From NCBI RefSeq assembly GCF_014230315.1, contig NZ_JACLAW010000011.1, forward strand, positions 1 through 64,000: DNA of 64,000 nucleotides, in the 5' to 3' direction. The notes under the pieces were generated by a model, which saw only the letters and a list, made by a program, of their open reading frames with translations, was not told the origin of the DNA and searched no databases. The translations under genes and the position numbers were made by a program. Shown in pieces: positions 1-64,000 of the stretch; position 1 is the first letter of the stretch, and every line of letters starts with the position of its first letter. This stretch comes from Novosphingobium flavum (GTDB lineage Bacteria > Pseudomonadota > Alphaproteobacteria > Sphingomonadales > Sphingomonadaceae).

Positions 1-923
1 CCGCCGCCGTTCGCAGCGGCGAGATCCCGATCGAAGGCGTCGATGCCGAGATCATCACCGTCCAGCCGCAGATCGGCGCCTTCCGCCGGATGGTGCGCGA
101 TCTGGAATTCGACGTCTGCGAACTGGCACCCACCACTTACATCATCGCCAAGGCCTACGGTGCGCCGTTCACGGCCCTGCCGATCTTCGTCATGCGCAAT
201 TTCCACCATCGCGGCCTGCTCGTGCGCCCGGATGCCGGGATCAACTCGCCCAAGGACCTCGAGGGCAAGCAGGTCGGCGTGCGCGCCTATTCGGTGACGA
301 CCGGGGTCTGGACCCGCCAGATCCTGATCGACGAATACGGGGTGGACAGCTCGAAGGTCACCTGGGTGGTGGACGACGAGGAGCACGTCACCCAGATGAC
401 GCTCCCGCCCAACGTGATCCATGCTCCCGAAGGCCGCTCGCTGGCCGACATGATGGCGGCCGGCGATCTGGCGGCGGGCTTTGCCGCCAATGCCGGGATC
501 GGCCGCTCGGGCGCACCGACCGGCGGATGGAAGGCCGAAGCGGCCGATTATCCCGAGCTTTTCCCGAACTTCGAGGAGATCGAGGCCGACTGGTTCCGCC
601 GCACCGGGATCTGGCCGATGCACGGCACGATCGTCGTCAAGGACGAGGTGCTCAAGGAGCACCCGTGGGTCGCGAAGTCGCTGTTCAAGGCCTTCTCGCA
701 AGCCAAGGATCAGTGGCTGGCCGGCCTTGACCAGGGCGAGCTCACCAACGCCACCGACAAGCGCTACGCCGCGGTCCGCGCGATCGTCGGGCCGGACCCG
801 CTGCCTTACGGCCTCGAAGCCAACCTCCCGACCATCCGCGCGCTCGAGGAAACTGCCTTCAAGCAGCAGCTCACCCCGCGCCGGATGTCGATCGACGAAC
901 TCTTCGTCGATCCCGAAGCCTGA
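1..923 (+). CDS. 4,5-dihydroxyphthalate decarboxylase-like / periplasmic-binding-fold protein, 5' end outside window
   Basis: The frame is open from base 3 of the window and ends with TGA at 921-923, so the N-terminus is missing. About 306 residues are visible. The order of segments (an opening G-x-I-x-x-E-G motif, then R-x-L-E-F-D-V-C-E-L, then F-F/H-H-R, then a D-L-x-G-K-x-V-G-V block followed by T-x-x-V-W-x-R and a short I-D-E-L-F near the C-terminus) is typical of the 4,5-dihydroxyphthalate decarboxylase / NMT1-like family. This family uses a type-2 periplasmic-binding fold. Members are either true decarboxylases in phthalate degradation or solute-binding proteins, and sequence alone does not separate these. 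It is convergent with the LysR gene that follows and probably belongs to an operon to the left of the window. Confidence 0.7.
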   Translation, partial: AAVRSGEIPIEGVDAEIITVQPQIGAFRRMVRDLEFDVCELAPTTYIIAKAYGAPFTALPIFVMRNFHHRGLLVRPDAGINSPKDLEGKQVGVRAYSVTTGVWTRQILIDEYGVDSSKVTWVVDDEEHVTQMTLPPNVIHAPEGRSLADMMAAGDLAAGFAANAGIGRSGAPTGGWKAEAADYPELFPNFEEIEADWFRRTGIWPMHGTIVVKDEVLKEHPWVAKSLFKAFSQAKDQWLAGLDQGELTNATDKRYAAVRAIVGPDPLPYGLEANLPTIRALEETAFKQQLTPRRMSIDELFVDPEA

Positions 924-933
924 TGAGGGGCGG

Positions 934-955
934 CGGGGGCCGGCAGCGGCCCCCG
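934..955 (+). terminator. GC-rich hairpin after the first gene
   Basis: An 8-bp perfect stem (CGGGGGCC / GGCCCCCG) with loop GGCAGC lies 11 bases after the stop codon and is followed by TTT. It sits between two convergent genes and is a plausible intrinsic terminator, although the T tract is short. Confidence 0.55.
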
Positions 956-1030
956 TTTGCCGCCTGACGGTGCACTGGACCAGCCCGGCTCGTCAGCATG
1001 CCGGCCAGACGATCAGCCATGCCCCTCCTG

Positions 1031-2332
1031 CTAGCGCGCCTCCTTGCCGGCGGAACATTCGGCCACGCACTGGGCAAAAGCGGTTTGCAGCCTGGTCGGC
1101 AGCCAACCGCGGCGGGTGATCATGGCGATGCTGGAACCCGGCAGCAGCGCCCCGAACTTCAGCGCCTCCAAGCGTCCGCCCAATTGCTGGTCGAGCTGAA
1201 GTTCGGACTGCGTCAGGATTGCGATGGCATCACTGTTCGCGAGCAGCGACAGGATCGTGATAATCGAGTGCGTCTCAACCCGGCAGATCGGCTTTGGCAC
1301 ATCTGCAAACAAAGCATCGAAAGCGTCGCGGCGGACGGTGCCCGGCGCTGCAAGCACCCAGTCATGCTGTTCCAAGTCGGCCTTGCGGACGACCGACCGC
1401 AAGGTCAGCGGGTGACCGACGCGGACCGCCAGCATGAACGGATCGGCCGCGATTACCTGTTCGACCACGTTCTCGGCGGGCGATGGCCGATTTTGCAGGC
1501 CCACGACAAAGTCGATGGAGCCACGCATCAGGCGATCGAGAAGCACGTCATAGCCTGCGTTGGACACAGAGACGCTCGCCTGCGGGTAACGCTGAGTAAA
1601 GCGCTGCAGCGCCGCGGTCATAAGTTGATTGCCCGCAAGCATCATGGCGCCGGCCAGGATGCATCCGTTCTCGATCCCGAACCCGGCGTTCACCTCCTCT
1701 CTGGCAGCTTCGAGTTCTCGCATGGCGAGCCGGAGCCGCGCGGCCAGCGCCTTGCCCGCAGAATTAGTCCTGATGCCATAGGGCTCCCGATTGAAAAGCT
1801 TGACATTCAACACGGCCTCAAGGCTTGCAGCCGTTTTGCGCAGGGTCTCGTCACGCTGTTGCAGGAGATGCGCTGCACGGGGGAGAGACCCCAGCTCGTC
1901 GATCATCAGCAATGCCGTGGTTAACGGACGGGTCAGGCAGTTGACCATCGCGTCCACCTGCGGCCGCGTCCAGGCGCGGCCCGCGCCACATTCGATGGCC
2001 GCCTCCCTGATTTCGGCAAAATGGCGGGTGACGCGGTTTTGGACGATCAGGCCTGCATCGGTGAGGACAACGCCGGCACGATGCCGCAGGAACAGGGTCA
2101 CGCCAAAGGCCGTTTCGAGATTTGCGATAGCCTGAGTAACCGCCGGCTGGGAGCGGCCCAGAACAGCAGCGCCTCGCGAGATGCTCCGCATTTCCGCCAC
2201 CGACGCGAATGCACGCAGTTGCGACATGCTCGGAACCCCCGCGTAGGGCTGATCCGGCAAGCCGCTCCAACAGGATGTCCTCCGCATTTCCTGCGCGGCC
2301 TGCCCGTCTCGTTCATGCGTCATTCCAACCAT
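1031..2332 (-). CDS. LysR-family regulator with two tandem N-terminal HTH domains
   Basis: The 433-residue protein has a first LysR-type winged helix-turn-helix at about residues 36-95, with the usual S-Q-P-A-V-T-Q-A-I-x-x-L-E recognition helix. A second, more degenerate HTH follows at about 125-190 (L-P-R-A-A-x-L-L, then L-F-N-R-E-P-x-G-I). A LysR substrate-binding domain runs from about residue 205 to the end. Normal LysR proteins are about 300 residues with one HTH. The ATG at 2332 was chosen because it begins just after the upstream esterase stop at 2356 and has GGAG/AGG upstream; ATG 2323 is also possible. It is the last gene of the TonB receptor-esterase operon and probably senses a product of ester hydrolysis. 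A second protein of the same architecture lies at 20880-22130. Confidence 0.85.
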   Translation of the reverse strand: MVGMTHERDGQAAQEMRRTSCWSGLPDQPYAGVPSMSQLRAFASVAEMRSISRGAAVLGRSQPAVTQAIANLETAFGVTLFLRHRAGVVLTDAGLIVQNRVTRHFAEIREAAIECGAGRAWTRPQVDAMVNCLTRPLTTALLMIDELGSLPRAAHLLQQRDETLRKTAASLEAVLNVKLFNREPYGIRTNSAGKALAARLRLAMRELEAAREEVNAGFGIENGCILAGAMMLAGNQLMTAALQRFTQRYPQASVSVSNAGYDVLLDRLMRGSIDFVVGLQNRPSPAENVVEQVIAADPFMLAVRVGHPLTLRSVVRKADLEQHDWVLAAPGTVRRDAFDALFADVPKPICRVETHSIITILSLLANSDAIAILTQSELQLDQQLGGRLEALKFGALLPGSSIAMITRRGWLPTRLQTAFAQCVAECSAGKEAR

Positions 2333-2355
2333 CGGACCTGGTGCTCCGTCTGCGT

Positions 2356-4026
2356 TCAAAGCGGGGGCTGGCTCTGGTAGTATCGCCGCCAGAAATCGAC
2401 CTTGGCGGGATCGGGAGATGGGAGCGGAGCATAGCTGCCGCCCAGTTCCATCGTGCTCAGCTTCTCGCCATTGAACGCCGGCCACTTCGGCAAGTTTGGT
2501 CCGTTCGGATCGCCGGTTCTGGCAAAATTGACCCAGTAGCTCGACATCATGTCCGCGACGCGATGATCCTCATCGGTCCAGTCGGGAAGCGAATTGTTGA
2601 ATACGTAGCGTAGGTCAGCGCCATGAAAGGCACCCGTTACGTCGTGGTCCGGGCCTTGGGGTGCCTGGCTGAAGCGATAAATGTAAACATGCTTCTTGCT
2701 CCCCGCCATGGCCTGCTCCGCCCACATATGTGGCGAAACCTGCGAACTGTCCCGAATGGCAGCGTTGGCGGTTTCGAATGCCTGTTTGGCGCTGGTGGCG
2801 GGATAAAGCCTCAGATACTCATCCGCCATCGTTCCATATCGCTGGTGAACGAATGCAAGATATTGCGGTAGTGGGAGCAGCGCGGTGTTGTATGGTGGGG
2901 GCATGGCCTTTCCGGCCGCGACCAAATCAAATGCCGTATCGGCGGCGGCGCCGTTTTCGTCCCGGTTCTCGCCGGTCAAGGCATCCGCATCCACTTGGGC
3001 GTGGGTCGCGAAAGTGTCGGTATAATTTCGCGGAATGACGTAGCCATCGATGACGTAAGTCCATGGAATGTCATTCGTGAAGCCGGTCAACGGGCCGGTC
3101 TTGAAGCTGCGTACGAACGCAGCATAGATCGTCTCCCACGGCAATTTGCGCAGTTCTGCGGTCGTTTTCACTCCCAGCAACTTCATGAACTGCACGCCCG
3201 AAGCCTCGGCCTCCTTCAGCGTCTGTGAACGTGTGCCATGATCCTGCATCGAAGGATCGTGCGAATAGAGCGAATGGCTCTGCGTAATCCGGCGTTGGAA
3301 CAACCCTTTGCAGAATGGGGACAAGGCAAGAAAATTGACCGTCCCTGCGCCGAGCGATTCCCCGAAGATCGTGACATTTTCAGGGTCTCCGCCAAATGCC
3401 CCGATATTGCGCTTGATCCATTTCAGCGCCGCGATGTCATCCATCAGGGCGTAATTTCCCGATGCGTTGTGCCCGCTTTCACGCGAAAGCTCCGGGGTCG
3501 CCAATAGGCCAAGCGGACCGTTGCGGAAGTTCACCAGAACTACGACAGCCCCCTTCTTCGCCAGCGCGGTGCTGTCAAAGGTGGGGTTCGAGGTTGAACC
3601 GGCCCCGCGGGTTCCGCCATGGAACCAGACCATGACCGGCCGATGCTCACCGGCCGCTTGAGCACCGGTGTAAATGTCGAGGTTAAGGCAATCTTCGCTG
3701 ACGGGGAGGTCGCCCGAACTGTTGGGCCCCGAATTGTACTCGGGCGCGCGAGGGCAAACCAAGCCTGGGTGCTCCGCCGATCGAACCCCCTGCCAGGGCA
3801 CGGCGGGAGCCGGGGGACGGAAGCGCAGATCGCCAACGGGAGCCGCTGCATAGGGCACGCCGCGGAACACGCTTATCGACGGATCTGTGACCGTTCCGGA
3901 CACGAGGCCCGCATCAGTCCTTACCGGCCCGTTCAGCGCCGCCTGTGCCTGCCCCGACATGGACAGCCCGGCCGCAATGGCAATTTGCAAAGACGCGCAT
4001 TTTCCGAGGGTTCTGTGGGTTTCCAT
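2356..4026 (-). CDS. Secreted type-B carboxylesterase (copy 1 of 3)
   Basis: The 556-residue protein begins with a Sec-type signal peptide ending near Q-A-Q-A-A. It has the carboxylesterase type-B fold: F-R-G-V-P-Y-A near the N-terminus, E-D-C-L-N-L-D, W-F-H-G-G oxyanion-hole motif, nucleophile elbow G-E-S-L-G, an acidic G-E-N-R-D-E-N-G segment and the catalytic His in F-H-G-A-D-L-R-Y-V-F. The enzyme should hydrolyse carboxylic esters in the periplasm or outside the cell. AGGAG lies upstream of the ATG. The gene follows its close paralogue at 4070-5746 by 43 bases, and the LysR gene starts 23 bases after its stop. The substrate is not determinable from sequence; the ring-cleavage genes nearby suggest aromatic esters. 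Confidence 0.9.
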   Translation of the reverse strand: METHRTLGKCASLQIAIAAGLSMSGQAQAALNGPVRTDAGLVSGTVTDPSISVFRGVPYAAAPVGDLRFRPPAPAVPWQGVRSAEHPGLVCPRAPEYNSGPNSSGDLPVSEDCLNLDIYTGAQAAGEHRPVMVWFHGGTRGAGSTSNPTFDSTALAKKGAVVVLVNFRNGPLGLLATPELSRESGHNASGNYALMDDIAALKWIKRNIGAFGGDPENVTIFGESLGAGTVNFLALSPFCKGLFQRRITQSHSLYSHDPSMQDHGTRSQTLKEAEASGVQFMKLLGVKTTAELRKLPWETIYAAFVRSFKTGPLTGFTNDIPWTYVIDGYVIPRNYTDTFATHAQVDADALTGENRDENGAAADTAFDLVAAGKAMPPPYNTALLPLPQYLAFVHQRYGTMADEYLRLYPATSAKQAFETANAAIRDSSQVSPHMWAEQAMAGSKKHVYIYRFSQAPQGPDHDVTGAFHGADLRYVFNNSLPDWTDEDHRVADMMSSYWVNFARTGDPNGPNLPKWPAFNGEKLSTMELGGSYAPLPSPDPAKVDFWRRYYQSQPPL

Positions 4027-4069
4027 GATTCATTTCTCCTGCGGTCAGCGGAGGAATTGACAGCGCCTG

Positions 4070-5746
4070 CTACAGCGCCGGCTGTGACGCGTAGTAGCGT
4101 CGCCAGAAGTCGACCTTGGCAGGTTCGGGGAACGGGATGGGAGCATTGCTTCGGCCCAGTTCCATCGTGCTCAGCGTCTTGCCGTCGAATGCCGGCCAAT
4201 TCGGCAAACCCGGCCCGTTGGGGTTGCCGGTTCGCGCAAAATTGACCCAGTAGCTCGACATCATGTCCGCGACCCGGTGATCCTCGTCAGTCCAGTTGGA
4301 GAGCGGATTGTTGAAAACGTAGCGCAGGTCCGCGCCGTGATAGGCGCCCGTCACGTCGTGGTTCGGTCCCGGCGGCGCCTGGCTGAAGCGGTAGATGTAG
4401 ACGTGCTTCTTGCTCCCCGGCGTGACCTGCTCGGCCCACATGAAGGAAGAAAGCTGTCCGCTATCCCGGCTCGCGGCGTTGGCGGTCTCGAACCCCTGCT
4501 GGTCGGTATCGGCGGGATAGAGCTTCAGATATTCGTCCGCCATCACGCCGTAGCGCTGGTGCACGAAGGCGAGATATTCCGAGCGAGGCAGCAGGGCGGT
4601 GGTATAGCGCGGAGCCGTCGCCTTGCCAGCGGCAACCAGTGCGAAAGCCGTATCTGCGGCGGCGCCATTCTCGTCGCGGTTCTCGCCGGTCAGGGCATCG
4701 GCATCCACCTGCGCATGGGCCGCATAGGTATCGGTATAATTGTGCGGCACGATGTAGCCGTCGATGACGTAGGTCCAGGGCATCTCGTTCGCAAAGCCGG
4801 TCAGCGGCCCCGGCTTGAAGCTGCGGGCGAAGGCGTCAAAGATCTTTTCCCAAGGCAACCGACGCAACTCCGCGGCTGTCTTCACTCCGGCGAGCTGCAT
4901 GAACTGTTCTCCCGAAGCTTCGGCTTCCTTCATCGTCTGAGAGCGCGTGCCATGGTCCTGAATCATGGGATCGTGCGAGTAGAGGGAGTGGCTTTGCGTG
5001 ATCCTGCGTTGAAAAAGCCCTTTGCTGAATGGCGACAGGGCGAGGAAATTGACCGTTCCTGCGCCGAGCGATTCCCCGAAGATCGTGACATTGCCAGGAT
5101 CTCCGCCAAATGCCCCGATGTTGCGCTTGATCCATTTCAACGCCGCGATATCGTCCATCAGGGCATAGTTTCCCGAGGCATTGTGACCGCTTTCGCGTGA
5201 CAGTTCCGGCGTCGCCAGAAAACCGAGCGGGCCACCGCGAAAATTGACCAAGACGACGACCGCTCCCTTTTTCGCGAGCGCGGTGCTTTCGTAAGTTGGG
5301 GCCGAGCTGGAGCCTGCGCCGCGCGTCCCTCCGTGGAACCAGACCATGACCGGCCGCCGCTCGCCGCCGCCCTGCGCGCCGGTGTAGATATCGAGATTTA
5401 GGCAATCCTCGCCGATGGGCAGGTTGCCCGTGTCGTTGGGCGACGAAGGACCGTTAGGCGAAGGCAGTCGCGGGCAAATCAAGCCGGGACGTTCTGCCGA
5501 ACGCACTCCCTTCCATGGCACGACCGGCGCCGGCGGGCGAAAGCGCAGGTCTCCGACCGGCGCCGCGGCATAAGGCACGCCCCGGAACACGCTGATGGAA
5601 GGATCCGTGACAGCGCCGGACACCTGCCCAGCATCCGTCTTTACCGGCCCCTTGAGCGCAGCTGGTGCGGGCGCCGACATCAGCAGCGCGACCGCAAGGA
5701 AAATCCGCGCCAGCGTGCCTTTCACCAATGCTCCTAGCCTCGTCAT
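4070..5746 (-). CDS. Secreted type-B carboxylesterase (copy 2 of 3)
   Basis: The 558-residue protein has an N-terminal hydrophobic signal segment ending near A-P-A-P-A. The type-B carboxylesterase motifs are all present: E-D-C-L-N-L-D, W-F-H-G-G, G-E-S-L-G near residue 225, G-E-N-R-D-E-N-G, and Y-H-G-A-D-L-R-Y-V-F carrying the catalytic His. By eye it is the closest relative of the copy at 2356-4026; long blocks around the nucleophile and the T-Q-S-H-S-L-Y-S-H-D stretch are the same, so the two probably arose by tandem duplication. It lies 78 bases after copy 3 and 43 before copy 1 in a single minus-strand operon under the TonB receptor promoter. Confidence 0.9.
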   Translation of the reverse strand: MTRLGALVKGTLARIFLAVALLMSAPAPAALKGPVKTDAGQVSGAVTDPSISVFRGVPYAAAPVGDLRFRPPAPVVPWKGVRSAERPGLICPRLPSPNGPSSPNDTGNLPIGEDCLNLDIYTGAQGGGERRPVMVWFHGGTRGAGSSSAPTYESTALAKKGAVVVLVNFRGGPLGFLATPELSRESGHNASGNYALMDDIAALKWIKRNIGAFGGDPGNVTIFGESLGAGTVNFLALSPFSKGLFQRRITQSHSLYSHDPMIQDHGTRSQTMKEAEASGEQFMQLAGVKTAAELRRLPWEKIFDAFARSFKPGPLTGFANEMPWTYVIDGYIVPHNYTDTYAAHAQVDADALTGENRDENGAAADTAFALVAAGKATAPRYTTALLPRSEYLAFVHQRYGVMADEYLKLYPADTDQQGFETANAASRDSGQLSSFMWAEQVTPGSKKHVYIYRFSQAPPGPNHDVTGAYHGADLRYVFNNPLSNWTDEDHRVADMMSSYWVNFARTGNPNGPGLPNWPAFDGKTLSTMELGRSNAPIPFPEPAKVDFWRRYYASQPAL

Positions 5747-5824
5747 GATCCGTTTTCTCCCGTAGTCAGTCGAACCCGCGTGAGGATGGACAACGCGAAC
5801 TCCGCGCCGTTCCCACCGCGTTTG

Positions 5825-7444
5825 CTATTGCGCCGGTTGCGACGCGTAGAAGCGCTTCCAGAAGGCAATCTTGGCGGCGCTGGGGAATGGGATTGTTTCG
5901 AAGCGGTTTCCCAGTTCCATCGTCTGCTCGGTCTTGCCGTCGAATGCTGGCCACCGCGGGAGACCTCGTCCGTTCGGGTTTCCGGTCTTCGCAAAATTGA
6001 CCCAGTAGCTCGACATCATGTCCGCGACGCGGCGGTCTTGCGCCCTCCAGTTCGACTGGGGATTGTCGAAGACATAGCGGACGTCAGCTCCGTGGTAGGC
6101 GCCGCGCACGTCGTGATCAGGGTCCGGCGGAGCCTTGGAGAACATGTAAATGAAGACGGCCTTGTCGCGCTTCGGCGTGGTCTCTTGCGCCCACATCCAT
6201 GGCGAAATCTGGATGTTGTCGCGAATGGCCGCATTGGCCGTTTCGAAGGCCTGCCGGTCGGTGTCGGCGGGATAGAGCTTCAGATATTCGTCCGCCATTG
6301 CGCCGTAGCGCTGGTGCACGAAGGCGAGATATTCCGAACGGGGCAAAAGCGAGAGCGAATATGGCGGGACGGCCGCGCCGGCGGCGACCCGGTCGAAGGC
6401 CGTATCCGCGGCAGCACCATTTTCGTCGCGATTTTCACCCGTCAGCGCATCAACATCCGCGTGAGCGTTTGCCGCATAGGTCTGCGAATAGTTGCGCGGC
6501 AGCACGTAGCCATCGATGACATAGGTCCACGATATCTGGTTGAAGCTGGCGGTAAAAGCATCGAACAGCTTCTGCCAGGGCAGCTGCCGCAGTTCCGCCG
6601 CCTTTTTGACGCCGAGGATCTGCATGAACCGTTCGCCCGCCTTCTCCCCGTCCTGCAGCGAGACATAGCGGGTGCCTTTTTCCTGCAGAACGGGATCGCG
6701 CGAGTAGAGCGAGTGGCTCTGTGTGATCCTGCGCTTGAACAGTCCCTTGGCGGCGGGTGTCAGCGACAGAAAATTGACCGTTCCGGCGCCAAACGATTCC
6801 CCAAAGATCGTGACCTTCGCAGGATCCCCACCGAACTGGGCGATGTTCCGCTGCACCCATTTCAGCGAGGCGACATTGTCCATCAGCCCATAATTGCCCG
6901 AGGCATTGTGGCCGCTTTCCCGCGAAAGTTCCGGCGTCGCCAACATGCCAAGGGGGCCGCCCCGGTAGTTGACGACGACGACTACGACCCCCTTCTTAGC
7001 CAACGCGCTTCCGTCGAAAATTTCTTGGGAACTGCCGCCCGCTCCGCGCGTGCCGCCATGGAACCACACCATCACCGGCCGGCGTTCGCGGCTGCTTGTG
7101 GCGCCAGTGTAGACGTCAAGGTTGAGGCAATCCTCGCCGATCACGAGCCCCTCGATGTCGGGCGTGCGCACTTGTGGGCAAACCAGCCCGGGCTTCGACG
7201 CCGCACGCACACCCTGCCACGGCGTCACCGGGGCCGGCGGCCGGAAACGCAGGTTGCCAACCGGCGCTGCCGCGAAGGGAAGCCCGCGAAACACGCGTAT
7301 CGCGGGATCCTTGGCAACCGCCCCAGCGACGAGCCCGCCTTCGATGCGGACGGGCGCGCCCAGGTCGGCCCATGCCGGCGCGGATGCCAACACGCCGGAG
7401 CATGCCAGTAACGCCGATGCCAAGTGCTTCACAGGCCGTCCCAT
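5825..7444 (-). CDS. Secreted type-B carboxylesterase (copy 3 of 3), coupled to the TonB receptor
   Basis: The 539-residue protein has a signal peptide ending near A-P-A-W-A. It keeps the complete type-B carboxylesterase motif set (E-D-C-L-N-L-D, W-F-H-G-G, G-E-S-F-G, G-E-N-R-D-E-N-G, Y-H-G-A-D-V-R-Y-V-F). It is more divergent than the other two copies; for example it lacks the short insert before I-G-E-D-C and has F instead of L in the nucleophile elbow. Its ATG overlaps the TGA of the TonB receptor by one base (TGATG), which implies translational coupling. An outer-membrane receptor fused to a secreted esterase in expression suggests capture and hydrolysis of one ester class. Confidence 0.9.
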   Translation of the reverse strand: MGRPVKHLASALLACSGVLASAPAWADLGAPVRIEGGLVAGAVAKDPAIRVFRGLPFAAAPVGNLRFRPPAPVTPWQGVRAASKPGLVCPQVRTPDIEGLVIGEDCLNLDVYTGATSSRERRPVMVWFHGGTRGAGGSSQEIFDGSALAKKGVVVVVVNYRGGPLGMLATPELSRESGHNASGNYGLMDNVASLKWVQRNIAQFGGDPAKVTIFGESFGAGTVNFLSLTPAAKGLFKRRITQSHSLYSRDPVLQEKGTRYVSLQDGEKAGERFMQILGVKKAAELRQLPWQKLFDAFTASFNQISWTYVIDGYVLPRNYSQTYAANAHADVDALTGENRDENGAAADTAFDRVAAGAAVPPYSLSLLPRSEYLAFVHQRYGAMADEYLKLYPADTDRQAFETANAAIRDNIQISPWMWAQETTPKRDKAVFIYMFSKAPPDPDHDVRGAYHGADVRYVFDNPQSNWRAQDRRVADMMSSYWVNFAKTGNPNGRGLPRWPAFDGKTEQTMELGNRFETIPFPSAAKIAFWKRFYASQPAQ

Positions 7445-10400
7445 CAGAATGCGACCCTTGCGCCGACATAGAATGCCCGCCCGATGGCGTCGTCTGCAGG
7501 ATAGAACCCGATCCCGGGCTGACCGGCGCCCGTGGGCGGCGCAAACGGCGTCGTATTCGTGAACGGCGTATAAACCGGCGGCTTCTGGTCGAATATGTTC
7601 GACACGTTCAGGAAGAACTGGACATTGTGCGACTGGGGATCGCCGCTGCCGTCGAGCGACACGCGGTACGACAGATTGAGGTTGGAGAAGGATACCGCGG
7701 CCACGTCCTCACTGCCGGGAGCCACCTGAAGGCCCAGCAAGGGATCGACATTCTTCATCCCGCTGCGCCAGCGCGTCGACCAGTCGACCCGGAATGCATC
7801 GGTGACATTATAGCTGAGGCTGGCCTGCAGCCGGACCTTGGGGATGGAGACGCCCGCCGCGTCAGTCGTCGGCGTGCTTGTTTGCACGGCGCGCAGGCTC
7901 GGCTGGTAGCTGACAAGGGCACGGATCGACAATGGCTTGCCGAACAATTCGCTGCGGTAATTCGCTTCGAAGTCCCAACCATAGGTCGAGGCTTTCGCGA
8001 TGTTCAACGGCAATTGCGTATAAAACAATGTTGCCGAATTGGAGACCGCCTGGTTCGCAGGCGTGCGGCCGAACCCGCCCGGTCGCACTTGCAGCGCGCA
8101 GTAGGGCGACGAGCCGCCACTGTCGTAGCATGCGTTCTGAATGGTTGGCAGCGATCCGTCGACCTGCGTGATCGCGTTGTTGATGACGATATTATAGTAA
8201 TCGACCGCCAGACTGAACTGGGGCACTGGCTTGACCACGAAGCCGGCAGTCCAAGTATATCCGACTTCCGGTCTAAGATTAGGATTGCCGCCAAGTTGCT
8301 GGTTTGCTGTATATCCCGGAGTTACGCCCACCTGCGCTCCGGTAAGGTAGTCGGTAGCGGTTGCCAGACCCTGGATGCGGCCGGGAGTGTACAACTCGCT
8401 AAGGTTCGGTGCCCGAAAATCGCGCGACCGGCTGCCACGAAGCCTCAACCAGTCATTGACCTCCCAATCCAGGCCGATTTTCCAAGTCAAGGCATTGAAG
8501 TATGATTTCGAGTAGGGAATGCTCGTCACCGCGCTCCCATTCGATACGTATTTTGCGTAGCGCGCCGCGACATTGACGTCCAACCTGCGCGCAAAAAATA
8601 TGTCTTTCAGCAATGGCACATTAGCTTCGGCGGCGCCTTCCAGCACGCTTTGGGAAACCGGCGCGCGGGCCGCTGTCCCATTCGGGAAAATTGTCGTCGT
8701 CCCGACGTTGGTGGCCGACTGTTGCACACAGGATGTGCGGGAGGGGAGTACGCCCAGCCCATTGCAGTCGAGCGGCAGCACATTGGCCGGCGGCGCATCG
8801 CTGATCAGTTCGTAACCGAGCCGGCGATACTCCCCGGTCAGGGCGAGGACGACGGGGCCGGCCCAATTATCGAAAAGTGGACCGCTGATGCTGGCCGTAG
8901 CGTCGTGCGAATTGGTAATTCCGACATACTCGGTAGGCTGCAGGACATAATCGAGCGAAGCTTTTGTCGTCGCCGTCGGGCCAAAGATGTTCATGGGCAC
9001 GCAGCCCTTGAAATTGGCCGCATATTGGGGCTGGGTCAGAACCCAACAGGTTGGCACACCGTTCACATTCACCGAGTCGAGGGCGGCGAACAGCTTCGCG
9101 GTGTTCCAGGAATTGTTCGAAACATTCGACTGGCGGACGTCACTGTAAATGTAACCTACTTGCCACTTGAACTTTCCAAGAGATCCATCGAAACCCGGAT
9201 TAACATATATGTTCCGGTTCGTGTAACTGACATTTGTGACCGGCGTTACCGAATTAAGGAAGTATTTTCCGAGATTAAAGACAGTTACCCCGGCGGACTT
9301 CATCGCCGCTGCCATGCTGGGCGGCAGAAAAGCGTTATCGACCGTCATCCTGAAGCCGGTCGCGAGCGCCGATGAGGCGCTGGACCCGTTCGATCGCATG
9401 CTGTTGATATAGGCGCGCTGGTGACCGAGATCGTAGAAACCAGCCAGGTGAAAATTCACGTCGTCCGTCAATTCATAGTCGAAACGCGCGAAGCTCTGGA
9501 TGAAATCCTGCTGCGCAACCATGGTGGCGATTTCCGGATTGAACCCGCCCTGCCCGCCGACCTGATTATTACCGACACCAACCGGAGTACCGGGCACGAA
9601 CGGTGTCGCCAGCCCGTCTTGAGCAAAATTGTAGCCTGCGAACGGATTCGCGACAGTGCCGATCTGGTTAATAATGCCGCCGAAGGTGCCCGCACCATCC
9701 CGAACATTATTGGCGACGAAGAACGGTATGCAGGCCGTTACCCCAGCGGCACATCCATTGCCCTGGAGCGTCCATCCAGCATTCCCGGTAACCTGGACAT
9801 TGGGCCGGTCATTGCGAAATACCGCCCCCTCGCGATGGTACTGAACGCTCGCCTCGAAGTGACCGCGGCCGCCAAACAACTGGGTGCCGAAGGCAAGGCC
9901 AGTATCAAAAGTCGGGTCATCCCCGCGCTGGGAGATGCCGGTCTGAATGTTGGCCTTGACGCCGACAAACTTGGTGTCAGTAACAAAGTTCACGACACCG
10001 GTGATGCCGTCCGAACCGTAGACCGCCGACGCGCCGCCCGCTGCAATGTCCACCCGCTTCAGCAGCAATTGCGGGATCTGGTTGAGATCCACGGTACCGT
10101 CCAGATTTTGCGCCGGCACGCGAAGCCCGTCCAGCAGCACCAGGTTGCGGGTTGGCCCGAACCCGCGCAGATTGAGGGTTGCCGCGGCCGCGTTGGTGCC
10201 GCCCTGGCCGGCGCCCTTCGCTACTTTGCCCCCATTGGCACCCGCGACCAAGGGATTTTCGAGCAGCCCCTCGAACACCGTAGTTGGCTTTGACGCCGAC
10301 AGCGCCTCGGTCGACATGATCGTGATTGGCGTCGGACTGTTGTCGCCGTTGGAAATGACGCGGGATCCCGTGACGATAATCTCCTCATCCCTGCGCGCAC

Positions 10401-10521
10401 TGGAAGCGGAGGATTGCAGCTCGGGAGCGGGCTGCGGATCGGCGGCCGACTGCGCATGCGCAGTCTGGAAAGCAAACGCAGAGCCGCTGACAAGCAGGGC
10501 GACGACGAACTGGTGCCTCAT
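7444..10521 (-). CDS. TonB-dependent outer-membrane receptor of the esterase operon
   Basis: The 1025-residue protein starts with a signal peptide (M-R-H-Q-F-V-V-A-L-L..., cleavage near A-H-A-Q). A TonB-box-like segment E-E-I-I-V-T-G-S-R follows and leads into a plug domain with L-N-L-R-G-F-G, L-V-L-L-D-G-L-R and A-S-A-V-Y-G-S-D-x-I-x-G-V-V-N-F. A long 22-strand beta-barrel ends in a C-terminal aromatic residue (A-R-V-A-F). The start at 10521 is set by a clear GGGAGG 6 bases upstream; the frame is open further upstream but has no good site there. It is the first gene of the operon with the three esterases and LysR. Its ligand is unknown, most likely an ester or aromatic compound too large for porins. 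A putative GntR operator lies 58 bases upstream of the start. Confidence 0.92.
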   Translation of the reverse strand: MRHQFVVALLVSGSAFAFQTAHAQSAADPQPAPELQSSASSARRDEEIIVTGSRVISNGDNSPTPITIMSTEALSASKPTTVFEGLLENPLVAGANGGKVAKGAGQGGTNAAAATLNLRGFGPTRNLVLLDGLRVPAQNLDGTVDLNQIPQLLLKRVDIAAGGASAVYGSDGITGVVNFVTDTKFVGVKANIQTGISQRGDDPTFDTGLAFGTQLFGGRGHFEASVQYHREGAVFRNDRPNVQVTGNAGWTLQGNGCAAGVTACIPFFVANNVRDGAGTFGGIINQIGTVANPFAGYNFAQDGLATPFVPGTPVGVGNNQVGGQGGFNPEIATMVAQQDFIQSFARFDYELTDDVNFHLAGFYDLGHQRAYINSMRSNGSSASSALATGFRMTVDNAFLPPSMAAAMKSAGVTVFNLGKYFLNSVTPVTNVSYTNRNIYVNPGFDGSLGKFKWQVGYIYSDVRQSNVSNNSWNTAKLFAALDSVNVNGVPTCWVLTQPQYAANFKGCVPMNIFGPTATTKASLDYVLQPTEYVGITNSHDATASISGPLFDNWAGPVVLALTGEYRRLGYELISDAPPANVLPLDCNGLGVLPSRTSCVQQSATNVGTTTIFPNGTAARAPVSQSVLEGAAEANVPLLKDIFFARRLDVNVAARYAKYVSNGSAVTSIPYSKSYFNALTWKIGLDWEVNDWLRLRGSRSRDFRAPNLSELYTPGRIQGLATATDYLTGAQVGVTPGYTANQQLGGNPNLRPEVGYTWTAGFVVKPVPQFSLAVDYYNIVINNAITQVDGSLPTIQNACYDSGGSSPYCALQVRPGGFGRTPANQAVSNSATLFYTQLPLNIAKASTYGWDFEANYRSELFGKPLSIRALVSYQPSLRAVQTSTPTTDAAGVSIPKVRLQASLSYNVTDAFRVDWSTRWRSGMKNVDPLLGLQVAPGSEDVAAVSFSNLNLSYRVSLDGSGDPQSHNVQFFLNVSNIFDQKPPVYTPFTNTTPFAPPTGAGQPGIGFYPADDAIGRAFYVGARVAF

Positions 10522-10878
10522 GTAAATCCTCCCTCGGTTCGGACAACGGCTCACTTGGATGCGATTTACGTCCCCGATATTGGTGACCATTTTTAATGCA
10601 CAAAATTTGACTTCAATCAAGACCACCCAAGAAGAATTGGCCTTAGCGACTGAAATAAATCTATTGTGAAATTGCAGAACTTTTTTTGGCGCACGAACGC
10701 TTTCTCTAAATAGCAGATTCTTTAATCCGCTATTTAGCGCTACATATAATATACTCATAAAACCATATTCATTCGCGCATTTAATTATTTCGTGATTACG
10801 CGCACAATAATTTAATCAACTCAATCCCAACAAATCATATAAACTAAGCAAAATATGCAAAATTACGAAAGGCCTTGG
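10522..10878. promoter_or_regulatory. AT-rich intergenic region upstream of the TonB receptor operon
   Basis: These 357 bases hold no gene I can support. Most of the stretch from about 10590 to 10870 is visibly AT-rich compared with its GC-rich neighbours. The half next to the receptor gene should contain its promoter and includes the ATTGGTGACCATT palindrome described separately. The other half trails the aldehyde dehydrogenase gene, which ends at 10879. Confidence 0.6.
10579..10591. promoter_or_regulatory. Putative GntR operator A (ATTGGTGACCATT)
   Basis: A 13-bp near-palindrome, ATTGGT-G-ACCATT, with one mismatched pair between arms, lies 58 bases upstream of the TonB receptor start. It shares CGATATTGGT with the copy at 22282-22294 beside the GntR gene. 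The TTGGT-N-ACCAA form is a typical FCD-type GntR operator. Binding is inferred. Confidence 0.55.
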
Positions 10879-12357
10879 CTACGCAAACGGATTTGCCACT
10901 TCGTCCGCAGTGGAAATCCAGACGCTCTTGGTCTGCAGATATTCCCAGATTGCCTCTTGCCCATTCTCCCGCCCCAACCCGCTGCGTTTGTAGCCGCCGG
11001 TCGGCGTCAGGTAGGACGCGGTCTTGTAGGTGTTGATCCAGACGGTCCCGGCCTGAAGGCCTTCGATCATCCGGAACATGCGGCGGACATCCCTGGTCCA
11101 GACACCGGATGCCAAGCCATAAAGGGAGTCGTTGGCCAACTGTAATGCCTCGTCTTCATCCTTGAACGGGATGACCGACAAGACCGGCCCGAAGACCTCC
11201 TCCTGCGCGATGCGCATGCTGTTGCTCACGCCGGTGAATATCGTCGGCTTGATGAAAAGCCCGTTGCCGAAATCGCTCGAGTAGGGCGGCGCGCCTCCGA
11301 TCGCGGCTGTCGCGCCTTCCTTCTGGGCGATATCGATGTAGTCGAGCACCTTGGAATAGTGCGGGCGGTTCGCCAGCGGCCCGATTTTGGTATCCGGGCT
11401 CATCGGATTGCCGACCTTGGCCTTCGAGGCCAATTCGACCAATGCGTCGACGAATTTGTCGTGCACGGATTCCTGCACAAGCAAACGCGACCCCGCGACA
11501 CAGGCCTGCCCGGCCGCTGCAAAAATGCCGGATGCCACGCCATTCAGGGCGTTGCCGAACTCGGCATCATCGAAAACGATATTCGGCGATTTGCCTCCCA
11601 GTTCCATACTCACCGGCTTCAGATGGCGCGCGGCCGCCTCGTAGATCTTCTGCCCCGTGCTGTCCGACCCGGTTATCGAGATCTTGGCCACCAACGGATG
11701 GGCCACGAGCGCCGCGCCGACCTCATCGCCGAAACCGGTTACGACATTGATGACGCCACCAGGAAAGCCGGCGCTATCAACGAGCTTCATCAGTTCCAAC
11801 GCCGATGCGGATGTGAACTCGGACGGCTTGACCACGACCGTGTTGCCGGCGGCTAGGGCTGGCGCCAACTTCCAGGATGTCAGGAAGAGCGGCGAATTCC
11901 AGGGGATTATGGCGGCGATGACACCAAGCGGCTCATGCCGCGTATAATTGAAGTGCTGCTTCTTGTCGGTTGGAATAACCGCGCCTTCTATCTTGTCGGC
12001 CAGACCGCCAAAATAATAATACCACTGCGGAATATAGCCGATCTGGGCCCGCACCTCGGCAAATGTCTTTCCATTGTCGCGCACCTCTATGGCGGCCAGA
12101 TGATCCGCGTGTTCTGCGATCAAATCGCCCAGTTTGCGCAGCAGCCGCCCTCTTTCCGTCGGCAGTAACCTCGCCCAGCTCGGGAACGCCCGGTGCGCAG
12201 CGCGAACCGCCCGGTCTACGTCCTCGGCATCGCACCGCGGAATCAAGGCCCAAGGACTTCCCGTGTAAGGATCGTCGCTTTCAAAGTGCCGCGATGTTGC
12301 GGAACCCGTCCACTGGCCGCCGATATGCGCCTGGTATGCCTTCATGCCCATTGCCAT
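10879..12357 (-). CDS. NAD(P)-dependent aldehyde dehydrogenase
   Basis: The 492-residue protein is a full-length ALDH-superfamily enzyme. It shows P-W-N-S-P-L in the cofactor region, M-E-L-G-G-K-S-P-N with the general-base Glu, G-Q-A-C-V-A-G-S-R with the catalytic Cys near residue 300, and the E-E-V-F-G-P-V and N-D-S-x-Y-G-L-A-S-G-V motifs near the C-terminus. The ATG at 12357 has GGAG seven bases upstream and starts one base after the stop of the ABC binding-protein gene, so the two are co-transcribed and probably coupled. In this operon it may oxidise the aldehyde released by the DapA-family lyase to the acid; the exact substrate is unknown. Confidence 0.9.
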   Translation of the reverse strand: MAMGMKAYQAHIGGQWTGSATSRHFESDDPYTGSPWALIPRCDAEDVDRAVRAAHRAFPSWARLLPTERGRLLRKLGDLIAEHADHLAAIEVRDNGKTFAEVRAQIGYIPQWYYYFGGLADKIEGAVIPTDKKQHFNYTRHEPLGVIAAIIPWNSPLFLTSWKLAPALAAGNTVVVKPSEFTSASALELMKLVDSAGFPGGVINVVTGFGDEVGAALVAHPLVAKISITGSDSTGQKIYEAAARHLKPVSMELGGKSPNIVFDDAEFGNALNGVASGIFAAAGQACVAGSRLLVQESVHDKFVDALVELASKAKVGNPMSPDTKIGPLANRPHYSKVLDYIDIAQKEGATAAIGGAPPYSSDFGNGLFIKPTIFTGVSNSMRIAQEEVFGPVLSVIPFKDEDEALQLANDSLYGLASGVWTRDVRRMFRMIEGLQAGTVWINTYKTASYLTPTGGYKRSGLGRENGQEAIWEYLQTKSVWISTADEVANPFA

Positions 12358-12358
12358 G

Positions 12359-13381
12359 TCACCGCTCCGAGGCTGCTAAGGTAGTATCGGCGAAGTCTGC
12401 CAGCGACAGGCTGTTCGCCCGCGGCACCACGGTCCCGATTTGCGCGATCATGGATTGTATCGCCGGCGCATTGACCGCAGTGGTCTCCGACCAGGTGTAG
12501 GGGTTCTTGCTGGAGGTTCCGACCTTGATCGCGTTTGTGCACGCAGCCAGGCTGGCACCGCCGTGAACGCACATCGGCAACGCCTTGTCAGGATTAGCCT
12601 TTATCCAGACGGAAGCCCTGCCAATAGCGCGAAGGAAAGCACTCAGCGCCGGCCGATTGGCGTCCACGAAATCCTGCCGGGCAAAAACGCTAGTCGCGAC
12701 GAATTTGATCGGGCTCTTGTCTGAACTGACGATGACCTGCGGCCTGAGCGCGTCGGTCAGCAGGGTATCCTCGATCTCGATCGCATCGACCCGGCCAGTC
12801 GATAGCGCAGCCAACCGGGCAGGCGGCGAACCCAGCGGTAGCCAAGTAACATCCCGATCCCGAATGCCAAACCGTGGCAGAGTTGCGATCGAATAGATCT
12901 GATCGCCGGAATTGTAGCTTACCACGCCGAAGATCTTGCCCTTCAGCTGCTCGACGCTGTTAATGCCCTTCCCCCCAATGATATTGTAGGAGTTATCGAC
13001 GAACTCTCCAATGATCTTTCCCTTGGAAACACCCCGGGCAATGTCAGCCATGAACTGGCTTGCCGCCCCCAAGGAGACGTCAAGCTGGCCCGACCTCATC
13101 GCTGCCGCCAGCGGCGCAGCGCCGCCTGACATGGCAAAATACTCGACATTCAGGCCGGCTTCCTTGAAATAGCCAAGCTTGTCGGCGACGAAGAACGGCG
13201 TCGCGTTGACGAGAGTGTCCGTCGAGGCAACGCGGATCTTGGTGATCTTCGCGGACTTGTCCTGCGGCGCCTCGGAGCGCCAGGCACTCGCGGCGATGAT
13301 CAAGATGCCGGCCACGGCCGCGACTGTTCGCACTTTCCAGTTAGGCGATCCCTGCGCTTCCACTTTGCGATCCAATTTCAT
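12359..13381 (-). CDS. NitT/TauT-type ABC transporter substrate-binding protein
   Basis: The 340-residue protein has an N-terminal membrane/signal segment (V-A-A-V-A-G-I-L-I-I-A-A-S-A). An NMT1/SsuA-like periplasmic-binding fold follows: T-P-F-F-V-A-D-K-L-G-Y-F-K-E-A-G-L-x-V, then G-Q-L-D-V-S-L-G-A-A and L-K-G-K-I-F-G-V. Start 13381 (M-K-L-D-R-K) was preferred to the frame start at 13411 because AGGGAG lies upstream. The cognate permease and ATPase are probably those at 17679-18515 and 16785-17615, about 3.4 kb away with catabolic genes between. It likely binds a small aromatic or aliphatic acid. Confidence 0.85.
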   Translation of the reverse strand: MKLDRKVEAQGSPNWKVRTVAAVAGILIIAASAWRSEAPQDKSAKITKIRVASTDTLVNATPFFVADKLGYFKEAGLNVEYFAMSGGAAPLAAAMRSGQLDVSLGAASQFMADIARGVSKGKIIGEFVDNSYNIIGGKGINSVEQLKGKIFGVVSYNSGDQIYSIATLPRFGIRDRDVTWLPLGSPPARLAALSTGRVDAIEIEDTLLTDALRPQVIVSSDKSPIKFVATSVFARQDFVDANRPALSAFLRAIGRASVWIKANPDKALPMCVHGGASLAACTNAIKVGTSSKNPYTWSETTAVNAPAIQSMIAQIGTVVPRANSLSLADFADTTLAASER

Positions 13382-13426
13382 CGGATTTCTCAGCTCCCTA
13401 CCGCGCACCACGAAACCTGCACAAAT

Positions 13427-14353
13427 TCACGCCGTATTCGCGGCCTGGCTTTCAAAGAGCCCTTCTTCCTCGAAGACCTTGCGGATGCGGGCAACATGTT
13501 CGTCGGTTGCCGGCAGTCCGGGGCGGCGCATCTCGCCGACATCGCGGCCCAGCAACCTGATCGCGGCCTTGTGCCCGGCCTGCGCGCCGCCACCTGGACC
13601 GGAGCTTAGCACCGCGGCGATCCTGGCGAGCTTCAGGTGCCATTTACGGACCGTCGGCCAATCCTTCGCGAGGTAGGCAGTCCATAGGTTCAAGCTCCAG
13701 TCATGGGCGAAATTGGAAAGCGCGCTGCAGCTAGCCTTGATGTCGACGCCCTTCATCAAGGGATAGAGCTGAAGCAATCCGCCGGCGACCGGGTTGAACG
13801 ACGGATTCGTTTCCGCGGACAGCACGATCTTGGCCGTGTCGGCGAATTCATTGTCCGGCGCCATCTTGATTCCGACGATATTGGGCAGCGCAGCAATGCG
13901 CGCGATCGTGGCCGGCGAAAAATGATTGCCTGTCATGTGAGAAGGATAGATGACAATTGGGGTATCAGAAAATGTTGATGCAATATCACGATAATACTCG
14001 AAGGCGCTTTCTTGTGAGTATTTGTTGAAATATGGCGCCATGACGAAAATCCCGTCAGCGCCCAACTTCATGGCATGGGTTGCCTGCTCAAGCGTCTTCT
14101 CGAAGCTCTCGCTTCCAAGAAAGGGCCAGGCCTTGACCCCGGCTCCTTGCGCGACGTCGATGACGGTCTCTGCCCACGCTTTCCAATCGCTGAGAGTCAG
14201 GCTGACATATTCGGCATGGGTCGACGGTCCGTGAAGACCACCGACCCCGCGAGTGACCAAGCGCAGCTCCTCGGCGAGCTGCTTTTGGTTGAGCCGCCCG
14301 TTTCTGTCGAACGGGGTATATGCGCCAGGATTCAGGCCTTCAGGTAGCAACAT
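13427..14353 (-). CDS. DapA/N-acetylneuraminate-lyase family aldolase or hydratase-aldolase
   Basis: The 308-residue protein has the class I DHDPS/NAL TIM-barrel pattern. The Schiff-base Lys is in N-I-V-G-I-K-M-A-P and the conserved Tyr in I-V-I-Y-P-S-H-M-T-G. The G-A-Y-T-P-F and L-V-x-x-G-V-G-G-L-H-G segments correspond to the pyruvate-binding N-terminal part. Start 14353 has AGGA nine bases upstream. Because it sits in an operon with ring-cleavage dioxygenase, tautomerase and aldehyde dehydrogenase genes rather than lysine genes, a catabolic role is likelier, for example splitting a pyruvate-containing ring-cleavage product as NahE-type enzymes do. That role is inference. Confidence 0.8.
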   Translation of the reverse strand: MLLPEGLNPGAYTPFDRNGRLNQKQLAEELRLVTRGVGGLHGPSTHAEYVSLTLSDWKAWAETVIDVAQGAGVKAWPFLGSESFEKTLEQATHAMKLGADGIFVMAPYFNKYSQESAFEYYRDIASTFSDTPIVIYPSHMTGNHFSPATIARIAALPNIVGIKMAPDNEFADTAKIVLSAETNPSFNPVAGGLLQLYPLMKGVDIKASCSALSNFAHDWSLNLWTAYLAKDWPTVRKWHLKLARIAAVLSSGPGGGAQAGHKAAIRLLGRDVGEMRRPGLPATDEHVARIRKVFEEEGLFESQAANTA

Positions 14354-14452
14354 CTTTAATTCCTTGCCTTCGTTGGCGGCGCTGACGCCTGTCGGTGGAA
14401 ACCTTCGGCTACCGACCACTGCGCACGACCATATGTCCGCCCAGAGTGAGCC

Positions 14453-14896
14453 TTAGGCCGGCCCGATGGGCACCGTCCGGCGCGTGTGGAACAGCCACTT
14501 GCCATTCTCGCGCCGCACCTCGTCCCGCTTGGCCGAAGCCAAGACGATCTCGAACTTGCCGTCCTTCTTTTCGACCGCCATCATGTAGCTTTGGGACTCC
14601 GCGCCTTCCGCGGTTGCCCGGATGACGACGTTGCTGACCCAATGCGACCACCCCCGCACTTCGGGTCGCTTTTCCCACCGATTCTCGGAATACTCTATCA
14701 GCGCGACCCTGCCTTGAACCGGCTCCTTGCCGATAGGAAAGAACGTGCCATCGGTGGTGAAAAGATCCGCCCAGGACTCATGATCACCAGCGTCCTCACA
14801 CAGGAAGAACTTGGCCGCGATCAACTCGTATATTTCGAGTCTATCATCGGAGCTCAACGTGATTATGTCGGCATTTAGATTATTATTTACGGTCAT
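14453..14896 (-). CDS. SnoaL/NTF2-like small protein
   Basis: The 147-residue protein (from ATG 14896) has the cone-shaped SnoaL/NTF2-like signature: I-Y-E-L-I-A-A-K-F-F-L-C-E-D-A-G-D-H-E-S-W-A-D-L-F near the start, then D-G-T-F, and W-S-H-W-V-S-N-V-V-I in the sheet. This fold is shared by ring-hydroxylating-dioxygenase beta subunits and by polyketide cyclases, dehydratases and isomerases. No dioxygenase alpha subunit is in the window, so a stand-alone dehydratase/isomerase-type role in the pathway is likelier. A TTG at 14929 could extend it by 11 residues but has no ribosome-binding site. Confidence 0.75.
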   Translation of the reverse strand: MTVNNNLNADIITLSSDDRLEIYELIAAKFFLCEDAGDHESWADLFTTDGTFFPIGKEPVQGRVALIEYSENRWEKRPEVRGWSHWVSNVVIRATAEGAESQSYMMAVEKKDGKFEIVLASAKRDEVRRENGKWLFHTRRTVPIGPA

Positions 14897-15077
14897 GTTA
14901 TCACCGTTGCAATATATTGGCGTTACCAAGGGACGTCGCCACCGACTGTCCTTCGAAAGTTTTTGGACAAATCGCCCGCAAAACCTTGCTGCTGCTCGAC
15001 GACGGCATCAGGCGCGTCCAACAGCCCCACCCTAGATGGGGTAACTGCACCAGCAGCCTTCGGGCCGCGACCGTCCG

Positions 15078-15917
15078 TTACCGTTCGGCCGCTTCCATCA
15101 CCATCATGCCTCCACCCGTATGCGAGATCGGCTTGTGATAAACACTGGTCACGACATCGACCTTGTCGGGCAGAGCTCCGCGCGCGACGACCCAGGTCAG
15201 GAATTCCAAGCCCTGCTCGCCGCCATTGGCGACGATATCATCGCTAGTGAAGCGGGCGATTTCGATCGGATTATTGGCCAGCGTTTCCATGCAATAGGCA
15301 TCGAATTCTTCATTGATGTATCCGCCGATCCCGATCGTATGAGAAAGACCGCCTGTGGCCAGGAACATCACCTTGAGATCCTTGGGATAGGACCCAATGG
15401 CCTTTCCCAAAGCTTGACCAAGCTTGAAAATGCGGCGCGGCGTCGGAAGAGGCGGCTGCACCGCATTGATCTCGACGGGGATCAGCGGGATCACCTTGTG
15501 GTCGGGCCACAGAAGGTCGAGCGCGGTGGTGCCGCCGTGGTCGAACGCCATTTCCTGACAAGTCGCGATGTCGAACTCATCCTCAATGAGCGATTGCGCG
15601 ATATGCCAGGCCAGGTGCGGGTCACTTTGGAAGGTCCGCGGCGGCGGCGCGCCATTGCCCTCGTCCGCATTGGTGAACGTCGGCGCGGTGCCGATCGCGA
15701 AGGCGGGACGGTTCTCGAGGGAGAAATTGACCCCGTGATCGTTGTACACAAGGACCACGACATCAGGGTCAACTTCAGCCACCCATTCACGAACCCGCGG
15801 AAACGCGTCGAAGAATGGCTTCAAGCCAAGCTCCGGATCATTCTCCCGCTTTTTGGCGATCGTCTTGCCAATAATCGGCGTATGAGAAGTCGCCACGCTG
15901 CCGACAATCCGAGCCAT
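15078..15917 (-). CDS. ligB: LigB-like class III extradiol dioxygenase, catalytic (beta) subunit
   Basis: The 279-residue protein closely follows protocatechuate 4,5-dioxygenase beta subunit LigB. His12 (T-S-H-T-P) and His61 (Y-N-D-H-G) fall exactly at the LigB Fe(II)-ligand positions, the catalytic His is in G-G-L-S-H-T (His193), and Glu residues lie in the G-G-E-Q-G-L-E segment where the third ligand is expected. P-D-L/H-L-A-W-H-I-A-Q-S-L and R-G-A-L-P-x-K-V are also LigB-like. Start 15917 has AAGGA upstream; the frame extends nine codons further. LigA-like is encoded 42 bases upstream. It should open a catecholic ring next to the hydroxyls; protocatechuate, gallate or a substituted analogue are candidates. 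Confidence 0.88.
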   Translation of the reverse strand: MARIVGSVATSHTPIIGKTIAKKRENDPELGLKPFFDAFPRVREWVAEVDPDVVVLVYNDHGVNFSLENRPAFAIGTAPTFTNADEGNGAPPPRTFQSDPHLAWHIAQSLIEDEFDIATCQEMAFDHGGTTALDLLWPDHKVIPLIPVEINAVQPPLPTPRRIFKLGQALGKAIGSYPKDLKVMFLATGGLSHTIGIGGYINEEFDAYCMETLANNPIEIARFTSDDIVANGGEQGLEFLTWVVARGALPDKVDVVTSVYHKPISHTGGGMMVMEAAER

Positions 15918-15959
15918 AGTTCTTTCCTTCTTCGTTCGTAACAATCGCCGCAGCGGTCT

Positions 15960-16238
15960 TCAGGCGCTTGCCGGCCCGCCACCACCAGTCACGAATCTGA
16001 TTTTCCCGTAGAAATACATGTTCAAACCTACGGCCATCATCTCGTCCCGGTCGCGGCTTTTCACCGCCGCGACCGCTTTCTCGCTGAGTCCGAATTTTGC
16101 CATGTAAGCATCTTCGTCGGCCTGGAATTCTTGCCGATTTTCTTCCCGGATAAGGGAGTGGCCCATTTTATTGAGCGCGTACCCCTCGACTATAAGGTCG
16201 ACGTCAAGCGGCTTGGTTCCTACAAATTTGATACCCAA
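15960..16238 (-). CDS. ligA: LigA-like alpha (small) subunit of extradiol dioxygenase, TTG start
   Basis: The 92-residue protein matches the LigA family: Y-A-L-N-K-M-G-H-S-L, then R-Q-E-F-Q-A-D-x-x-x-Y-M-x-K-F-G-L-S, and a C-terminal V-G-L-N-M-Y-F-Y-G-K-I. LigA covers the active-site mouth of LigB. The only in-frame ATG upstream (16304) would add 22 residues with no family resemblance, whereas TTG 16238 has GAAGGAAA about 5-9 bases upstream, so TTG is the likely start. It is shorter than classical LigA (about 139 residues) but comparable to small alpha subunits in related dioxygenases. Confidence 0.8.
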   Translation of the reverse strand: MGIKFVGTKPLDVDLIVEGYALNKMGHSLIREENRQEFQADEDAYMAKFGLSEKAVAAVKSRDRDEMMAVGLNMYFYGKIRFVTGGGGPASA

Positions 16239-16342
16239 GTGGCTTTCCTTCTGTTTGCCAGACCGGGCGGACACGCACAGATCCGGACCGCAAGGCGACG
16301 GCACCCCGACAGCAACGCATTCAACTGTGCAGCAGCGCCCGG

Positions 16343-16564
16343 TCAGCTGGACTGCGAAACCTGGTGATGCTTGCGCCGCTCGGCATCACAGAACAGCTCG
16401 CCGCCCTTCGCCTTGTTTTCCTCCGGGCATTCCACGATCTGAATGACGATGTTCTTCGGAGGCGACTTGAAGTGGACGTCGAAAGCGGTCGTGATGTCCT
16501 TGACCAGCCCACGCTTCTGCTCGACGGTTCTACCAGCCGCTGCGTAAATAATTACTTCAGGCAT
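16343..16564 (-). CDS. 4-oxalocrotonate tautomerase-family enzyme
   Basis: The 73-residue protein starts Met-Pro, leaving Pro1 as the catalytic base after Met removal. It continues with the 4-OT pattern G-R-T-V-E-Q-K-R-G-L-V-K-D-I-T, then I-V-I-Q-I-V-E and G-G-E-L. GGAGA lies seven bases upstream of the ATG. Tautomerases of this family isomerise the enol product of meta ring cleavage. It is first in the group tautomerase - LigA - LigB - SnoaL - DapA-like, and the perfect palindrome at 16693-16707 lies in its upstream region. Confidence 0.85.
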   Translation of the reverse strand: MPEVIIYAAAGRTVEQKRGLVKDITTAFDVHFKSPPKNIVIQIVECPEENKAKGGELFCDAERRKHHQVSQSS

Positions 16565-16693
16565 TTTTCTCTCCACTACGTTATGAAAATTGGCGATGCC
16601 TTCAAGAACATTATTGTAATTTCCAAACCGGATATGTTCTTGTCGGTATTATCTTTATTCTTCTTACCAATCCAACCCGATTCGGTCAACATA

Positions 16694-16706
16694 ATTGGTG
16701 ACCAAT
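16694..16706. promoter_or_regulatory. Putative GntR operator B (ATTGGTGACCAAT), perfect palindrome
   Basis: The 13-bp core is part of a perfect 15-bp palindrome, AATTGGT-G-ACCAATT (16693-16707), in the 220-base AT-rich gap between the ATPase gene end and the tautomerase start. On the minus strand a TTGACC element follows four bases downstream of it and could be a -35. It is the best-conserved of three copies of this motif in the module. Confidence 0.6.
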
Positions 16707-16784
16707 TTCACCATCAATATCTTGCAGGGCAAGATCTGGCGCGCGGCAGCCACGCTGGCCCGCCTCATCCTTTCGAAACAGCGG

Positions 16785-17615
16785 CTATGCGGCGGCGAGC
16801 GCCCCCTCCTGACGCACGACCTGCCATATCGAATCCTCGAGGGCCCGATGTTCCGGACTCTGCTTGATGCTCAGGTGCCGCGGACGCGGGAACGGAATAG
16901 ACCATTCTCCGGCAATCCGGGCCGGGCGAGCGCTGAAAGCAATCACCCGGTCCGCCAAAAACACAGCCTCGTCGATTTGATGGGTCACGAAGATGGCGGT
17001 CTTCTTGCGCTCATCCCAGATCTTCAGCAATTCGCCCTGCATGATCTCGCGGGTCTGTGCATCCAGGCCGGAAAACGGTTCGTCGAGCAACAGTACTTGA
17101 GGATCAGCCGCCAGGGCCCTCGCGATGTTGACTCGCTGCTGCATGCCGCCAGACAGTTGCTTGGGATGAAAGGTTTCGAACTGGGTCAAACCCGCCAGAC
17201 CAATGAGTTCCCGCGCAATCTCGTAGCGCTCACCTTTCGGCATCCCGGCCATTTCCAGGCCGAAGCTGACGTTATCGAGTACGTTTCGCCACGGCAGCAG
17301 GCAGGAATCCTGGAACACGACCGCGCGGTCCCGTCCAGGCCCGGTCACGACCTTGCCATCAACCGCGATCTCGCCGCCACTTGATGGCGTCAGGCCATCC
17401 AGCGCCATAAGGAATGTGCTCTTGCCCGATCCGCTGGGCCCGACGATCGCGATGAACTCGCCATCGCGCACCTCCAGGTCGATACCGTTGACAGCCACGA
17501 AGTTCTTGCCGCGCGAACTGAAGGTGACGCGCAGATCGCGGATCTGAAGCTTCGTTGGCGCGTCAACGCACGAGCCCGGCGGTGAGACCTCTTGTTCCTG
17601 GAAAATCACGGTCAT
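16785..17615 (-). CDS. NitT/TauT-type ABC transporter ATP-binding protein
   Basis: The 276-residue ATPase has Walker A G-P-S-G-S-G-K-S-T, Q-loop F-Q-D-S-C-L-L-P-W, signature L-S-G-G-M-Q-Q-R, Walker B L-L-L-D-E-P-F-S-G-L-D and switch His in V-T-H-Q-I-D-E-A. F-Q-D-x-x-L-L-P-W and E-A-V-F-L-A-D-R are typical of the SsuB/TauB/NrtD group. The start has AGGGAT upstream and lies 63 bases after the permease stop. It should energise uptake through the permease at 17679-18515. Confidence 0.92.
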   Translation of the reverse strand: MTVIFQEQEVSPPGSCVDAPTKLQIRDLRVTFSSRGKNFVAVNGIDLEVRDGEFIAIVGPSGSGKSTFLMALDGLTPSSGGEIAVDGKVVTGPGRDRAVVFQDSCLLPWRNVLDNVSFGLEMAGMPKGERYEIARELIGLAGLTQFETFHPKQLSGGMQQRVNIARALAADPQVLLLDEPFSGLDAQTREIMQGELLKIWDERKKTAIFVTHQIDEAVFLADRVIAFSARPARIAGEWSIPFPRPRHLSIKQSPEHRALEDSIWQVVRQEGALAAA

Positions 17616-17678
17616 GCCTGCATCCCTTTGTCGAACTGTCGCGGGGTCTTCGCCCCACCCCTGCGATGGCCGATATTT

Positions 17679-18515
17679 CTAGGCCTTCCACTGCTGCATG
17701 GCAGCCTCGAGCGCCGCAGCCAGCTGCGTCAACGCGATGCCGATCACAGTCAGAAGGACAACCGCCGCGTACATGCGCGACATGTCCATCGCACTTTGCG
17801 CCTTGATGAGGATGTTACCGATGCCAGCGGTGGAGCCGAACAGTTCGGACATCGCAACCGCCACCACGGCCTTGCCCACGCAGATGCGCAAACCCGTCAT
17901 GAAAAATGGGACGACCGACGGCAGCACCACGGCGCAAACGATTTGCCGATCCGACGCTCCGAAACTCTTGGCCATGCGGAGCAATTGTGTGTCAACGCTC
18001 CTCACGCCGGCCGCGGTGTTCATCAACATTACGACGATGCAGCTCAGCAGGACCAGCAGGACCTTCGGAAGCACGCCAATCCCGAAAAGCAGGACCAAGA
18101 GAGGGATCAGCGCCAAGTGCGGGATTGAATTGAGCGCGGTCACCACCGGCCTCAGAAATTCATCTACCGCCCCATACCAGCCCGACAGGATGCCAAGCGT
18201 GCCGCCGACCAGGACGGACAGGCCGAGGCCCCAGAAGAACTCGTTGGCAGAAACTGACAAGTCCGAGGCAAATCCCGGATCAGTGACAATGCCCTTCAGC
18301 GCCCCCAAAACCTCAAGCGGACCCGGCAGAAAAATCGGGTCGACCCAGCGATAGCTAGCCGACGCTTGCCAAGTACCCACGATCAGCACGACCGAAAGGC
18401 AGGCCAGGAGCAACGAACGCCTGGAGCGCAATTCATGGACAATGCCGCGCAAAAACCTGCGCATGGCCATACTGTCATCAGCCGCAGGCAAACCTATTGT
18501 CGGGTTAGACGCCAT
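17679..18515 (-). CDS. NitT/TauT-type ABC transporter permease
   Basis: The 278-residue inner-membrane protein has about six hydrophobic segments and the SsuC/TauC-type permease motif around R-M-A-K-S-F-G-A-S-D-R-Q-I (EAA loop), plus the family phrase N-S-I-P-H-L-A-L-I-P-L. It forms the channel of the importer with the downstream ATPase and probably with the binding protein at 12359-13381. A 206-base gap separates it from the dioxygenase homologue upstream, so it may have its own promoter. Confidence 0.9.
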   Translation of the reverse strand: MASNPTIGLPAADDSMAMRRFLRGIVHELRSRRSLLLACLSVVLIVGTWQASASYRWVDPIFLPGPLEVLGALKGIVTDPGFASDLSVSANEFFWGLGLSVLVGGTLGILSGWYGAVDEFLRPVVTALNSIPHLALIPLLVLLFGIGVLPKVLLVLLSCIVVMLMNTAAGVRSVDTQLLRMAKSFGASDRQIVCAVVLPSVVPFFMTGLRICVGKAVVAVAMSELFGSTAGIGNILIKAQSAMDMSRMYAAVVLLTVIGIALTQLAAALEAAMQQWKA

Positions 18516-18721
18516 ATCGTCCCTTACCTGTCAGGATATTTCACAGTATTCCCATCGCCGCCGATTGGCCCGACTTGAGAACGACTGGTTTTTAATTAGG
18601 CAGGAGGAAAATGAATGTCATTCCGGTTTCAACGTCCCGGTCATCGGATTCCTGTCGCGCCCTGCATGGACCACTAACAAGGCCGACGTTCGATGCCGGG
18701 GAATTCGTTGCGCAAGACCGT

Positions 18722-19705
18722 TCAGGACCAGGCCGCGAAGGCGAGGCCCGCACCTGTTCCTCCCAGGCTACGATATGCTGGAAAGTAGTCGATCCACTTG
18801 TTGGCGAGCCCGGAAACGGCACCGGCCATGACGATCCAGTCGAGAATTTGCGCCGATCCACCCGAAAGCGCTTTGCGCGGCAAGGTCGTCAGCACCTCGG
18901 CGTCCCCCGTCTGAAGCGCCGCAATCACACTGCGGTCAAGTTCCTCGTTCAAAAGCGTGTGGCTGAGGCCGCCCGCTGCGGCGATACCGACGCGCAAATC
19001 ACGAGGGTCATTCTCGATCGCGGCGCGGATCGCCTGCCCGATCGCAAAGCACCGGGCGGGCGTCGGGACATTGGGCCCATACCAGGTATTGATGATGACC
19101 GGCACGATCGGCACGTCGACGCCGACCATCAGTCGGTTCGCCACGAAGGCCCAGGAATGGCCGATCCCCTTGCCATCGGCAGCCGGCCGATTGACGACCG
19201 AAACATCGATCTCCCGTTCGATCAGCCGCCCGATCAGATCGTTGGCGAAGTCCGGCGCCCCCGGATAGTGCCGAGCGGGATCAAGCGCGGCCGCCTCGCG
19301 CCATCGTTTCTGCCACTCAGGAAAGCCCGTAACGGCCTTGCCGTTGGCAAGTTCGGCGCCGTTGTAGATGGCCACGGCTGGCATGTTGCTGCGATCGAGA
19401 AGCTCGCCCTGATCATCCCCGACAACAACCAGTACATCCAGCCGGGCACGTGAAATCGCCTGGGCAAGCCGGCGCTGAGCAGCGCTGATCAGGCCGGTCA
19501 GTTCGTCCAGATACGGTTCGGCGAGATAGTCCTTGAAACGATCGCCGGCCTCGGCGGCAAGCTGGTCATAACTCACCTGGCTGCCGTCCGGACGAAAGAA
19601 CCATCCTCGTTCAGCATCGAGTTTGCCGCGGATGTGCCAATCGCGACCGGGCACGCTGGCAAGCGAATTTTGCGATGTACCGATCCCCAGAATGATCGAG
19701 GCCAC
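18722..19705 (-). CDS. Class III extradiol dioxygenase homologue with altered metal-ligand positions
   Basis: The 327-residue protein belongs to the LigB superfamily: G-I-G-T-S near the N-terminus, P-A-V-A-I-Y, H-Y-P-G-A-P-D, I-N-T-W-Y-G-P-N, and G-G-L-S-H-T with the catalytic His (His249). The usual iron ligands seem replaced: the first His position reads Gln12 (G-T-S-Q-N-S; codon CAA), the second reads Gln99 (G-D-D-Q-G-E), and the expected Glu near the C-terminus reads Gln286 (S-G-G-S-A-Q). Gln at the second position occurs in some relatives as I recall, so only the combination is clearly unusual. It may bind another metal, act as a non-redox lyase/hydrolase, or be inactive. The gene lies between the aldo/keto reductase and the permease. 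Confidence 0.75.
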   Translation of the reverse strand: MASIILGIGTSQNSLASVPGRDWHIRGKLDAERGWFFRPDGSQVSYDQLAAEAGDRFKDYLAEPYLDELTGLISAAQRRLAQAISRARLDVLVVVGDDQGELLDRSNMPAVAIYNGAELANGKAVTGFPEWQKRWREAAALDPARHYPGAPDFANDLIGRLIEREIDVSVVNRPAADGKGIGHSWAFVANRLMVGVDVPIVPVIINTWYGPNVPTPARCFAIGQAIRAAIENDPRDLRVGIAAAGGLSHTLLNEELDRSVIAALQTGDAEVLTTLPRKALSGGSAQILDWIVMAGAVSGLANKWIDYFPAYRSLGGTGAGLAFAAWS

Positions 19706-19874
19706 TGAATCTTCTCCCCAATAATGATTTCATCGGGCTGGCTAAGCTCACCCCGGCCATTCGACCGGGCGGCCCTTCGCCAATTCGCGACGGGTGTGCC
19801 GCAAGGAATGGCCCGTCCATCGCCAAGCAGCGCCGGACAGCCATCCGGCGCCTGGCCGCAAGCCCATAAGCAGA

Positions 19875-20849
19875 CTAAAGTCCGTTGATCTCCAGCAGGT
19901 CGCCCGAGGGCGCATTCGCGTCCAGTATGAGGCGGACCGCGTCCATCTCGTCAGCGGTAATTTCCCAGCCACAGGCCGTAGCATTCGACTTCACCTGGCC
20001 AAGCGTGCTGACGCCTGCGATGATCGACGGCACTGCACGGTGAGCGAGCAGCCAGCCGAAAGCCAGTTCGATGATCGAATGGCCCCGCTCCTGCGCGTAG
20101 GATGTGAGCGCTGCGACCGCGGCAAGGTTGGATGCCGACATGAATTCATTCTGCGTACTCAGGCTCTTGCCCGACATGCGACTGTCTTGGGGCACTGGCG
20201 CTCCCGTGCGGTATTTGCCGGTCAACAGGCCATGAAAAAGAGGCTGATAAGGGAGTAGGCTGGTCCCGCAGGCCTCACATTCGGCCAGCAGGTCGGCCAC
20301 CGGCTTGCGATGCAGCAGACTGAAAGAGGCTTGGGTGGATGCGAATGTCGGCGTTCCCGCAGCTCGCGCTGCGACATTTACGGACCGCAATTGAGCCGCT
20401 GTGAAATTCGAACCACCGATCTCGCGGATTTTCCCTTCCCTGACCAGATCGGCGAGCGCGCCGAGCGTGTCTTCGATCGGCGTGAGCGGATCGGGAATGT
20501 GAAGTTGCATCAGGTCGATGCGGTCGGTCTGCAGCCTCTTGAGGCTCGCTTCCGTCGCGCTGCGGACATAGTCGGGCTTGGCCCCAAATCGCCGATCGTC
20601 CAGCTTGCGGCCAAATTTGGTGGCAATGATCACGCTATCGCGAAAAGGCTTCAGAGCCTCGCCAACGAACACCTCGCTGGTAGTCCTCGGCATGCCGTAG
20701 GTATCTGCGGTGTCGAAGAAGTTGATTCCGGCCTCCACCGCGCCGCCGACGATTGTCGCGGTGGCGTCGCGGTCGATCCCGCGCCCGAAATTCGCACAAC
20801 CAAGTCCAACCACGCTGACTTGCAAAGAGCCGATCGATCGCATGCGCAA
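19875..20849 (-). CDS. Aldo/keto reductase
   Basis: The 324-residue protein has the AKR tetrad in order: Asp46 and Tyr51 (F-F-D-T-A-D-T-Y-G), Lys78 (A-T-K-F-G) and His117 (M-Q-L-H-I-P-D). The NADPH-binding end is I-I-A-G-V-S-T-L-G-Q-V. Start choice is between TTG 20849 and ATG 20843; AAGGA is nine bases before the TTG and fifteen before the ATG, favouring TTG. It begins 30 bases after the LysR gene at 20880-22130, so the two probably share a transcript. It may reduce an aldehyde or ketone intermediate of the pathway. Confidence 0.88.
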   Translation of the reverse strand: MRMRSIGSLQVSVVGLGCANFGRGIDRDATATIVGGAVEAGINFFDTADTYGMPRTTSEVFVGEALKPFRDSVIIATKFGRKLDDRRFGAKPDYVRSATEASLKRLQTDRIDLMQLHIPDPLTPIEDTLGALADLVREGKIREIGGSNFTAAQLRSVNVAARAAGTPTFASTQASFSLLHRKPVADLLAECEACGTSLLPYQPLFHGLLTGKYRTGAPVPQDSRMSGKSLSTQNEFMSASNLAAVAALTSYAQERGHSIIELAFGWLLAHRAVPSIIAGVSTLGQVKSNATACGWEITADEMDAVRLILDANAPSGDLLEINGL

Positions 20850-20879
20850 CGCGCAAATTCCTTCCGCTAATTCCGCTAA

Positions 20880-22130
20880 TTAGGCGGCAACACGCCAGCC
20901 GTTGAAACCCGAACCGCCGCCCTGTCGCCCCCGCAGGAAATTCATAAACTCCCGCTGGACCGCCGACGGCCGCCATTCCCTGCGAACGCTCATCCCCATC
21001 TGCAACGGAGCCCTCTCCACGGCGTAGTTGAGTTCGACCAGGTGATTGCCCAGGCTTCGGCTCAACTCGAGTTCCGACCGCAATAGGATCGCAAGGTGCT
21101 TGGCCCGGGTCAGCAATACAAAGATCGACACCAGCGACTGGGTCTCGATGTTGAATCTTGGCGACGATATGCCCTTGAAAATCCGTTCAAAAATCGGCCG
21201 CCGGGACTTGGGCGCGATCCACTCAACCGAGGCGAGATCTTCGCGTGAAACCCGCTCAAAGCGGACCAGGGCATGGTTGCGGCTGGCAGCGATCACATAA
21301 GGATCCTCCCCCAGCACTTCCTCGATGACATCCGGTGTCGGCGCCGGATTCCCGACCATGCCGATCAGCAAGTCGATTTGGCCATCACGCAGTTTTGAAA
21401 GCAATGCGTCATAGGAACCGCTCGTGACACTGATCTTCACTTCCGGATGCAACTTGCTGAAGTCATCCAGCTCCAGCGAATTCAGAAAATTGCCCGCCGA
21501 TACCTGCCCGATCAGCAACCGTCCGCCGAGGGTCCGCTGCTGGACTTTCATTTCCTCTTCGGCGCATTCCAGTTCGCGCGTCGCCAGAATGATCTGGCCT
21601 GCCAGCTTCGATCCGCAGGCATTGGTCTTCAAACCCTGCGCGCTGTTCTCGAACAGGCACACGCCCAGATGCCGCTCCAGCCTGCGCGCGGATCGCCGCA
21701 ATGAGGTGACGGTCACATCACAATGGCGTGCGGCGTGAGGAAACGCGCCATATTCGTGCAATGTCCGCAAGGCCAGCATGTCCGACCAGGTGATCCGCTG
21801 CATGACCGTCGACGGCGTCGCTCCCGCCAACGAACTTGCCCGGAGCGCTTCCGCCACGGCCGTCTCCATGATGGCGAAAAAGCCATCTACCCGGGCCATC
21901 AGGACCTTGCCCGCGTCAGTCGGGTAGCAGCCCGAGGCGGTCCGATTAAACAAGCTGAAGCCAGACTCGCTCTCCATGTTCTGGATGGCTTCCGAGACGG
22001 CGGACTGGGAACGCCCAAGTTCGGACGCCGCCTTGCAAATGTTTTCGCATCGCGCCGCTGCGCGAAAGGCGCGAAGCCTGCCGATACTTGGCAAAACGCT
22101 GACTGCCTTGCCCAACTCAGCCCTGATCAT
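20880..22130 (-). CDS. LysR-family regulator with two tandem HTH domains (second copy)
   Basis: The 416-residue protein has the same layout as the regulator at 1031-2332. HTH 1 is near residues 15-75 (A-A-S-E-L-G-R-S-Q-S-A-V-S-E-A-I). A degenerate HTH 2 is near 105-165 (A-A-R-H-C-D-V-T-V-T-S-L-R-R-S, L-F-E-N-S-A-Q-G-L). A substrate-binding domain follows from about residue 185. Start 22130 has GGAGA seven bases upstream; the frame also opens at a GTG (22175) without such a site. The gene is transcribed away from the GntR gene, and a GntR-type palindrome lies between them. Confidence 0.85.
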   Translation of the reverse strand: MIRAELGKAVSVLPSIGRLRAFRAAARCENICKAASELGRSQSAVSEAIQNMESESGFSLFNRTASGCYPTDAGKVLMARVDGFFAIMETAVAEALRASSLAGATPSTVMQRITWSDMLALRTLHEYGAFPHAARHCDVTVTSLRRSARRLERHLGVCLFENSAQGLKTNACGSKLAGQIILATRELECAEEEMKVQQRTLGGRLLIGQVSAGNFLNSLELDDFSKLHPEVKISVTSGSYDALLSKLRDGQIDLLIGMVGNPAPTPDVIEEVLGEDPYVIAASRNHALVRFERVSREDLASVEWIAPKSRRPIFERIFKGISSPRFNIETQSLVSIFVLLTRAKHLAILLRSELELSRSLGNHLVELNYAVERAPLQMGMSVRREWRPSAVQREFMNFLRGRQGGGSGFNGWRVAA

Positions 22131-22281
22131 CGCTTCTCTCCGCGAACGGGCGACTTTTTTGCCGCTGCGGGCCACGACAACCGGTGGCTGGAATGCCCGT
22201 TGCAGGCGGTGCGCCCTGATGCCTTGGCCTACCGAAGGCTCCAGCGCGAGTCAATATCACTCTCCATTTTACAACAACGAT

Positions 22282-22294
22282 ATTGGTCACCAGT
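22282..22294. promoter_or_regulatory. Putative GntR operator C (ATTGGTCACCAGT)
   Basis: A near-palindrome ATTGGT-C-ACCAGT (one mismatch between arms) in the 336-base region between the divergent LysR (start 22130) and GntR (start 22467) genes. It shares CGATATTGGT with operator A. It could serve autoregulation of the GntR gene and control of the LysR/aldo-keto reductase transcript. The rest of this intergenic stretch shows no gene. Confidence 0.55.
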
Positions 22295-22466
22295 TTACAT
22301 CAACGGCACGCCTCGCCTAAGGTCACACTTCACCCTCCGGTTGCGATTCCGCGCCCCCTTTGTTACGAGAAATTGGCTGCCCCATCGAAGATGCACTTTT
22401 AGCTGACGATCCGACTGGCGCTTCCTGTCGGCCCTGCAATATCCTAGATCCAACGAAGCTCGCGAT

Positions 22467-23180
22467 ATGAACAAGATTGCAAACGCCTCGCCGACAGCAA
22501 AAAAACGTCCAAAAGTGTTGTCACAGGCCGCGGCCGTCGACGCCATTCGTCAGGCGATCGTGACCGGACAATTAATCCCCGGGCAGCGCCTGGTAGAGGA
22601 TGATGTTTCCCAATTACTGGGCGCAATCAGTCGCAATACCGTTCGGGCCGCGCTCACTGTGCTGGTTCACGAAGGCCTGGTCCTCCGAATCGACAACAAG
22701 GGCGCCCGCGTTCGCACGGTTGCACCCGAGGAAGGCGTTCAGATCACCGAGATGCGCTCGCTGGTGGAAGGCCACTGCGCTGCCCGCGCCGCCGAACGCA
22801 TTACCGACGATGAGATCGTCGAATTGCAACAGCTTGCCAAACAAATGAAGCGGCATGTCAAGCAAGGGAATACGGTGGGATTCATCGAGACCAAGGAATT
22901 GGTTGTCGACACCTATGTGCGCATCGCCAGCCATCCGATCGCCAAGGAGATTCTGGGCCGACTACGGGACCGCAATGCCGCGTTTCGGTCCAATCTTGCC
23001 TATAGGCCGGGCCGCCCACAGGTTTCGCTGCCGTATTGGCTCAAGACAATTGAGGCCATCTGCAATCGCGATCCAAACGCCGCGCAGATGGCAGTGCACA
23101 TCCATATGGAAAATGTCATTCAGATCATGAAATCCATGGATGGCGACAAACACCAGTTCGGCATCCGCGCGCCCGCTTGA
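22467..23180 (+). CDS. GntR-family transcriptional regulator, FCD subfamily
   Basis: The 237-residue protein has an N-terminal winged HTH (A-I-R-Q-A-I-V-T-G-Q-L-I-P-G-Q-R-L-V-E-D-D-V-S, then S-R-N-T-V-R-A-A-L) and an all-helical FCD effector domain beginning near I-T-E-M-R-S-L-V-E-G and ending with repeated His (A-V-H-I-H-M-E-N-V). FCD regulators usually repress catabolic operons and release DNA on binding an acid intermediate. Divergent orientation to the LysR gene, plus three TTGGT-N-ACCAA-type palindromes across the module, make it the best candidate for binding those sites. Confidence 0.88.
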   Translation: MNKIANASPTAKKRPKVLSQAAAVDAIRQAIVTGQLIPGQRLVEDDVSQLLGAISRNTVRAALTVLVHEGLVLRIDNKGARVRTVAPEEGVQITEMRSLVEGHCAARAAERITDDEIVELQQLAKQMKRHVKQGNTVGFIETKELVVDTYVRIASHPIAKEILGRLRDRNAAFRSNLAYRPGRPQVSLPYWLKTIEAICNRDPNAAQMAVHIHMENVIQIMKSMDGDKHQFGIRAPA

Positions 23181-23427
23181 TCGGGTGCGGATCAAAACAC
23201 ATTTCAAGGCGATTTATACGCAACCTTTGCACCGCGGCCCGAGGCCGTCGCCACGGTCCGAAAGTGCCGGTCCGTTGCGACCGGAACAGGGACGTCATTC
23301 GATATAAATCCAATCAGCCAACCAACCTTTTCGCAGTCAACAATCTTCGATGACCGACCAGGAACTATGCCTATCCCTTTCAAATAAAACACATTGCAAA
23401 TAATCCAGTACCCGGGAGAGTAATACA

Positions 23428-25221
23428 GTGACTTACGACCAGAACGGTTTGACGCGCCACTCTCTCGCCCGGCTACGTCCGCACATGGGATTTTTGCTAC
23501 TGAGCACTGTTTCGGTATTGGCGACTGCCCAAAATCCAAACCAAGCCCAAAGCCCGGAACACGTCCAAATTCCGCGAGACCAGGACACTAGCCCGCGGAA
23601 CTGGCTCGATCTCCCCATCGTCAAACCGGTGATCGATTGCGAGCGACTGGCAAGCGTTGCGCTTGGCGCCGGCGAAGTCAGCCAAGCCACAATCAATTCG
23701 GCGAAACTTGTCAATTCTGCCCAAGGCCCATTCTGCAAGGTTACAGGCAATATCGGCCCAGGCACCGTCCAATATCAAGTGTTCCTGCCGGTCGAGCGCT
23801 GGACCCAGCGCTTCGCGCTCAGCGCGCAGAACATACTGACAATTCCCCGAGCGATCACGAACGAGCCCGCGCTGAAGGGGCAACTTGTGCTTGCAATCAC
23901 CGATAGGGGTGGCCCGGGTATCACCCGCGAAACCCCATGGACCTACGACAATCAGCAGAAGCGCATCGATTGGTCCTATCGAGCCAATCATGTAACATCG
24001 CTTGCAGCAAAGGCCTTGATCAAGGCCTTTTACGGTCAGTCACAGCGCTTTTCATACTTCATTGGCTGCTCGAACGGCGGCCGCGAGGCGCTATCCAGCG
24101 CCCAGCGTTACCCATCTGACTTTGACGGCATCAGTGCGGGAGCCCCGGTCGTCATCGACAGCGTCCACAACGCATTCTTCCCTGGCTGGGAGTGGGAGGC
24201 GAACAGGCGCAGCGACGGTTCGGTCATTCTGGCGAGCAGTCGCCTCAAAATTCTGCACGATGCCGTCATGCAGAATTGCGCGCCTTCGGCGGGGCTTATT
24301 GGCGGCTTGCTCCAGACGCCAAGCGCCTGCACGTTCAAACCGGCGTGGGTGCAATGCAGCGCCGCAGCGAGCGACACCGCGAAATGCCTGACGAGCGAAG
24401 AGGCCCGCGTCGCCGAAAAGCTGTATAGAGGCCCGCAAGACGACAAGGGCCGACTGCTCGATCTTGGTGGATTCCCGCCGGGTTCCGAGCTGTACTGGAA
24501 ACTCAGTACTTCGGCCGGGCCGGCAAATGTCGCCACCAACCCGGGCAGAGCCCTTGTGCGGATACTCTCCCCATCAGATCCCGGCATAACGCCCGCCGTG
24601 ATGGAGCACAGCTTCCACTTCGATCAGGAATGGTTCGGGAAAGTCGCGCGAATGGCGCCGCTGTGGAATACAGCGAACACCAATCTGCGCCCACTACAGA
24701 AGCGCGACGGCAAGTTAATCTTGTGGATCGGGGCTGCTGACCTGACAGTCCAGCCCACAAGCGTGGTCGCATATTACGAAGGCGTGCAACGAGAACTGGG
24801 CGCGCAACGAACCGATAGCTTCACGCGCCTCTTCCTCCTTCCCGGTGTCGGGCATTGCGGTGGCGGCGAGGGTCCGGGACAGGTCGATTTGCTGAGCCCG
24901 TTGATGGCCTGGACCGAACTCCATCGCGCACCGGAGAAACTGATCGTCGGCAAGACGGCCGGCGGAACGGCCAGCGAAGACAGAGCAGATCCATATTCGC
25001 AGCCGGCGGCAAAGACGCTCTTTACCCGCCCCGTTTTCCCATACCCCCAATGGGCTCAGTACGCCGGAACGGGCGATCCCAACGATGAAAAAAACTATAT
25101 AAATAACAGGAATTCATCTCATCATTATTACAAATATACTACGGAAATTTCAAAATTCTTCTCACCTGATAACCAACATTTCTATCAAGTCAAAAATGGG
25201 CGCTTGGTGGTAGAGCAATGA
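23428..25221 (+). CDS. Tannase/feruloyl esterase-family secreted hydrolase
   Basis: The 597-residue protein starts with GTG, with GGGAGAG eight bases upstream. A hydrophobic signal segment (M-G-F-L-L-L-S-T-V-S-V-L) follows a basic N-terminus. The tannase-family nucleophile motif G-C-S-N-G-G-R-E-A and the partner G-V-G-H-C-G-G-G near the C-terminus are both present; in tannases the two Cys form a disulfide that joins the catalytic Ser and His. An acidic A-D-L-T-V-Q segment fits the catalytic Asp. It should cleave phenolic-acid esters (galloyl, feruloyl or synthetic aromatic diesters such as MHET-like substrates). It complements the three carboxylesterases. The 247 bases upstream hold only short hairpins. 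Confidence 0.85.
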   Translation: MTYDQNGLTRHSLARLRPHMGFLLLSTVSVLATAQNPNQAQSPEHVQIPRDQDTSPRNWLDLPIVKPVIDCERLASVALGAGEVSQATINSAKLVNSAQGPFCKVTGNIGPGTVQYQVFLPVERWTQRFALSAQNILTIPRAITNEPALKGQLVLAITDRGGPGITRETPWTYDNQQKRIDWSYRANHVTSLAAKALIKAFYGQSQRFSYFIGCSNGGREALSSAQRYPSDFDGISAGAPVVIDSVHNAFFPGWEWEANRRSDGSVILASSRLKILHDAVMQNCAPSAGLIGGLLQTPSACTFKPAWVQCSAAASDTAKCLTSEEARVAEKLYRGPQDDKGRLLDLGGFPPGSELYWKLSTSAGPANVATNPGRALVRILSPSDPGITPAVMEHSFHFDQEWFGKVARMAPLWNTANTNLRPLQKRDGKLILWIGAADLTVQPTSVVAYYEGVQRELGAQRTDSFTRLFLLPGVGHCGGGEGPGQVDLLSPLMAWTELHRAPEKLIVGKTAGGTASEDRADPYSQPAAKTLFTRPVFPYPQWAQYAGTGDPNDEKNYINNRNSSHHYYKYTTEISKFFSPDNQHFYQVKNGRLVVEQ

Positions 25222-25297
25222 AATAAGCGATTTTCTCCATAGACACACACTTTCGCAGCAGTCGTCCGCTGCCGACATTCTCGTTCGACGGTCCAGC

Positions 25298-25528
25298 CAT
25301 CCGGCTCACCCGCTGACGGCGAATGTCGGCGGCAAATATCGGACTGAACCTGTTCCACCAGAGCCGCACCGTCTCACGCCGGAGATCGATGCCGCGCTCG
25401 AACAACAGATCCTCGACATTCCGCAGGCTCAGCGGGAAACGAACGTACATCATGACCACGAGCCGGATCACCTCCGGCGAGGAGTGAAAATAGCGGAACG
25501 GCGAGGCTGGCTTTTGAGGACGGGGCAT
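25298..25528 (-). pseudogene. Truncated IS6-family transposase (N-terminal 77 residues)
   Basis: Starts M-P-R-P-Q-K-P-A-S-P-F-R-Y-F like the other copies and keeps the HTH region L-L-F-E-R-G-I-D-L...E-T-V-R-L-W-W-N. It carries small changes (R-R for C-H, F-S-P-I for F-G-P-L) and lacks every catalytic acidic residue. Not functional. Confidence 0.8.
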
Positions 25529-25587
25529 GGCCCCGCCCTACCCTCGACCGCCCCGTTCGCTAGCGGTGCAGTCCCTTTGACAGAGCC
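25298..25587 (-). mobile_element. IS6-family element remnant (IS-A): right end and transposase N-terminus only
   Basis: The first 77 transposase codons (ATG 25528 down to about 25298) and the outer end of the element (to the GGCTCTGTCA-type terminus at 25587) match the full copies at 31565-32390 and 55546-56387. The sequence diverges abruptly after R-V-S-R-M, so the catalytic D-D-E core and other end are lost. It marks the border between module 1 and the sigma/TonB module. Confidence 0.8.
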
Positions 25588-25616
25588 CCGCGGGGTGATG
25601 TCAAACGAACTGCACC
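25565..25616. repeat. 52-bp interrupted palindrome made of two head-to-head IS ends
   Basis: Arms GGTGCAGT, TTTGACA and CCCCG are mirrored exactly by CGGGG, TGTCAAA and ACTGCACC, with only 3-base unpaired spacers (ccc/cga and gag/tga). Each half equals the transposase-start-side terminus of the local IS6 element, so two such ends abut in inverted orientation. Confidence 0.8.
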
Positions 25617-25664
25617 TGGCCGGCGGAGCCGCCCGGGAGTGAGACGAAGGCGACTTCGGCAAAT

Positions 25665-25695
25665 GCGCCAGCTCCGGCCGCGCCGGGGCTGGCGC
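25665..25695 (-). terminator. Strong hairpin after the EF-hand gene
   Basis: An inverted repeat GCGCCAGC / GCTGGCGC with an inner CCGGC / GCCGG stem and loop CGC starts ten bases after the EF-hand stop codon. On the minus strand it is followed by ATTTG. It probably ends the sigma-FecR-receptor-EF-hand transcript. Confidence 0.6.
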
Positions 25696-25704
25696 TTGGA
25701 ACGT

Positions 25705-26394
25705 TTACTTGGCCTTCGGATCGCCGGAAGCCACTTCGTAATACCGCCCGTCGTCAAGGCGATCCTTGTACTCGCCGATGCGCGCCCCATACTCAGCCAT
25801 GTTGAGCGTCATGTCGTGATTCAGGTCCATCTGCTCGAAGCGCATGATGTAATGATTCACCTTGGCAGGGGTATATTCTCCGCCCTCGCGTCCACGACGC
25901 GCCGCCACGTATTCGTCCCAGCTGAGCTTGCCGTCGTGGTTGGCGTCACCACTCCGGAATTCGGCGACGATGTCGGGCACAGGCTCGGGGTTGGCCGTGT
26001 GGCACAGCTCGCGCGACTTGGGATGGGGGCCATCACCAGCCTCGTAGAACCACCCCATGGTCAGCCGGTCGCCGTATTCGAGAATGCGGGTGGCATATTC
26101 CTGCGCGCTGAGTTCGCCGTCGCCGTCGAGGTCCATCTGGCCGAAACGCATGATGTAGTGCCGCTTCATCTTGTCGGTCGGCTGGCCTTCACGCGCCACG
26201 CGGTGGGAGACGTATTCGTCGAAGGTCAGACGGGAATCGTGGTTCGCGTCAGCGTTGACGTATTCGGCCGCGAAATCGGGCAACGGCTTGGCGACCGGGA
26301 TTTCACAGTTGATCGGCTTCTGGGTCAACGTATGCGCGTGGGCCGTCCCGGCCAGTGCGATCGCGGAACCGGCAAGGGCAATGATTTTCTTCAT
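25705..26394 (-). CDS. Secreted protein with four EF-hand calcium-binding loops
   Basis: The 229-residue protein (ATG 26394, GGAGAGAG upstream) has a signal peptide ending A-G-T-A-H-A. It has four 12-residue EF loops: D-A-N-H-D-S-R-L-T-F-D-E, D-L-D-G-D-G-E-L-S-A-Q-E, D-A-N-H-D-G-K-L-S-W-D-E and D-L-N-H-D-M-T-L-N-M-A-E. Loops 2 and 3 are canonical; loops 1 and 4 lack Gly at position 6. The two halves (loops 1-2 and 3-4, about 75 residues each, both with H-Y-I-M-R-F in the linker) look like an internal duplication. It starts 25 bases after the TonB receptor stop, so it is the last gene of that operon. It probably buffers or delivers a metal ion in the periplasm. Confidence 0.85.
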   Translation of the reverse strand: MKKIIALAGSAIALAGTAHAHTLTQKPINCEIPVAKPLPDFAAEYVNADANHDSRLTFDEYVSHRVAREGQPTDKMKRHYIMRFGQMDLDGDGELSAQEYATRILEYGDRLTMGWFYEAGDGPHPKSRELCHTANPEPVPDIVAEFRSGDANHDGKLSWDEYVAARRGREGGEYTPAKVNHYIMRFEQMDLNHDMTLNMAEYGARIGEYKDRLDDGRYYEVASGDPKAK

Positions 26395-26419
26395 GATCTC
26401 TCTCCGTGAAAAGCAGTAT

Positions 26420-29400
26420 TTACCAACCGATCCGCGCGCCCAGCGTGAAGTATCGGCCCATCGGGCTATCATTCACGGCGAAACCGTCGCGCAGGCCGGC
26501 CGTGGTGCCATTGGCGTCGGATGCACCGAGCGGGGGATCCCGGTCGAACAGGTTCTGGACATTGAGGAAGACGGCCGCCTTGCCCCAGGGGGTAGCCCGC
26601 TCGTAGGTCAGGTTGAGGCTCGTGGTCGCGAACGTACCGATCCGGTTTCCGCCGGGCACGAAAATCTCCGTCGGCGATGCCGCCAGCTTCATCGCGTCCC
26701 GCCAGCGCTCCATCAGGTCAAGCGTCAGGCTGTCGGTCAACTGGTAGCGGGCCAGTGCCGTCACGCTCGTCCTGGGTCCGGCCGCAAACCCATTCGGGCC
26801 GAAGGCGACGCCGCCGTAGTCGACCGTGCCGAGGCCGGGCTGGGCGATGTACATATGCGGCTGATAAGCCGCCAGCAGGCGCAGCCCGAGCGGGCGCTGG
26901 AACAGGCGCGTGCTGTAGTTCACCTCTAGGTCCACGCCGTAGGTTTCCTGCCGGGCGATGTTCAGGTTGTAGCCGCTCCAGCTGGTGACGACATAGGCCG
27001 GGTTGCCGATGACGGATGCCGGGTTGGCATTGTAGGCGGCAATCGCGTCAGCGACGCTCCCGTTGGCCCGGTTCTGCAAGGCGCAATATGGCGATGTGCC
27101 CGCGCTGGCGTAGCAATCGTTCTGCGAACTGGCGTCGCGGCCGGACACGCTGGAAAGGGCTCCAGTGATGGTGATGTGGTAGTAATCGACCGCAAGGCTG
27201 AGGCTGGACGAGGGTTTCCAGACCAGACCGGCGGTATAGGTCCGAGCCTTTTCGGCGGTAAGGTTGGGATTGCCGCCGCCGTTGGTGGTCACGGTGGTCG
27301 CGATTCCGGTGAGCAGGTCGGTCGCCTTGACCAGCGGACTATTGGCGGGCTGGAACAGATCGAACAGATTGGGCGCACGAATGTCGCGCGAGGCGGTGCC
27401 GCGCAGGCGCAGCGTATCGGTGATCCGCCAGTCCACCCCGCCCTTCCACGTCACGTAATTGCCGCTGTACTGGTAGCTGGTGTAACGGGCCGCGCCGTTG
27501 ACGCTCAGGCCGCGTCCCCTGGCGCTGCCCAGAAGCGGAACCTCGACTTCGTAGGCCGCCTCCCACACGGCGTTGCTGGCCTTGGGGAAAGCCTGGAACG
27601 TCTGGTCGTAAAGCCGCGGGGCCGTGGTGCAGTTGAACGCAATGCCGGTGCAGCTGTAAGGCGTGTTCTGGTCGCTGGTCGTCACGGCCGAGAAGCTGGT
27701 CTTGCGCCACTCCCCTGACAGCGCCATCGTCACGGGGCCCGCAGGAAGCGCGAATGGCGCGCCCGACACATGGGCCGAGACCGATGGCATCGTGGTCTGG
27801 CCACGCCAGTCGGTAGACACCTGGAAATAGTTGTAGGCGGCCGCGCTGCCGGCGGTCGGCCCGAAGAGGTTCAGCGGCACGCAGTCGTCTGCAAGCCCGG
27901 GATTGGTCAGCGTGATCTTGCACACGATCTGGCTGCCCGAGGTGACGGCATCGAGAGACGCCGCCAGCTTCTGGTAATTGATGTTGTGCGGCAGGATGTC
28001 ATGAAGCGTGGTCTTGCCGTATTCGAAATCGACCCCCCAGTCATACCCGCCGACCCGGCCGGACAGGCCGGTGGCGAACATCCACTGATCGGAATTGCTG
28101 ATCGCATCCTCGCGCGGAGCGTTGCTGAGCAGCTCCGACAATTTGAAGGTGGTCTGCTTCGCCGCGGCCAGCGCCTGTTGGTACTGCGGCGCGAGAAAGG
28201 CGTTGGTCGAACTGAGGGTGACGTTGGTCAGCGCGTCGTAGTTGGCATAGTTGTGGTTTGTCTTGATGTCGCCCGCGGCCTGGGCATAGAATTTGACGCC
28301 GTCCGAGACATCGAAGTCCAGCCGGCCAAAGACCTGGTGCGAGCGCAGCGGCGTCAGCAACGAACCGTCGTAGTAGGCACCGTCACCACCGATTTCGAGC
28401 GCACTGTTCCCGGTCGCCTGCCCATGGACGAAGGGCGAGAGGACGCCATCGGTCTTGAACGCCTGGCCGGCAAGCGCTCCGCTGGTGATCAGGCCACCGA
28501 AAGTGTAGTTCGCTTGGCGCGTATCCTGGATCAGCACGAACGGATTTGCGGTCGTGCCCCCGCCCGTGACGCCCGGCTGCCGGAGCCAGTCACGGTCCGA
28601 GCGATAAAGAATTCCGCTCTCGTTACGGAATTCGTAGCTGGCCTCGAAATGCCCGCGGCCGTCTGCGAACCTTGTGCCAAAGGCGGCGCCGAGATCGGTC
28701 TTCCACCCGTCGCCGCGGCTCGACACGCCTTCGCTAGCCTGCACTTTCAGCCCAGCCAGCTTCTTGTCCATGACATAGTTGACCACGCCGGCAACCGCAT
28801 CCGAGCCGTAGACGGCGGAAACACCGCCAGTCACGACGTCGACCCGCTGGACCAGCATCTGGGGCACGATGTCGACATCGACGCTCCCGTTGAAGCCCGA
28901 CGGCGGGATCCGCAGGCCATCGATCAGCGGCAGGGTACGCAATGTCCCCATGTTGCGCAGGTTCAGCTGGTTTGCCGACGAGTTGCCGCCATTGGAGGAC
29001 GAAGTCGAGGCGGCGTTGCTCGTGGATCCGCGCACCCCCGAGAATGCGGGCAAGATCTGCAGAGCCTCGTTCAACTGCCCCGGCTGCACCGCCAGCAGAT
29101 CCTTCGAGGAAGCGATCGTCGTCGGCGACGGGCTGTCGTTGCCGTTCCTGATCACGCGCGAGCCGGTCACCACGATGTCGGCCGCGGGAGCGGGCGCGGC
29201 CTGTGCCGCGGATTCATCGGCCGTGGCGACATAGGTCTGTGAAGCCCGAAGTGCGGGCGCGGCGGCCGGGGCGAGGACGACCGGAATGGGCTGCGCTGGC
29301 TTTGCCACGGGGGAGGCTTGCGCAGCCACGTCTTCCCGGAGCATCACCGCACCGTTGGCGGTCCAGACAGGCACCAGATGCGTGCCAGCAAGCAATTGCC

Positions 29401-29635
29401 GAAGCGCCGCCTTGACGTTCAACCGGCTGCGCACCGCGTTGACGCGGCGATTGGCCGCCAAGGCCTGCGGAGCAAGGATGTTGATCTTGGCCTGCCGGGC
29501 GAACAGGGGAATCCCCGTTACCGCGGGTTGAGCAGGAATGTCGAACTGATGTAATTCTTCTGATTGTCCAAGCAAAGGTGAACTGCTTGCAACAATAAGT
29601 GCCGTACCGAACGCGGCACAAACGACCTTTCCCAT
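26420..29635 (-). CDS. TonB-dependent receptor with N-terminal STN signalling domain
   Basis: The 1071-residue protein has a signal peptide and a STN domain at about residues 28-105 (F-D-I-P-A-Q-P near its start, L-L-A-G-T-H-L near its end). A TonB box region follows (D-I-V-V-T-G-S-R near residue 155), then a plug with L-N-L-R-N-M-G and S-A-V-Y-G-S-D-A-V-A-G-V-V-N-Y, and a barrel ending L-G-A-R-I-G-W. STN domains interact with FecR-type anti-sigma proteins; sigma factor and FecR genes are directly upstream (57-base gap), so this is a FecIRA-like cell-surface signalling unit. The cargo is unknown; the EF-hand partner leaves metal chelates open as well as carbon substrates. Confidence 0.92.
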   Translation of the reverse strand: MGKVVCAAFGTALIVASSSPLLGQSEELHQFDIPAQPAVTGIPLFARQAKINILAPQALAANRRVNAVRSRLNVKAALRQLLAGTHLVPVWTANGAVMLREDVAAQASPVAKPAQPIPVVLAPAAAPALRASQTYVATADESAAQAAPAPAADIVVTGSRVIRNGNDSPSPTTIASSKDLLAVQPGQLNEALQILPAFSGVRGSTSNAASTSSSNGGNSSANQLNLRNMGTLRTLPLIDGLRIPPSGFNGSVDVDIVPQMLVQRVDVVTGGVSAVYGSDAVAGVVNYVMDKKLAGLKVQASEGVSSRGDGWKTDLGAAFGTRFADGRGHFEASYEFRNESGILYRSDRDWLRQPGVTGGGTTANPFVLIQDTRQANYTFGGLITSGALAGQAFKTDGVLSPFVHGQATGNSALEIGGDGAYYDGSLLTPLRSHQVFGRLDFDVSDGVKFYAQAAGDIKTNHNYANYDALTNVTLSSTNAFLAPQYQQALAAAKQTTFKLSELLSNAPREDAISNSDQWMFATGLSGRVGGYDWGVDFEYGKTTLHDILPHNINYQKLAASLDAVTSGSQIVCKITLTNPGLADDCVPLNLFGPTAGSAAAYNYFQVSTDWRGQTTMPSVSAHVSGAPFALPAGPVTMALSGEWRKTSFSAVTTSDQNTPYSCTGIAFNCTTAPRLYDQTFQAFPKASNAVWEAAYEVEVPLLGSARGRGLSVNGAARYTSYQYSGNYVTWKGGVDWRITDTLRLRGTASRDIRAPNLFDLFQPANSPLVKATDLLTGIATTVTTNGGGNPNLTAEKARTYTAGLVWKPSSSLSLAVDYYHITITGALSSVSGRDASSQNDCYASAGTSPYCALQNRANGSVADAIAAYNANPASVIGNPAYVVTSWSGYNLNIARQETYGVDLEVNYSTRLFQRPLGLRLLAAYQPHMYIAQPGLGTVDYGGVAFGPNGFAAGPRTSVTALARYQLTDSLTLDLMERWRDAMKLAASPTEIFVPGGNRIGTFATTSLNLTYERATPWGKAAVFLNVQNLFDRDPPLGASDANGTTAGLRDGFAVNDSPMGRYFTLGARIGW

Positions 29636-29692
29636 CCCTGCTCTCCGACATCTACCCCAAATTTCGCCCTATTTTTTTGTAGGGCTTGCCCG

Positions 29693-30721
29693 TTAGATGC
29701 TTGGTTGAGGAAGTTCCGTCGCCACCGGTGAGATTTTATCGCGAAACAGCAGAATTTCGTCATTCCGGTGCGCGACCCGCAGGTCGAGCATCTCCGAAAC
29801 CGTTTCCGCGAAGCCTTCCGGGTTGTTCACATCGAACATACCGACCAGCCGCTCCTGCGCGAGCGCGTCCGAAGCGATCACCAGCTTGCGACTGTTGTAG
29901 CGGTTGTATTCGTCGACGGCATAGCCGAGAGTCTCGCCCTCGAGTGCGATCTCGCCGGTCCTCCACGCGAGCGCGCGCTGAATATTTTCCGGTGACTTGC
30001 GTACGTCGCCGATCAGTCCGTCATGCCCGATCGTGACCTGCTCGCCAGCGGTCAGCGGGAAGCCCTTGTGCATGCTGTCGTGCTGCGACACCGCGACGAC
30101 CCCCTCGGTCACCGATACGGTCGTGGTATCGTCCGATCGCCGGACCGAAAACGCCGTGCCGACGGCGCGGACACTGACATGGCCGGATTCCACCACGAAC
30201 GGTCGGGACGGATCCTTGGCAACCTCGAACCAGGCCTCGCCCCGCACGAGCGCGACGCTGCGGACCTTCCTGCCGAGCCTGATGTCGATCGCGCTGTCGG
30301 TATTGATGGTCGCCAGCGATCCGTCCTGCAGTGGCAGCCGGCGTATCTCTCCCAAGGACGTCGTCTCGCGGTGAAGTCCCAACCGGGGGAGCACCACGAG
30401 CCCGGTAACCGCCGCCGCGATCCCGCTCCCGAGCATGCCAAGCACATGCCGCCGCCGGATCCAAGAGAGCGCGCGTCCGTCTACGGCTGGCTCGTCATCG
30501 TTGTCAGGCGCGACCTCGGCGGACGCCATGGGACCGCCCGCCTGGGCGCGGTCGAGCATCGACCACCCCGCGAGCGCCCGTGTCACCGCGCCGCGCCGCC
30601 GGCGATCGCCTGCCATCCACGCCTCGAACTGCTCCTCTTCCTCCTCGGAAAGGGGGAAGCGAACCGCCCAAGCCAAGGCGGCCTCCTCAATTTGCTCGGG
30701 GGTTTCGCGCGCTGTCATCAT
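29693..30721 (-). CDS. FecR-type membrane sensor / anti-sigma factor
   Basis: The 342-residue protein has an N-terminal cytoplasmic DUF4880-like segment (A-L-A-W-A-V-R-F, F-E-A-W-M-A-G-D). One membrane segment follows (V-L-G-M-L-G-S-G-I-A-A-A-V-T-G near residue 105), then a periplasmic FecR domain (G-S-L-A-T-I-N-T-D-S, V-R-G-E-A-W-F-E-V, V-R-A-V-G-T-A-F) and a C-terminal STN-binding part. Two adjacent ATGs (30721, 30718) follow GGAAG. The gene overlaps the 3' end of the sigma gene by about 35 bases. It relays ligand binding at the receptor to the sigma factor. Confidence 0.9.
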   Translation of the reverse strand: MMTARETPEQIEEAALAWAVRFPLSEEEEEQFEAWMAGDRRRRGAVTRALAGWSMLDRAQAGGPMASAEVAPDNDDEPAVDGRALSWIRRRHVLGMLGSGIAAAVTGLVVLPRLGLHRETTSLGEIRRLPLQDGSLATINTDSAIDIRLGRKVRSVALVRGEAWFEVAKDPSRPFVVESGHVSVRAVGTAFSVRRSDDTTTVSVTEGVVAVSQHDSMHKGFPLTAGEQVTIGHDGLIGDVRKSPENIQRALAWRTGEIALEGETLGYAVDEYNRYNSRKLVIASDALAQERLVGMFDVNNPEGFAETVSEMLDLRVAHRNDEILLFRDKISPVATELPQPSI

Positions 30722-31259
30722 TCTGCTTCCGTGCTTTGCTAGCCAGGGCACCGCCAGTGAGACGATCGAGGATGACCTTGAGTCCCCGCGAGGCTTCGTT
30801 CTCCACGACGTTCACCGACACTCCCAGACGCACCGCGATCTCCTTCTGAGAAAGACCCTCGATCTTACGCAACTCGACTATCTTGCGCGCCCGGGCGGGT
30901 AAGTCCGCAATCAGCTGGCGGACCAGTGCCAGCTCGTTCCGTCCCGCCGCCACCCGCTCCGGCGACGGCTCCTCGCAGACGACATCGAACCGATCGAGCT
31001 CGGCAACGGAATCGATCTGGACTATCCGGTTCCGCCTGATCTCCTGCAGCAGCAGGTTGCGGGCCACGGTAAACAGGTAAGCGCGCGGAGACTGGATCGA
31101 TCCGAAGTCCCCTCTTTCGCTCAGGGTGCAATAGCATTCCTGAATGATGTCCTCAGCATCGGAACGGCAGGAAACCCGGCGCAGCAACCAAGCGCGCAGT
31201 GCCGCTTCATGCGGCAGGATCTCCCGTGCGATCCATACCCTTTGTCGCTCGCGTTCCGT
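30687..31259 (-). CDS. ECF (FecI-like) RNA polymerase sigma factor with non-canonical start
   Basis: The protein has sigma-2 (D-A-E-D-I-I-Q-E-C-Y, R-A-Y-L-F-T-V-A-R-N) and sigma-4 (L-P-A-R-A-R-K-I-V-E-L-R, L-S-Q-K-E-I-A-V-R-L-G-V-S). The frame opens after a TGA at 31272-31274 but contains no ATG or GTG before sigma-2; the only TTG (31187) would remove part of sigma-2. GAGGAG at 31268-31273 is eight bases before an ACG codon (31257-31259) that would give a typical E-R-E-R-Q-R-V-W-I-A-R-E-I-L-P-H-E N-terminus. ACG may be a rare start or a mutated ATG. It should transcribe the receptor operon. Confidence 0.75.
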   Translation of the reverse strand, partial: TERERQRVWIAREILPHEAALRAWLLRRVSCRSDAEDIIQECYCTLSERGDFGSIQSPRAYLFTVARNLLLQEIRRNRIVQIDSVAELDRFDVVCEEPSPERVAAGRNELALVRQLIADLPARARKIVELRKIEGLSQKEIAVRLGVSVNVVENEASRGLKVILDRLTGGALASKARKQNDDSARNPRAN

Positions 31260-31458
31260 GGCACGATCTCCTCACAACCTAGATGCAGGAGCGAGGCAGT
31301 TCCGTCATAATCTTTTTTTAGAGACAGGCGTCCCAGTCACCGTCACGATCCGCTGCGGAGTGACCGCCGGACTTGGCTCGCAAAAAACATTCTCCAGGGG
31401 TAGTGTCAGTTGGGTGCTGTCAGTCTAATGCTAACTCGTCTCCGCCATGAGACAGCCG

Positions 31459-31564
31459 ATGCAAGCCATTTCCTTCAAGCGCCACCGCTTCCTGCCCGAA
31501 ACGATCCGGCTGGCGGTCTGGCTCTACTTCCGTTTCACCACGAGCCTGCGCGATGTCCAGGAGA
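31459..31564 (+). pseudogene. N-terminal fragment of a different IS6-family transposase
   Basis: About 34 codons on the plus strand read M-Q-A-I-S-F-K-R-H-R-F-L-P-E-T-I-R-L-A-V and W-L-Y-F-R-F-T-T-S-L-R-D-V-Q-E, the start of another IS6-subgroup transposase. The frame is cut by the left end of IS-B. Just upstream (31399-31440) are two IS-end-like motifs containing TGTCAGT, so several IS6 elements were stacked here. The remainder of 31272-31458 holds the sigma gene upstream region and no gene. Confidence 0.65.
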
Positions 31565-32390
31565 GGAGCTGTCAGTCGGATGCGAACTCGTCTCCGTTGG
31601 TCAGACCTCCCCTTCTCCGCGCTGCAGCTCAGGTCATGAGGGACTGCCACTCGGCGAGGGCCGCCGAGCGTCTCTGCTTGTAGACTTCCCTGCTGACGAG
31701 GTGGCGTTCCTGAGCAAAATGATTGTGAACCGAGGCGTGGACCGAAGCGAATTTCTGGAGCGACTTCATGCGTCGGAACCGGAGCATCGCCCGCTCTCGT
31801 CGTCGGAACGGCAGGTGTGAATTCTCCGCGCGATTGTTGGCGTGGCGACCGACCTTCTGGCGGTGCCCGTTGCCCAGTGCGCGCATAGCAGCGGAATAGG
31901 ACTTGAGACCATCGGTAACAATCGTCTCGGCCCGACCATGGCGCTTCAGCGCCTTCTTCATGAATCGCAAGGCCGCGGCTTTGTCCCGTTTCTTCGTGAC
32001 ATAGCTTTCCAGGATTTCGCCCTCGTGATCGACGGCGCGCCAGAGATACCGCATCTTGCCGTTGATCTTCACGTTGACCTCGTCGAGGTTCCATTTCCAG
32101 TGGCGGAAGCCCCGCATCCGGCTGACCCGCTGGCGCCGGATGTCCGCAGCGAACAGCGGCCCGAACCGATTCCACCACAACCGCACCGTCTCGTGGCACA
32201 GATCGATGCCGCGCTCGAAAAGCAAATCCTCGACGTTCCGCAAGCTCAGCGGGAACCGAACATACATCATGACCACGAGCCGGATCACCTCCGGCGAGGA
32301 GTGGAAATACCGGAACGGCGAAGCTGGTTTTCGAGGGCGAGGCATACCCCTGCCCCATTCGCTAGCCGGTGCAGTTGCTTTGACAGAGCC
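31565..32390 (-). mobile_element. IS6-family insertion sequence, intact copy (IS-B)
   Basis: About 826 bp bounded by GGAGCTGTCAGTC on the left and the complement of GGCTCTGTCAAAGC on the right, which are short imperfect inverted repeats sharing TGTCA. It encodes one intact transposase. The flanking 8-mers do not match, so no target-site duplication remains, which fits recombination between IS copies. Confidence 0.85.
31629..32345 (-). CDS. IS6-family transposase (IS-B)
   Basis: The 238-residue protein starts M-P-R-P-R-K-P-A-S-P-F-R-Y-F. It has an HTH around L-F-E-R-G-I-D-L-C-H-E-T-V-R-L-W-W-N and a complete DDE catalytic triad: D-E-V-N-V-K, T-D-G-L-K-S-Y and R-A-E-N-S-H. The length equals the other full copies in the window. 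The frame is open 47 codons further upstream but those lie outside the family region. Confidence 0.92.
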   Translation of the reverse strand: MPRPRKPASPFRYFHSSPEVIRLVVMMYVRFPLSLRNVEDLLFERGIDLCHETVRLWWNRFGPLFAADIRRQRVSRMRGFRHWKWNLDEVNVKINGKMRYLWRAVDHEGEILESYVTKKRDKAAALRFMKKALKRHGRAETIVTDGLKSYSAAMRALGNGHRQKVGRHANNRAENSHLPFRRRERAMLRFRRMKSLQKFASVHASVHNHFAQERHLVSREVYKQRRSAALAEWQSLMT

Positions 32391-32404
32391 CTGAAATCTA
32401 ATCC

Positions 32405-32433
32405 TTGGCTCCTCGACGCGGGCGAGGAGCCAA
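32405..32433. repeat. Perfect 11-bp-stem hairpin beside IS-B
   Basis: TTGGCTCCTCG and CGAGGAGCCAA form a perfect inverted repeat around a 7-base loop, 14 bases outside the IS-B end. There is no T tract, so it may be the terminator of a gene removed by the IS, or a structured target. The rest of 32391-32632 (242 bases) holds no recognisable gene. Confidence 0.6.
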
Positions 32434-32632
32434 TTACACGATGCTTGGGAAAACAGATGTTCCCTTAGCGAGACACCTGACAACAAGCTTCGCCAGACCT
32501 AACCCGGTCGAGGACGGCTTCACGAAAAACCCATTTATGGTGACAATAAGACGGGTGAAAAATCTCATTGGACCATTCGATTTTCGATGATCAGATCAAC
32601 GCGGTGGTGCCAATTTGCGAGGTCAACTGGAA

Positions 32633-33886
32633 ATGCCTGTAGGCTTGAATTCTGCCGTTGCGTCAGTCCGGGAGGTGCGCAGCCGCCTGCTGCTGGCGCA
32701 GGAAATTGCCCTCATTGACGTCCGGGATGAAGATGCCTTTGCCCGTGGGCACCCGCTGTTCGCCGCACAGATACCGGTCGATCGGATCGCTGCCGAAGCG
32801 CCTTGGCGCCTGCCCCGCCGCGACGTGCCGGTCGTGGTCTATGATGCCGGAGAAGGATTGGCGCTGCGTGCGGCCGAGATTCTGGCAGACCTGGGCTTTA
32901 CCGAAGTCGCCGTGCTCGACGGAGGCCTGCAGGTCTGGCGGGACGCCGGGTTGGAGCTGTTCGAGGACGTCAACAGCTATGCCAAGGCCTTTGGCGAGCT
33001 GGTCGAGCATCGTCGGCACACACCGTCGCTGCCTGCCGAGGAAGTCCAGGCGCTGATCCGCCAAAAGGCCGATATCGAGATCCTCGATGCCCGGCGCTTC
33101 GACGAGTACCAGGTGATGACCATCCCGACGAGCACGAGCGTGCCGGGCGCCGAACTGGTGCTGAAAGCCCGCGCCGTGGCGCCCAATCCCGATACCACGA
33201 TCATCGTCAACTGCGCCGGGCGGACCAGGAGCATCATCGGCGCCCAGTCGCTGATCAACGCCGGCCTGCCCAACCAGGTTCATGCCTTGCGCAACGGCAC
33301 GATCGGCTGGACCCTGGCCGGACAGGCGCTGGAACGGGGCCAGCAGCGCAAGCCGCCTCCGGTGGAGCCCGCGGTGCAGGACGCGGCACGGCAAGAAGCC
33401 CGCGCCGTTGCCTACCGGGCCGGGGTGAAGCGGATCGGCCAAGCGGAACTGGACGCCTTGCTGCGCGATGCGGCGCGCACGGTTTACCGTTTCGACGTGC
33501 GCCAGCCGGACGAATTCGTTGTCGGGCACCTCCCTGGTTTCCGCAGTGCGCCCGGCGGACAGCTGGTGCAGGAGGCGGACCATTTCGCGCCGGTGCGCGG
33601 CGCGCGGATCGTGCTGTGGGACCCTGTCGGCCCGCGCGCCGACATGACCGCATCGTGGCTCGCCCAGATGGGCTGGCAGGTCTTCGTTCTCGACGAAGGC
33701 GCGTCTGCCGCCGTGGAAACCGGACCCGATGGCGCCCCGCCACCGCGCGGGCCAGAGGGGCGCTATCGCCGTCCCTACGAAGGGACCGACCATCAGCAGA
33801 CAGCCATGCAGGCCTATCTCGACTGGGAATATGGCTTGGTGGCCCAGCTGGAGCGCGACGGCACCCACGGCTTTTTCGTCATCTGA
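32633..33886 (+). CDS. Multi-domain rhodanese (sulfurtransferase) protein
   Basis: The 417-residue protein consists of three rhodanese-like repeats. Repeat 1 (about residues 8-110) has I-D-V-R-D-E-D-A-F-A-R-G-H and V-L-D-G-G-L-Q-V-W. Repeat 2 (about 125-240) has L-D-A-R-R-F-D-E-Y and the only active-site loop with Cys, N-C-A-G-R-T-R-S. Repeat 3 (about 260-370) has D-V-R-Q-P-D-E-F-V-V-G-H-L-P-G but Trp-Asp-Pro in place of the Cys loop. Only repeat 2 should carry a persulfide. ATG 32633 was chosen over an in-frame TTG at 32615. It is convergent with the sulfur-type monooxygenase operon and likely handles sulfane sulfur from organosulfur or cysteine breakdown. Confidence 0.85.
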   Translation: MPVGLNSAVASVREVRSRLLLAQEIALIDVRDEDAFARGHPLFAAQIPVDRIAAEAPWRLPRRDVPVVVYDAGEGLALRAAEILADLGFTEVAVLDGGLQVWRDAGLELFEDVNSYAKAFGELVEHRRHTPSLPAEEVQALIRQKADIEILDARRFDEYQVMTIPTSTSVPGAELVLKARAVAPNPDTTIIVNCAGRTRSIIGAQSLINAGLPNQVHALRNGTIGWTLAGQALERGQQRKPPPVEPAVQDAARQEARAVAYRAGVKRIGQAELDALLRDAARTVYRFDVRQPDEFVVGHLPGFRSAPGGQLVQEADHFAPVRGARIVLWDPVGPRADMTASWLAQMGWQVFVLDEGASAAVETGPDGAPPPRGPEGRYRRPYEGTDHQQTAMQAYLDWEYGLVAQLERDGTHGFFVI

Positions 33887-33915
33887 ACAGCGGGGGGCAT
33901 ACCGGGAGTGCGGCG

Positions 33916-35244
33916 CTATGCTGGCTCCCGGGCGTGGACATTCGCCGGGATCGGCAGGCCGAGGTTGCCGCGCAGGGTTTCGGCCTCATACCGGTCGCGG
34001 AACAGGCCCTGGGCCACCAGCAGGGGCACGACCTCGGCGCGGAACCGCGCCCAGTCTGCCGGGTGCTGGACGAACAGGTTGAAGCCATCGGCCGCGCCCG
34101 AGGCGTACCATGCGGCGATCTCCCGGGCCACGGTGGCAGGCGAACCGACCAACCGCAGCCACGATGTGCGTTGCCGGTCGATCACCTCGCGCAGGGTGCC
34201 GCCCCGCCGGCGGACCACCGCGATTTCGTCATGAAAGCGGGTGATCCCGGCGGCTTCGGCCGGGGCGGGCACATCCGGGAACGGCGCGTCGAGCGCATGG
34301 CCGGAAAAATCGTACCCGCCGAACTGGCGCGAAAGCATGCTCAGCGCGGCCTGCAGATCGCCGGCGCCCAGCCGTTCCTCCTCGATCCGGCGGGCATCGG
34401 CGTCAGTATCGCCGATGGTGACGCCCAGCGCGGGCACGAACAGGAGTTGCGCGGGATCGCGGCCATATTCGACCGCACGGGCGCGCACGTCCCGCGCCAG
34501 GTCCAGCGCTTCTTCCTGCGAGCGGGCAAAGCTGAACACCAGGTCGGCCGCCCGCGCGCTGAGATCGCGGCCCTGCGCCGAGGTGCCGGCCTGCACCAGC
34601 GGCGGCTGCCCCTGCGGCGAACGCTGGATGTTGAGCGGGCCGGTGACCGAGAAGAATTCGCCATGGTGATCCAGCCGGTGCAGCCGGTCCGGATCGAGAA
34701 AGCGGCGGGCATCGCGGTCCCGGGCAAAGGCGCCGTCCTCATAGGATTGCCACAGGCCCTTGACCACCTCCACCGCCTCGCCCGCGCGGCGATAGCGGTC
34801 GCCATAGCTGCCGTGGGCGGTGCGGCTGAAATGGCCGGCGGTTCCGGGATCCTGGCTGGTCACGATGTTCCACCCGGCGCGGCCCTGGCTGATCAGGTCG
34901 AGCGAGGCCAGCCGCCGGGCAATGTCGAACGGTTCGCTGTAGGTGGTGCTGATCGTTGCCACCAGCCCGATCGAGCGGGTGTGGGCCGCCACCGCCGACA
35001 GCAGGGTCAATGGCTCCAGCCGATTCAGGTGGTGGTTGGGAAAATCCGGCGTGATGTACTGGCTGTCGACGATGAAGACGAAATCGAACCGGGCGTCTTC
35101 CGCCTCGCGCGCCTGTTGCACATACCAGTCGATGTTGACGCTGGCGTCCAGCGGTACGGCGGGATCGCGCCACAGTTCCTTTTCGGAGCCGGACCCGACG
35201 CCAATCAGCACGGCACCGAGCTTGAGTTTCTGGCGTGACATCAA
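33916..35244 (-). CDS. LLM-class flavin-dependent monooxygenase (NtaA/SnaA/DszA type), copy 1
   Basis: The 442-residue protein has the F420/FMN luciferase-like TIM-barrel pattern of the NtaA/DszA group: an L-K-L-G-A-V-L N-terminus, F-D-F-V-F-I-V-D-S-Q-Y, L-E-P-L-T-L-L-S-A, R-L-A-S-L-D-L-I-S-Q-G-R-A-G-W-N-I-V-T-S, and P-P-L-V-Q-A-G-T-S. Enzymes of this group oxidise sulfones, alkanesulfonates or aminopolycarboxylates using FMNH2 from a separate reductase. The start overlaps the ABC ATPase stop by four bases (ATGA). It is the last gene of a tightly packed importer operon; no flavin reductase is in the module. Confidence 0.9.
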   Translation of the reverse strand: MMSRQKLKLGAVLIGVGSGSEKELWRDPAVPLDASVNIDWYVQQAREAEDARFDFVFIVDSQYITPDFPNHHLNRLEPLTLLSAVAAHTRSIGLVATISTTYSEPFDIARRLASLDLISQGRAGWNIVTSQDPGTAGHFSRTAHGSYGDRYRRAGEAVEVVKGLWQSYEDGAFARDRDARRFLDPDRLHRLDHHGEFFSVTGPLNIQRSPQGQPPLVQAGTSAQGRDLSARAADLVFSFARSQEEALDLARDVRARAVEYGRDPAQLLFVPALGVTIGDTDADARRIEEERLGAGDLQAALSMLSRQFGGYDFSGHALDAPFPDVPAPAEAAGITRFHDEIAVVRRRGGTLREVIDRQRTSWLRLVGSPATVAREIAAWYASGAADGFNLFVQHPADWARFRAEVVPLLVAQGLFRDRYEAETLRGNLGLPIPANVHAREPA

Positions 35245-36989
35245 TTTTCTCCGGGGATGGCGGCGCGTTGCGGCGGGACGGGCGGGTTCTGTTCAGCAGG
35301 ACTTGGCCGGCTGACCGCGCCGTCCTCCAGCCGCAGCACCGATTGCACCAGCCGGCGGGTATAGGGATGGGCGGGGTTGGCGATGATGTCGGCGGTAGGG
35401 CCGCTTTCCACGATCCGGCCTTCGTGCAGCACGGCGACCCGGTCGGTGATGCCGGCGATGGAGCCAAGATCGTGCGAGATGAAGACCTGGGCGACGCCGC
35501 GTTCGTCCGCCATCCGCCGCATCAGTTCGAGCACGTGGATGCGGTTGACCGCGTCCAGCGCGCTGACCGGTTCGTCCAGCAGAAGGATCGCGGGATCCAT
35601 CGCCAGCGCGCGGGCGATGATCACGCGCTGCCGCTGGCCACCCGACAGGTCACGCGGGAGGCGGACGGAAAGGGCCGGGTCCAGACCGACGGCCGCCAGC
35701 GCTGTGGCCACCCGTTCGGCCCGCTCCGCCGCGCCGATCCCGCCGCGGATATCCAGCCCTTCGCCGATGGACCCGGCCACGGTGAGGTCGGGGTCGAGGC
35801 TGCGCAGCGGGTCCTGAAAGGCGTGCTGGATCTGGCTGGACTGGCGAAAGCGGCGCAGTTCTCGGCCGCGCAGGGCCGAAATGTCCTGTCCGTTGAAGTG
35901 GATGGTCCCGGTTTCCGGGGCAACCACCCCCAGGATCGCGCGAAGCACAGTGGTCTTGCCGCAGCCGGTTTCCCCGATCAGGCCGAGGATCTCGCCCCGC
36001 TGCACGGTGAGGTCGATGCCATCCAGCACGGCGCGGTTGCCATAGGCGGCGCGCAGGTTGGTAATTTCCAGCAGGGGGCGCGGGGCAGGTGCGGCGGCCG
36101 GATCGGGCGCTGGCGGAAGGGACTGGCCCACCGCGTCGATCGAATAGCGGGCGTGGTTGTCCACCAGGCTGCGGGTATAGGCATGGGCCGGGCTGCGCAG
36201 GACCTGTGCGGTCGTCCCGGCTTCGACGATCCGGCCGCCCTGCATCACGATCACATGATCGCAGACCTGCGCCACCACGGCGAGATCGTGTGAGACCAGG
36301 ATCAGGGTCAGCCCCTGTTCGCGGCGCAATTCATCCAGCAGGGCCAGCACCTCGGCCTGCACCGTCACGTCGAGCGCGGTTGTCGCTTCGTCCGCGATCA
36401 GCAGTTGCGGATTGGCGCTGATGGCGATGGCGATCAGCACCCGCTGGGCCATGCCGCCCGACAGTTCGAACGGATAGAGGTTGAACACCCCCTCGGCATC
36501 GGCCAGCCCGACCCGGCGCAGCAGGGCCAGCGCGCGCTGGTGCGCGGCGCGAGAGTTGAGGCCGGATACCGCGCGCAGGGCCTCGGCCAGTTGCTTGCCG
36601 ACCGGGATCGACGGATTGAGATAGGACGCCGGGTCCTGGAACACGGCGGCGAGGTCCACCCCACGCAGGGCCTGCCAGCCGCGCCGGTCGAGCCGGGTCA
36701 GGTCATGGTCGCCATAGCGGATCGAGCCAGACGCCACCCTCAGCCCGGGCGGCAGCAGGTTGAGGATGGCGCGGCAGGTCAGCGACTTGCCGCTGCCGGA
36801 TTCGCCGACGATGCCGATGGTGCCGCCGCGCGGGACATCGAAGCCCACGTCGTCGACCAGGGTCTGGCCGCCGGCATCGGCGATGGTCAGGCAGCGCAAC
36901 GACAGCAGCGGCGGCAGGGATGGGGCGGGTCGGGGCCGGAGGGCAGCGGTCCGACCGGTGAATTCCACGATGTTGCCGGCGATGTTCAT
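35241..36989 (-). CDS. Fused double ATPase of a peptide/nickel-type ABC importer (DppD-DppF type)
   Basis: The 582-residue protein contains two complete ATPase domains. The first (about residues 25-270) has G-E-S-G-S-G-K-S, L-S-G-G-M-A-Q-R and L-L-I-A-D-E-A-T-T-A-L-D. The second (about 300-545) has G-E-T-G-C-G-K-T-T, L-S-G-G-Q-R-Q-R and I-L-L-L-D-E-P-V-S-A-L-D. This fusion is common for oligopeptide-type importers with two distinct ATPases. The ATG at 36989 overlaps the permease TGA (ATGA); the frame is open far upstream inside the permease gene but that part is a shadow. Confidence 0.92.
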   Translation of the reverse strand: MNIAGNIVEFTGRTAALRPRPAPSLPPLLSLRCLTIADAGGQTLVDDVGFDVPRGGTIGIVGESGSGKSLTCRAILNLLPPGLRVASGSIRYGDHDLTRLDRRGWQALRGVDLAAVFQDPASYLNPSIPVGKQLAEALRAVSGLNSRAAHQRALALLRRVGLADAEGVFNLYPFELSGGMAQRVLIAIAISANPQLLIADEATTALDVTVQAEVLALLDELRREQGLTLILVSHDLAVVAQVCDHVIVMQGGRIVEAGTTAQVLRSPAHAYTRSLVDNHARYSIDAVGQSLPPAPDPAAAPAPRPLLEITNLRAAYGNRAVLDGIDLTVQRGEILGLIGETGCGKTTVLRAILGVVAPETGTIHFNGQDISALRGRELRRFRQSSQIQHAFQDPLRSLDPDLTVAGSIGEGLDIRGGIGAAERAERVATALAAVGLDPALSVRLPRDLSGGQRQRVIIARALAMDPAILLLDEPVSALDAVNRIHVLELMRRMADERGVAQVFISHDLGSIAGITDRVAVLHEGRIVESGPTADIIANPAHPYTRRLVQSVLRLEDGAVSRPSPAEQNPPVPPQRAAIPGEN

Positions 36990-37813
36990 GCCCAGTGCTC
37001 CTGCGGCGGGGCGGTAAGGTCGCGCAGCGCGTCGGCCAGGGCGTTCATCGCCCAAACCGTGGCCACGATCAGCAGGCCCGGCGCGAAGGGGCCATAGGGA
37101 CGCTCGTAAAGCGTGGTCAGGTCGGTCGCGAGCAGGCCGCCCCAGGTCGGTTCGGGCGGGACCACGCCGATGCCGAGGAAGGTCAGCGAAGCGACGATCG
37201 ACAGGCAGGCTCCGGTCATCGCAGCGGTGGTCACCGCCACGGCGGGCAGGACCTTGGCCAGGACGTGGCGGCGGATGATGAAGGCCGTTGAGGCGCCCAT
37301 CAGCCGCGCGGCCTCGACATATTCGGCATTGACCACGGCCAGCGCCGCCGCCCGGCCGACGCGGTAGAACACCGGGGTGATCAGGATCCCCACCGCGAAC
37401 ATCGCCTGGCCAAGGCCATTGCCGAGCATGGCGGTCATCGCGACGGCAAAGACGAGGAACGGCAGGGTCATCAGCGCATCGACCAGGCGCAGGCTGATCC
37501 ATTCGAAGGTGCGGCTGAGGAAGACCGACAGCAGCCCCGGGACCACGCCCAAGACCAGCCCGATCGCCACCGACAGCAGGCTTGCCAGGATCGACACCGG
37601 CGATCCCGCCAGCAGCCGGCTCAGCACGTCGCGACCGAAGGCATCGGTGCCGAGCCAGTGCCGTGCGCTCGGCCCTTCGAGCAGGGCATAGGGATTTTGC
37701 GCCAGCGGGTCCTGCGGGGTCAGCAGGGGGCCAAGTGCGACCAGCAGGGCCACCACCGCGAGGATGGCCAATGCCGGGCGGGCCGAACGGCTGGCGATCA
37801 GGCGTTTGAACAT
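36986..37813 (-). CDS. ABC importer permease (DppC type)
   Basis: The 275-residue membrane protein starts M-F-K-R-L-I-A-S-R with an early hydrophobic helix. It has the DppC-like G-T-D-A-F-G-R-D-V-L-S-R-L-L motif and the permease EAA loop around E-A-A-R-L-M-G-A-S-T-A-F-I. The product pairs with the DppB-type permease whose stop is four bases upstream, and its TGA overlaps the ATPase ATG. Confidence 0.92.
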   Translation of the reverse strand: MFKRLIASRSARPALAILAVVALLVALGPLLTPQDPLAQNPYALLEGPSARHWLGTDAFGRDVLSRLLAGSPVSILASLLSVAIGLVLGVVPGLLSVFLSRTFEWISLRLVDALMTLPFLVFAVAMTAMLGNGLGQAMFAVGILITPVFYRVGRAAALAVVNAEYVEAARLMGASTAFIIRRHVLAKVLPAVAVTTAAMTGACLSIVASLTFLGIGVVPPEPTWGGLLATDLTTLYERPYGPFAPGLLIVATVWAMNALADALRDLTAPPQEHWA

Positions 37814-37817
37814 GGGG

Positions 37818-38840
37818 TCAGTCCTTTCGCCGGGTGGCGGGTTGCAGCAGGCCCAGCAGCAGGTTGATGACCAGATTGCAGGCCAGCACGATCAGGATCG
37901 AGACGACCAGCGTGCCCTGAACCACAGGCACGTCGCCGCGCAGGGCGGAATCGGCAGCCATCTTGCCGATGCCGGGCATGGTGAAGATGGTTTCGGTAAC
38001 CACGGCCCCGCCGATCAACATGGGCACCCTCAGGGCCAGCACCGACAGGGCTGGTCCCGCGCCATTGCGCAGGACGTGGACGAACAGGATGCGGCGCGGC
38101 GAAAGCCCGCGCACCACGGCCCCCGTGACATAGTTTTCCGAAAGCGCGGTGACGAGCCCGGTGCGCAGCTGGCGCGACAGGTCGGCGACGATGTCGACGC
38201 TGAGCGCGGCGGCCGGGATGGCGATGATCCGCAGCCATCCGGCGGGGTCCTCGGAAAAAGGGATGTATCCGGCCGCGGGCAGCAGGTTGAGCCACAGGCT
38301 GAACACCAGGATCAGCACGATCGCGACCACGAACGGCGGCAGGGCGGAGGCGAGCGAGGCAAAGGCGGTCACCCCCCGGTCAAGCCAGGACCCGCGGCGG
38401 ACCGCGGCGGCAATGCCCAGCACGCTGCCCAGCACCACCCCGATCACCAGCGCGGCGCCGGCCACAGACAGGCTGATCGGCAGGCGCTGGGCGATCAGGT
38501 GCGCCACCGGCACGCCGTTGAACCACGACACGCCGAAATCCCCCCGGGCCAGGCCCGCCATCCATGCGAGGTACTGGATCGCCACCGGGCGATCGAGGCC
38601 GAAATCATGGCGGATCCGTGCCACCATCTCAGGGCTGGCGGCATCGCCGGCGACGCCGGCGGCCGGGTCCAGCCCGCTGGCCTGACCCAGCAGGAACGTG
38701 ATCAGCGTGGCCGCCACGAACACTGGCACCACGATCAGCGCGAGCGAGCGCAGGACCTGCCAGCGCGAGGCCTTGCGCGGCCGGCGGACCGGCGCGGGAG
38801 GCGCCACGGCAGAAGACGGTTGGACGGCCACGGTGCTCAT
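37818..38840 (-). CDS. ABC importer permease (DppB type)
   Basis: The 340-residue protein has a short cytoplasmic N-terminus rich in Pro/Arg and then five to six membrane segments. R-H-D-F-G-L-D-R-P, Y-L-A-W-M-A-G-L-A-R-G-D-F-G-V-S and a permease EAA-type loop near V-R-G-L-S-P-R-R-I-L-F mark the DppB family. Start 38840 (M-S-T-V-A-V) overlaps the binding-protein TGA by four bases, which decides it against the longer open frame to 38921. Confidence 0.9.
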   Translation of the reverse strand: MSTVAVQPSSAVAPPAPVRRPRKASRWQVLRSLALIVVPVFVAATLITFLLGQASGLDPAAGVAGDAASPEMVARIRHDFGLDRPVAIQYLAWMAGLARGDFGVSWFNGVPVAHLIAQRLPISLSVAGAALVIGVVLGSVLGIAAAVRRGSWLDRGVTAFASLASALPPFVVAIVLILVFSLWLNLLPAAGYIPFSEDPAGWLRIIAIPAAALSVDIVADLSRQLRTGLVTALSENYVTGAVVRGLSPRRILFVHVLRNGAGPALSVLALRVPMLIGGAVVTETIFTMPGIGKMAADSALRGDVPVVQGTLVVSILIVLACNLVINLLLGLLQPATRRKD

Positions 38841-40363
38841 TCGACGCGCACTCCTTCCCAACGGACCTGCGAGGGCAGCAGGTTGAGGTGTTTGACCCGG
38901 CTGCGCGCCGCGACGATCCATGGCGCGCTGTACAGATAGTCGCTGGGCGACTGGGCCACGGCGATGCGCACGGCCTCGTGCAGGCGGGCCTTGTAGGCCG
39001 GATCGTCGGTGGGGGTGCGGCGCACCCGTTCCACCGCCGCGAGGAATTCCGGCGCGGCATAGGGTCCGCTGAGGTTCATGATCCCGGCCGGGCCATAGGT
39101 GGCCAGCAGGTTCTGCACCGGGCTCTCGCGCCCGATCGTGCCGTCCACCGCGAGCTGCGGACGCTTGGCGACATAGACCTCGCTTTGCCAGCTGGACGAA
39201 CCGGGCGGGATGACGCGGATGCGGGCCTTGATCCCGATCCGGACCAGCTGGGCCTGGGCAATTTCGGCCCCGCCATCGGCGGTCTGCGGGTTGGCCGCGA
39301 TTTCGAGCGAGAGCTGGCCGGGGCCATAACCCGCCGCGCGCAACAGGGCGCGGGCGCGGGCCGGGTCATAGGACCAGCGCGTTTCGGTCTGCGGATCGAA
39401 GGCGAAGTAACCGGGTGGAAAGGGCTGGTGGGTTGGCGCGCCGATCCCGTCGGTCACGATCTGGACGAATTCGCGCCGGTCAAACGCATAGCGCAGTGCC
39501 TCGACCACGCGGGGATCGTTGAACGGCGGCTTGTTGCGGTTGATCGAGACGTTTGCCGCGTTCAGCGAGGGGGCGATCACCACGGTCAGCCCGCGTTCGC
39601 GCGCTTCCTTCACCTTGTGGGCGGGAATGCGGGTGGCAACGTCGATGGAACCCGACAACAGGGCCGCGACCAGCGTGGAGGGATCGGGCGAATTGGTCAG
39701 CTCCATCCGCCGGATGTGGATGTTGGCCGCGTCCCAGTAGTTCGGGTTCTTTTCGAAATAGGCATGGGATTCGGGCGTGAACTCGATCATCCGGAACGGC
39801 CCTGCGCCGACCGGCCACAGCGCCAGCCGCTTGGGATCGCGCGCCGCGCCCGGGCTGGTGACCGCGCCGACCCGGCCCGCCAGCACATAGGGCAGCTGAT
39901 AGTCCGGGCGGGCCAGATGCAGGGTCAGGCGCAGCGGGCCATCGGTGGTGACGCGATCGATCCCCTGCAATTCGGCCTTGAGGAAGCTGTCCTTCTGCGC
40001 CTTGCCGCGATCGAGGAAGGCCTTGACTGCGGCGGCGTCGAGCGGGCTGTCGTCGCTGAAGCGCAGGCCCGGGCGCAGGGTGAAAGTGAGGGCCGTGCCG
40101 TCCTTGCTGTAGGTCCAGCTTTGGGCCAGCGCCGGCTCCGGCTCGCCCGCCTGGTTCAGCCGGGTGAGCGAGGCATAGGCCAGGCTGATGGTGTTGATGT
40201 CGGCCCCGGTGCGGCTGGTCACCGGGTCCCACGAGGTGGGCATCGTGAAGGCCCAGCGCACGCGGTCCTTCGCCGCCTGATCCGACGAGCCGCAGCCTGC
40301 CACCAGCAGCAGCGCACCGAGTGCGAGGGCCAGCAATGGCGGGCGCGGTCTCGTCGGGATCAT
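38837..40363 (-). CDS. Lipoprotein substrate-binding protein, family 5 (DppA/OppA type)
   Basis: The 508-residue protein has a lipoprotein signal L-L-L-V-A-G-C with the lipidation Cys at about residue 24. A family-5 binding fold follows: M-P-T-S-W-D-P-V, L-A-Q-S-W-T-Y-S-K-D-G-T-A-L-T-F-T-L-R-P-G-L-R-F-S-D, and V-V-E-A-L-R-Y-A-F-D-R. It delivers the ligand to the two permeases. Family-5 proteins bind peptides but also nickel, glutathione and other thiols; the neighbouring monooxygenases suggest an organosulfur ligand. Confidence 0.9.
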   Translation of the reverse strand: MIPTRPRPPLLALALGALLLVAGCGSSDQAAKDRVRWAFTMPTSWDPVTSRTGADINTISLAYASLTRLNQAGEPEPALAQSWTYSKDGTALTFTLRPGLRFSDDSPLDAAAVKAFLDRGKAQKDSFLKAELQGIDRVTTDGPLRLTLHLARPDYQLPYVLAGRVGAVTSPGAARDPKRLALWPVGAGPFRMIEFTPESHAYFEKNPNYWDAANIHIRRMELTNSPDPSTLVAALLSGSIDVATRIPAHKVKEARERGLTVVIAPSLNAANVSINRNKPPFNDPRVVEALRYAFDRREFVQIVTDGIGAPTHQPFPPGYFAFDPQTETRWSYDPARARALLRAAGYGPGQLSLEIAANPQTADGGAEIAQAQLVRIGIKARIRVIPPGSSSWQSEVYVAKRPQLAVDGTIGRESPVQNLLATYGPAGIMNLSGPYAAPEFLAAVERVRRTPTDDPAYKARLHEAVRIAVAQSPSDYLYSAPWIVAARSRVKHLNLLPSQVRWEGVRVE

Positions 40364-40389
40364 GGCCGGTCCTGTCCTGTCCGATCCGT

Positions 40390-41763
40390 TCAGGCGACCA
40401 GTGCCGGGCGGACGCCGTCGTCCTGCGGCGCGGATTCGGCCGGGGTTCGGACATTTTCCGGCTTGGGCAGGCCGAGGTGGCCGCGCAGGGTGCTGTCCTC
40501 GTAGTCGGTGCGATAGACCCCGCGCGCCTGCAGGATCGGCACGACTTCGCGGGTGAAGCGGGCGAACTGGTCGGGATGGCCGAGCATCAGGTTGATCCCG
40601 TCCAGCGCGCGCCCTTCGAACCAGCGGATGATTTCGTTCGCCACCGTTTCCGCGCTGCCGACGAACGGGCTCTTGCGGGTGAGGCTGGCGGCTTCGACCG
40701 TCTGGCGCAGGGTCAGGCCCTGGTCGAGCGCGAGGCGGGTAATGCGGCTGGCCTGGGTGAAGAAGCTGCGCCGGGCATGTTCGAGCGCCTGGGCCGGGAA
40801 CGGGGCATCGAGGTCGTACTGGCGGAAATCGTGCCAGCCAAAGGCGCGGCCGAATTCGGCCAGGCTCAGCTCGAAATTGTTGTCTCGCCGGTTGTGCTCC
40901 TGTTCGATCTCGCGCGCCTGTTCGTCGGTGTCGCCGACGAAGATGCTGACGCCGGGCAGGATCAGCACCTCGTCGGCATTGCGGCCAAAGCCTTCGGCGC
41001 GGCGGGCGATGTCCTGATAGAAGGCCTGGGCATCCTCGATCCGGGCGGCGTGGGTGAAGATCGCGTCGGCGGTGCGGGCGCCGAGATCGCGACCCTGTTC
41101 GGAATCGCCGGCCTGGAAGATTACCGGTTCGCCCTGCGGCGAGCGCTGGATGTTGAGCGGTCCGGTGACCGACAGGTACTTGCCCTGATGGTTGAGCGCA
41201 TGGAGCTTGGCCGGATCGAGGAACTGGCCGGTCTCGCGGTTGCGCACCAGCGCGCCATCCTCATAGGAGCGCCACAATCCGCGCACGACCTCGAGATATT
41301 CGGCCGCGCGGCCATAGCGGGTGTCATAGTCGAAGTGTTCGTCCAGGCCATAATTGCCCGCGGTCCCGGCATCGCCGCTGGTCACCACGTTCCAGCCGGC
41401 CCGGCCATGGCTGATCAGGTCGAGCGAGGCGAACCGCCGCGCCAGGTTGAACGGCGCGTTGAACGAGGTGGTGGCCGTACCGACCAGGCCGATGCGCGCC
41501 GTGGTCACAGCGAGGGCCGAAAGCAGGGTGAACGGCTCCAGCCGGTTGAGATAGTGCGGCGGCGAATCCGGGGTGATGAACTGGCTGTCGACGATGAAGA
41601 CAAAGTCGAACTTGGCCGCTTCGGCCTGCCGGACCACGTCGATGTACCAGTCGATATCGACGCTGGCATCGGCCGGGACCTGCGGGTCGAGCCAGCGATT
41701 GCCGTGGCCGGGGCCGCCGACGCCGGTGGGGACGAGGCCGAGTTTCAGGGTCCGCTTGGTCAT
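40390..41763 (-). CDS. LLM-class flavin-dependent monooxygenase (NtaA/SnaA/DszA type), copy 2
   Basis: The 457-residue protein is a paralogue of the one at 33916-35244, sharing D-A-S-V-x-I-D-W-Y, F-D-F-V-F-I-V-D-S-Q, L-N-R-L-E-P, L-A-S-L-D-L-I-S-x-G-R-A-G-W-N and G-P-L-N-I-Q-R-S-P-Q-G. It opens the importer operon, 26 bases before the binding-protein gene, and sits 58 bases after the broken TonB receptor. Two related monooxygenases flanking one importer suggest two steps or two substrates in the same pathway. FMNH2 must come from a reductase elsewhere. Confidence 0.9.
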   Translation of the reverse strand: MTKRTLKLGLVPTGVGGPGHGNRWLDPQVPADASVDIDWYIDVVRQAEAAKFDFVFIVDSQFITPDSPPHYLNRLEPFTLLSALAVTTARIGLVGTATTSFNAPFNLARRFASLDLISHGRAGWNVVTSGDAGTAGNYGLDEHFDYDTRYGRAAEYLEVVRGLWRSYEDGALVRNRETGQFLDPAKLHALNHQGKYLSVTGPLNIQRSPQGEPVIFQAGDSEQGRDLGARTADAIFTHAARIEDAQAFYQDIARRAEGFGRNADEVLILPGVSIFVGDTDEQAREIEQEHNRRDNNFELSLAEFGRAFGWHDFRQYDLDAPFPAQALEHARRSFFTQASRITRLALDQGLTLRQTVEAASLTRKSPFVGSAETVANEIIRWFEGRALDGINLMLGHPDQFARFTREVVPILQARGVYRTDYEDSTLRGHLGLPKPENVRTPAESAPQDDGVRPALVA

Positions 41764-41821
41764 GACGCTGCTCCTTCAGGGGGGGTGGGACGGTGGGGGA
41801 TGATGGAGAGGGCGCGGCGCA

Positions 41822-44269
41822 TCAGATCCGGCCCTTGAGGGTGACGCCGAACAGGCGCGGGTCGCCAAGCGCGGCGAGCACTACGCCGTAGGCGCTGCTG
41901 ACCGAGCGGGTGTTGTAATAGTCCTTGTCGAGCAGGTTCCGGACCCAGAGCGACACGTCCCAGCGGTTGTCGGCGCTGCGCACCCCGCCGTGCAGGCCGA
42001 CCAGCGCATAGCCCGGCACCCGCGAGAACGGATCGAGGTTGACCGCGGCATAGAAGTCCGAGCGGTAGCTGACGTCGCCGCCGAGATAGACCTCGGCCCG
42101 GCCGGCGGAATGGACATATTCCGCGCTGCCGGTCAGCGCCCATTTGGGCGCGCCCGATGCCTGCCGGCCGCTGAGGTCGATCAGGCCGAGGTAGGAATTG
42201 AGATACTGCGCAGGGGCGGCTTGATAGGACCGGTATTTGGCATCGTTTTAGGTGCCGGCAAAGGCTAGCGTGAAGCCGGGGAGCGGCGTGGCCCGGGCGT
42301 CTACCTCGACCCCGCGCGACCGCAGGTTGCCGACATTGGTGATGTAGCTGACCGCCGGGGTAACCGCCGAGTTGACGAAGTTTGCCTGGTAATTGCTGAC
42401 ATCGGCCCAGAACAGCGCAAGGTTGAATTCCGCCTTGCCGCCCAGCAGGCGGCTTTTGAGGCCCAGTTCGTAATTGTCGACCTTTTCCGGTTTGACGAAG
42501 ATGTCGATCCCGTTCGACGGTGCGACCAGATTGATGCCGGGCGACTTGTAGCCGCGCGACCACGACGCGTAGGTATGGACATTGGCGCCAAGGTCATAGG
42601 CGGCAACCAGGTTCCACGACAGGTTGTCGGTGTTGCGCTGGGCGGTGTAGCTGGCGGTCGGCGCCAGGGCGGCGCGGCGGGCGATGACCGTGGCCTGGGT
42701 CGCCGGATCGAAGCTGGATAGGGGCGCGACATTGCCCGTGGCATAGGCATCGTACAGCCCGGTCTTGTGCTCATAGGTATAGCGCAAGCCGCCTGTGATG
42801 CGGAAATCGGGCGCAATGTTCCACGTCGCCTGGCCATAGGCGGCGTAGCTGTAGGTCTGCGGCACGACATGGGCATAGGCGACCAGCCCGTCCAGCGCGG
42901 ACGACGGCAGGGTGGACACCGTGGCGGTCGGCGTGTTGGCCGTCGTCAGCCAGGCCGAAGCGTCGCGGCCATAGAGCTGGATCTGCTTGTCGTCGGCCTT
43001 CTGCCAGAAGAAATAGAGCCCGGCCGTATAGTCGACCGTCTTCTGCCCGTTCGAGGCGAGGCGGAATTCCTGGCTGAACTGCTGCTGGTCGGTGTCGACC
43101 ACGGAATTGACCACCACGTTGGCGCCGATCTGGTCACCGTCGTAGTTGGGGATCCACTTCCAGTTGCGATAGGCCGTGATCGAAGTGAGCGTGGCCGGGC
43201 CGGTGTCCCAGTCGGCGCGGGCCTGCAGGCCCCAACTGGGCATTTCGTCATATTGCGAGGAATCGAGATCGACATTGCGGGCAAACGGATCGATCGCGAT
43301 CGGGACATAGCCGACGTCGGCGGCACGGGCATAGAACCCGCGCACCTGGGTGCCGTTGGCCAGCGTGGTCGGCAGCACCTCGGCCACGCTCTGGAAGCCC
43401 ATGTTGCCGCTCTGGATGCTGTAGTCGCCGATCAGGCGCAGCTTGAAGCTGTCGGTCGGCTTGTAGAGCACGTCGATCCGGGCGGAATGGTTTTCCTGGT
43501 TGTCCCAGTCCTGCTGGTATTTCGTGTTGTGGATCAGGCCGTCGCGGCGGCTGTAAAGATAGCTGACGCGGAAGGCGAGGGTGTCGCCGATCGGCGCATC
43601 AAGGCTGGCTGCGGCGCGGATCTGGTTGTAGTTGCCATAGGTGATCTCGCCCCGGCCTTCGGGATCGAAGGTCGGCTCGCGGGTCTTGATGTCGAGCGCG
43701 CCGGCCACCGTGTTCTTGCCGAACAGGGTGCCCTGCGGCCCGCGCAGCAGCTGGATGCTCTCCACGTCGAGCAGGTCGGTGATGACCGAGCCGGTACGCG
43801 GGCGGTAGACCCCGTCGACATAGAGGCCGACACCCTGTTCCAGCCCGTCGTTGGTGCCGCCGGCATTGGTGCCGACGCCGCGGATGGTGATGGTCTGGTT
43901 GCGCCCGCTGAACCCCTGGATGTTGAGGCTGGGCAGCTGTTGCATCACCTGCTTGACGGTGACCGCGCCCTGCGCTGCCAGCTGGTCCTGCGACAGGCTG
44001 GTGATCCCGATCGGCACGGCCTGCGCGCTTTCGGTGCGATAGCGGGCGGTGACGGTGATCTCGGTCACGGCATCGGACCCGGCGTCTGCGGAGGCATCGG
44101 CCGCAGCTGCCTCGGCCGCCTCGGCGACGTCGGCAGCATGGGCGGTGGTGGCCATGGCGCCCAACGTCAGCACGATGGCCGAGGCGCTCAACAAGCGGCG
44201 GCGGGCAGCAGCGGAAGATGCGACAAAACGGTTCAATTCAACTTTCAACGTAACCCCCTGGGCGTTCAC
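41822..44269 (-). pseudogene. TonB-dependent receptor interrupted by a single in-frame TAA
   Basis: The frame codes for a normal receptor: signal sequence, TonB-box/plug (I-T-V-T-A-R-Y-R, then S-L-N-I-Q-G-F-S-G-R-N-Q, G-T-L-F-G-K-N-T-V-A-G-A). After 673 residues a TAA at 42248-42250 stands where relatives have Tyr/Phe in the A-G-T-[Y]-N-D-A-K-Y motif. The same frame then continues for 141 codons through a normal C-terminus (L-D-K-D-Y-Y-N-T-R, ending G-V-T-L-K-G-R-I). A TAT/TAC to TAA change explains it. The truncated product would lack the last barrel strands. Start is GTG 44269 or TTG 44248. It heads the organosulfur importer operon. Confidence 0.85.
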
Positions 44270-44306
44270 GAAATCGGTGCTACCTCAGGATCGGATTAAT
44301 CCCTAC

Positions 44307-44324
44307 CAATTCAATAGAGAATTG
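44307..44324. promoter_or_regulatory. Inverted repeat CAATTC-N6-GAATTG upstream of the broken receptor
   Basis: Perfect 6-bp arms around AATAGA lie 38 bases upstream of the receptor start in an AT-rich gap (44270-44422) between receptor and cysteine-dioxygenase-like gene. This is a possible regulator site; which protein binds it is unknown. Confidence 0.35.
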
Positions 44325-44422
44325 ATCGAGCGGTTATGACTTTCGCTCAACCTTTGGCGATAGTCATTGTATATCAGATATTTATATGGCCGTTCCGGCC
44401 TCGCCGGGTCGCCGGGCAGCGT

Positions 44423-45097
44423 TCAGACTGGCTGCCACAGGTTCGGCAGCGGGCAGTCGGCATAGCCCGAAATGAACGGGTGGGCGGCGCCGCTGTCGTC
44501 GAGGACAGATCGTGCGACGGCGCCGATATTGGCACCATAGACGTGGATGCTGATCGACGTGCCGTCGGGAACGGCATTGGCGACGCGGTGGATATCACCG
44601 ATCCGCGGGCTGACCGCGTCGACCTCTCCCGGGCCGAGGATCTGTGGCGGGCCGACGGGTATCAGTCCGTCCGGGCCGCGCGCGAAACCTTGCGCCTCCT
44701 CGGCCCCGCGCAGCACGCCTACCAGCCCCCAGACGCGGTGATCGTGAACCGGGGTGGCCTGTCCCGGACCCCAGACGAAGCTGACCACGCAGAACCGCTC
44801 GCGGCTGTCGCAATGCAGCAGATATTGCTGGTAGCGGTCGGGGTGCGGGCGGGCATAGCGTTCGGGAAGCCAGTCATCGTGGCGGACAAGATCGGCAAGC
44901 AGGTCGCTGCCTCCGGCCAGGATATCACGTTCCTGCCGGTGATGGGCGACCAGGTCGGCCATGCGGACGATGAACCCGCGCAGGCGCGCGAGGTTGGGGG
45001 CGGGGTCTGGGGCAGCGCTGGACATGGCTGGAAGCTGCCGCGCCATGCCGCTGGTCCGCAAATGAGTTTGCCGGCCGGACCCATGAGCCCCGCTCAT
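44423..45097 (-). CDS. Cysteine dioxygenase-type cupin protein
   Basis: The protein (224 residues from 45097) has the thiol-dioxygenase cupin pattern: T-P-V-H-D-H-R-V-W-G-L-V-G-V-L-R-G with two iron-binding His, and a third His in G-D-I-H-R-V-A-N. S-I-H-V-Y-G is also family-typical. Relatives oxidise cysteine or 3-mercaptopropionate to sulfinates. The start is uncertain (ATG at 45097, 45046 or 45025; none has a strong ribosome-binding site). It is divergent from the LysR gene at 45207 and probably controlled by it. Confidence 0.82.
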   Translation of the reverse strand: MSGAHGSGRQTHLRTSGMARQLPAMSSAAPDPAPNLARLRGFIVRMADLVAHHRQERDILAGGSDLLADLVRHDDWLPERYARPHPDRYQQYLLHCDSRERFCVVSFVWGPGQATPVHDHRVWGLVGVLRGAEEAQGFARGPDGLIPVGPPQILGPGEVDAVSPRIGDIHRVANAVPDGTSISIHVYGANIGAVARSVLDDSGAAHPFISGYADCPLPNLWQPV

Positions 45098-45171
45098 CGG
45101 TGCCTGCGTTACCCCATTCGGGGCGTGGGATAGAAAATGTTGGTTGTCTTCCCGTGCGTCAGGCGATTAAA

Positions 45172-45188
45172 TCTACCAAATAAGTAGA
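45172..45188. promoter_or_regulatory. LysR-type operator candidate TCTAC-N7-GTAGA
   Basis: Perfect 5-bp arms with a 7-base AT-rich spacer and a T-N11-A register, 18 bases upstream of the LysR start and in the divergent gap with the thiol-dioxygenase gene. This position fits autoregulation plus control of the divergent gene. Confidence 0.5.
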
Positions 45189-45206
45189 CATTATTGCCGG
45201 GGCGCC

Positions 45207-46040
45207 ATGCCAGTCAATCTGCCGACCAACCTGCTGCGCAGCTTCGTCACCATCGTCGACACCGGCTCGATGCTCAACGCATCGGAAAAGGTGTTCCTGA
45301 CCCAGTCCGCCCTCAGCCTCCAGATCAAACGGTTGGAGGACCTGCTGCAGCAATCGCTGTTCCACCGCGACGGACGCCGCCTGACCCTGACCCCGGCTGG
45401 CGACCTGATGCTGGACTATGCCCGCCGGGTGCTCGCGCTGCATGACGAGGCCGTGGCGGCGCTCACCGCGGGCGATTTTTCGGGGCCGGCGCGGATAGGC
45501 ATGGTGCAGGATTTTGCCGACATGCTGCTGACCGGCCTGCTCGCCCGGTTCGCGGAACTGCATCCCGACGCGCAGGTCTATGCCCGCATCGCCGGGACGG
45601 CCGAGCTCTTGGCGCAGCTAGAAATGCGGCAGCTCGACATCGTGCTGGGATTTGGCGCCGCCAACGATCCGGCCGCTGTCGTCCAGGCGCCGATGGCATG
45701 GTATGGCGATGCGGCATTGGTCGCGCGTGAGGAGCTGCCGCTTGCCGTGCTCGAGCCGCCGTGCCGGTTCCGCGAGGCGGCGATCCGCGCGCTCGAGAAC
45801 GCCGGGCGTCCCTATCGCATCACAGTTGAAACCCCCAATCTGACCACGATGTGGGCCGCGGTCCAGGCGGGACTGGGGATTACCTGCCGGACCCACCTGT
45901 TCCTCCAGGCCGAGCCTGTCGTCGCGGAAGAGCTTCCGTCCCTGCCGCAGGTTTCCTGCATCGTCCGGACTGCTCCGGCGCTGGACGGGGCGACCGCGCG
46001 GCTCGCCGCGCTGTCGCGCGAGGTAGCCGCCGGACTGTGA
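45207..46040 (+). CDS. LysR-family transcriptional regulator
   Basis: The 277-residue protein has one N-terminal winged HTH (L-L-R-S-F-V-T-I-V-D-T-G-S, L-T-Q-S-A-L-S-L-Q-I-K-R-L-E) and a shortened LysR substrate-binding domain beginning near G-P-A-R-I-G-M-V-Q-D-F. It differs from the two double-HTH regulators in module 1. Its divergent position suggests that it controls the thiol dioxygenase gene and perhaps the whole sulfur module, as CysB-like regulators do. Confidence 0.88.
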   Translation: MPVNLPTNLLRSFVTIVDTGSMLNASEKVFLTQSALSLQIKRLEDLLQQSLFHRDGRRLTLTPAGDLMLDYARRVLALHDEAVAALTAGDFSGPARIGMVQDFADMLLTGLLARFAELHPDAQVYARIAGTAELLAQLEMRQLDIVLGFGAANDPAAVVQAPMAWYGDAALVAREELPLAVLEPPCRFREAAIRALENAGRPYRITVETPNLTTMWAAVQAGLGITCRTHLFLQAEPVVAEELPSLPQVSCIVRTAPALDGATARLAALSREVAAGL

Positions 46041-46157
46041 TCCGCTCCGCGCCGGCGCCTTATGACCGTTGCTTATCTGCGCCGCCACCGATCTCGATGT
46101 TCACCGGGAACCGCACATCCTACCTTCGTCTGAACAGGATCAGCGAAGGAGGCTCTG

Positions 46158-46814
46158 ATGACCGCAAATTCCCTGGCTCACCGCTTTAGGCAGCTCCAGG
46201 CCGAGCGGGAGCGAACGTGGACGCAAGACCAGCTTGCGGCCAATGCGGCGCAGCGTCGGCTGCTCGTCGAGCGGGACGATCCGAGCAGCAGGCCTGCCGC
46301 GGGGCACCGGCTGGCCCCTTTTGAAATCATCGACGAAAGCGGGCAGGCGCTGACCAGCCACCAGCTACTGGCCAAAGGGCCGGTGGCGCTGGTCTATTTC
46401 CGCTTCGGCGGCTGCCCTGCGTGCAACATCGCTTTGCCCTATTACGACGAGACCTTGCGCGCGCCGCTCGCCCGCGCGGGGCTCGCCCTGGCCGCGATCA
46501 GTCCGCAGGTTCCCGTCGATCCGGGCCCGGCCGGGCGCCAGGGGCTGAGCTTCCCCACCTATGGCGATCCTCACTACGGGCTTGCCCGTCAACTGGGACT
46601 TACGTTTTTTCCGGAAGATCAGCCCTCCGTTCAGCCTAGCGAGGCATGGATCGGCGCGACGCTTGGAACCGATAGCTATGAAATGGCAAAGCCTGCGGTG
46701 ATCGTCATCGATCCGGACCACGTTATCCGGTTCATCGATGTGAGTCCGGACTGGCTGGCGAGGACCGAGGCGACGACTGTGCTGGCGGCGCTACAAGGCG
46801 CTTCACAGGTATAG
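46158..46814 (+). CDS. Thioredoxin-fold AhpC/TSA-like peroxiredoxin or redoxin
   Basis: The 218-residue protein has a helical N-terminus and then a redoxin domain with V-A-L-V-Y-F-R-F-G-G-C-P-A-C-N, a C-P-A-C redox motif at the thioredoxin active-site position. The later A-K-P-A-V-I-V-I-D-P-D-H-V-I-R-F is the cis-Pro and final-strand region. AAGGAGG is placed well before the ATG. It probably protects against peroxide or reduces disulfides during organosulfur oxidation. It is cytoplasmic, as no signal peptide is visible. Confidence 0.82.
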   Translation: MTANSLAHRFRQLQAERERTWTQDQLAANAAQRRLLVERDDPSSRPAAGHRLAPFEIIDESGQALTSHQLLAKGPVALVYFRFGGCPACNIALPYYDETLRAPLARAGLALAAISPQVPVDPGPAGRQGLSFPTYGDPHYGLARQLGLTFFPEDQPSVQPSEAWIGATLGTDSYEMAKPAVIVIDPDHVIRFIDVSPDWLARTEATTVLAALQGASQV

Positions 46815-46954
46815 CCCTCGCGCACCGTACCGCCGCCAGCCTGATCGGCGATACCTCCGGCCACCGAGTTCATCAGCCGACCATTGCAGCGCGAGCCGAT
46901 AAGCGCCCTCCAGCCGGGCGGCTTCGCGGTTTCAACGTCAGCTTCTATCAGGCG

Positions 46955-47788
46955 GGAGGTGTCAGTCGGATGCGAACTGCTCTCCGTTGGTCAAGCCTCC
47001 CCCTCTCCGCGCATTCGCTCAACTCATGAGGGACTGCCACTCGGCGAGGGCGGCCGAGCGTCTCTGCTTGTAGACTTCTCTGCTAACGAGATGCCGCTCC
47101 TGGGCGAAGTGATTGTGAACGGAAGCGTGGACCGAAGCGAATTTCTGCAGCGTCTTCATCCGCCGGAAGCGCTGCATCGCACGTTCTGGTCGTCGGAACG
47201 GCAAATGTGAATTCTCGACCCGGTTGTTCAAATACCGGCCGACTTCCCGGCGCCCCTCATTTCCCAACTCGCGCATGGCAGCTCGGTAGGATCGTAGTCC
47301 GTCGGTGACGATGGTCTCGGTCTTGCCATGACGCTTCAACGTCTTCTTCAGGAACCGCAGAGCCGCAGATTTGTCTCGTTTTTTAGTGGCGTACGATTCC
47401 AGGACTTCGCCCTCGTGATCGACGGCGCGCCAGAGAAACCGCATCTCGCCGTTGATCTTCACGTAGGTCTCATCCAGATGCCACCGCCAGTGCCGGAAGC
47501 CTCGCATCCGGCTGACCCGCTAGCGTCGGATGTCCGCAGCGAACAGCGGCCCGAACCGATTCCACCACAGCCGCACCGTCTCGTGGCACAGGTCGATGCC
47601 GCGCTCGAACAACAGATCCTCGACGTTCCGCAGGCTCAGCGGGAAACGAACGTACATCATGACCACGAGCCGGATCACCTCCGGTGAGGAGTGAAAATAG
47701 CGGAACGGCGAGGCTGGCTTTTGAGGACGGGGCATGGCCCCGCCCTACCCCACGGACCGTCATCCGGTGCAGTCCTTTTGACACCACC
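46955..47788 (-). mobile_element. IS6-family insertion sequence with inactivated transposase (IS-C)
   Basis: Bounded on the left by GGAGGTGTCAGTC and on the right by the complement of GGTGGTGTCAAAAGG. It carries a transposase gene with one nonsense codon, and its outer right end is duplicated. It separates the sulfur module from the propionyl-CoA module. The 140 bases between the redoxin gene and this IS show no gene. Confidence 0.82.
47019..47735 (-). pseudogene. IS6-family transposase with premature amber stop (IS-C)
   Basis: The 238-codon frame matches the intact copies, but codon 72 is TAG at 47520-47522 where the others have CAG (A-D-I-R-R-[Q]-R-V-S-R-M). The frame continues without shift to the normal end. 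D-E-T-Y-V-K, T-D-G-L-R-S-Y and R-V-E-N-S-H are intact, so a single C-to-T change inactivated it. Confidence 0.85.
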
Positions 47789-47799
47789 TTTTGACACCA
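47774..47799. repeat. 13-bp tandem duplication at the IS-C outer end
   Basis: CCTTTTGACACCA occurs twice back to back. The unit contains the terminal TGTCAAAAGG part of the IS end, so the terminus itself is doubled. Confidence 0.8.
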
Positions 47800-47820
47800 C
47801 CCTCCGGACCGCCCAACCTT

Positions 47821-49242
47821 TCAGTCTGACGAAATTTGATAGGGGACGAGATTGCGGCTCAGCATGTCGACGCTGATGTCGCGGTCGTTGGGCGGAAAGG
47901 CGCGCTGGGTGCAATCACGGCGCGCGCAGATGCGGCACGAGGCCCCGATCGGCGTGGCGTTACCCGCCCCTTCGAGGTTGAGCCCGTCGGCGTAGACGAA
48001 GTCCTTGGCAAAAGCCGCCTCGCAGCCCAGCGCCAGCGCATAGCGCCCCGGGATCTGGTTATAACTGCCCGCCGGCTTGACCACGCCCTTGGCGATCGAA
48101 ACATAGCGCACTCCGTCCGGCATCTCGGCCAGTTGCACATGGATGCGGTCGGGCACGGCTACGGCCTCGTGCACCACCCACAGCGGACAGGCCCCGCCAA
48201 AACGCGCGAATTGCAGCCGCGTTGCCGAATGGCGCTTGGTGATGTTGCCCGCCATGTCCACCCGGCAAAAAAACATCGGCGTGCCGCGCGCCTCGGGCCG
48301 CTGCAGCGTGGAAAGCCGGTGGCACGTCTGCTCGAACGTGGCGCCGAATGCATAGCGCAGCCGGTCGATGTCGTGGCGTACGTCGCGCGCCATGGCGCGA
48401 AACGCCTCATAGGGCATGGTCAGGGCCCCTGCCGCATAATTGCCCAGCCCCACCGCCAGCAACCGCCGCGCCACGTCCGTGCGCAGCGGCGCCCCGGCCG
48501 CGATGGCAGCGATCTGGTCGCGCTGGGCAATGGTGGCGATCAGGAACGCGATCTGGAACCGTCGGCTTTCGGACGGCAGAACGGAATCCAAGCTTAACAC
48601 CTGCCGGTCCACGTCAAACCGGCGCAGCGCCCCTCCGGTCCGGCTTTCCACCGTGATCCCGCGCGCGGCCAGCCAGCCTTCCATTTCGGCCGCGCTGGGC
48701 GAAAGTCCGCCGCGCGCGATTTGCGCGGCCAGTTGCTCTGCCCCGCGGTCCAGCACATCAACATAGTTTCCAGCGTGATGAAACCAGTCGCGCACCTCTT
48801 CCCACGGCAGGCGTCCGCCCGCGAGGTTGCCTGCGCCCACGGCCTCGTCCAGCATTTCCAGCCGCTCGACATTCCGGCGCAGCGCGGTTTCCATCTGCAC
48901 AAATTGGGCAGCGAATTCGGGAAACTGCTCGGCGATCCGGCGCACCTGCGCGGCTGGCAATTCCTCGCCCAGCAGCGGGTTGGCCGCCGCCTCCTGCAAG
49001 GCCAGGTGCAGAGGGGCGCCGTACCCCTGCGGAACATCCTGCCACTCAACCGGAAAGGCTGTGCGAATCCGGTCGGCCAGAGGCAGGGTCAGGGGGCGTT
49101 CGTCGTTCTCCAACTGCGACAGATAGGCCGCGCTGATTCCCAGCGTGGCGGCCATCTCCGACTGGCGCACGCCCCGACCGCTCCGCAATTGGCGCAAATG
49201 ACGACCTGCAAAGATGCGGCGCGATACCATAGCATCGCTCAT
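47821..49242 (-). CDS. ScfR/RamB-type regulator (XRE HTH + ImmA/IrrE-like + C-terminal domain)
   Basis: The 473-residue protein has an N-terminal XRE HTH (L-R-Q-L-R-S-G-R-G-V-R-Q-S-E-M-A-A-T-L-G-I-S, Y-L-S-Q-L-E-N). An IrrE/DUF955-like middle follows, then a C-terminal Cys-bearing part (G-A-S-C-R-I-C-A-R-R-D-C) as in short-chain fatty-acyl regulators. Such proteins control acetate, glyoxylate, methylcitrate or propionyl-CoA genes according to acyl-CoA levels. It is divergent from pccB and should regulate the methylmalonyl operon. ATG 49242 is preferred (TTG 49251 is the frame limit; ATG 49230 is an alternative). Confidence 0.85.
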   Translation of the reverse strand: MSDAMVSRRIFAGRHLRQLRSGRGVRQSEMAATLGISAAYLSQLENDERPLTLPLADRIRTAFPVEWQDVPQGYGAPLHLALQEAAANPLLGEELPAAQVRRIAEQFPEFAAQFVQMETALRRNVERLEMLDEAVGAGNLAGGRLPWEEVRDWFHHAGNYVDVLDRGAEQLAAQIARGGLSPSAAEMEGWLAARGITVESRTGGALRRFDVDRQVLSLDSVLPSESRRFQIAFLIATIAQRDQIAAIAAGAPLRTDVARRLLAVGLGNYAAGALTMPYEAFRAMARDVRHDIDRLRYAFGATFEQTCHRLSTLQRPEARGTPMFFCRVDMAGNITKRHSATRLQFARFGGACPLWVVHEAVAVPDRIHVQLAEMPDGVRYVSIAKGVVKPAGSYNQIPGRYALALGCEAAFAKDFVYADGLNLEGAGNATPIGASCRICARRDCTQRAFPPNDRDISVDMLSRNLVPYQISSD

Positions 49243-49275
49243 ACTTTGCAAATTTCAGCTTCGCAACTTTGCAGA
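49243..49275. promoter_or_regulatory. Two RamB-like boxes between the regulator and pccB
   Basis: ACTTTGCAAA (49243-49252, containing the palindrome TTTGCAAA) and ACTTTGCAGA (49266-49275) are direct repeats 23 bases apart. They resemble the ACTTTGCAAA core reported for RamB-type regulators. The first box abuts the regulator start codon, consistent with autorepression. Confidence 0.6.
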
Positions 49276-49346
49276 ATTGCATTGGACAGCTCGCCCGCTT
49301 TGCCGCATCGCGATCATGAGACACCGTGATCAGGGGCGCAGAAGAT

Positions 49347-50873
49347 ATGTCTGCCAATATCGCCGAGATGGAGAGGCGCCGGGCCGCGGCGCGGATGGGC
49401 GGCGGCCAGAAGCGGATCGACGCCCAGCACGCCAAGGGCAAGCTGACCGCGCGGGAGCGGCTGGAAGTGCTCCTCGACGAGGGATCGTTCGAGGAAGTCG
49501 ACATGTACGTCGAGCACAATTGCACCGATTTCGGCATGCCCGACAACGTGGTGCCGGGCGACGGCGTGGTGACCGGCTCGGGCACGATCAACGGCCGGCT
49601 GGTCTATGTCTTTGCCCAGGACTTCACCGTGTTCGGCGGGGCGGTTTCCGAGCGCCATGCGATGAAGATCTGCAAGATCATGGACACGGCGATGAAGGTC
49701 GGCGCGCCGGTGATCGGCCTCAATGACAGCGGCGGCGCCCGCATCCAGGAAGGCGTGGCCTCGCTCGGCGGCTATGCCGAGATCTTCCAGCGCAACGTGC
49801 TGGCATCCGGCGTGGTGCCGCAGTTGTCGCTGATCATGGGGCCCTGTGCTGGCGGGGCGGTCTATTCCCCGGCGATGACCGACTTCATCTTCATGGTGAA
49901 GGACAGCTCCTACATGTTCGTGACCGGGCCCGACGTGGTCAAGACGGTGACCAACGAGATCGTCACGCAGGAGGAGCTTGGGGGTGCGGTCACGCACAGC
50001 ACCAAGACCAGCGTGGCCGACCTCGCGCTGGAAAACGACATCGAGGCCTTGCTCACCGCGCGGGAGTTCTTCGACTACCTGCCGCTCACCAATCGCTCGG
50101 GCGTGCCGGAACGGCCGACTTCGGACCCGTGGGACCGGCTGGAGGACAGCCTCGACACCCTGATCCCCGCCTCAGCCAACCAGCCCTACGACATGCACGA
50201 GGCGATCCGCAAAGTGGTCGACGAGGGCGAGTTCTTCGAGATCCAGCCCAGCCATGCCGGCAATATCATCTGCGGTTTCGGCCGGATCGAGGGGCGCACG
50301 ATCGGCGTGGTCGCCAATCAGCCGATGGTGCTGGCCGGGGTGCTCGATATCAACTCCTCGAAGAAGGCGGCGCGGTTCGTGCGCTTCTGCGACGCCTTCA
50401 GCATCCCGATCGTCACTTTCGTCGACGTGCCCGGCTTCCTTCCGGGCACGGCGCAGGAACTGGGCGGGATCATCAAGCACGGCGCCAAGCTGCTCTTCGC
50501 CTATGGCGAGGCGACCGTGCCCAAGATCACCGTGATCACCCGCAAGGCCTATGGCGGGGCCTACGACGTCATGGCTTCCAAGCACCTGCGCGGCGATCTC
50601 AACTATGCCTGGCCCACCGCCGAGATCGCGGTGATGGGTGCAAAGGGCGCGGTCGAGATCATCTTCCGCGGGCTTTCGTCCGAGGAGCAGGCGGAAAAGA
50701 CCCGCGAATACGAAGACCGCTTCGCCAACCCTTTCGTGGCGGCGAGCAAGGGCTTCATCGACGAGGTGATCCATCCCCATTCCACGCGGCGCCGGATCGC
50801 GCTCGGCCTGCGCAAGCTCAGGACCAAGAGCCTTGAGAACCCGTGGAAGAAGCACGACAACATTCCGCTTTGA
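49347..50873 (+). CDS. pccB: Propionyl-CoA carboxylase, carboxyltransferase (beta) subunit
   Basis: The 508-residue protein is a full biotin-dependent carboxyltransferase: [23 protein letters not shown] near the N-terminus, [33 protein letters not shown], and [10 protein letters not shown] near the C-terminus. It moves the carboxyl group from biotin on PccA to propionyl-CoA, giving (S)-methylmalonyl-CoA. ATG 49347 fits the family N-terminus better than GTG 49326. It is first in a four-gene operon with epimerase, mutase and pccA. Confidence 0.95.
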
Positions 50874-50883
50874 GGACAGGCAG

Positions 50884-51321
50884 ATGAAACTGGGCCGGAT
50901 GAACCACATCGGCGTGGCCACGCCTGATCTTGACGCATCGATCGCCTTCTACCGCGATGTGATGGGCGCGAGCGACATCACCGAACCCTTCGTGCTGGAA
51001 AGCCAGCAGGTGCGCGTCTGCTTCGTCAATACGCCGGGCGAAGGCGGTATGGCAGGCACGCAGGTCGAACTGCTCCAGCCGACCTCGCCCGATTCAGCGG
51101 TCGGCAAGTGGCTGGAGAAGAACCCGCTAGGCGGCCAGCATCACGTCTGCTTCGAGGTGCCCGACATTCACGCCGCCAAGGCCGCGTTCGAGGCCTTGGG
51201 CAAGCGCGTGCTGGGCGAGCCGCGCATCGGCGCGCATGGCACGCCGATCTTCTTCGTCCACCCCAAGGACATGGGCGGCGTGCTCACCGAGATCATGGAG
51301 ACGCCGCGTGGCCACCAATGA
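50884..51321 (+). CDS. mce: Methylmalonyl-CoA epimerase
   Basis: The 145-residue glyoxalase/VOC-fold protein has [11 protein letters not shown] near the start, L-L-Q-P-T-S-P-D-S in the middle, Q-H-H-V-C-F-E-V and a closing [11 protein letters not shown]; the His and Glu residues in these motifs bind the metal. It converts (S)- to (R)-methylmalonyl-CoA. GGACAGGCAG precedes the ATG, ten bases after pccB. Its 3' end overlaps the mutase gene by 14 bases. Confidence 0.94.
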
Positions 51322-53461
51322 AAACCCGGGCATTGACGACTGGCAGGCCCTCGCCGCCAAGGAAGTGAAGGGCAAGGACCTCACCTGGCACACGCCCGAA
51401 GGGATCGCGGTCAAGCCGCTCTACACGGCCGAGGACGTGCGCGAAGATCCGGGCCTGCCCGGCTTTGCCCCGTTCACGCGCGGGGTGCGCGCCTCGATGT
51501 ATGCGGGCCGCCCGTGGACGATCCGGCAATATGCGGGCTTCTCCACCGCCGAGGAGAGCAACGCCTTCTACCGCCGCAACCTTGCCGCCGGGCAGAAGGG
51601 CCTGTCGGTGGCCTTCGACCTTGCCACCCATCGCGGCTATGATTCTGACCATCCCCGCGTGGTCGGCGACGTCGGCAAGGCAGGCGTCGCCATCGACTCG
51701 GTCGAGGACATGAAGATCCTGTTCGACGGCATTCCGCTCGGCGAAATGTCCGTCTCGATGACCATGAACGGCGCGGTGATCCCGATCCTGGCCTTCTTCA
51801 TCGTCGCGGGCGAGGAGCAGGGCGTCGACCGCAAGCTGCTCGACGGGACCATCCAGAACGACATCCTCAAGGAGTTCATGGTCCGCAACACCTACATCTA
51901 TCCCCCCGAACCCTCGATGCGGATCATCTCGGACATCTTCGGCTACACCAGCCGCGAGATGCCCAAGTTCAACTCGATCTCGATTTCTGGCTACCACATG
52001 CAGGAAGCCGGGGCGACGCAGGTGCAGGAACTGGCCTTCACCATCGCCGACGGCATGGAATACGTGAAGTACGGCGTGGCCTCGGGTCTCGACATCGACA
52101 AGTTCGCCGGGCGGCTGAGCTTCTTCTTCGCCATCGGCATGAACTTCTTCATGGAAGTGGCCAAGCTGCGCGCCGCGCGCGTCCTCTGGCACCGGGTGAT
52201 GACCAAGCTCGGCGCGCGGGACGAACGCAGCAAGATGCTGCGCACCCACTGCCAGACTTCGGGCGTCAGCTTGCAGGAGCAGGACCCCTACAACAACGTC
52301 ATGCGCACCACGATCGAGGCGATGGCGGCCATGCTCGGCGGCACCCAGTCGCTCCACACCAATGCGCTGGATGAGGCAATTGCCCTGCCGACCGACTTCT
52401 CGGCCCGCATCGCCCGCAATACCCAGATCGTGATTCAGGAAGAAACGGGGATGTGCAACGTGGTCGACCCATTGGGCGGGTCGTACTACATCGAAGCGCT
52501 GACCCAGAACCTAGTCGACAAGGCTTGGGAGATCATCGAGCGGGTCGAGGCCGAAGGCGGCATGGCCAAGGCCGTGGCGGCAGGCTGGCCCAAGGCGATG
52601 ATCGAGGAAGCCGCTGCCGCCCGCCAGGCGCGGGTCGACAAGGGCGACGACGTCATCGTCGGCGTCAACAAGTACCGCCTTGCGAGCGAGGACCATCTCG
52701 AGACGCTGGAAGTCGACAACCACGTCGTCCGCGACGCCCAGATCGCGCGTCTCGCCATGGTCCGCTCGCGGCGCAACGAGGCGAAGTGCCGCACCGCGCT
52801 GGCCGCCCTGACCGACGGCGCCGAGGGCACCAGAAACCTGCTCGAACTGGCGGTCGAAGCCGCGCGACACCGCGCCACGCTGGGCGAGATTTCCGACGCG
52901 ATGGAGGCCGTGTTCGGCCGCTACGGCACCCAGCCCAGCCCGGTGAAGGGCGTCTATGGCGCGGCCTATGATGGTGACAGCCGCTACCGGCAGGTGATCG
53001 AAGGGGTTGAGGCCGTCACCCGCCGCTTGGGTCGCAAGCCCCGCCTGCTCGTCGCCAAGATGGGGCAGGACGGCCACGATCGCGGCGCCAACATCATCGC
53101 ATCGGCCTTCGGCGACATGGGCTTCGAGGTCACCTCTGGCCCGCTGTTCCAGACCCCGCAGGAAACGCTGGTCCTGGCGCTCGAAAGCGGGGTCGATGCG
53201 ATCGGCGCCTCCAGCCTCGCGGCGGGGCACAAGACCCTGATCCCCGAGCTGATCGGCCTTTTGCGCGAAGCGGGCCGGGGCGACATCAAGGTCGTCGCCG
53301 GCGGCGTGATCCCGCCGCAGGATTACGAATTCCTGCGCGAGGCCGGGGTTCAGGGCATCTACGGCCCCGGCTCCAACGTCGTCGAATGCGCGGCAGACAT
53401 GCTGCGCCTGCTCGGACACAACATGCCCCCTCTCGGCGAGACTGCGGAAGCGGCGGAGTAA
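51308..53461 (+). CDS. scpA: Methylmalonyl-CoA mutase (adenosylcobalamin-dependent)
   Basis: The 717-residue protein has the substrate-binding barrel first ([37 protein letters not shown]). The C-terminal B12 domain has M-G-Q-D-G-H-D-R-G, whose D-x-H-x-x-G supplies the cobalt-ligating His. The likely start is GTG 51308, with GGAG seven bases upstream inside the epimerase gene; the protein then begins V-A-T-N-E-N-P. It converts (R)-methylmalonyl-CoA to succinyl-CoA. The length is that of the single-chain bacterial large subunit. Confidence 0.95.
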
Positions 53462-53467
53462 ATCTCG

Positions 53468-55489
<2,022 letters not shown>

Positions 55490-55545
55490 GTAGCGGCCTT
55501 GAAGGTCCTGGTCCGGGTGAAGCGTGTGATCGCAAGCCGTCAGTC

Positions 55546-56387
55546 GGAGATGTCAGTCTGATGCGAACTCGTCTCCGTTGGTCAGGCCTACCCTTCTCCG
55601 CACGATTTATCAGGCCATGAGATTCTGCCACTCGGCGAAGGCCGCCGAGCGTCTCCGTTTGTAGACTTCCCTGCTGACGAGATGGCGTTCCTGGGCAAAA
55701 TGATTGTGAACCGAGGCGTGGACCGAAGCGAATTTCTGCAGCGTCTTCATCCGCCGGAAACGCTGCATCACCCGCTCCTTTCGGCGCAGGGGCAGGTGTG
55801 AATTTTCAACCCGGTTGTTAAGGTGGCGGCCGGCCTCCCGGCGACCTTCGTTTCCGAGTTCTCGCATGGCGGCGGGGTAGGATCGCAGCCCGTCGGTGAC
55901 GATGGCATCGGCCTTGCCGTGGCGCTTCAAGGTCTTCTTCAGGAACCGCAACGCTGCGGATTTATCTCGCTTTTTGGTGACAAAGGATTCCAGAACCTCG
56001 CCTTCGTGATCAACGGCCCGCCAGAGATAATGCATCTCGCCGTTGATCTTCACGTAGACCTCATCGAGGTGCCACTTCCAGTGGCGGAAGCCGCGCATCC
56101 GGCTGACCCGCTGGCGCCGGATGTCCGCGGCGAACATCGGACCGAACCTGTTCCACCAGAGTCGAACCGTCTCATGGCAAATGTCGATCCCGCGCTCGAA
56201 CAACAAATCTTCGACGTTCCGCAGGCTCAGCGGAAACCGAACGTACATCAGAACCACAAGCCGGATCACCTCCGGCGATGAGTGGAAATAACGGAATGGC
56301 GAGGCCGGTTTTCGAGGGCGAGGCATGGCCCCGCCCTACCCCACACGCTGCCGCATTGCCATCAGGTGCAGTTGCTTTGACAGAGCC
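55546..56387 (-). mobile_element. IS6-family insertion sequence, intact copy (IS-D)
   Basis: About 842 bp with GGAGATGTCAGTC at the left and the complement of GGCTCTGTCAAAGC at the right. It encodes an intact transposase. Its left 479 bases appear identical to 57202-57680. Flanking octamers do not match. Confidence 0.88.
55610..56326 (-). CDS. IS6-family transposase (IS-D)
   Basis: The 238-residue protein starts M-P-R-P-R-K-P-A-S-P-F-R-Y-F and keeps the HTH and the D (D-E-V-Y-V-K), D (T-D-G-L-R-S-Y), E (R-V-E-N-S-H) catalytic residues. It has intact length and should be active. Confidence 0.92.
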   Translation of the reverse strand: MPRPRKPASPFRYFHSSPEVIRLVVLMYVRFPLSLRNVEDLLFERGIDICHETVRLWWNRFGPMFAADIRRQRVSRMRGFRHWKWHLDEVYVKINGEMHYLWRAVDHEGEVLESFVTKKRDKSAALRFLKKTLKRHGKADAIVTDGLRSYPAAMRELGNEGRREAGRHLNNRVENSHLPLRRKERVMQRFRRMKTLQKFASVHASVHNHFAQERHLVSREVYKRRRSAAFAEWQNLMA

Positions 56388-56393
56388 CCTCGG

Positions 56394-56520
56394 TCAGTTC
56401 AACCCGGATTTCTTCCTCTCGCACCGGGTCCTGTCCGGGGAGCGACAGACGGGACCCGGCCGCCAGCCGGGCCAGGCGCGAGAGGTTGGGCTTGTAGATC
56501 ATGGGCAGGCCTTTGGACAT
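56394..56520 (-). pseudogene. Possible N-terminal gene fragment cut by IS-D
   Basis: An ATG at 56520 opens a minus-strand frame of about 42 codons (M-S-K-G-L-P-M-I-Y-K-P-N-L-S-R-L...) that runs straight into the IS-D end. An AT-rich stretch lies upstream. No ribosome-binding site and no recognisable family, so it could be chance. Confidence 0.25.
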
Positions 56521-57201
56521 CGAGTGGATCGTCCATTCAACCTGCTGTCACGACCAGATTGACGGAAAGAGAACTTACCAAAAATCATCAACATATTGAT
56601 ATTACAATGTTTTTATCTTTCCCAAGAATCGGCCTTCCGCGGCGTCACGACCTGCGCGTGTCAAGCGAGAAATCGCCACAATCGTCCAGCCCGACCCCCA
56701 AAATGCTGTTTTTCAAAAACTGCAAAACGAACCCGAGAGGCATTTTGCGCCCGCGAGCGAGGTCGGATCTTGACGCCCGATTGGTCGTGATTGCATGCTG
56801 CAACGCATTGGAAGCCACCCGATGCCCCATGGGTGTCGGCGCGCGAAAGGAAGGTGTTTTCGAGGAGGCAGATGCGACCGCGACCTTGGCTTACGGTTGG
56901 CCGTCAGCGGGTCTGATCGGGCTCCGCGCGAGGGCCCGCGTGATCGGCCCCATCTTCTGGCCCCGCCCTGCCGTACCAGCCGTTGCCGGGCGCGAGCGAC
57001 CGCACAGGCAGGGGCTGCGCGCGTGCGAACTCTGTCTCTGCGGCGGTTTCTCTCTCTCCGCCAGCAGGCCCCAGCCCGGCCGCTGCCGTTCAGGCGAGGC
57101 GCGTTATCCGCACGGCGCGAATGCCCGCGAACAACGGCGAAATTCCCCGGCTTTGAGGCAGTGGTTTGGGATTATCCCGTTCGTCCCGGGTGGTGCGTGG
57201 C
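56521..57201. other. Region between IS-D and IS-E without recognisable genes
   Basis: These 681 bases begin with an AT-rich stretch (56560-56640) and become GC-rich. Open frames exist on both strands but none has a convincing start site or family motif. The segment is enclosed by two directly oriented IS6 sequences. Confidence 0.5.
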
Positions 57202-57680
57202 GGAGATGTCAGTCTGATGCGAACTCGTCTCCGTTGGTCAGGCCTACCCTTCTCCGCACGATTTATCAGGCCATGAGATTCTGCCACTCGGCGAAGGCCG
57301 CCGAGCGTCTCCGTTTGTAGACTTCCCTGCTGACGAGATGGCGTTCCTGGGCAAAATGATTGTGAACCGAGGCGTGGACCGAAGCGAATTTCTGCAGCGT
57401 CTTCATCCGCCGGAAACGCTGCATCACCCGCTCCTTTCGGCGCAGGGGCAGGTGTGAATTTTCAACCCGGTTGTTAAGGTGGCGGCCGGCCTCCCGGCGA
57501 CCTTCGTTTCCGAGTTCTCGCATGGCGGCGGGGTAGGATCGCAGCCCGTCGGTGACGATGGCATCGGCCTTGCCGTGGCGCTTCAAGGTCTTCTTCAGGA
57601 ACCGCAACGCTGCGGATTTATCTCGCTTTTTGGTGACAAAGGATTCCAGAACCTCGCCTTCGTGATCAACGGCCCGCCAG
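57202..57680 (-). mobile_element. Truncated IS6-family element (IS-E), interrupted by IS-F
   Basis: Matches 55546-56024 of IS-D base for base as far as I can see, then stops abruptly at the left end of IS-F (GGTGCTGTCAGTC at 57681). The transposase-start half is absent on the other side of IS-F, so a deletion followed or accompanied the insertion. Confidence 0.85.
57266..57680 (-). pseudogene. C-terminal transposase fragment (IS-E)
   Basis: Codes for the last 138 or so residues, from W-R-A-V-D-H-E-G-E-V to the normal end, the same as IS-D. The second D and the E of the catalytic triad remain, the first D and the HTH are missing. Confidence 0.85.
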
Positions 57681-58523
57681 GGTGCTGTCAGTCTAATGCG
57701 AACCGCTCTCCACTGGTCAGGCGCCCCCTCACCCGTCCGGCACTTCAACCCATTAAGCTCTGCCACTCGGCCCATGCGGCCGAGCGGCGAAGCTTGTAGG
57801 TCTGTCTGTCAACGAGGTGGCGCTCCTGAGAGAAATGGTTGTGGACCGAGGCGTGGACCGAACTGAACTTCTGCAGCGTCTTCATCCGTCGGAAGCGGAG
57901 CATGGCACGCTCCCTCCTGCGGACGGGCAGGTGGCTGCTCTCACAACGATTGTTCGCCCACCTCCCCAGCTCCTGCTTTTGCTCGCATCCGAGTTCGGTC
58001 ATCGCCGCGCGGTATGACCGTAAACCGTCGGTGGTGATCGCCTCGGGCGAGCCGTGGCGCTTCAGCGCCTTCTTCATGAACCGCAGCGCAGCCGCCTTGT
58101 CGCGGGTCTTGGTAACGTAGCTTTCCAGGACTTCGCCTTCGTGATCGACGGCGCGCCAGAGGTACACCATCTCGCCGTTCACCTTCACGTACATCTCGTC
58201 GAGATGCCACCGCCAGTGCCGGAAGCCCCGCATCCGACTGACCCGTTGTCGCCGGATGTCCGCCGCAAACAGCGGCCCGAACCGGTTCCACCAGTGCCGC
58301 ACGGTCTCGTGACAGACATCGATGCCGCGCTCGAACAAGAGGTCCTCTACGTTCCTCAGCGACAGCGGGAAACGCACATACATGAGCACCGCGAGACGGA
58401 TGATCTCCGGGGACGAGTTGAAGTATTTGAACGGACTGGCGGGCTTGCGAGGACGGGGCATGGCCCCGCCCTACCAGTCAACACCCCGCACCGCCAAGCG
58501 GTGCAGTTGGTCTGACAGAGTCC
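57681..58523 (-). mobile_element. IS6-family insertion sequence, intact divergent copy (IS-F)
   Basis: About 843 bp bounded by GGTGCTGTCAGTC and the complement of GGACTCTGTCAGACC. It encodes a full transposase that differs at many positions from the other copies, so it came from a separate lineage. It sits inside IS-E on one side and in the 3' end of the MFS gene on the other. Confidence 0.87.
57745..58461 (-). CDS. IS6-family transposase (IS-F)
   Basis: The 238-residue protein starts M-P-R-P-R-K-P-A-S-P-F-K-Y-F-N-S. Catalytic D (D-E-M-Y-V-K), D (T-D-G-L-R-S-Y) and E (R-C-E-S-S-H) are present. It is distinct from the other copies in, for example, E-Q-K-Q-E-L-G-R-W-A-N-N and the C-terminus Y-K-L-R-R-S-A-A-W-A-E-W. 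Confidence 0.92.
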   Translation of the reverse strand: MPRPRKPASPFKYFNSSPEIIRLAVLMYVRFPLSLRNVEDLLFERGIDVCHETVRHWWNRFGPLFAADIRRQRVSRMRGFRHWRWHLDEMYVKVNGEMVYLWRAVDHEGEVLESYVTKTRDKAAALRFMKKALKRHGSPEAITTDGLRSYRAAMTELGCEQKQELGRWANNRCESSHLPVRRRERAMLRFRRMKTLQKFSSVHASVHNHFSQERHLVDRQTYKLRRSAAWAEWQSLMG

Positions 58524-59773
58524 GCCTCACTATTGCGGGCGCTTGGAAACAGTACGATCCACACCGCGCATGTAATCGCTCCGAGGCACAGCGGAAGCAG
58601 CAGGAGCGGGGTCCATGCCACCGCGCCCGATGCAGCATTGGGTGCAACAAAGGCGGCGAAGATCTTGCCGGAGGATGCCGAGCCGATGGCAGCGCCGAAG
58701 CCCGAAATCATCAGCACCAGCCAGCTCTGCGCTTGCGCCGCAAGATCCGGGGTGGCGCACCTGGCAATGAACATCGCGGCGACGACGATGAAATAGTCGC
58801 TGCAGATGCCGTGCATGATCACACTCAAATAAGCGGCGCCCAGCAGGCCATGAGCGGCAAGGATGAACAGCGCAAAGCGAACGCCCCACAGCCCCATTCC
58901 GAGCAGGAGCGACCACTTCATCCCGATCCGCGAGAGGGCAAAGGGAATGGTCACGATGAAGACGAGTTCGGACAATTGCCCCATCGCCAGCACCCCGGCG
59001 ACATTCTTGATCCCCAGCGCCGCCAGGTAAGGCGATGCAAAGGTGTTGTAGATCCCAAGCGAGATCGATGTAAGCAGCGCGCAGAACATCAAGACCGCAA
59101 AGCCCCGGTTGCGGAACAGGACAAAGGCCCTGGCCCCCACCAGGTCGCCCAACGAAAAGTGGGAATCCACCGAAGGCGGCGGCCGCTTGGGCAAAGTCTG
59201 CGCGACCAGGGCAAGCGCAGTACTGCTCGCCGCGGCGAAATAGAATACCCCGGTCGAGGACGACAGCCCCAAGGCCCCGACGCAAATGCCGGCAAGGGCC
59301 CAGCCGAGCGGTCCGAACACGCGGATATAGGGAAATATTCGCTGGTGTTCGCCCAGTTCGACCAGCGCGATGGCGTTGACCATGCCAAGGGTCGGCTGGA
59401 AGAAGAGCATGTTGCAAAAGATCAGCACCAGGGTCAGCGTGAGATCGCCCCCCTGCAGCGCGGAAGGGATAGCAGTGATGATCGCCGCGCTGGCCAGGTG
59501 CAGAAGGCTCAACAGGTTGCGGGGAGCGAGGAAGCGGTCGCCTACCGCGCCCATGAACAGGGGCGAGACAATCGCCGCGATCGCGCTGAGGAAATAGGCC
59601 TGCCCGATCACCGAGGCCGCACCGTGGGTAGACAACACCAGGCCGAGCGTGGCGAACCACGATCCGAAGACCGCGAATTCGAGCAGCATCATCGCCACCA
59701 GCTTGGCGACCAGAGGCCGCGCGACCTTGCCGGTGGGTTGGGCGCCGGAACCGGCATCCACGATGGGCATCAT
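58478..59773 (-). CDS. MFS transporter (nucleoside:H+ symporter-like), C-terminus replaced by IS-F sequence
   Basis: The 431-residue membrane protein has about twelve hydrophobic segments and motifs of the NHS/NupG-like MFS group (F-F-Q-P-T-L-G-M-V-N-A-I-A-L, F-G-P-L-G-W-A-L-A-G, G-A-V-G-D-R-F). Start 59773 follows GGGAG. The native frame reaches the IS-F end at 58523, and the last 14 residues (D-S-V-R-P-T-A-P-L-G-G-A-G-C) are encoded by the IS terminus. Since the final membrane helix lies before this, the transporter may still work. The substrate is unknown, probably one used by the neighbouring reductase genes. Confidence 0.82.
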   Translation of the reverse strand: MMPIVDAGSGAQPTGKVARPLVAKLVAMMLLEFAVFGSWFATLGLVLSTHGAASVIGQAYFLSAIAAIVSPLFMGAVGDRFLAPRNLLSLLHLASAAIITAIPSALQGGDLTLTLVLIFCNMLFFQPTLGMVNAIALVELGEHQRIFPYIRVFGPLGWALAGICVGALGLSSSTGVFYFAAASSTALALVAQTLPKRPPPSVDSHFSLGDLVGARAFVLFRNRGFAVLMFCALLTSISLGIYNTFASPYLAALGIKNVAGVLAMGQLSELVFIVTIPFALSRIGMKWSLLLGMGLWGVRFALFILAAHGLLGAAYLSVIMHGICSDYFIVVAAMFIARCATPDLAAQAQSWLVLMISGFGAAIGSASSGKIFAAFVAPNAASGAVAWTPLLLLPLCLGAITCAVWIVLFPSARNSEADSVRPTAPLGGAGC

Positions 59774-59885
59774 TTCCCGCTCTCCCTTATGCGCTGCCCT
59801 GCTGCTCGGGCGATTGTCGCAATCGTGAACCCGGTCGAAGGCAATGGCGATGGGCCTTTCAGGCACCCTCAACCGGTGCTTTCGG

Positions 59886-60908
59886 CTACCCGCCCGGCCG
59901 CGCGGCCGGGGTAAACTGGGCGGTCAGGGCCGGGTCCGTATTGGCAACGCCCGCGAGGATCGCATCGATCCGGGCCATGACGTCGGGCGACAGGTCGATC
60001 TCGGCCGCCTTCACGTTCTCGGTCAGTTGTTCAGGGCGCGAGGCGCCGATCACGGCCGTCGCGACATTGGGATTCTTGAGCACCCAGGCGAGGGCCATCT
60101 GTGACATCGAAACGCCAAGGTCGGCCGCAACCGGCTTGAGGTTCTGGACGGCCTGCAACACCTCATCGGTCAGCCAACGAGAGATCATCTGCGCGCCGCC
60201 GCCGACGGTGTCGAGCGCACGCGAGCCTTCGGGCGCTGCCTGTCCCGGCAGGTACTTGCCCGAAAGCACGCCCTGCGCCATCGGCGACCAGACCATCTGG
60301 CTAATCCCCAATTCCTGCGAGGTCGGCACAACCTCCCCTTCGATCACGCGCCACAGCATCGAATATTGCGACTGGTTGGAGATTAGCGAGAAGCCCATCT
60401 GCCGGGCCAACGCCTGCCCCTCGCGCAGCGCCTCGGGCATCCACTCGCTCACGCCGATATAGAGCGCCTTGCCCTGCCGGACGATGTCGGCGAACGCCTG
60501 CATCGTTTCCTCTAGCGGCGTGAAACGATCGTAGCGGTGGGCCATGTACACATCGACATAGTCCATGCCGAGCCGGCTGAGACTGCCGTTGATGCTTTCC
60601 ATGATGTGCTTGCGTGACAGGCCAACCTCGTTGGGGCCGCGCGGCGCCGGAACGGCCGGGTAGAAGCACTTGGACATGACCACCAGCGACGAGCGCCGCT
60701 GACCCTTCAGCGCGGCGCCAAGGCATTCCTCGGCCGCGCCGTTGGCATAGGTGTCAGCCGTGTCGAAGCTCGTGATGCCGAGATCGAGCGCCGCGCCGAT
60801 GCAGCGCTCAGCGACCTGGCGATCCCGCTCCGCGCCCTGCGTGAGCCAGTTTCCGAAGGTCAGGGCCGAAACCATGAGACCAGAGCGACCAATGAAGCGA
60901 TGTTCCAT
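59886..60908 (-). CDS. Aldo/keto reductase (YghZ / Kv-beta-like)
   Basis: The 340-residue protein has Asp49 and Tyr54 (S-F-D-T-A-D-T-Y-A), Lys80 (V-V-M-S-K) and His124 (Y-M-A-H-R-Y-D), the AKR catalytic tetrad, and A-V-I-G-A-S-R-P-E-Q-L for NADPH phosphate binding. M-E-H-R-F-I-G-R-S-G is the usual N-terminus of the group, so the start is firm although no ribosome-binding site precedes it. A TATAAT on the minus strand only 17 bases upstream suggests a very short leader. It could reduce the aldehyde made by the gene pair at 61740-64000. Confidence 0.88.
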   Translation of the reverse strand: MEHRFIGRSGLMVSALTFGNWLTQGAERDRQVAERCIGAALDLGITSFDTADTYANGAAEECLGAALKGQRRSSLVVMSKCFYPAVPAPRGPNEVGLSRKHIMESINGSLSRLGMDYVDVYMAHRYDRFTPLEETMQAFADIVRQGKALYIGVSEWMPEALREGQALARQMGFSLISNQSQYSMLWRVIEGEVVPTSQELGISQMVWSPMAQGVLSGKYLPGQAAPEGSRALDTVGGGAQMISRWLTDEVLQAVQNLKPVAADLGVSMSQMALAWVLKNPNVATAVIGASRPEQLTENVKAAEIDLSPDVMARIDAILAGVANTDPALTAQFTPAARPGG

Positions 60909-60913
60909 GACGG

Positions 60914-60940
60914 ATCGTATATACGATTATAGACAATCGT
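60914..60940. promoter_or_regulatory. Overlapping palindromes between aldo/keto reductase and GntR genes
   Basis: ATCGTATATACGAT (60914-60927) is a perfect 14-bp palindrome. ACGATT-N6-AATCGT (60923-60940) overlaps it. A perfect minus-strand -10 hexamer TATAAT (60926-60931) lies within. The placement predicts repression of the reductase gene by the adjacent GntR protein. Confidence 0.6.
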
Positions 60941-61057
60941 GGCAATACAGTTTCCCAGCGCCCGGACGAGCAGGCAATCCGCCGGCCGGGAAGCGCCCGC
61001 AACCTACGCTTGTGCCTCCATATTGACGGACTTGCTTCAGGCTGCCACCCGAATCAC

Positions 61058-61684
61058 ATGGGCAACGAAACAGTCTATGAATCACTGCGGACGGCGATCG
61101 CGTCGGGGGAATTGCAGCCGAATATGCGCCTGGTCGAATCCGACCTAATGGCGCAGTATGGCGCCTCACGCCCGGCGGTCCGCAATGCGCTCCTGCGTCT
61201 CGAGACAGAAGGACTGGTTGAGCAGCCCAAGAACACCAGCGCGCGGGTCCGCATGGTTGGTCCCGACGAAGCCATCGAAATCTATCAGGCCCGTTCACTG
61301 CTGGAGAGCCATGCGGCAAGCTTGGCCGCGACCCGGGCGACGCCCGAACAGCTTGCCGAGTTGGAAGCGCTCATCGAACGCGCCGAAGCGGGGTCGCCGA
61401 CGGAAACCCTGAGTTCCGAGACGCAGTTCCACCAGAAGATCCTGGAAATCGCCGGCGATGGCACGATCAAGCGCCTTTGCGGCAGCCTGCACGGCCATCT
61501 CCTGCGCTATCACCACTATACAAAGCTGGTGCAGGATTGGTCGGCCCATTCGCCCTGCGAACACCGGGAGATTCTCGAGGCACTGCGCGCCAGCGACGCG
61601 GCAGCTGCGGCTCGGGCCATGCGCAAACACCTTGATCGACTGACGGAAATCCTCAGGCAAGCCCTGACAAAACGCGATCATTGA
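61058..61684 (+). CDS. GntR-family regulator, FCD subfamily (second)
   Basis: The 208-residue protein (from ATG 61058; GTG 61010 is the frame limit) has a winged HTH V-Y-E-S-L-R-T-A-I-A-S-G-E-L-Q-P-N-M-R-L-V-E-S-D-L, with G-A-S-R-P-A-V-R-N-A-L as recognition helix. An FCD domain follows with H-Q-K-I-L-E-I-A-G-D-G and E-H-R-E-I-L-E-A-L. AT-rich palindromes lie on both sides of the gene, in front of the reductase and of the adenylating enzyme genes, its probable targets. Confidence 0.88.
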   Translation: MGNETVYESLRTAIASGELQPNMRLVESDLMAQYGASRPAVRNALLRLETEGLVEQPKNTSARVRMVGPDEAIEIYQARSLLESHAASLAATRATPEQLAELEALIERAEAGSPTETLSSETQFHQKILEIAGDGTIKRLCGSLHGHLLRYHHYTKLVQDWSAHSPCEHREILEALRASDAAAAARAMRKHLDRLTEILRQALTKRDH

Positions 61685-61687
61685 CAC

Positions 61688-61701
61688 GATTATATATAAT
61701 C
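61688..61701. promoter_or_regulatory. Palindrome GATTATATATAATC before the adenylating-enzyme gene
   Basis: A perfect 14-bp palindrome, extended to 22 bp (ACA...TGT) with one mismatched pair, begins four bases after the GntR stop and ends 38 bases before the ATG at 61740. A TTGACA at 61681-61686 could be the -35 element, which would put the palindrome in the spacer. It resembles the 60914 site in its central TATATA. Confidence 0.55.
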
Positions 61702-61739
61702 TTGTAACAGGATTCTGCTTCATACGAGAGTATCCTGCC

Positions 61740-62849
61740 ATGTCGCACGCCGCCAACCCGATTCTCGAATTGCCCTTCGGCACTCTGCCGGACCCTGATG
61801 CGTACATCCAGGCGGCCATGGCCTGGCACTTCGATCCCGAAACCGGCTCGCCGTTCTGGCTTGAGCGGGCCAAGACCCTGGACTTCGATCCGCGCGCCGA
61901 CGTGAAGTCGCACGCCGACCTCGCGCTGTTCCCCAACGTCACCGACGAAATCCGCGACGTTCCCGCCGCCTCGTTCATCCCCAAGGGCTACGGCTCCAAA
62001 TCGCAAGTGCTCGCGATCATCGAAAGCGGCGGCACCACTGGCGCGCCCAAGGCGCTGCCGCTGATGGCTGACTTCGCCCAGTTGATGGTGGACCGCGACG
62101 TTTATATCTTCGAGCACTACGGCCTGACTCACGAGAAGAACTGGCTGCTGTTCTCGCCCAGCGGCCCGCATGGCGCACTCGAGCAGGCTCGCCGCGGCGC
62201 CCGCGCCTACGGCGTTCTTCCCTTCGCGATCGACATGGACCCGCGCTGGGTGAAGAAGGAAATCGGCGCCGGCAAGCAGGCCGAGGCCGACGCCTATGCC
62301 GAACATCTGCTGGATCAGGCGCTCTTCATCATGCGGGGTCAGAACATCGGCTATATCCGCCTTACCCCGCCGATCCTCTCGCGCATCTGCCGCCATGACG
62401 AATGGGTCGACCTGATCCGCGAGAACGTGTCCTACATCCACTGGGGTGGCGCCTCGATGGACGCCGACACCCGCCACTTCTACATGGACGAGATGTTCCC
62501 GGGCATGACGCTGGCCGGCTCCTACGGGACAACCATGGCCCTGGGTTCCGGCGGCGCACAGCGCTTCGGCGCAGAGGACGCGAACGAGACGATCTTCGAC
62601 CCGACCCTATCTCCCTACACCACCTTCGAAGTGCGCGACGCCAACACCGGCGAGCGCGTGGAATATGGCCAGCGCGGCCAACTCGTGGTCAACCACGTCA
62701 GCAAGGCCCTGCTGCTCCCCAACAATGCCGAGCGCGATGCCGTGACCCGGATCGCGCCGGTCAATCCCAACCAGATCGGTGATTCCATCGCCGACATTGC
62801 CCCGCTGGTCGAATTCAAGGGCCAGAAGGTGATCGAGGGGGTGTACTGA
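61740..62849 (+). CDS. Acyl-adenylating enzyme, LuxE/EhpF-like (ANL superfamily)
   Basis: The 369-residue protein has the adenylate-forming P-loop E-S-G-G-T-T-G-A-P-K and later G-S-Y-G-T-T-M-A-L-G and E-Y-G-Q-R-G-Q-L-V-V, as in LuxE and phenazine EhpF-type proteins. It is shorter than typical CoA ligases (about 500 residues) and lacks a clear mobile C-terminal domain, as LuxE/EhpF do. It should activate a carboxylic acid as acyl-AMP for the dehydrogenase-fold partner encoded one base downstream. The substrate is unknown. Confidence 0.75.
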   Translation: MSHAANPILELPFGTLPDPDAYIQAAMAWHFDPETGSPFWLERAKTLDFDPRADVKSHADLALFPNVTDEIRDVPAASFIPKGYGSKSQVLAIIESGGTTGAPKALPLMADFAQLMVDRDVYIFEHYGLTHEKNWLLFSPSGPHGALEQARRGARAYGVLPFAIDMDPRWVKKEIGAGKQAEADAYAEHLLDQALFIMRGQNIGYIRLTPPILSRICRHDEWVDLIRENVSYIHWGGASMDADTRHFYMDEMFPGMTLAGSYGTTMALGSGGAQRFGAEDANETIFDPTLSPYTTFEVRDANTGERVEYGQRGQLVVNHVSKALLLPNNAERDAVTRIAPVNPNQIGDSIADIAPLVEFKGQKVIEGVY

Positions 62850-62850
62850 G

Positions 62851-64000
62851 ATGTCCGACGTTCTCGACGAACTGTTCCAAATCGACGCCCTCGGCCCGTC
62901 CGGCGCCTATCGTTCGCGCAACCGGATGACCGTGACCGAGGTCGGCGGCAAGCCCGTGGCCGAACTCAGCCTCGCTCCCGCCCCCTACGTTTCGCGCGCC
63001 ATGTCCGCCTTGCGCAAGGCAGACACAATGGACCGCGAGGCTCGCCTTGCCGCCATCGCCCGGGCGGGCGAGGCTTTCCAGAACGGCACTATCGCCGGGC
63101 TCTCGCCCGACGAATACCACCGCATGGTCTCGCGCATTTCCGGTCTCGGCATTGCCGAAGTACGCTCCGCCGCGGGCAAGATCGCGGCCTATTCCCAGCA
63201 AGCGTGGGACCGCGCGCAGTTCGCCCGTCCGCTGGGCGTGGTGCCGACCACCGACCATCCGTCCGTCGGCAAGGGCGTGGGCCTGTGGGTCCGGCGCGGT
63301 GACGTGTTCGGGGTCCATGCCGCAGGCAATCACCCCGCGATCCACGGGGGCTGGCTCGAAGCGCTTGCGCTCGGTTACCGCGTGGCCGTGCGCCCCTCAC
63401 GCCGCGAGCCGCTCACCCCGCACCGGCTGGTCACCGCCCTGCACGAGGCCGGGTTCGGCCATGATCATGTCATCTTCCTGCCGACCGACTATGCGGCGGC
63501 CGACGAGATGATCCACGCCTCCGACCTCGCCATGGTCTACGGCGGCGCCGACGTGATCGCCAAGTACAGCGGCACCCGCCTGCTTCCGCAGGGACCGGGC
63601 CGCTCCAAGATCCTGATCGCCGGCGAGCACGACTGGCGCGACTATGTCGATCTCGTTGTCGAATCCGCCAGCCGCGGCGGCGGCACTGGCTGCACCAATG
63701 TCACCACGATCCTGGTCGAGGGCGACCGCTCCGTCGCGGCCGACTTCGCCCGCGCCGTGGCGGACAAGCTGGCCCTGATCCCCTCGCTCCGCCCGGAAGA
63801 CGAGTGCGCCGTCCTGCCGGTCCAGCCGATCGAGGAAGCGCGGCGGATCGAAAGCTACCTGCTCGAAACTGCGCAGGGCACCGAGGCCATGCTCGGTGGT
63901 GAGGGGATCGTAGACGACCTGGGTGACGGCAGCGCGGTGATGCGCCCGGCCGTGCATGTGCTCGACAGCGCAGCCGACGTGCAGACGAAGGGCATCGAAC
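62851..64000 (+). CDS. Aldehyde dehydrogenase-fold acyl reductase (LuxC/EhpG-like), 3' end outside window
   Basis: The frame starts at ATG 62851, directly after the TGAG of the adenylating-enzyme gene, and is open to the window edge (383 codons). It shows ALDH-superfamily features: F-G-V-H-A-A-G-N-H-P-A in the cofactor region, a K-x-S-G-T-R region and the active-site stretch S-R-G-G-G-T-G-C-T-N with the catalytic Cys. LuxC- and EhpG-type proteins of this fold reduce acyl groups received from adenylate intermediates to aldehydes with NAD(P)H. The pair therefore resembles a two-protein carboxylic acid reductase. Confidence 0.75.
   Translation, partial: MSDVLDELFQIDALGPSGAYRSRNRMTVTEVGGKPVAELSLAPAPYVSRAMSALRKADTMDREARLAAIARAGEAFQNGTIAGLSPDEYHRMVSRISGLGIAEVRSAAGKIAAYSQQAWDRAQFARPLGVVPTTDHPSVGKGVGLWVRRGDVFGVHAAGNHPAIHGGWLEALALGYRVAVRPSRREPLTPHRLVTALHEAGFGHDHVIFLPTDYAAADEMIHASDLAMVYGGADVIAKYSGTRLLPQGPGRSKILIAGEHDWRDYVDLVVESASRGGGTGCTNVTTILVEGDRSVAADFARAVADKLALIPSLRPEDECAVLPVQPIEEARRIESYLLETAQGTEAMLGGEGIVDDLGDGSAVMRPAVHVLDSAADVQTKGIE

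Follow-up and report, generated by a model that had tools for sequence, protein, structure and literature searches.

The question raised by this locus is which regulator acts through three copies of a short palindrome found in a gene cluster of Novosphingobium flavum. The window (the whole 64,000-nt stretch of DNA that was analyzed) contains three consecutive minus-strand gene blocks (4070-22175), whose gene families suggest that the cluster probably degrades an aromatic ester. A previous sequence-only reading had assigned the palindromes to the FCD-type GntR regulator encoded beside them. The features concerned are as follows.

10579..10593, + strand: site A, ATTGGTGACCATTTT, at the head of the TonB receptor-esterase block
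16694..16708, + strand: site B, ATTGGTGACCAATTT, a perfect 13-bp palindrome at the head of the tautomerase-LigA-LigB-aldolase block
22282..22296, + strand: site C, ATTGGTCACCAGTTT, flanked by the divergently oriented LysR and gntR genes
4070..10521, - strand: block under site A, two carboxylesterase genes (4070-5746, 5825-7444) and a TonB receptor gene (7444-10521)
10879..16564, - strand: block under site B, genes for a tautomerase, LigA, LigB, a SnoaL-like protein, a DHDPS-type aldolase, an NMT1-type binding protein and an aldehyde dehydrogenase
16785..22175, - strand: block under site C (predicted to be co-transcribed), genes for a two-HTH LysR, an aldo-keto reductase, a second LigB-type protein, an ABC permease and an ABC ATPase
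22467..23180, + strand: FCD-type GntR regulator, the proposed binder, with Asp45, Asn57 and an extra residue, Ile54, in the HTH turn (domain and alignment evidence)

Three palindromes at the heads of three gene blocks

The motif ATTGGTNACCAAT occurs without mismatch at 16694-16706 (site B) and with one mismatch each at 10579-10591 (site A) and 22282-22294 (site C), confirming the three copies that had been described; nothing further in the window matches it at two or fewer mismatches. The ten bases said to be common to A and C are indeed present, as CGATATTGGT, at 10575 and 22278 and nowhere else in the window. To the right of the palindrome, after one free base, TTT is common to all three sites, giving the extended pattern ATTGGTNACCANTTT, which A, B, and C all read.

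In the 4.1-Mb genome, ATTGGTNACCANTTT is found exactly at A, B, and C only, and allowing one mismatch adds a single match, the reverse reading of site B. Across 195 genomes of the genus, exact copies of this pattern, which was defined after the three sites had been seen, number three in this genome, and 6 of the 194 other genomes have one each. The 13-mer ATTGGTNACCAAT at one or fewer mismatches has five places in the genome, three of them being A, B, and C and two lying outside the window. A motif common at random positions, which the sequence-only reading had named as evidence against a regulon, is thus not what the genome and genus counts reveal: the full motif is rare. The shorter core TTGGTNACCA is not distinctive alone, since it gives 24 rows (23 distinct places) in the genome vs. 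15 for the reversed control, and with up to three mismatches allowed, the window shows no enrichment (13 found vs. 11.9 expected). When palindrome families were restricted to AT-rich arms (two or fewer G/C per arm, a filter chosen once the motif was known), none of 200 dinucleotide shuffles contained a family with at least three sites within 12 kb, while the real window has one, A-B-C; without this filter, 17 families appear in the real window, and each of the 200 shuffles contains at least one.

One site lies at the head of each block: site A is 57 bp from the receptor ATG at 10521, site B is 129 bp from the tautomerase ATG at 16564, and site C is 106 bp from the LysR GTG at 22175 and 172 bp from the gntR ATG at 22467. 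For site A, the earlier claim that all three sites are intergenic depends on the receptor start at 10521, because a longer mechanical ORF from 10758 would overlap this site. We prefer the start at 10521 because a signal-peptide-like stretch, MRHQFVVALLVS, begins there behind GGAGG. Testing intergenic position by open frames is weak here, with 19 of 20 other core sites inside a frame of at least 735 bp and A, B, and C themselves also covered by frames of 1734, 687, and 699 bp. The spacers holding A, B, and C have G+C contents of 37, 45, and 56%, and the 200-bp surroundings of the 20 other core places have 55-72%. Promoter scans recognized no sigma-70-like or other promoter-like sites at any of the three places, and the overlap of operator and promoter therefore stays putative; the one terminator-like match in these scans (16696-16713) corresponds to the palindrome of site B plus flanking bases.

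The GntR regulator, its relatives and candidate binders

The regulator encoded in the window has 237 amino acids, with a GntR winged HTH domain (PF00392, residues 22-82, 45.4 bits against a cut-off of 27) followed by an FCD domain (PF07729, residues 92-215, 77.8 bits against 24.3), which places it in the FCD/FadR subfamily. Its scores fall below the cut-offs of the phnR_burk (TIGR03338; 76.3 vs. 271.5 bits) and NanR (NF003011; 46.9 vs. 260 bits) families. Arg56 of the recognition helix, which we take by alignment to be equivalent to FadR Arg45, does not vary among the 37 aligned proteins, as expected of the Arg that contacts the operator G. By eye, FCD-domain histidines (LH and PxHL stretches) are kept in many actinobacterial members; the window protein, like its proteobacterial relatives, has other residues there (PYWL), which may reflect a changed metal or ligand site.

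A first search of the genome returned 23 candidate relatives, four of them at E<=1e-30, and the protein has three paralogues at 44-52% identity. The closest (C24:46225) sits among ATTGTTNACAANTTT sites: all four places in the genome with one or fewer mismatches to ATTGTTNACAANTTT are on its contig, C24 (32921, 39610, 48258, 82311), and the 19 rows at two or fewer mismatches comprise eight on C24 (seven distinct places), A, B, and C, and eight on other contigs. On C24, four TonB receptor ORFs (L044:2686, L160:6354, L160:13218, L161:6379) have a place of this type 48-131 bp upstream, an MFS gene has one 26 bp upstream, and another is flanked by lactonase-family and FAS1-dehydratase-type genes; a variant, ATTGTTAGACAAT, precedes the paralogue gene, and all three exact ATTGTNNACAAT places in the genome are on C24. 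Sites A, B, and C differ from ATTGTTNACAANTTT at two positions, and in an ungapped alignment with the two exact C24 sites the only differences are a G where those have T and a C where they have A. With ATTGTTNACAANTTT-like sites in front of the MFS gene and four TonB receptor genes around the paralogue (G000 C24:17547-82325), a second regulon is predicted there.

The other two paralogues (C2:148134 and C22:92758) have a different element upstream, ATTGTC-N11-GACAAT, whose half-sites stand one extra helical turn apart and which has only two perfect matches in the genome:

G000 C2:148009-148031 (L045 from 10010): ATTGTC-N11-GACAAT
G000 C22:93543-93565 (L046 from 10544): ATTGTC-N11-GACAAT

The promoter DNA around these two sites is similar by eye, and their resemblance may partly reflect common descent.

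A profile of the four paralogues yielded 174 stretches, of which the best 80 were kept, corresponding to 79 loci in named genomes, some alphaproteobacterial and many actinobacterial; with the three paralogues, the set comprises 82 loci. The 350 bp before the start of each tblastn match (not the true start codon) were scanned for TKGT-Ng-ACMA with matching K and M. Sites with a gap of 2 or 3 were found upstream of gntR in 39 of the 82 loci and were absent from 43, the loci not being independent because near-identical ones (Poseidonocella/Mangrovicoccus; several Streptomyces) are counted separately. By gap, 35 loci have g=2, four g=3, one g=1, one g=4, two g=6, and none g=0 or g=5, with two kinds in three loci; among the 40 loci with a gap of 1-3, it is 2 or 3 in 39. 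Inside genes, used as a control, there are three TKGT/ACMA matches at any gap from 0 to 6 (the pool includes the window gene). In Novosphingobium umbonatum (L054/G233), three of eight exact ATTGTNNACAAT places are on the 47-kb contig of its homologue, and one site (L054, 16721-16732) lies 49 bp before a two-HTH LysR gene at 16782, a setting like that of site C. The operators of the homologues and of the C24 paralogue (ATTGTTGACAAT and ATTGTTNACAANTTT) resemble the window sites in belonging to the same protein subfamily (35-52% identical), in lying upstream of gntR, and in their ungapped alignment with A, B, and C (ATTGKTNACMANTTT). In contrast to the window sites, they have TTGT half-sites with mostly 2-nt spacing, and their regulators lack the HTH insertion and mostly have Ala at residue 45.

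These parallels, on which the case is built because the searches made found no orthologue with the insertion, make the assignment of A, B, and C to the neighboring FCD GntR (22467-23180) well supported. Very probably, this protein binds ATTGGTNACCANTTT at three operators, each heading one block of the cluster and site C being shared with the gntR promoter, and it would most likely be a repressor released by a pathway compound. The exact full motif at three genome places and its near absence from the genus argue for this reading, as do the ATTGTTNACAANTTT sites around the C24 paralogue and the sites upstream of homologous gntR genes; the 43 loci with no gap-2 or gap-3 site, the different element at two paralogues, and the 23 candidate relatives, another of which could be the binder, argue against it. 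Another FCD GntR or other regulator encoded elsewhere in the genome is nevertheless a quite improbable binder, given that the closest relatives have other palindromes beside them and that the three exact sites all lie within 12 kb of the window gntR. The idea of one regulon over the cluster, with the adjacent FCD GntR as its likely binder, is thus retained from the sequence-only reading, on the strength of similar palindromes at equivalent places beside a paralogue and many homologues.

The motif might alternatively be the operator of the adjoining two-HTH LysR (20880-22175), acting as activator of the cluster while GntR controls something else. The LysR gene does adjoin site C, and the related palindrome in N. 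umbonatum also precedes a two-HTH LysR gene. Nevertheless, related palindromes precede gntR at the 39 homologue loci, and only three loci (L046, and L050 and L063, which are overlapping stretches of one contig) gave a match to this LysR at E<=1e-6. The locus of the C24 paralogue with its sites (L044) is without one, in a search that also missed the LysR of L054. LysR boxes follow the consensus T-N11-A, which A, B, and C do not seem to resemble. The LysR was accordingly judged an unlikely binder, chiefly from the gntR-linked palindromes and the scarcity of LysR relatives at these loci. That the sites are three chance palindromes is more improbable still. In favor of chance are the lack of enrichment at three or fewer mismatches, the post hoc nature of both the extended pattern and the shuffle filter, and the presence of some GC-rich family in all 200 shuffles; against it stand the low genome and genus counts, the empty AT-rich shuffles, the placement at three block heads, and the parallel motif around the C24 paralogue. 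Mainly on those counts and the shuffle test, a chance origin was considered very unlikely.

If the FCD GntR is the binder, it would occupy ATTGGTNACCANTTT at site A to control the receptor-esterase genes, at site B to control ring cleavage, and at site C to control the LysR-transport block, with autoregulation through the promoter region shared with gntR. As a putative repressor released by a pathway compound, it would allow uptake, ester hydrolysis, ring cleavage, and the LysR regulator to be switched on together. One such switch would tie together 15 genes in three candidate operons plus gntR, so that a simple reporter could be used to look for the inducer and for the compound that the cluster acts on.

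Spacing of the proposed operators and the insertion in the HTH turn

In the turn before helix 3, the window GntR is one residue longer than its relatives. A gap stands at the insertion in all 95 tblastn rows from the 82 homologue loci (absent in 82 of 82), and the insertion is also absent in three PDB relatives among the alignments listed, of nine matched; a structure model (mean pLDDT 86) has helices at 44-50 and 56-68 with the turn between them. No orthologue with the insertion was found among close relatives (98 genomes including its own), in the genus (195 genomes, with one homologue at 49% in G233), or in the class (385), order (396), and phylum (398) sets, which overlap and are partly samples. 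A single-protein search of genome contigs gave no homologue, and the 740 plasmid records were all below 60% identity, the best among the matches listed being 38.5%. Residue 45 is Asp in the window GntR, and among 36 relatives it is Ala in 28 and Asp in none; residue 57 is Asn, a position occupied in the 36 relatives by Gly, Ala, or Ser (34), Asn (one), or Gln (one). By alignment to E. coli FadR, residues 45 and 57 presumably correspond to HTH positions 28 and 39.

A single nucleotide separates GT from AC in sites A, B, and C. FCD regulators had been said to be known to bind TTGGT-N-ACCAA-like palindromes, and this claim was not upheld: as far as the available portions of the sources go, the GT and AC of TKGT/ACMA boxes in the FadR subfamily are typically 3 nt apart, or 2 nt in several groups (PMC4494728), and Atu1419 of Agrobacterium fabrum binds ATGTATACAT, with GT-N2-AC (PMC7797058), in keeping with the 39 of 40 homologue loci. 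Reading the window sites in an alternative 3-nt frame, TTGG-TNA-CCAA, breaks the T of the box, so either frame departs from the consensus. The sites share with the FadR-subfamily operators described there a TKGT/ACMA-box palindrome (TGGT/ACCA here) with A/T-rich flanks, and they differ in having 1 nt rather than 2 or 3, or, in the 3-nt frame, G in place of the box T (PMC4494728). Atu1419, a repressor of hydroxycinnamate degradation, is likewise an FCD GntR with a key Arg in helix 3, and its catabolic cluster has several short palindromes, with the promoter region of Atu1419 itself among their locations; in contrast, its operator ATGTATACAT has 2-nt spacing, its effector is a folate derivative, and the available text mentions no two-HTH LysR partner for it (PMC7797058).

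Correlations reported in PMC4494728 link Asp at HTH position 28 to G/C pairing at the K position, and Asn at position 39 to an A/T pair in the center. Asp45 fits the sites read with a 1-nt gap, in which the K position holds G where the relatives have T; Asn57 fits the 3-nt reading, in which the center is flanked by T and A. It is therefore tempting, if doubtful, to suggest that the Ile54 insertion together with Asp45 and Asn57 moved an FCD regulator from TTGT-N2-ACAA to a new operator architecture, TTGGT-N-ACCAA, with HTH turn length and operator spacing changing together and the regulon being kept apart from those of the three paralogues within one cell. This agrees with the reported residue-base correlations (PMC4494728), though Asp45 and Asn57 fit different frames of the motif. 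It is graded lower because TTGTTACAA of L119, a locus lacking the insertion, likewise has 1-nt spacing (one of 82 loci, which does not exceed the two such matches inside genes), and because L099, L109, and L123, with Asn at residue 57, keep TTGTTGACAA. Literature searches with the motif words and GntR found no GntR paper, and a search on the GntR family found none among the matches listed. With at least three kinds of palindrome beside their genes, the four related FCD regulators form a natural set for asking how the operators of paralogues are kept separate and whether the length of the HTH turn sets half-site spacing.

Further features of the locus

The region beyond gntR (23428-29635) encodes a protein of the tannase/feruloyl-esterase family and another TonB receptor, and the spacer between gntR and the tannase-family gene (23181-23427) contains no motif match at four or fewer mismatches; these genes may belong to the pathway and stand outside the A-B-C regulon. 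A search of plasmids with LigB returned 204 records, the best among the matches listed having 53% identity.

LysR-family proteins with two matched HTH_1 stretches and one substrate domain are encoded twice in the window (20880-22175 and 1076-2311, both on the - strand), near the C22 paralogue (L046:17734-18903, - strand), and in N. umbonatum (L054:16782-18146, + strand), while L050/L063 contains a further LysR relative at 25%. This architecture thus recurs near these GntR genes; among the matches listed in a literature search on LysR proteins with two HTH domains, no title was on the subject. In addition, 53 identical bases at 55953-56005 and 57609-57661, surrounding two weak motif matches (55973 and 57629), suggest a repeat whose copies are 1656 bp apart.
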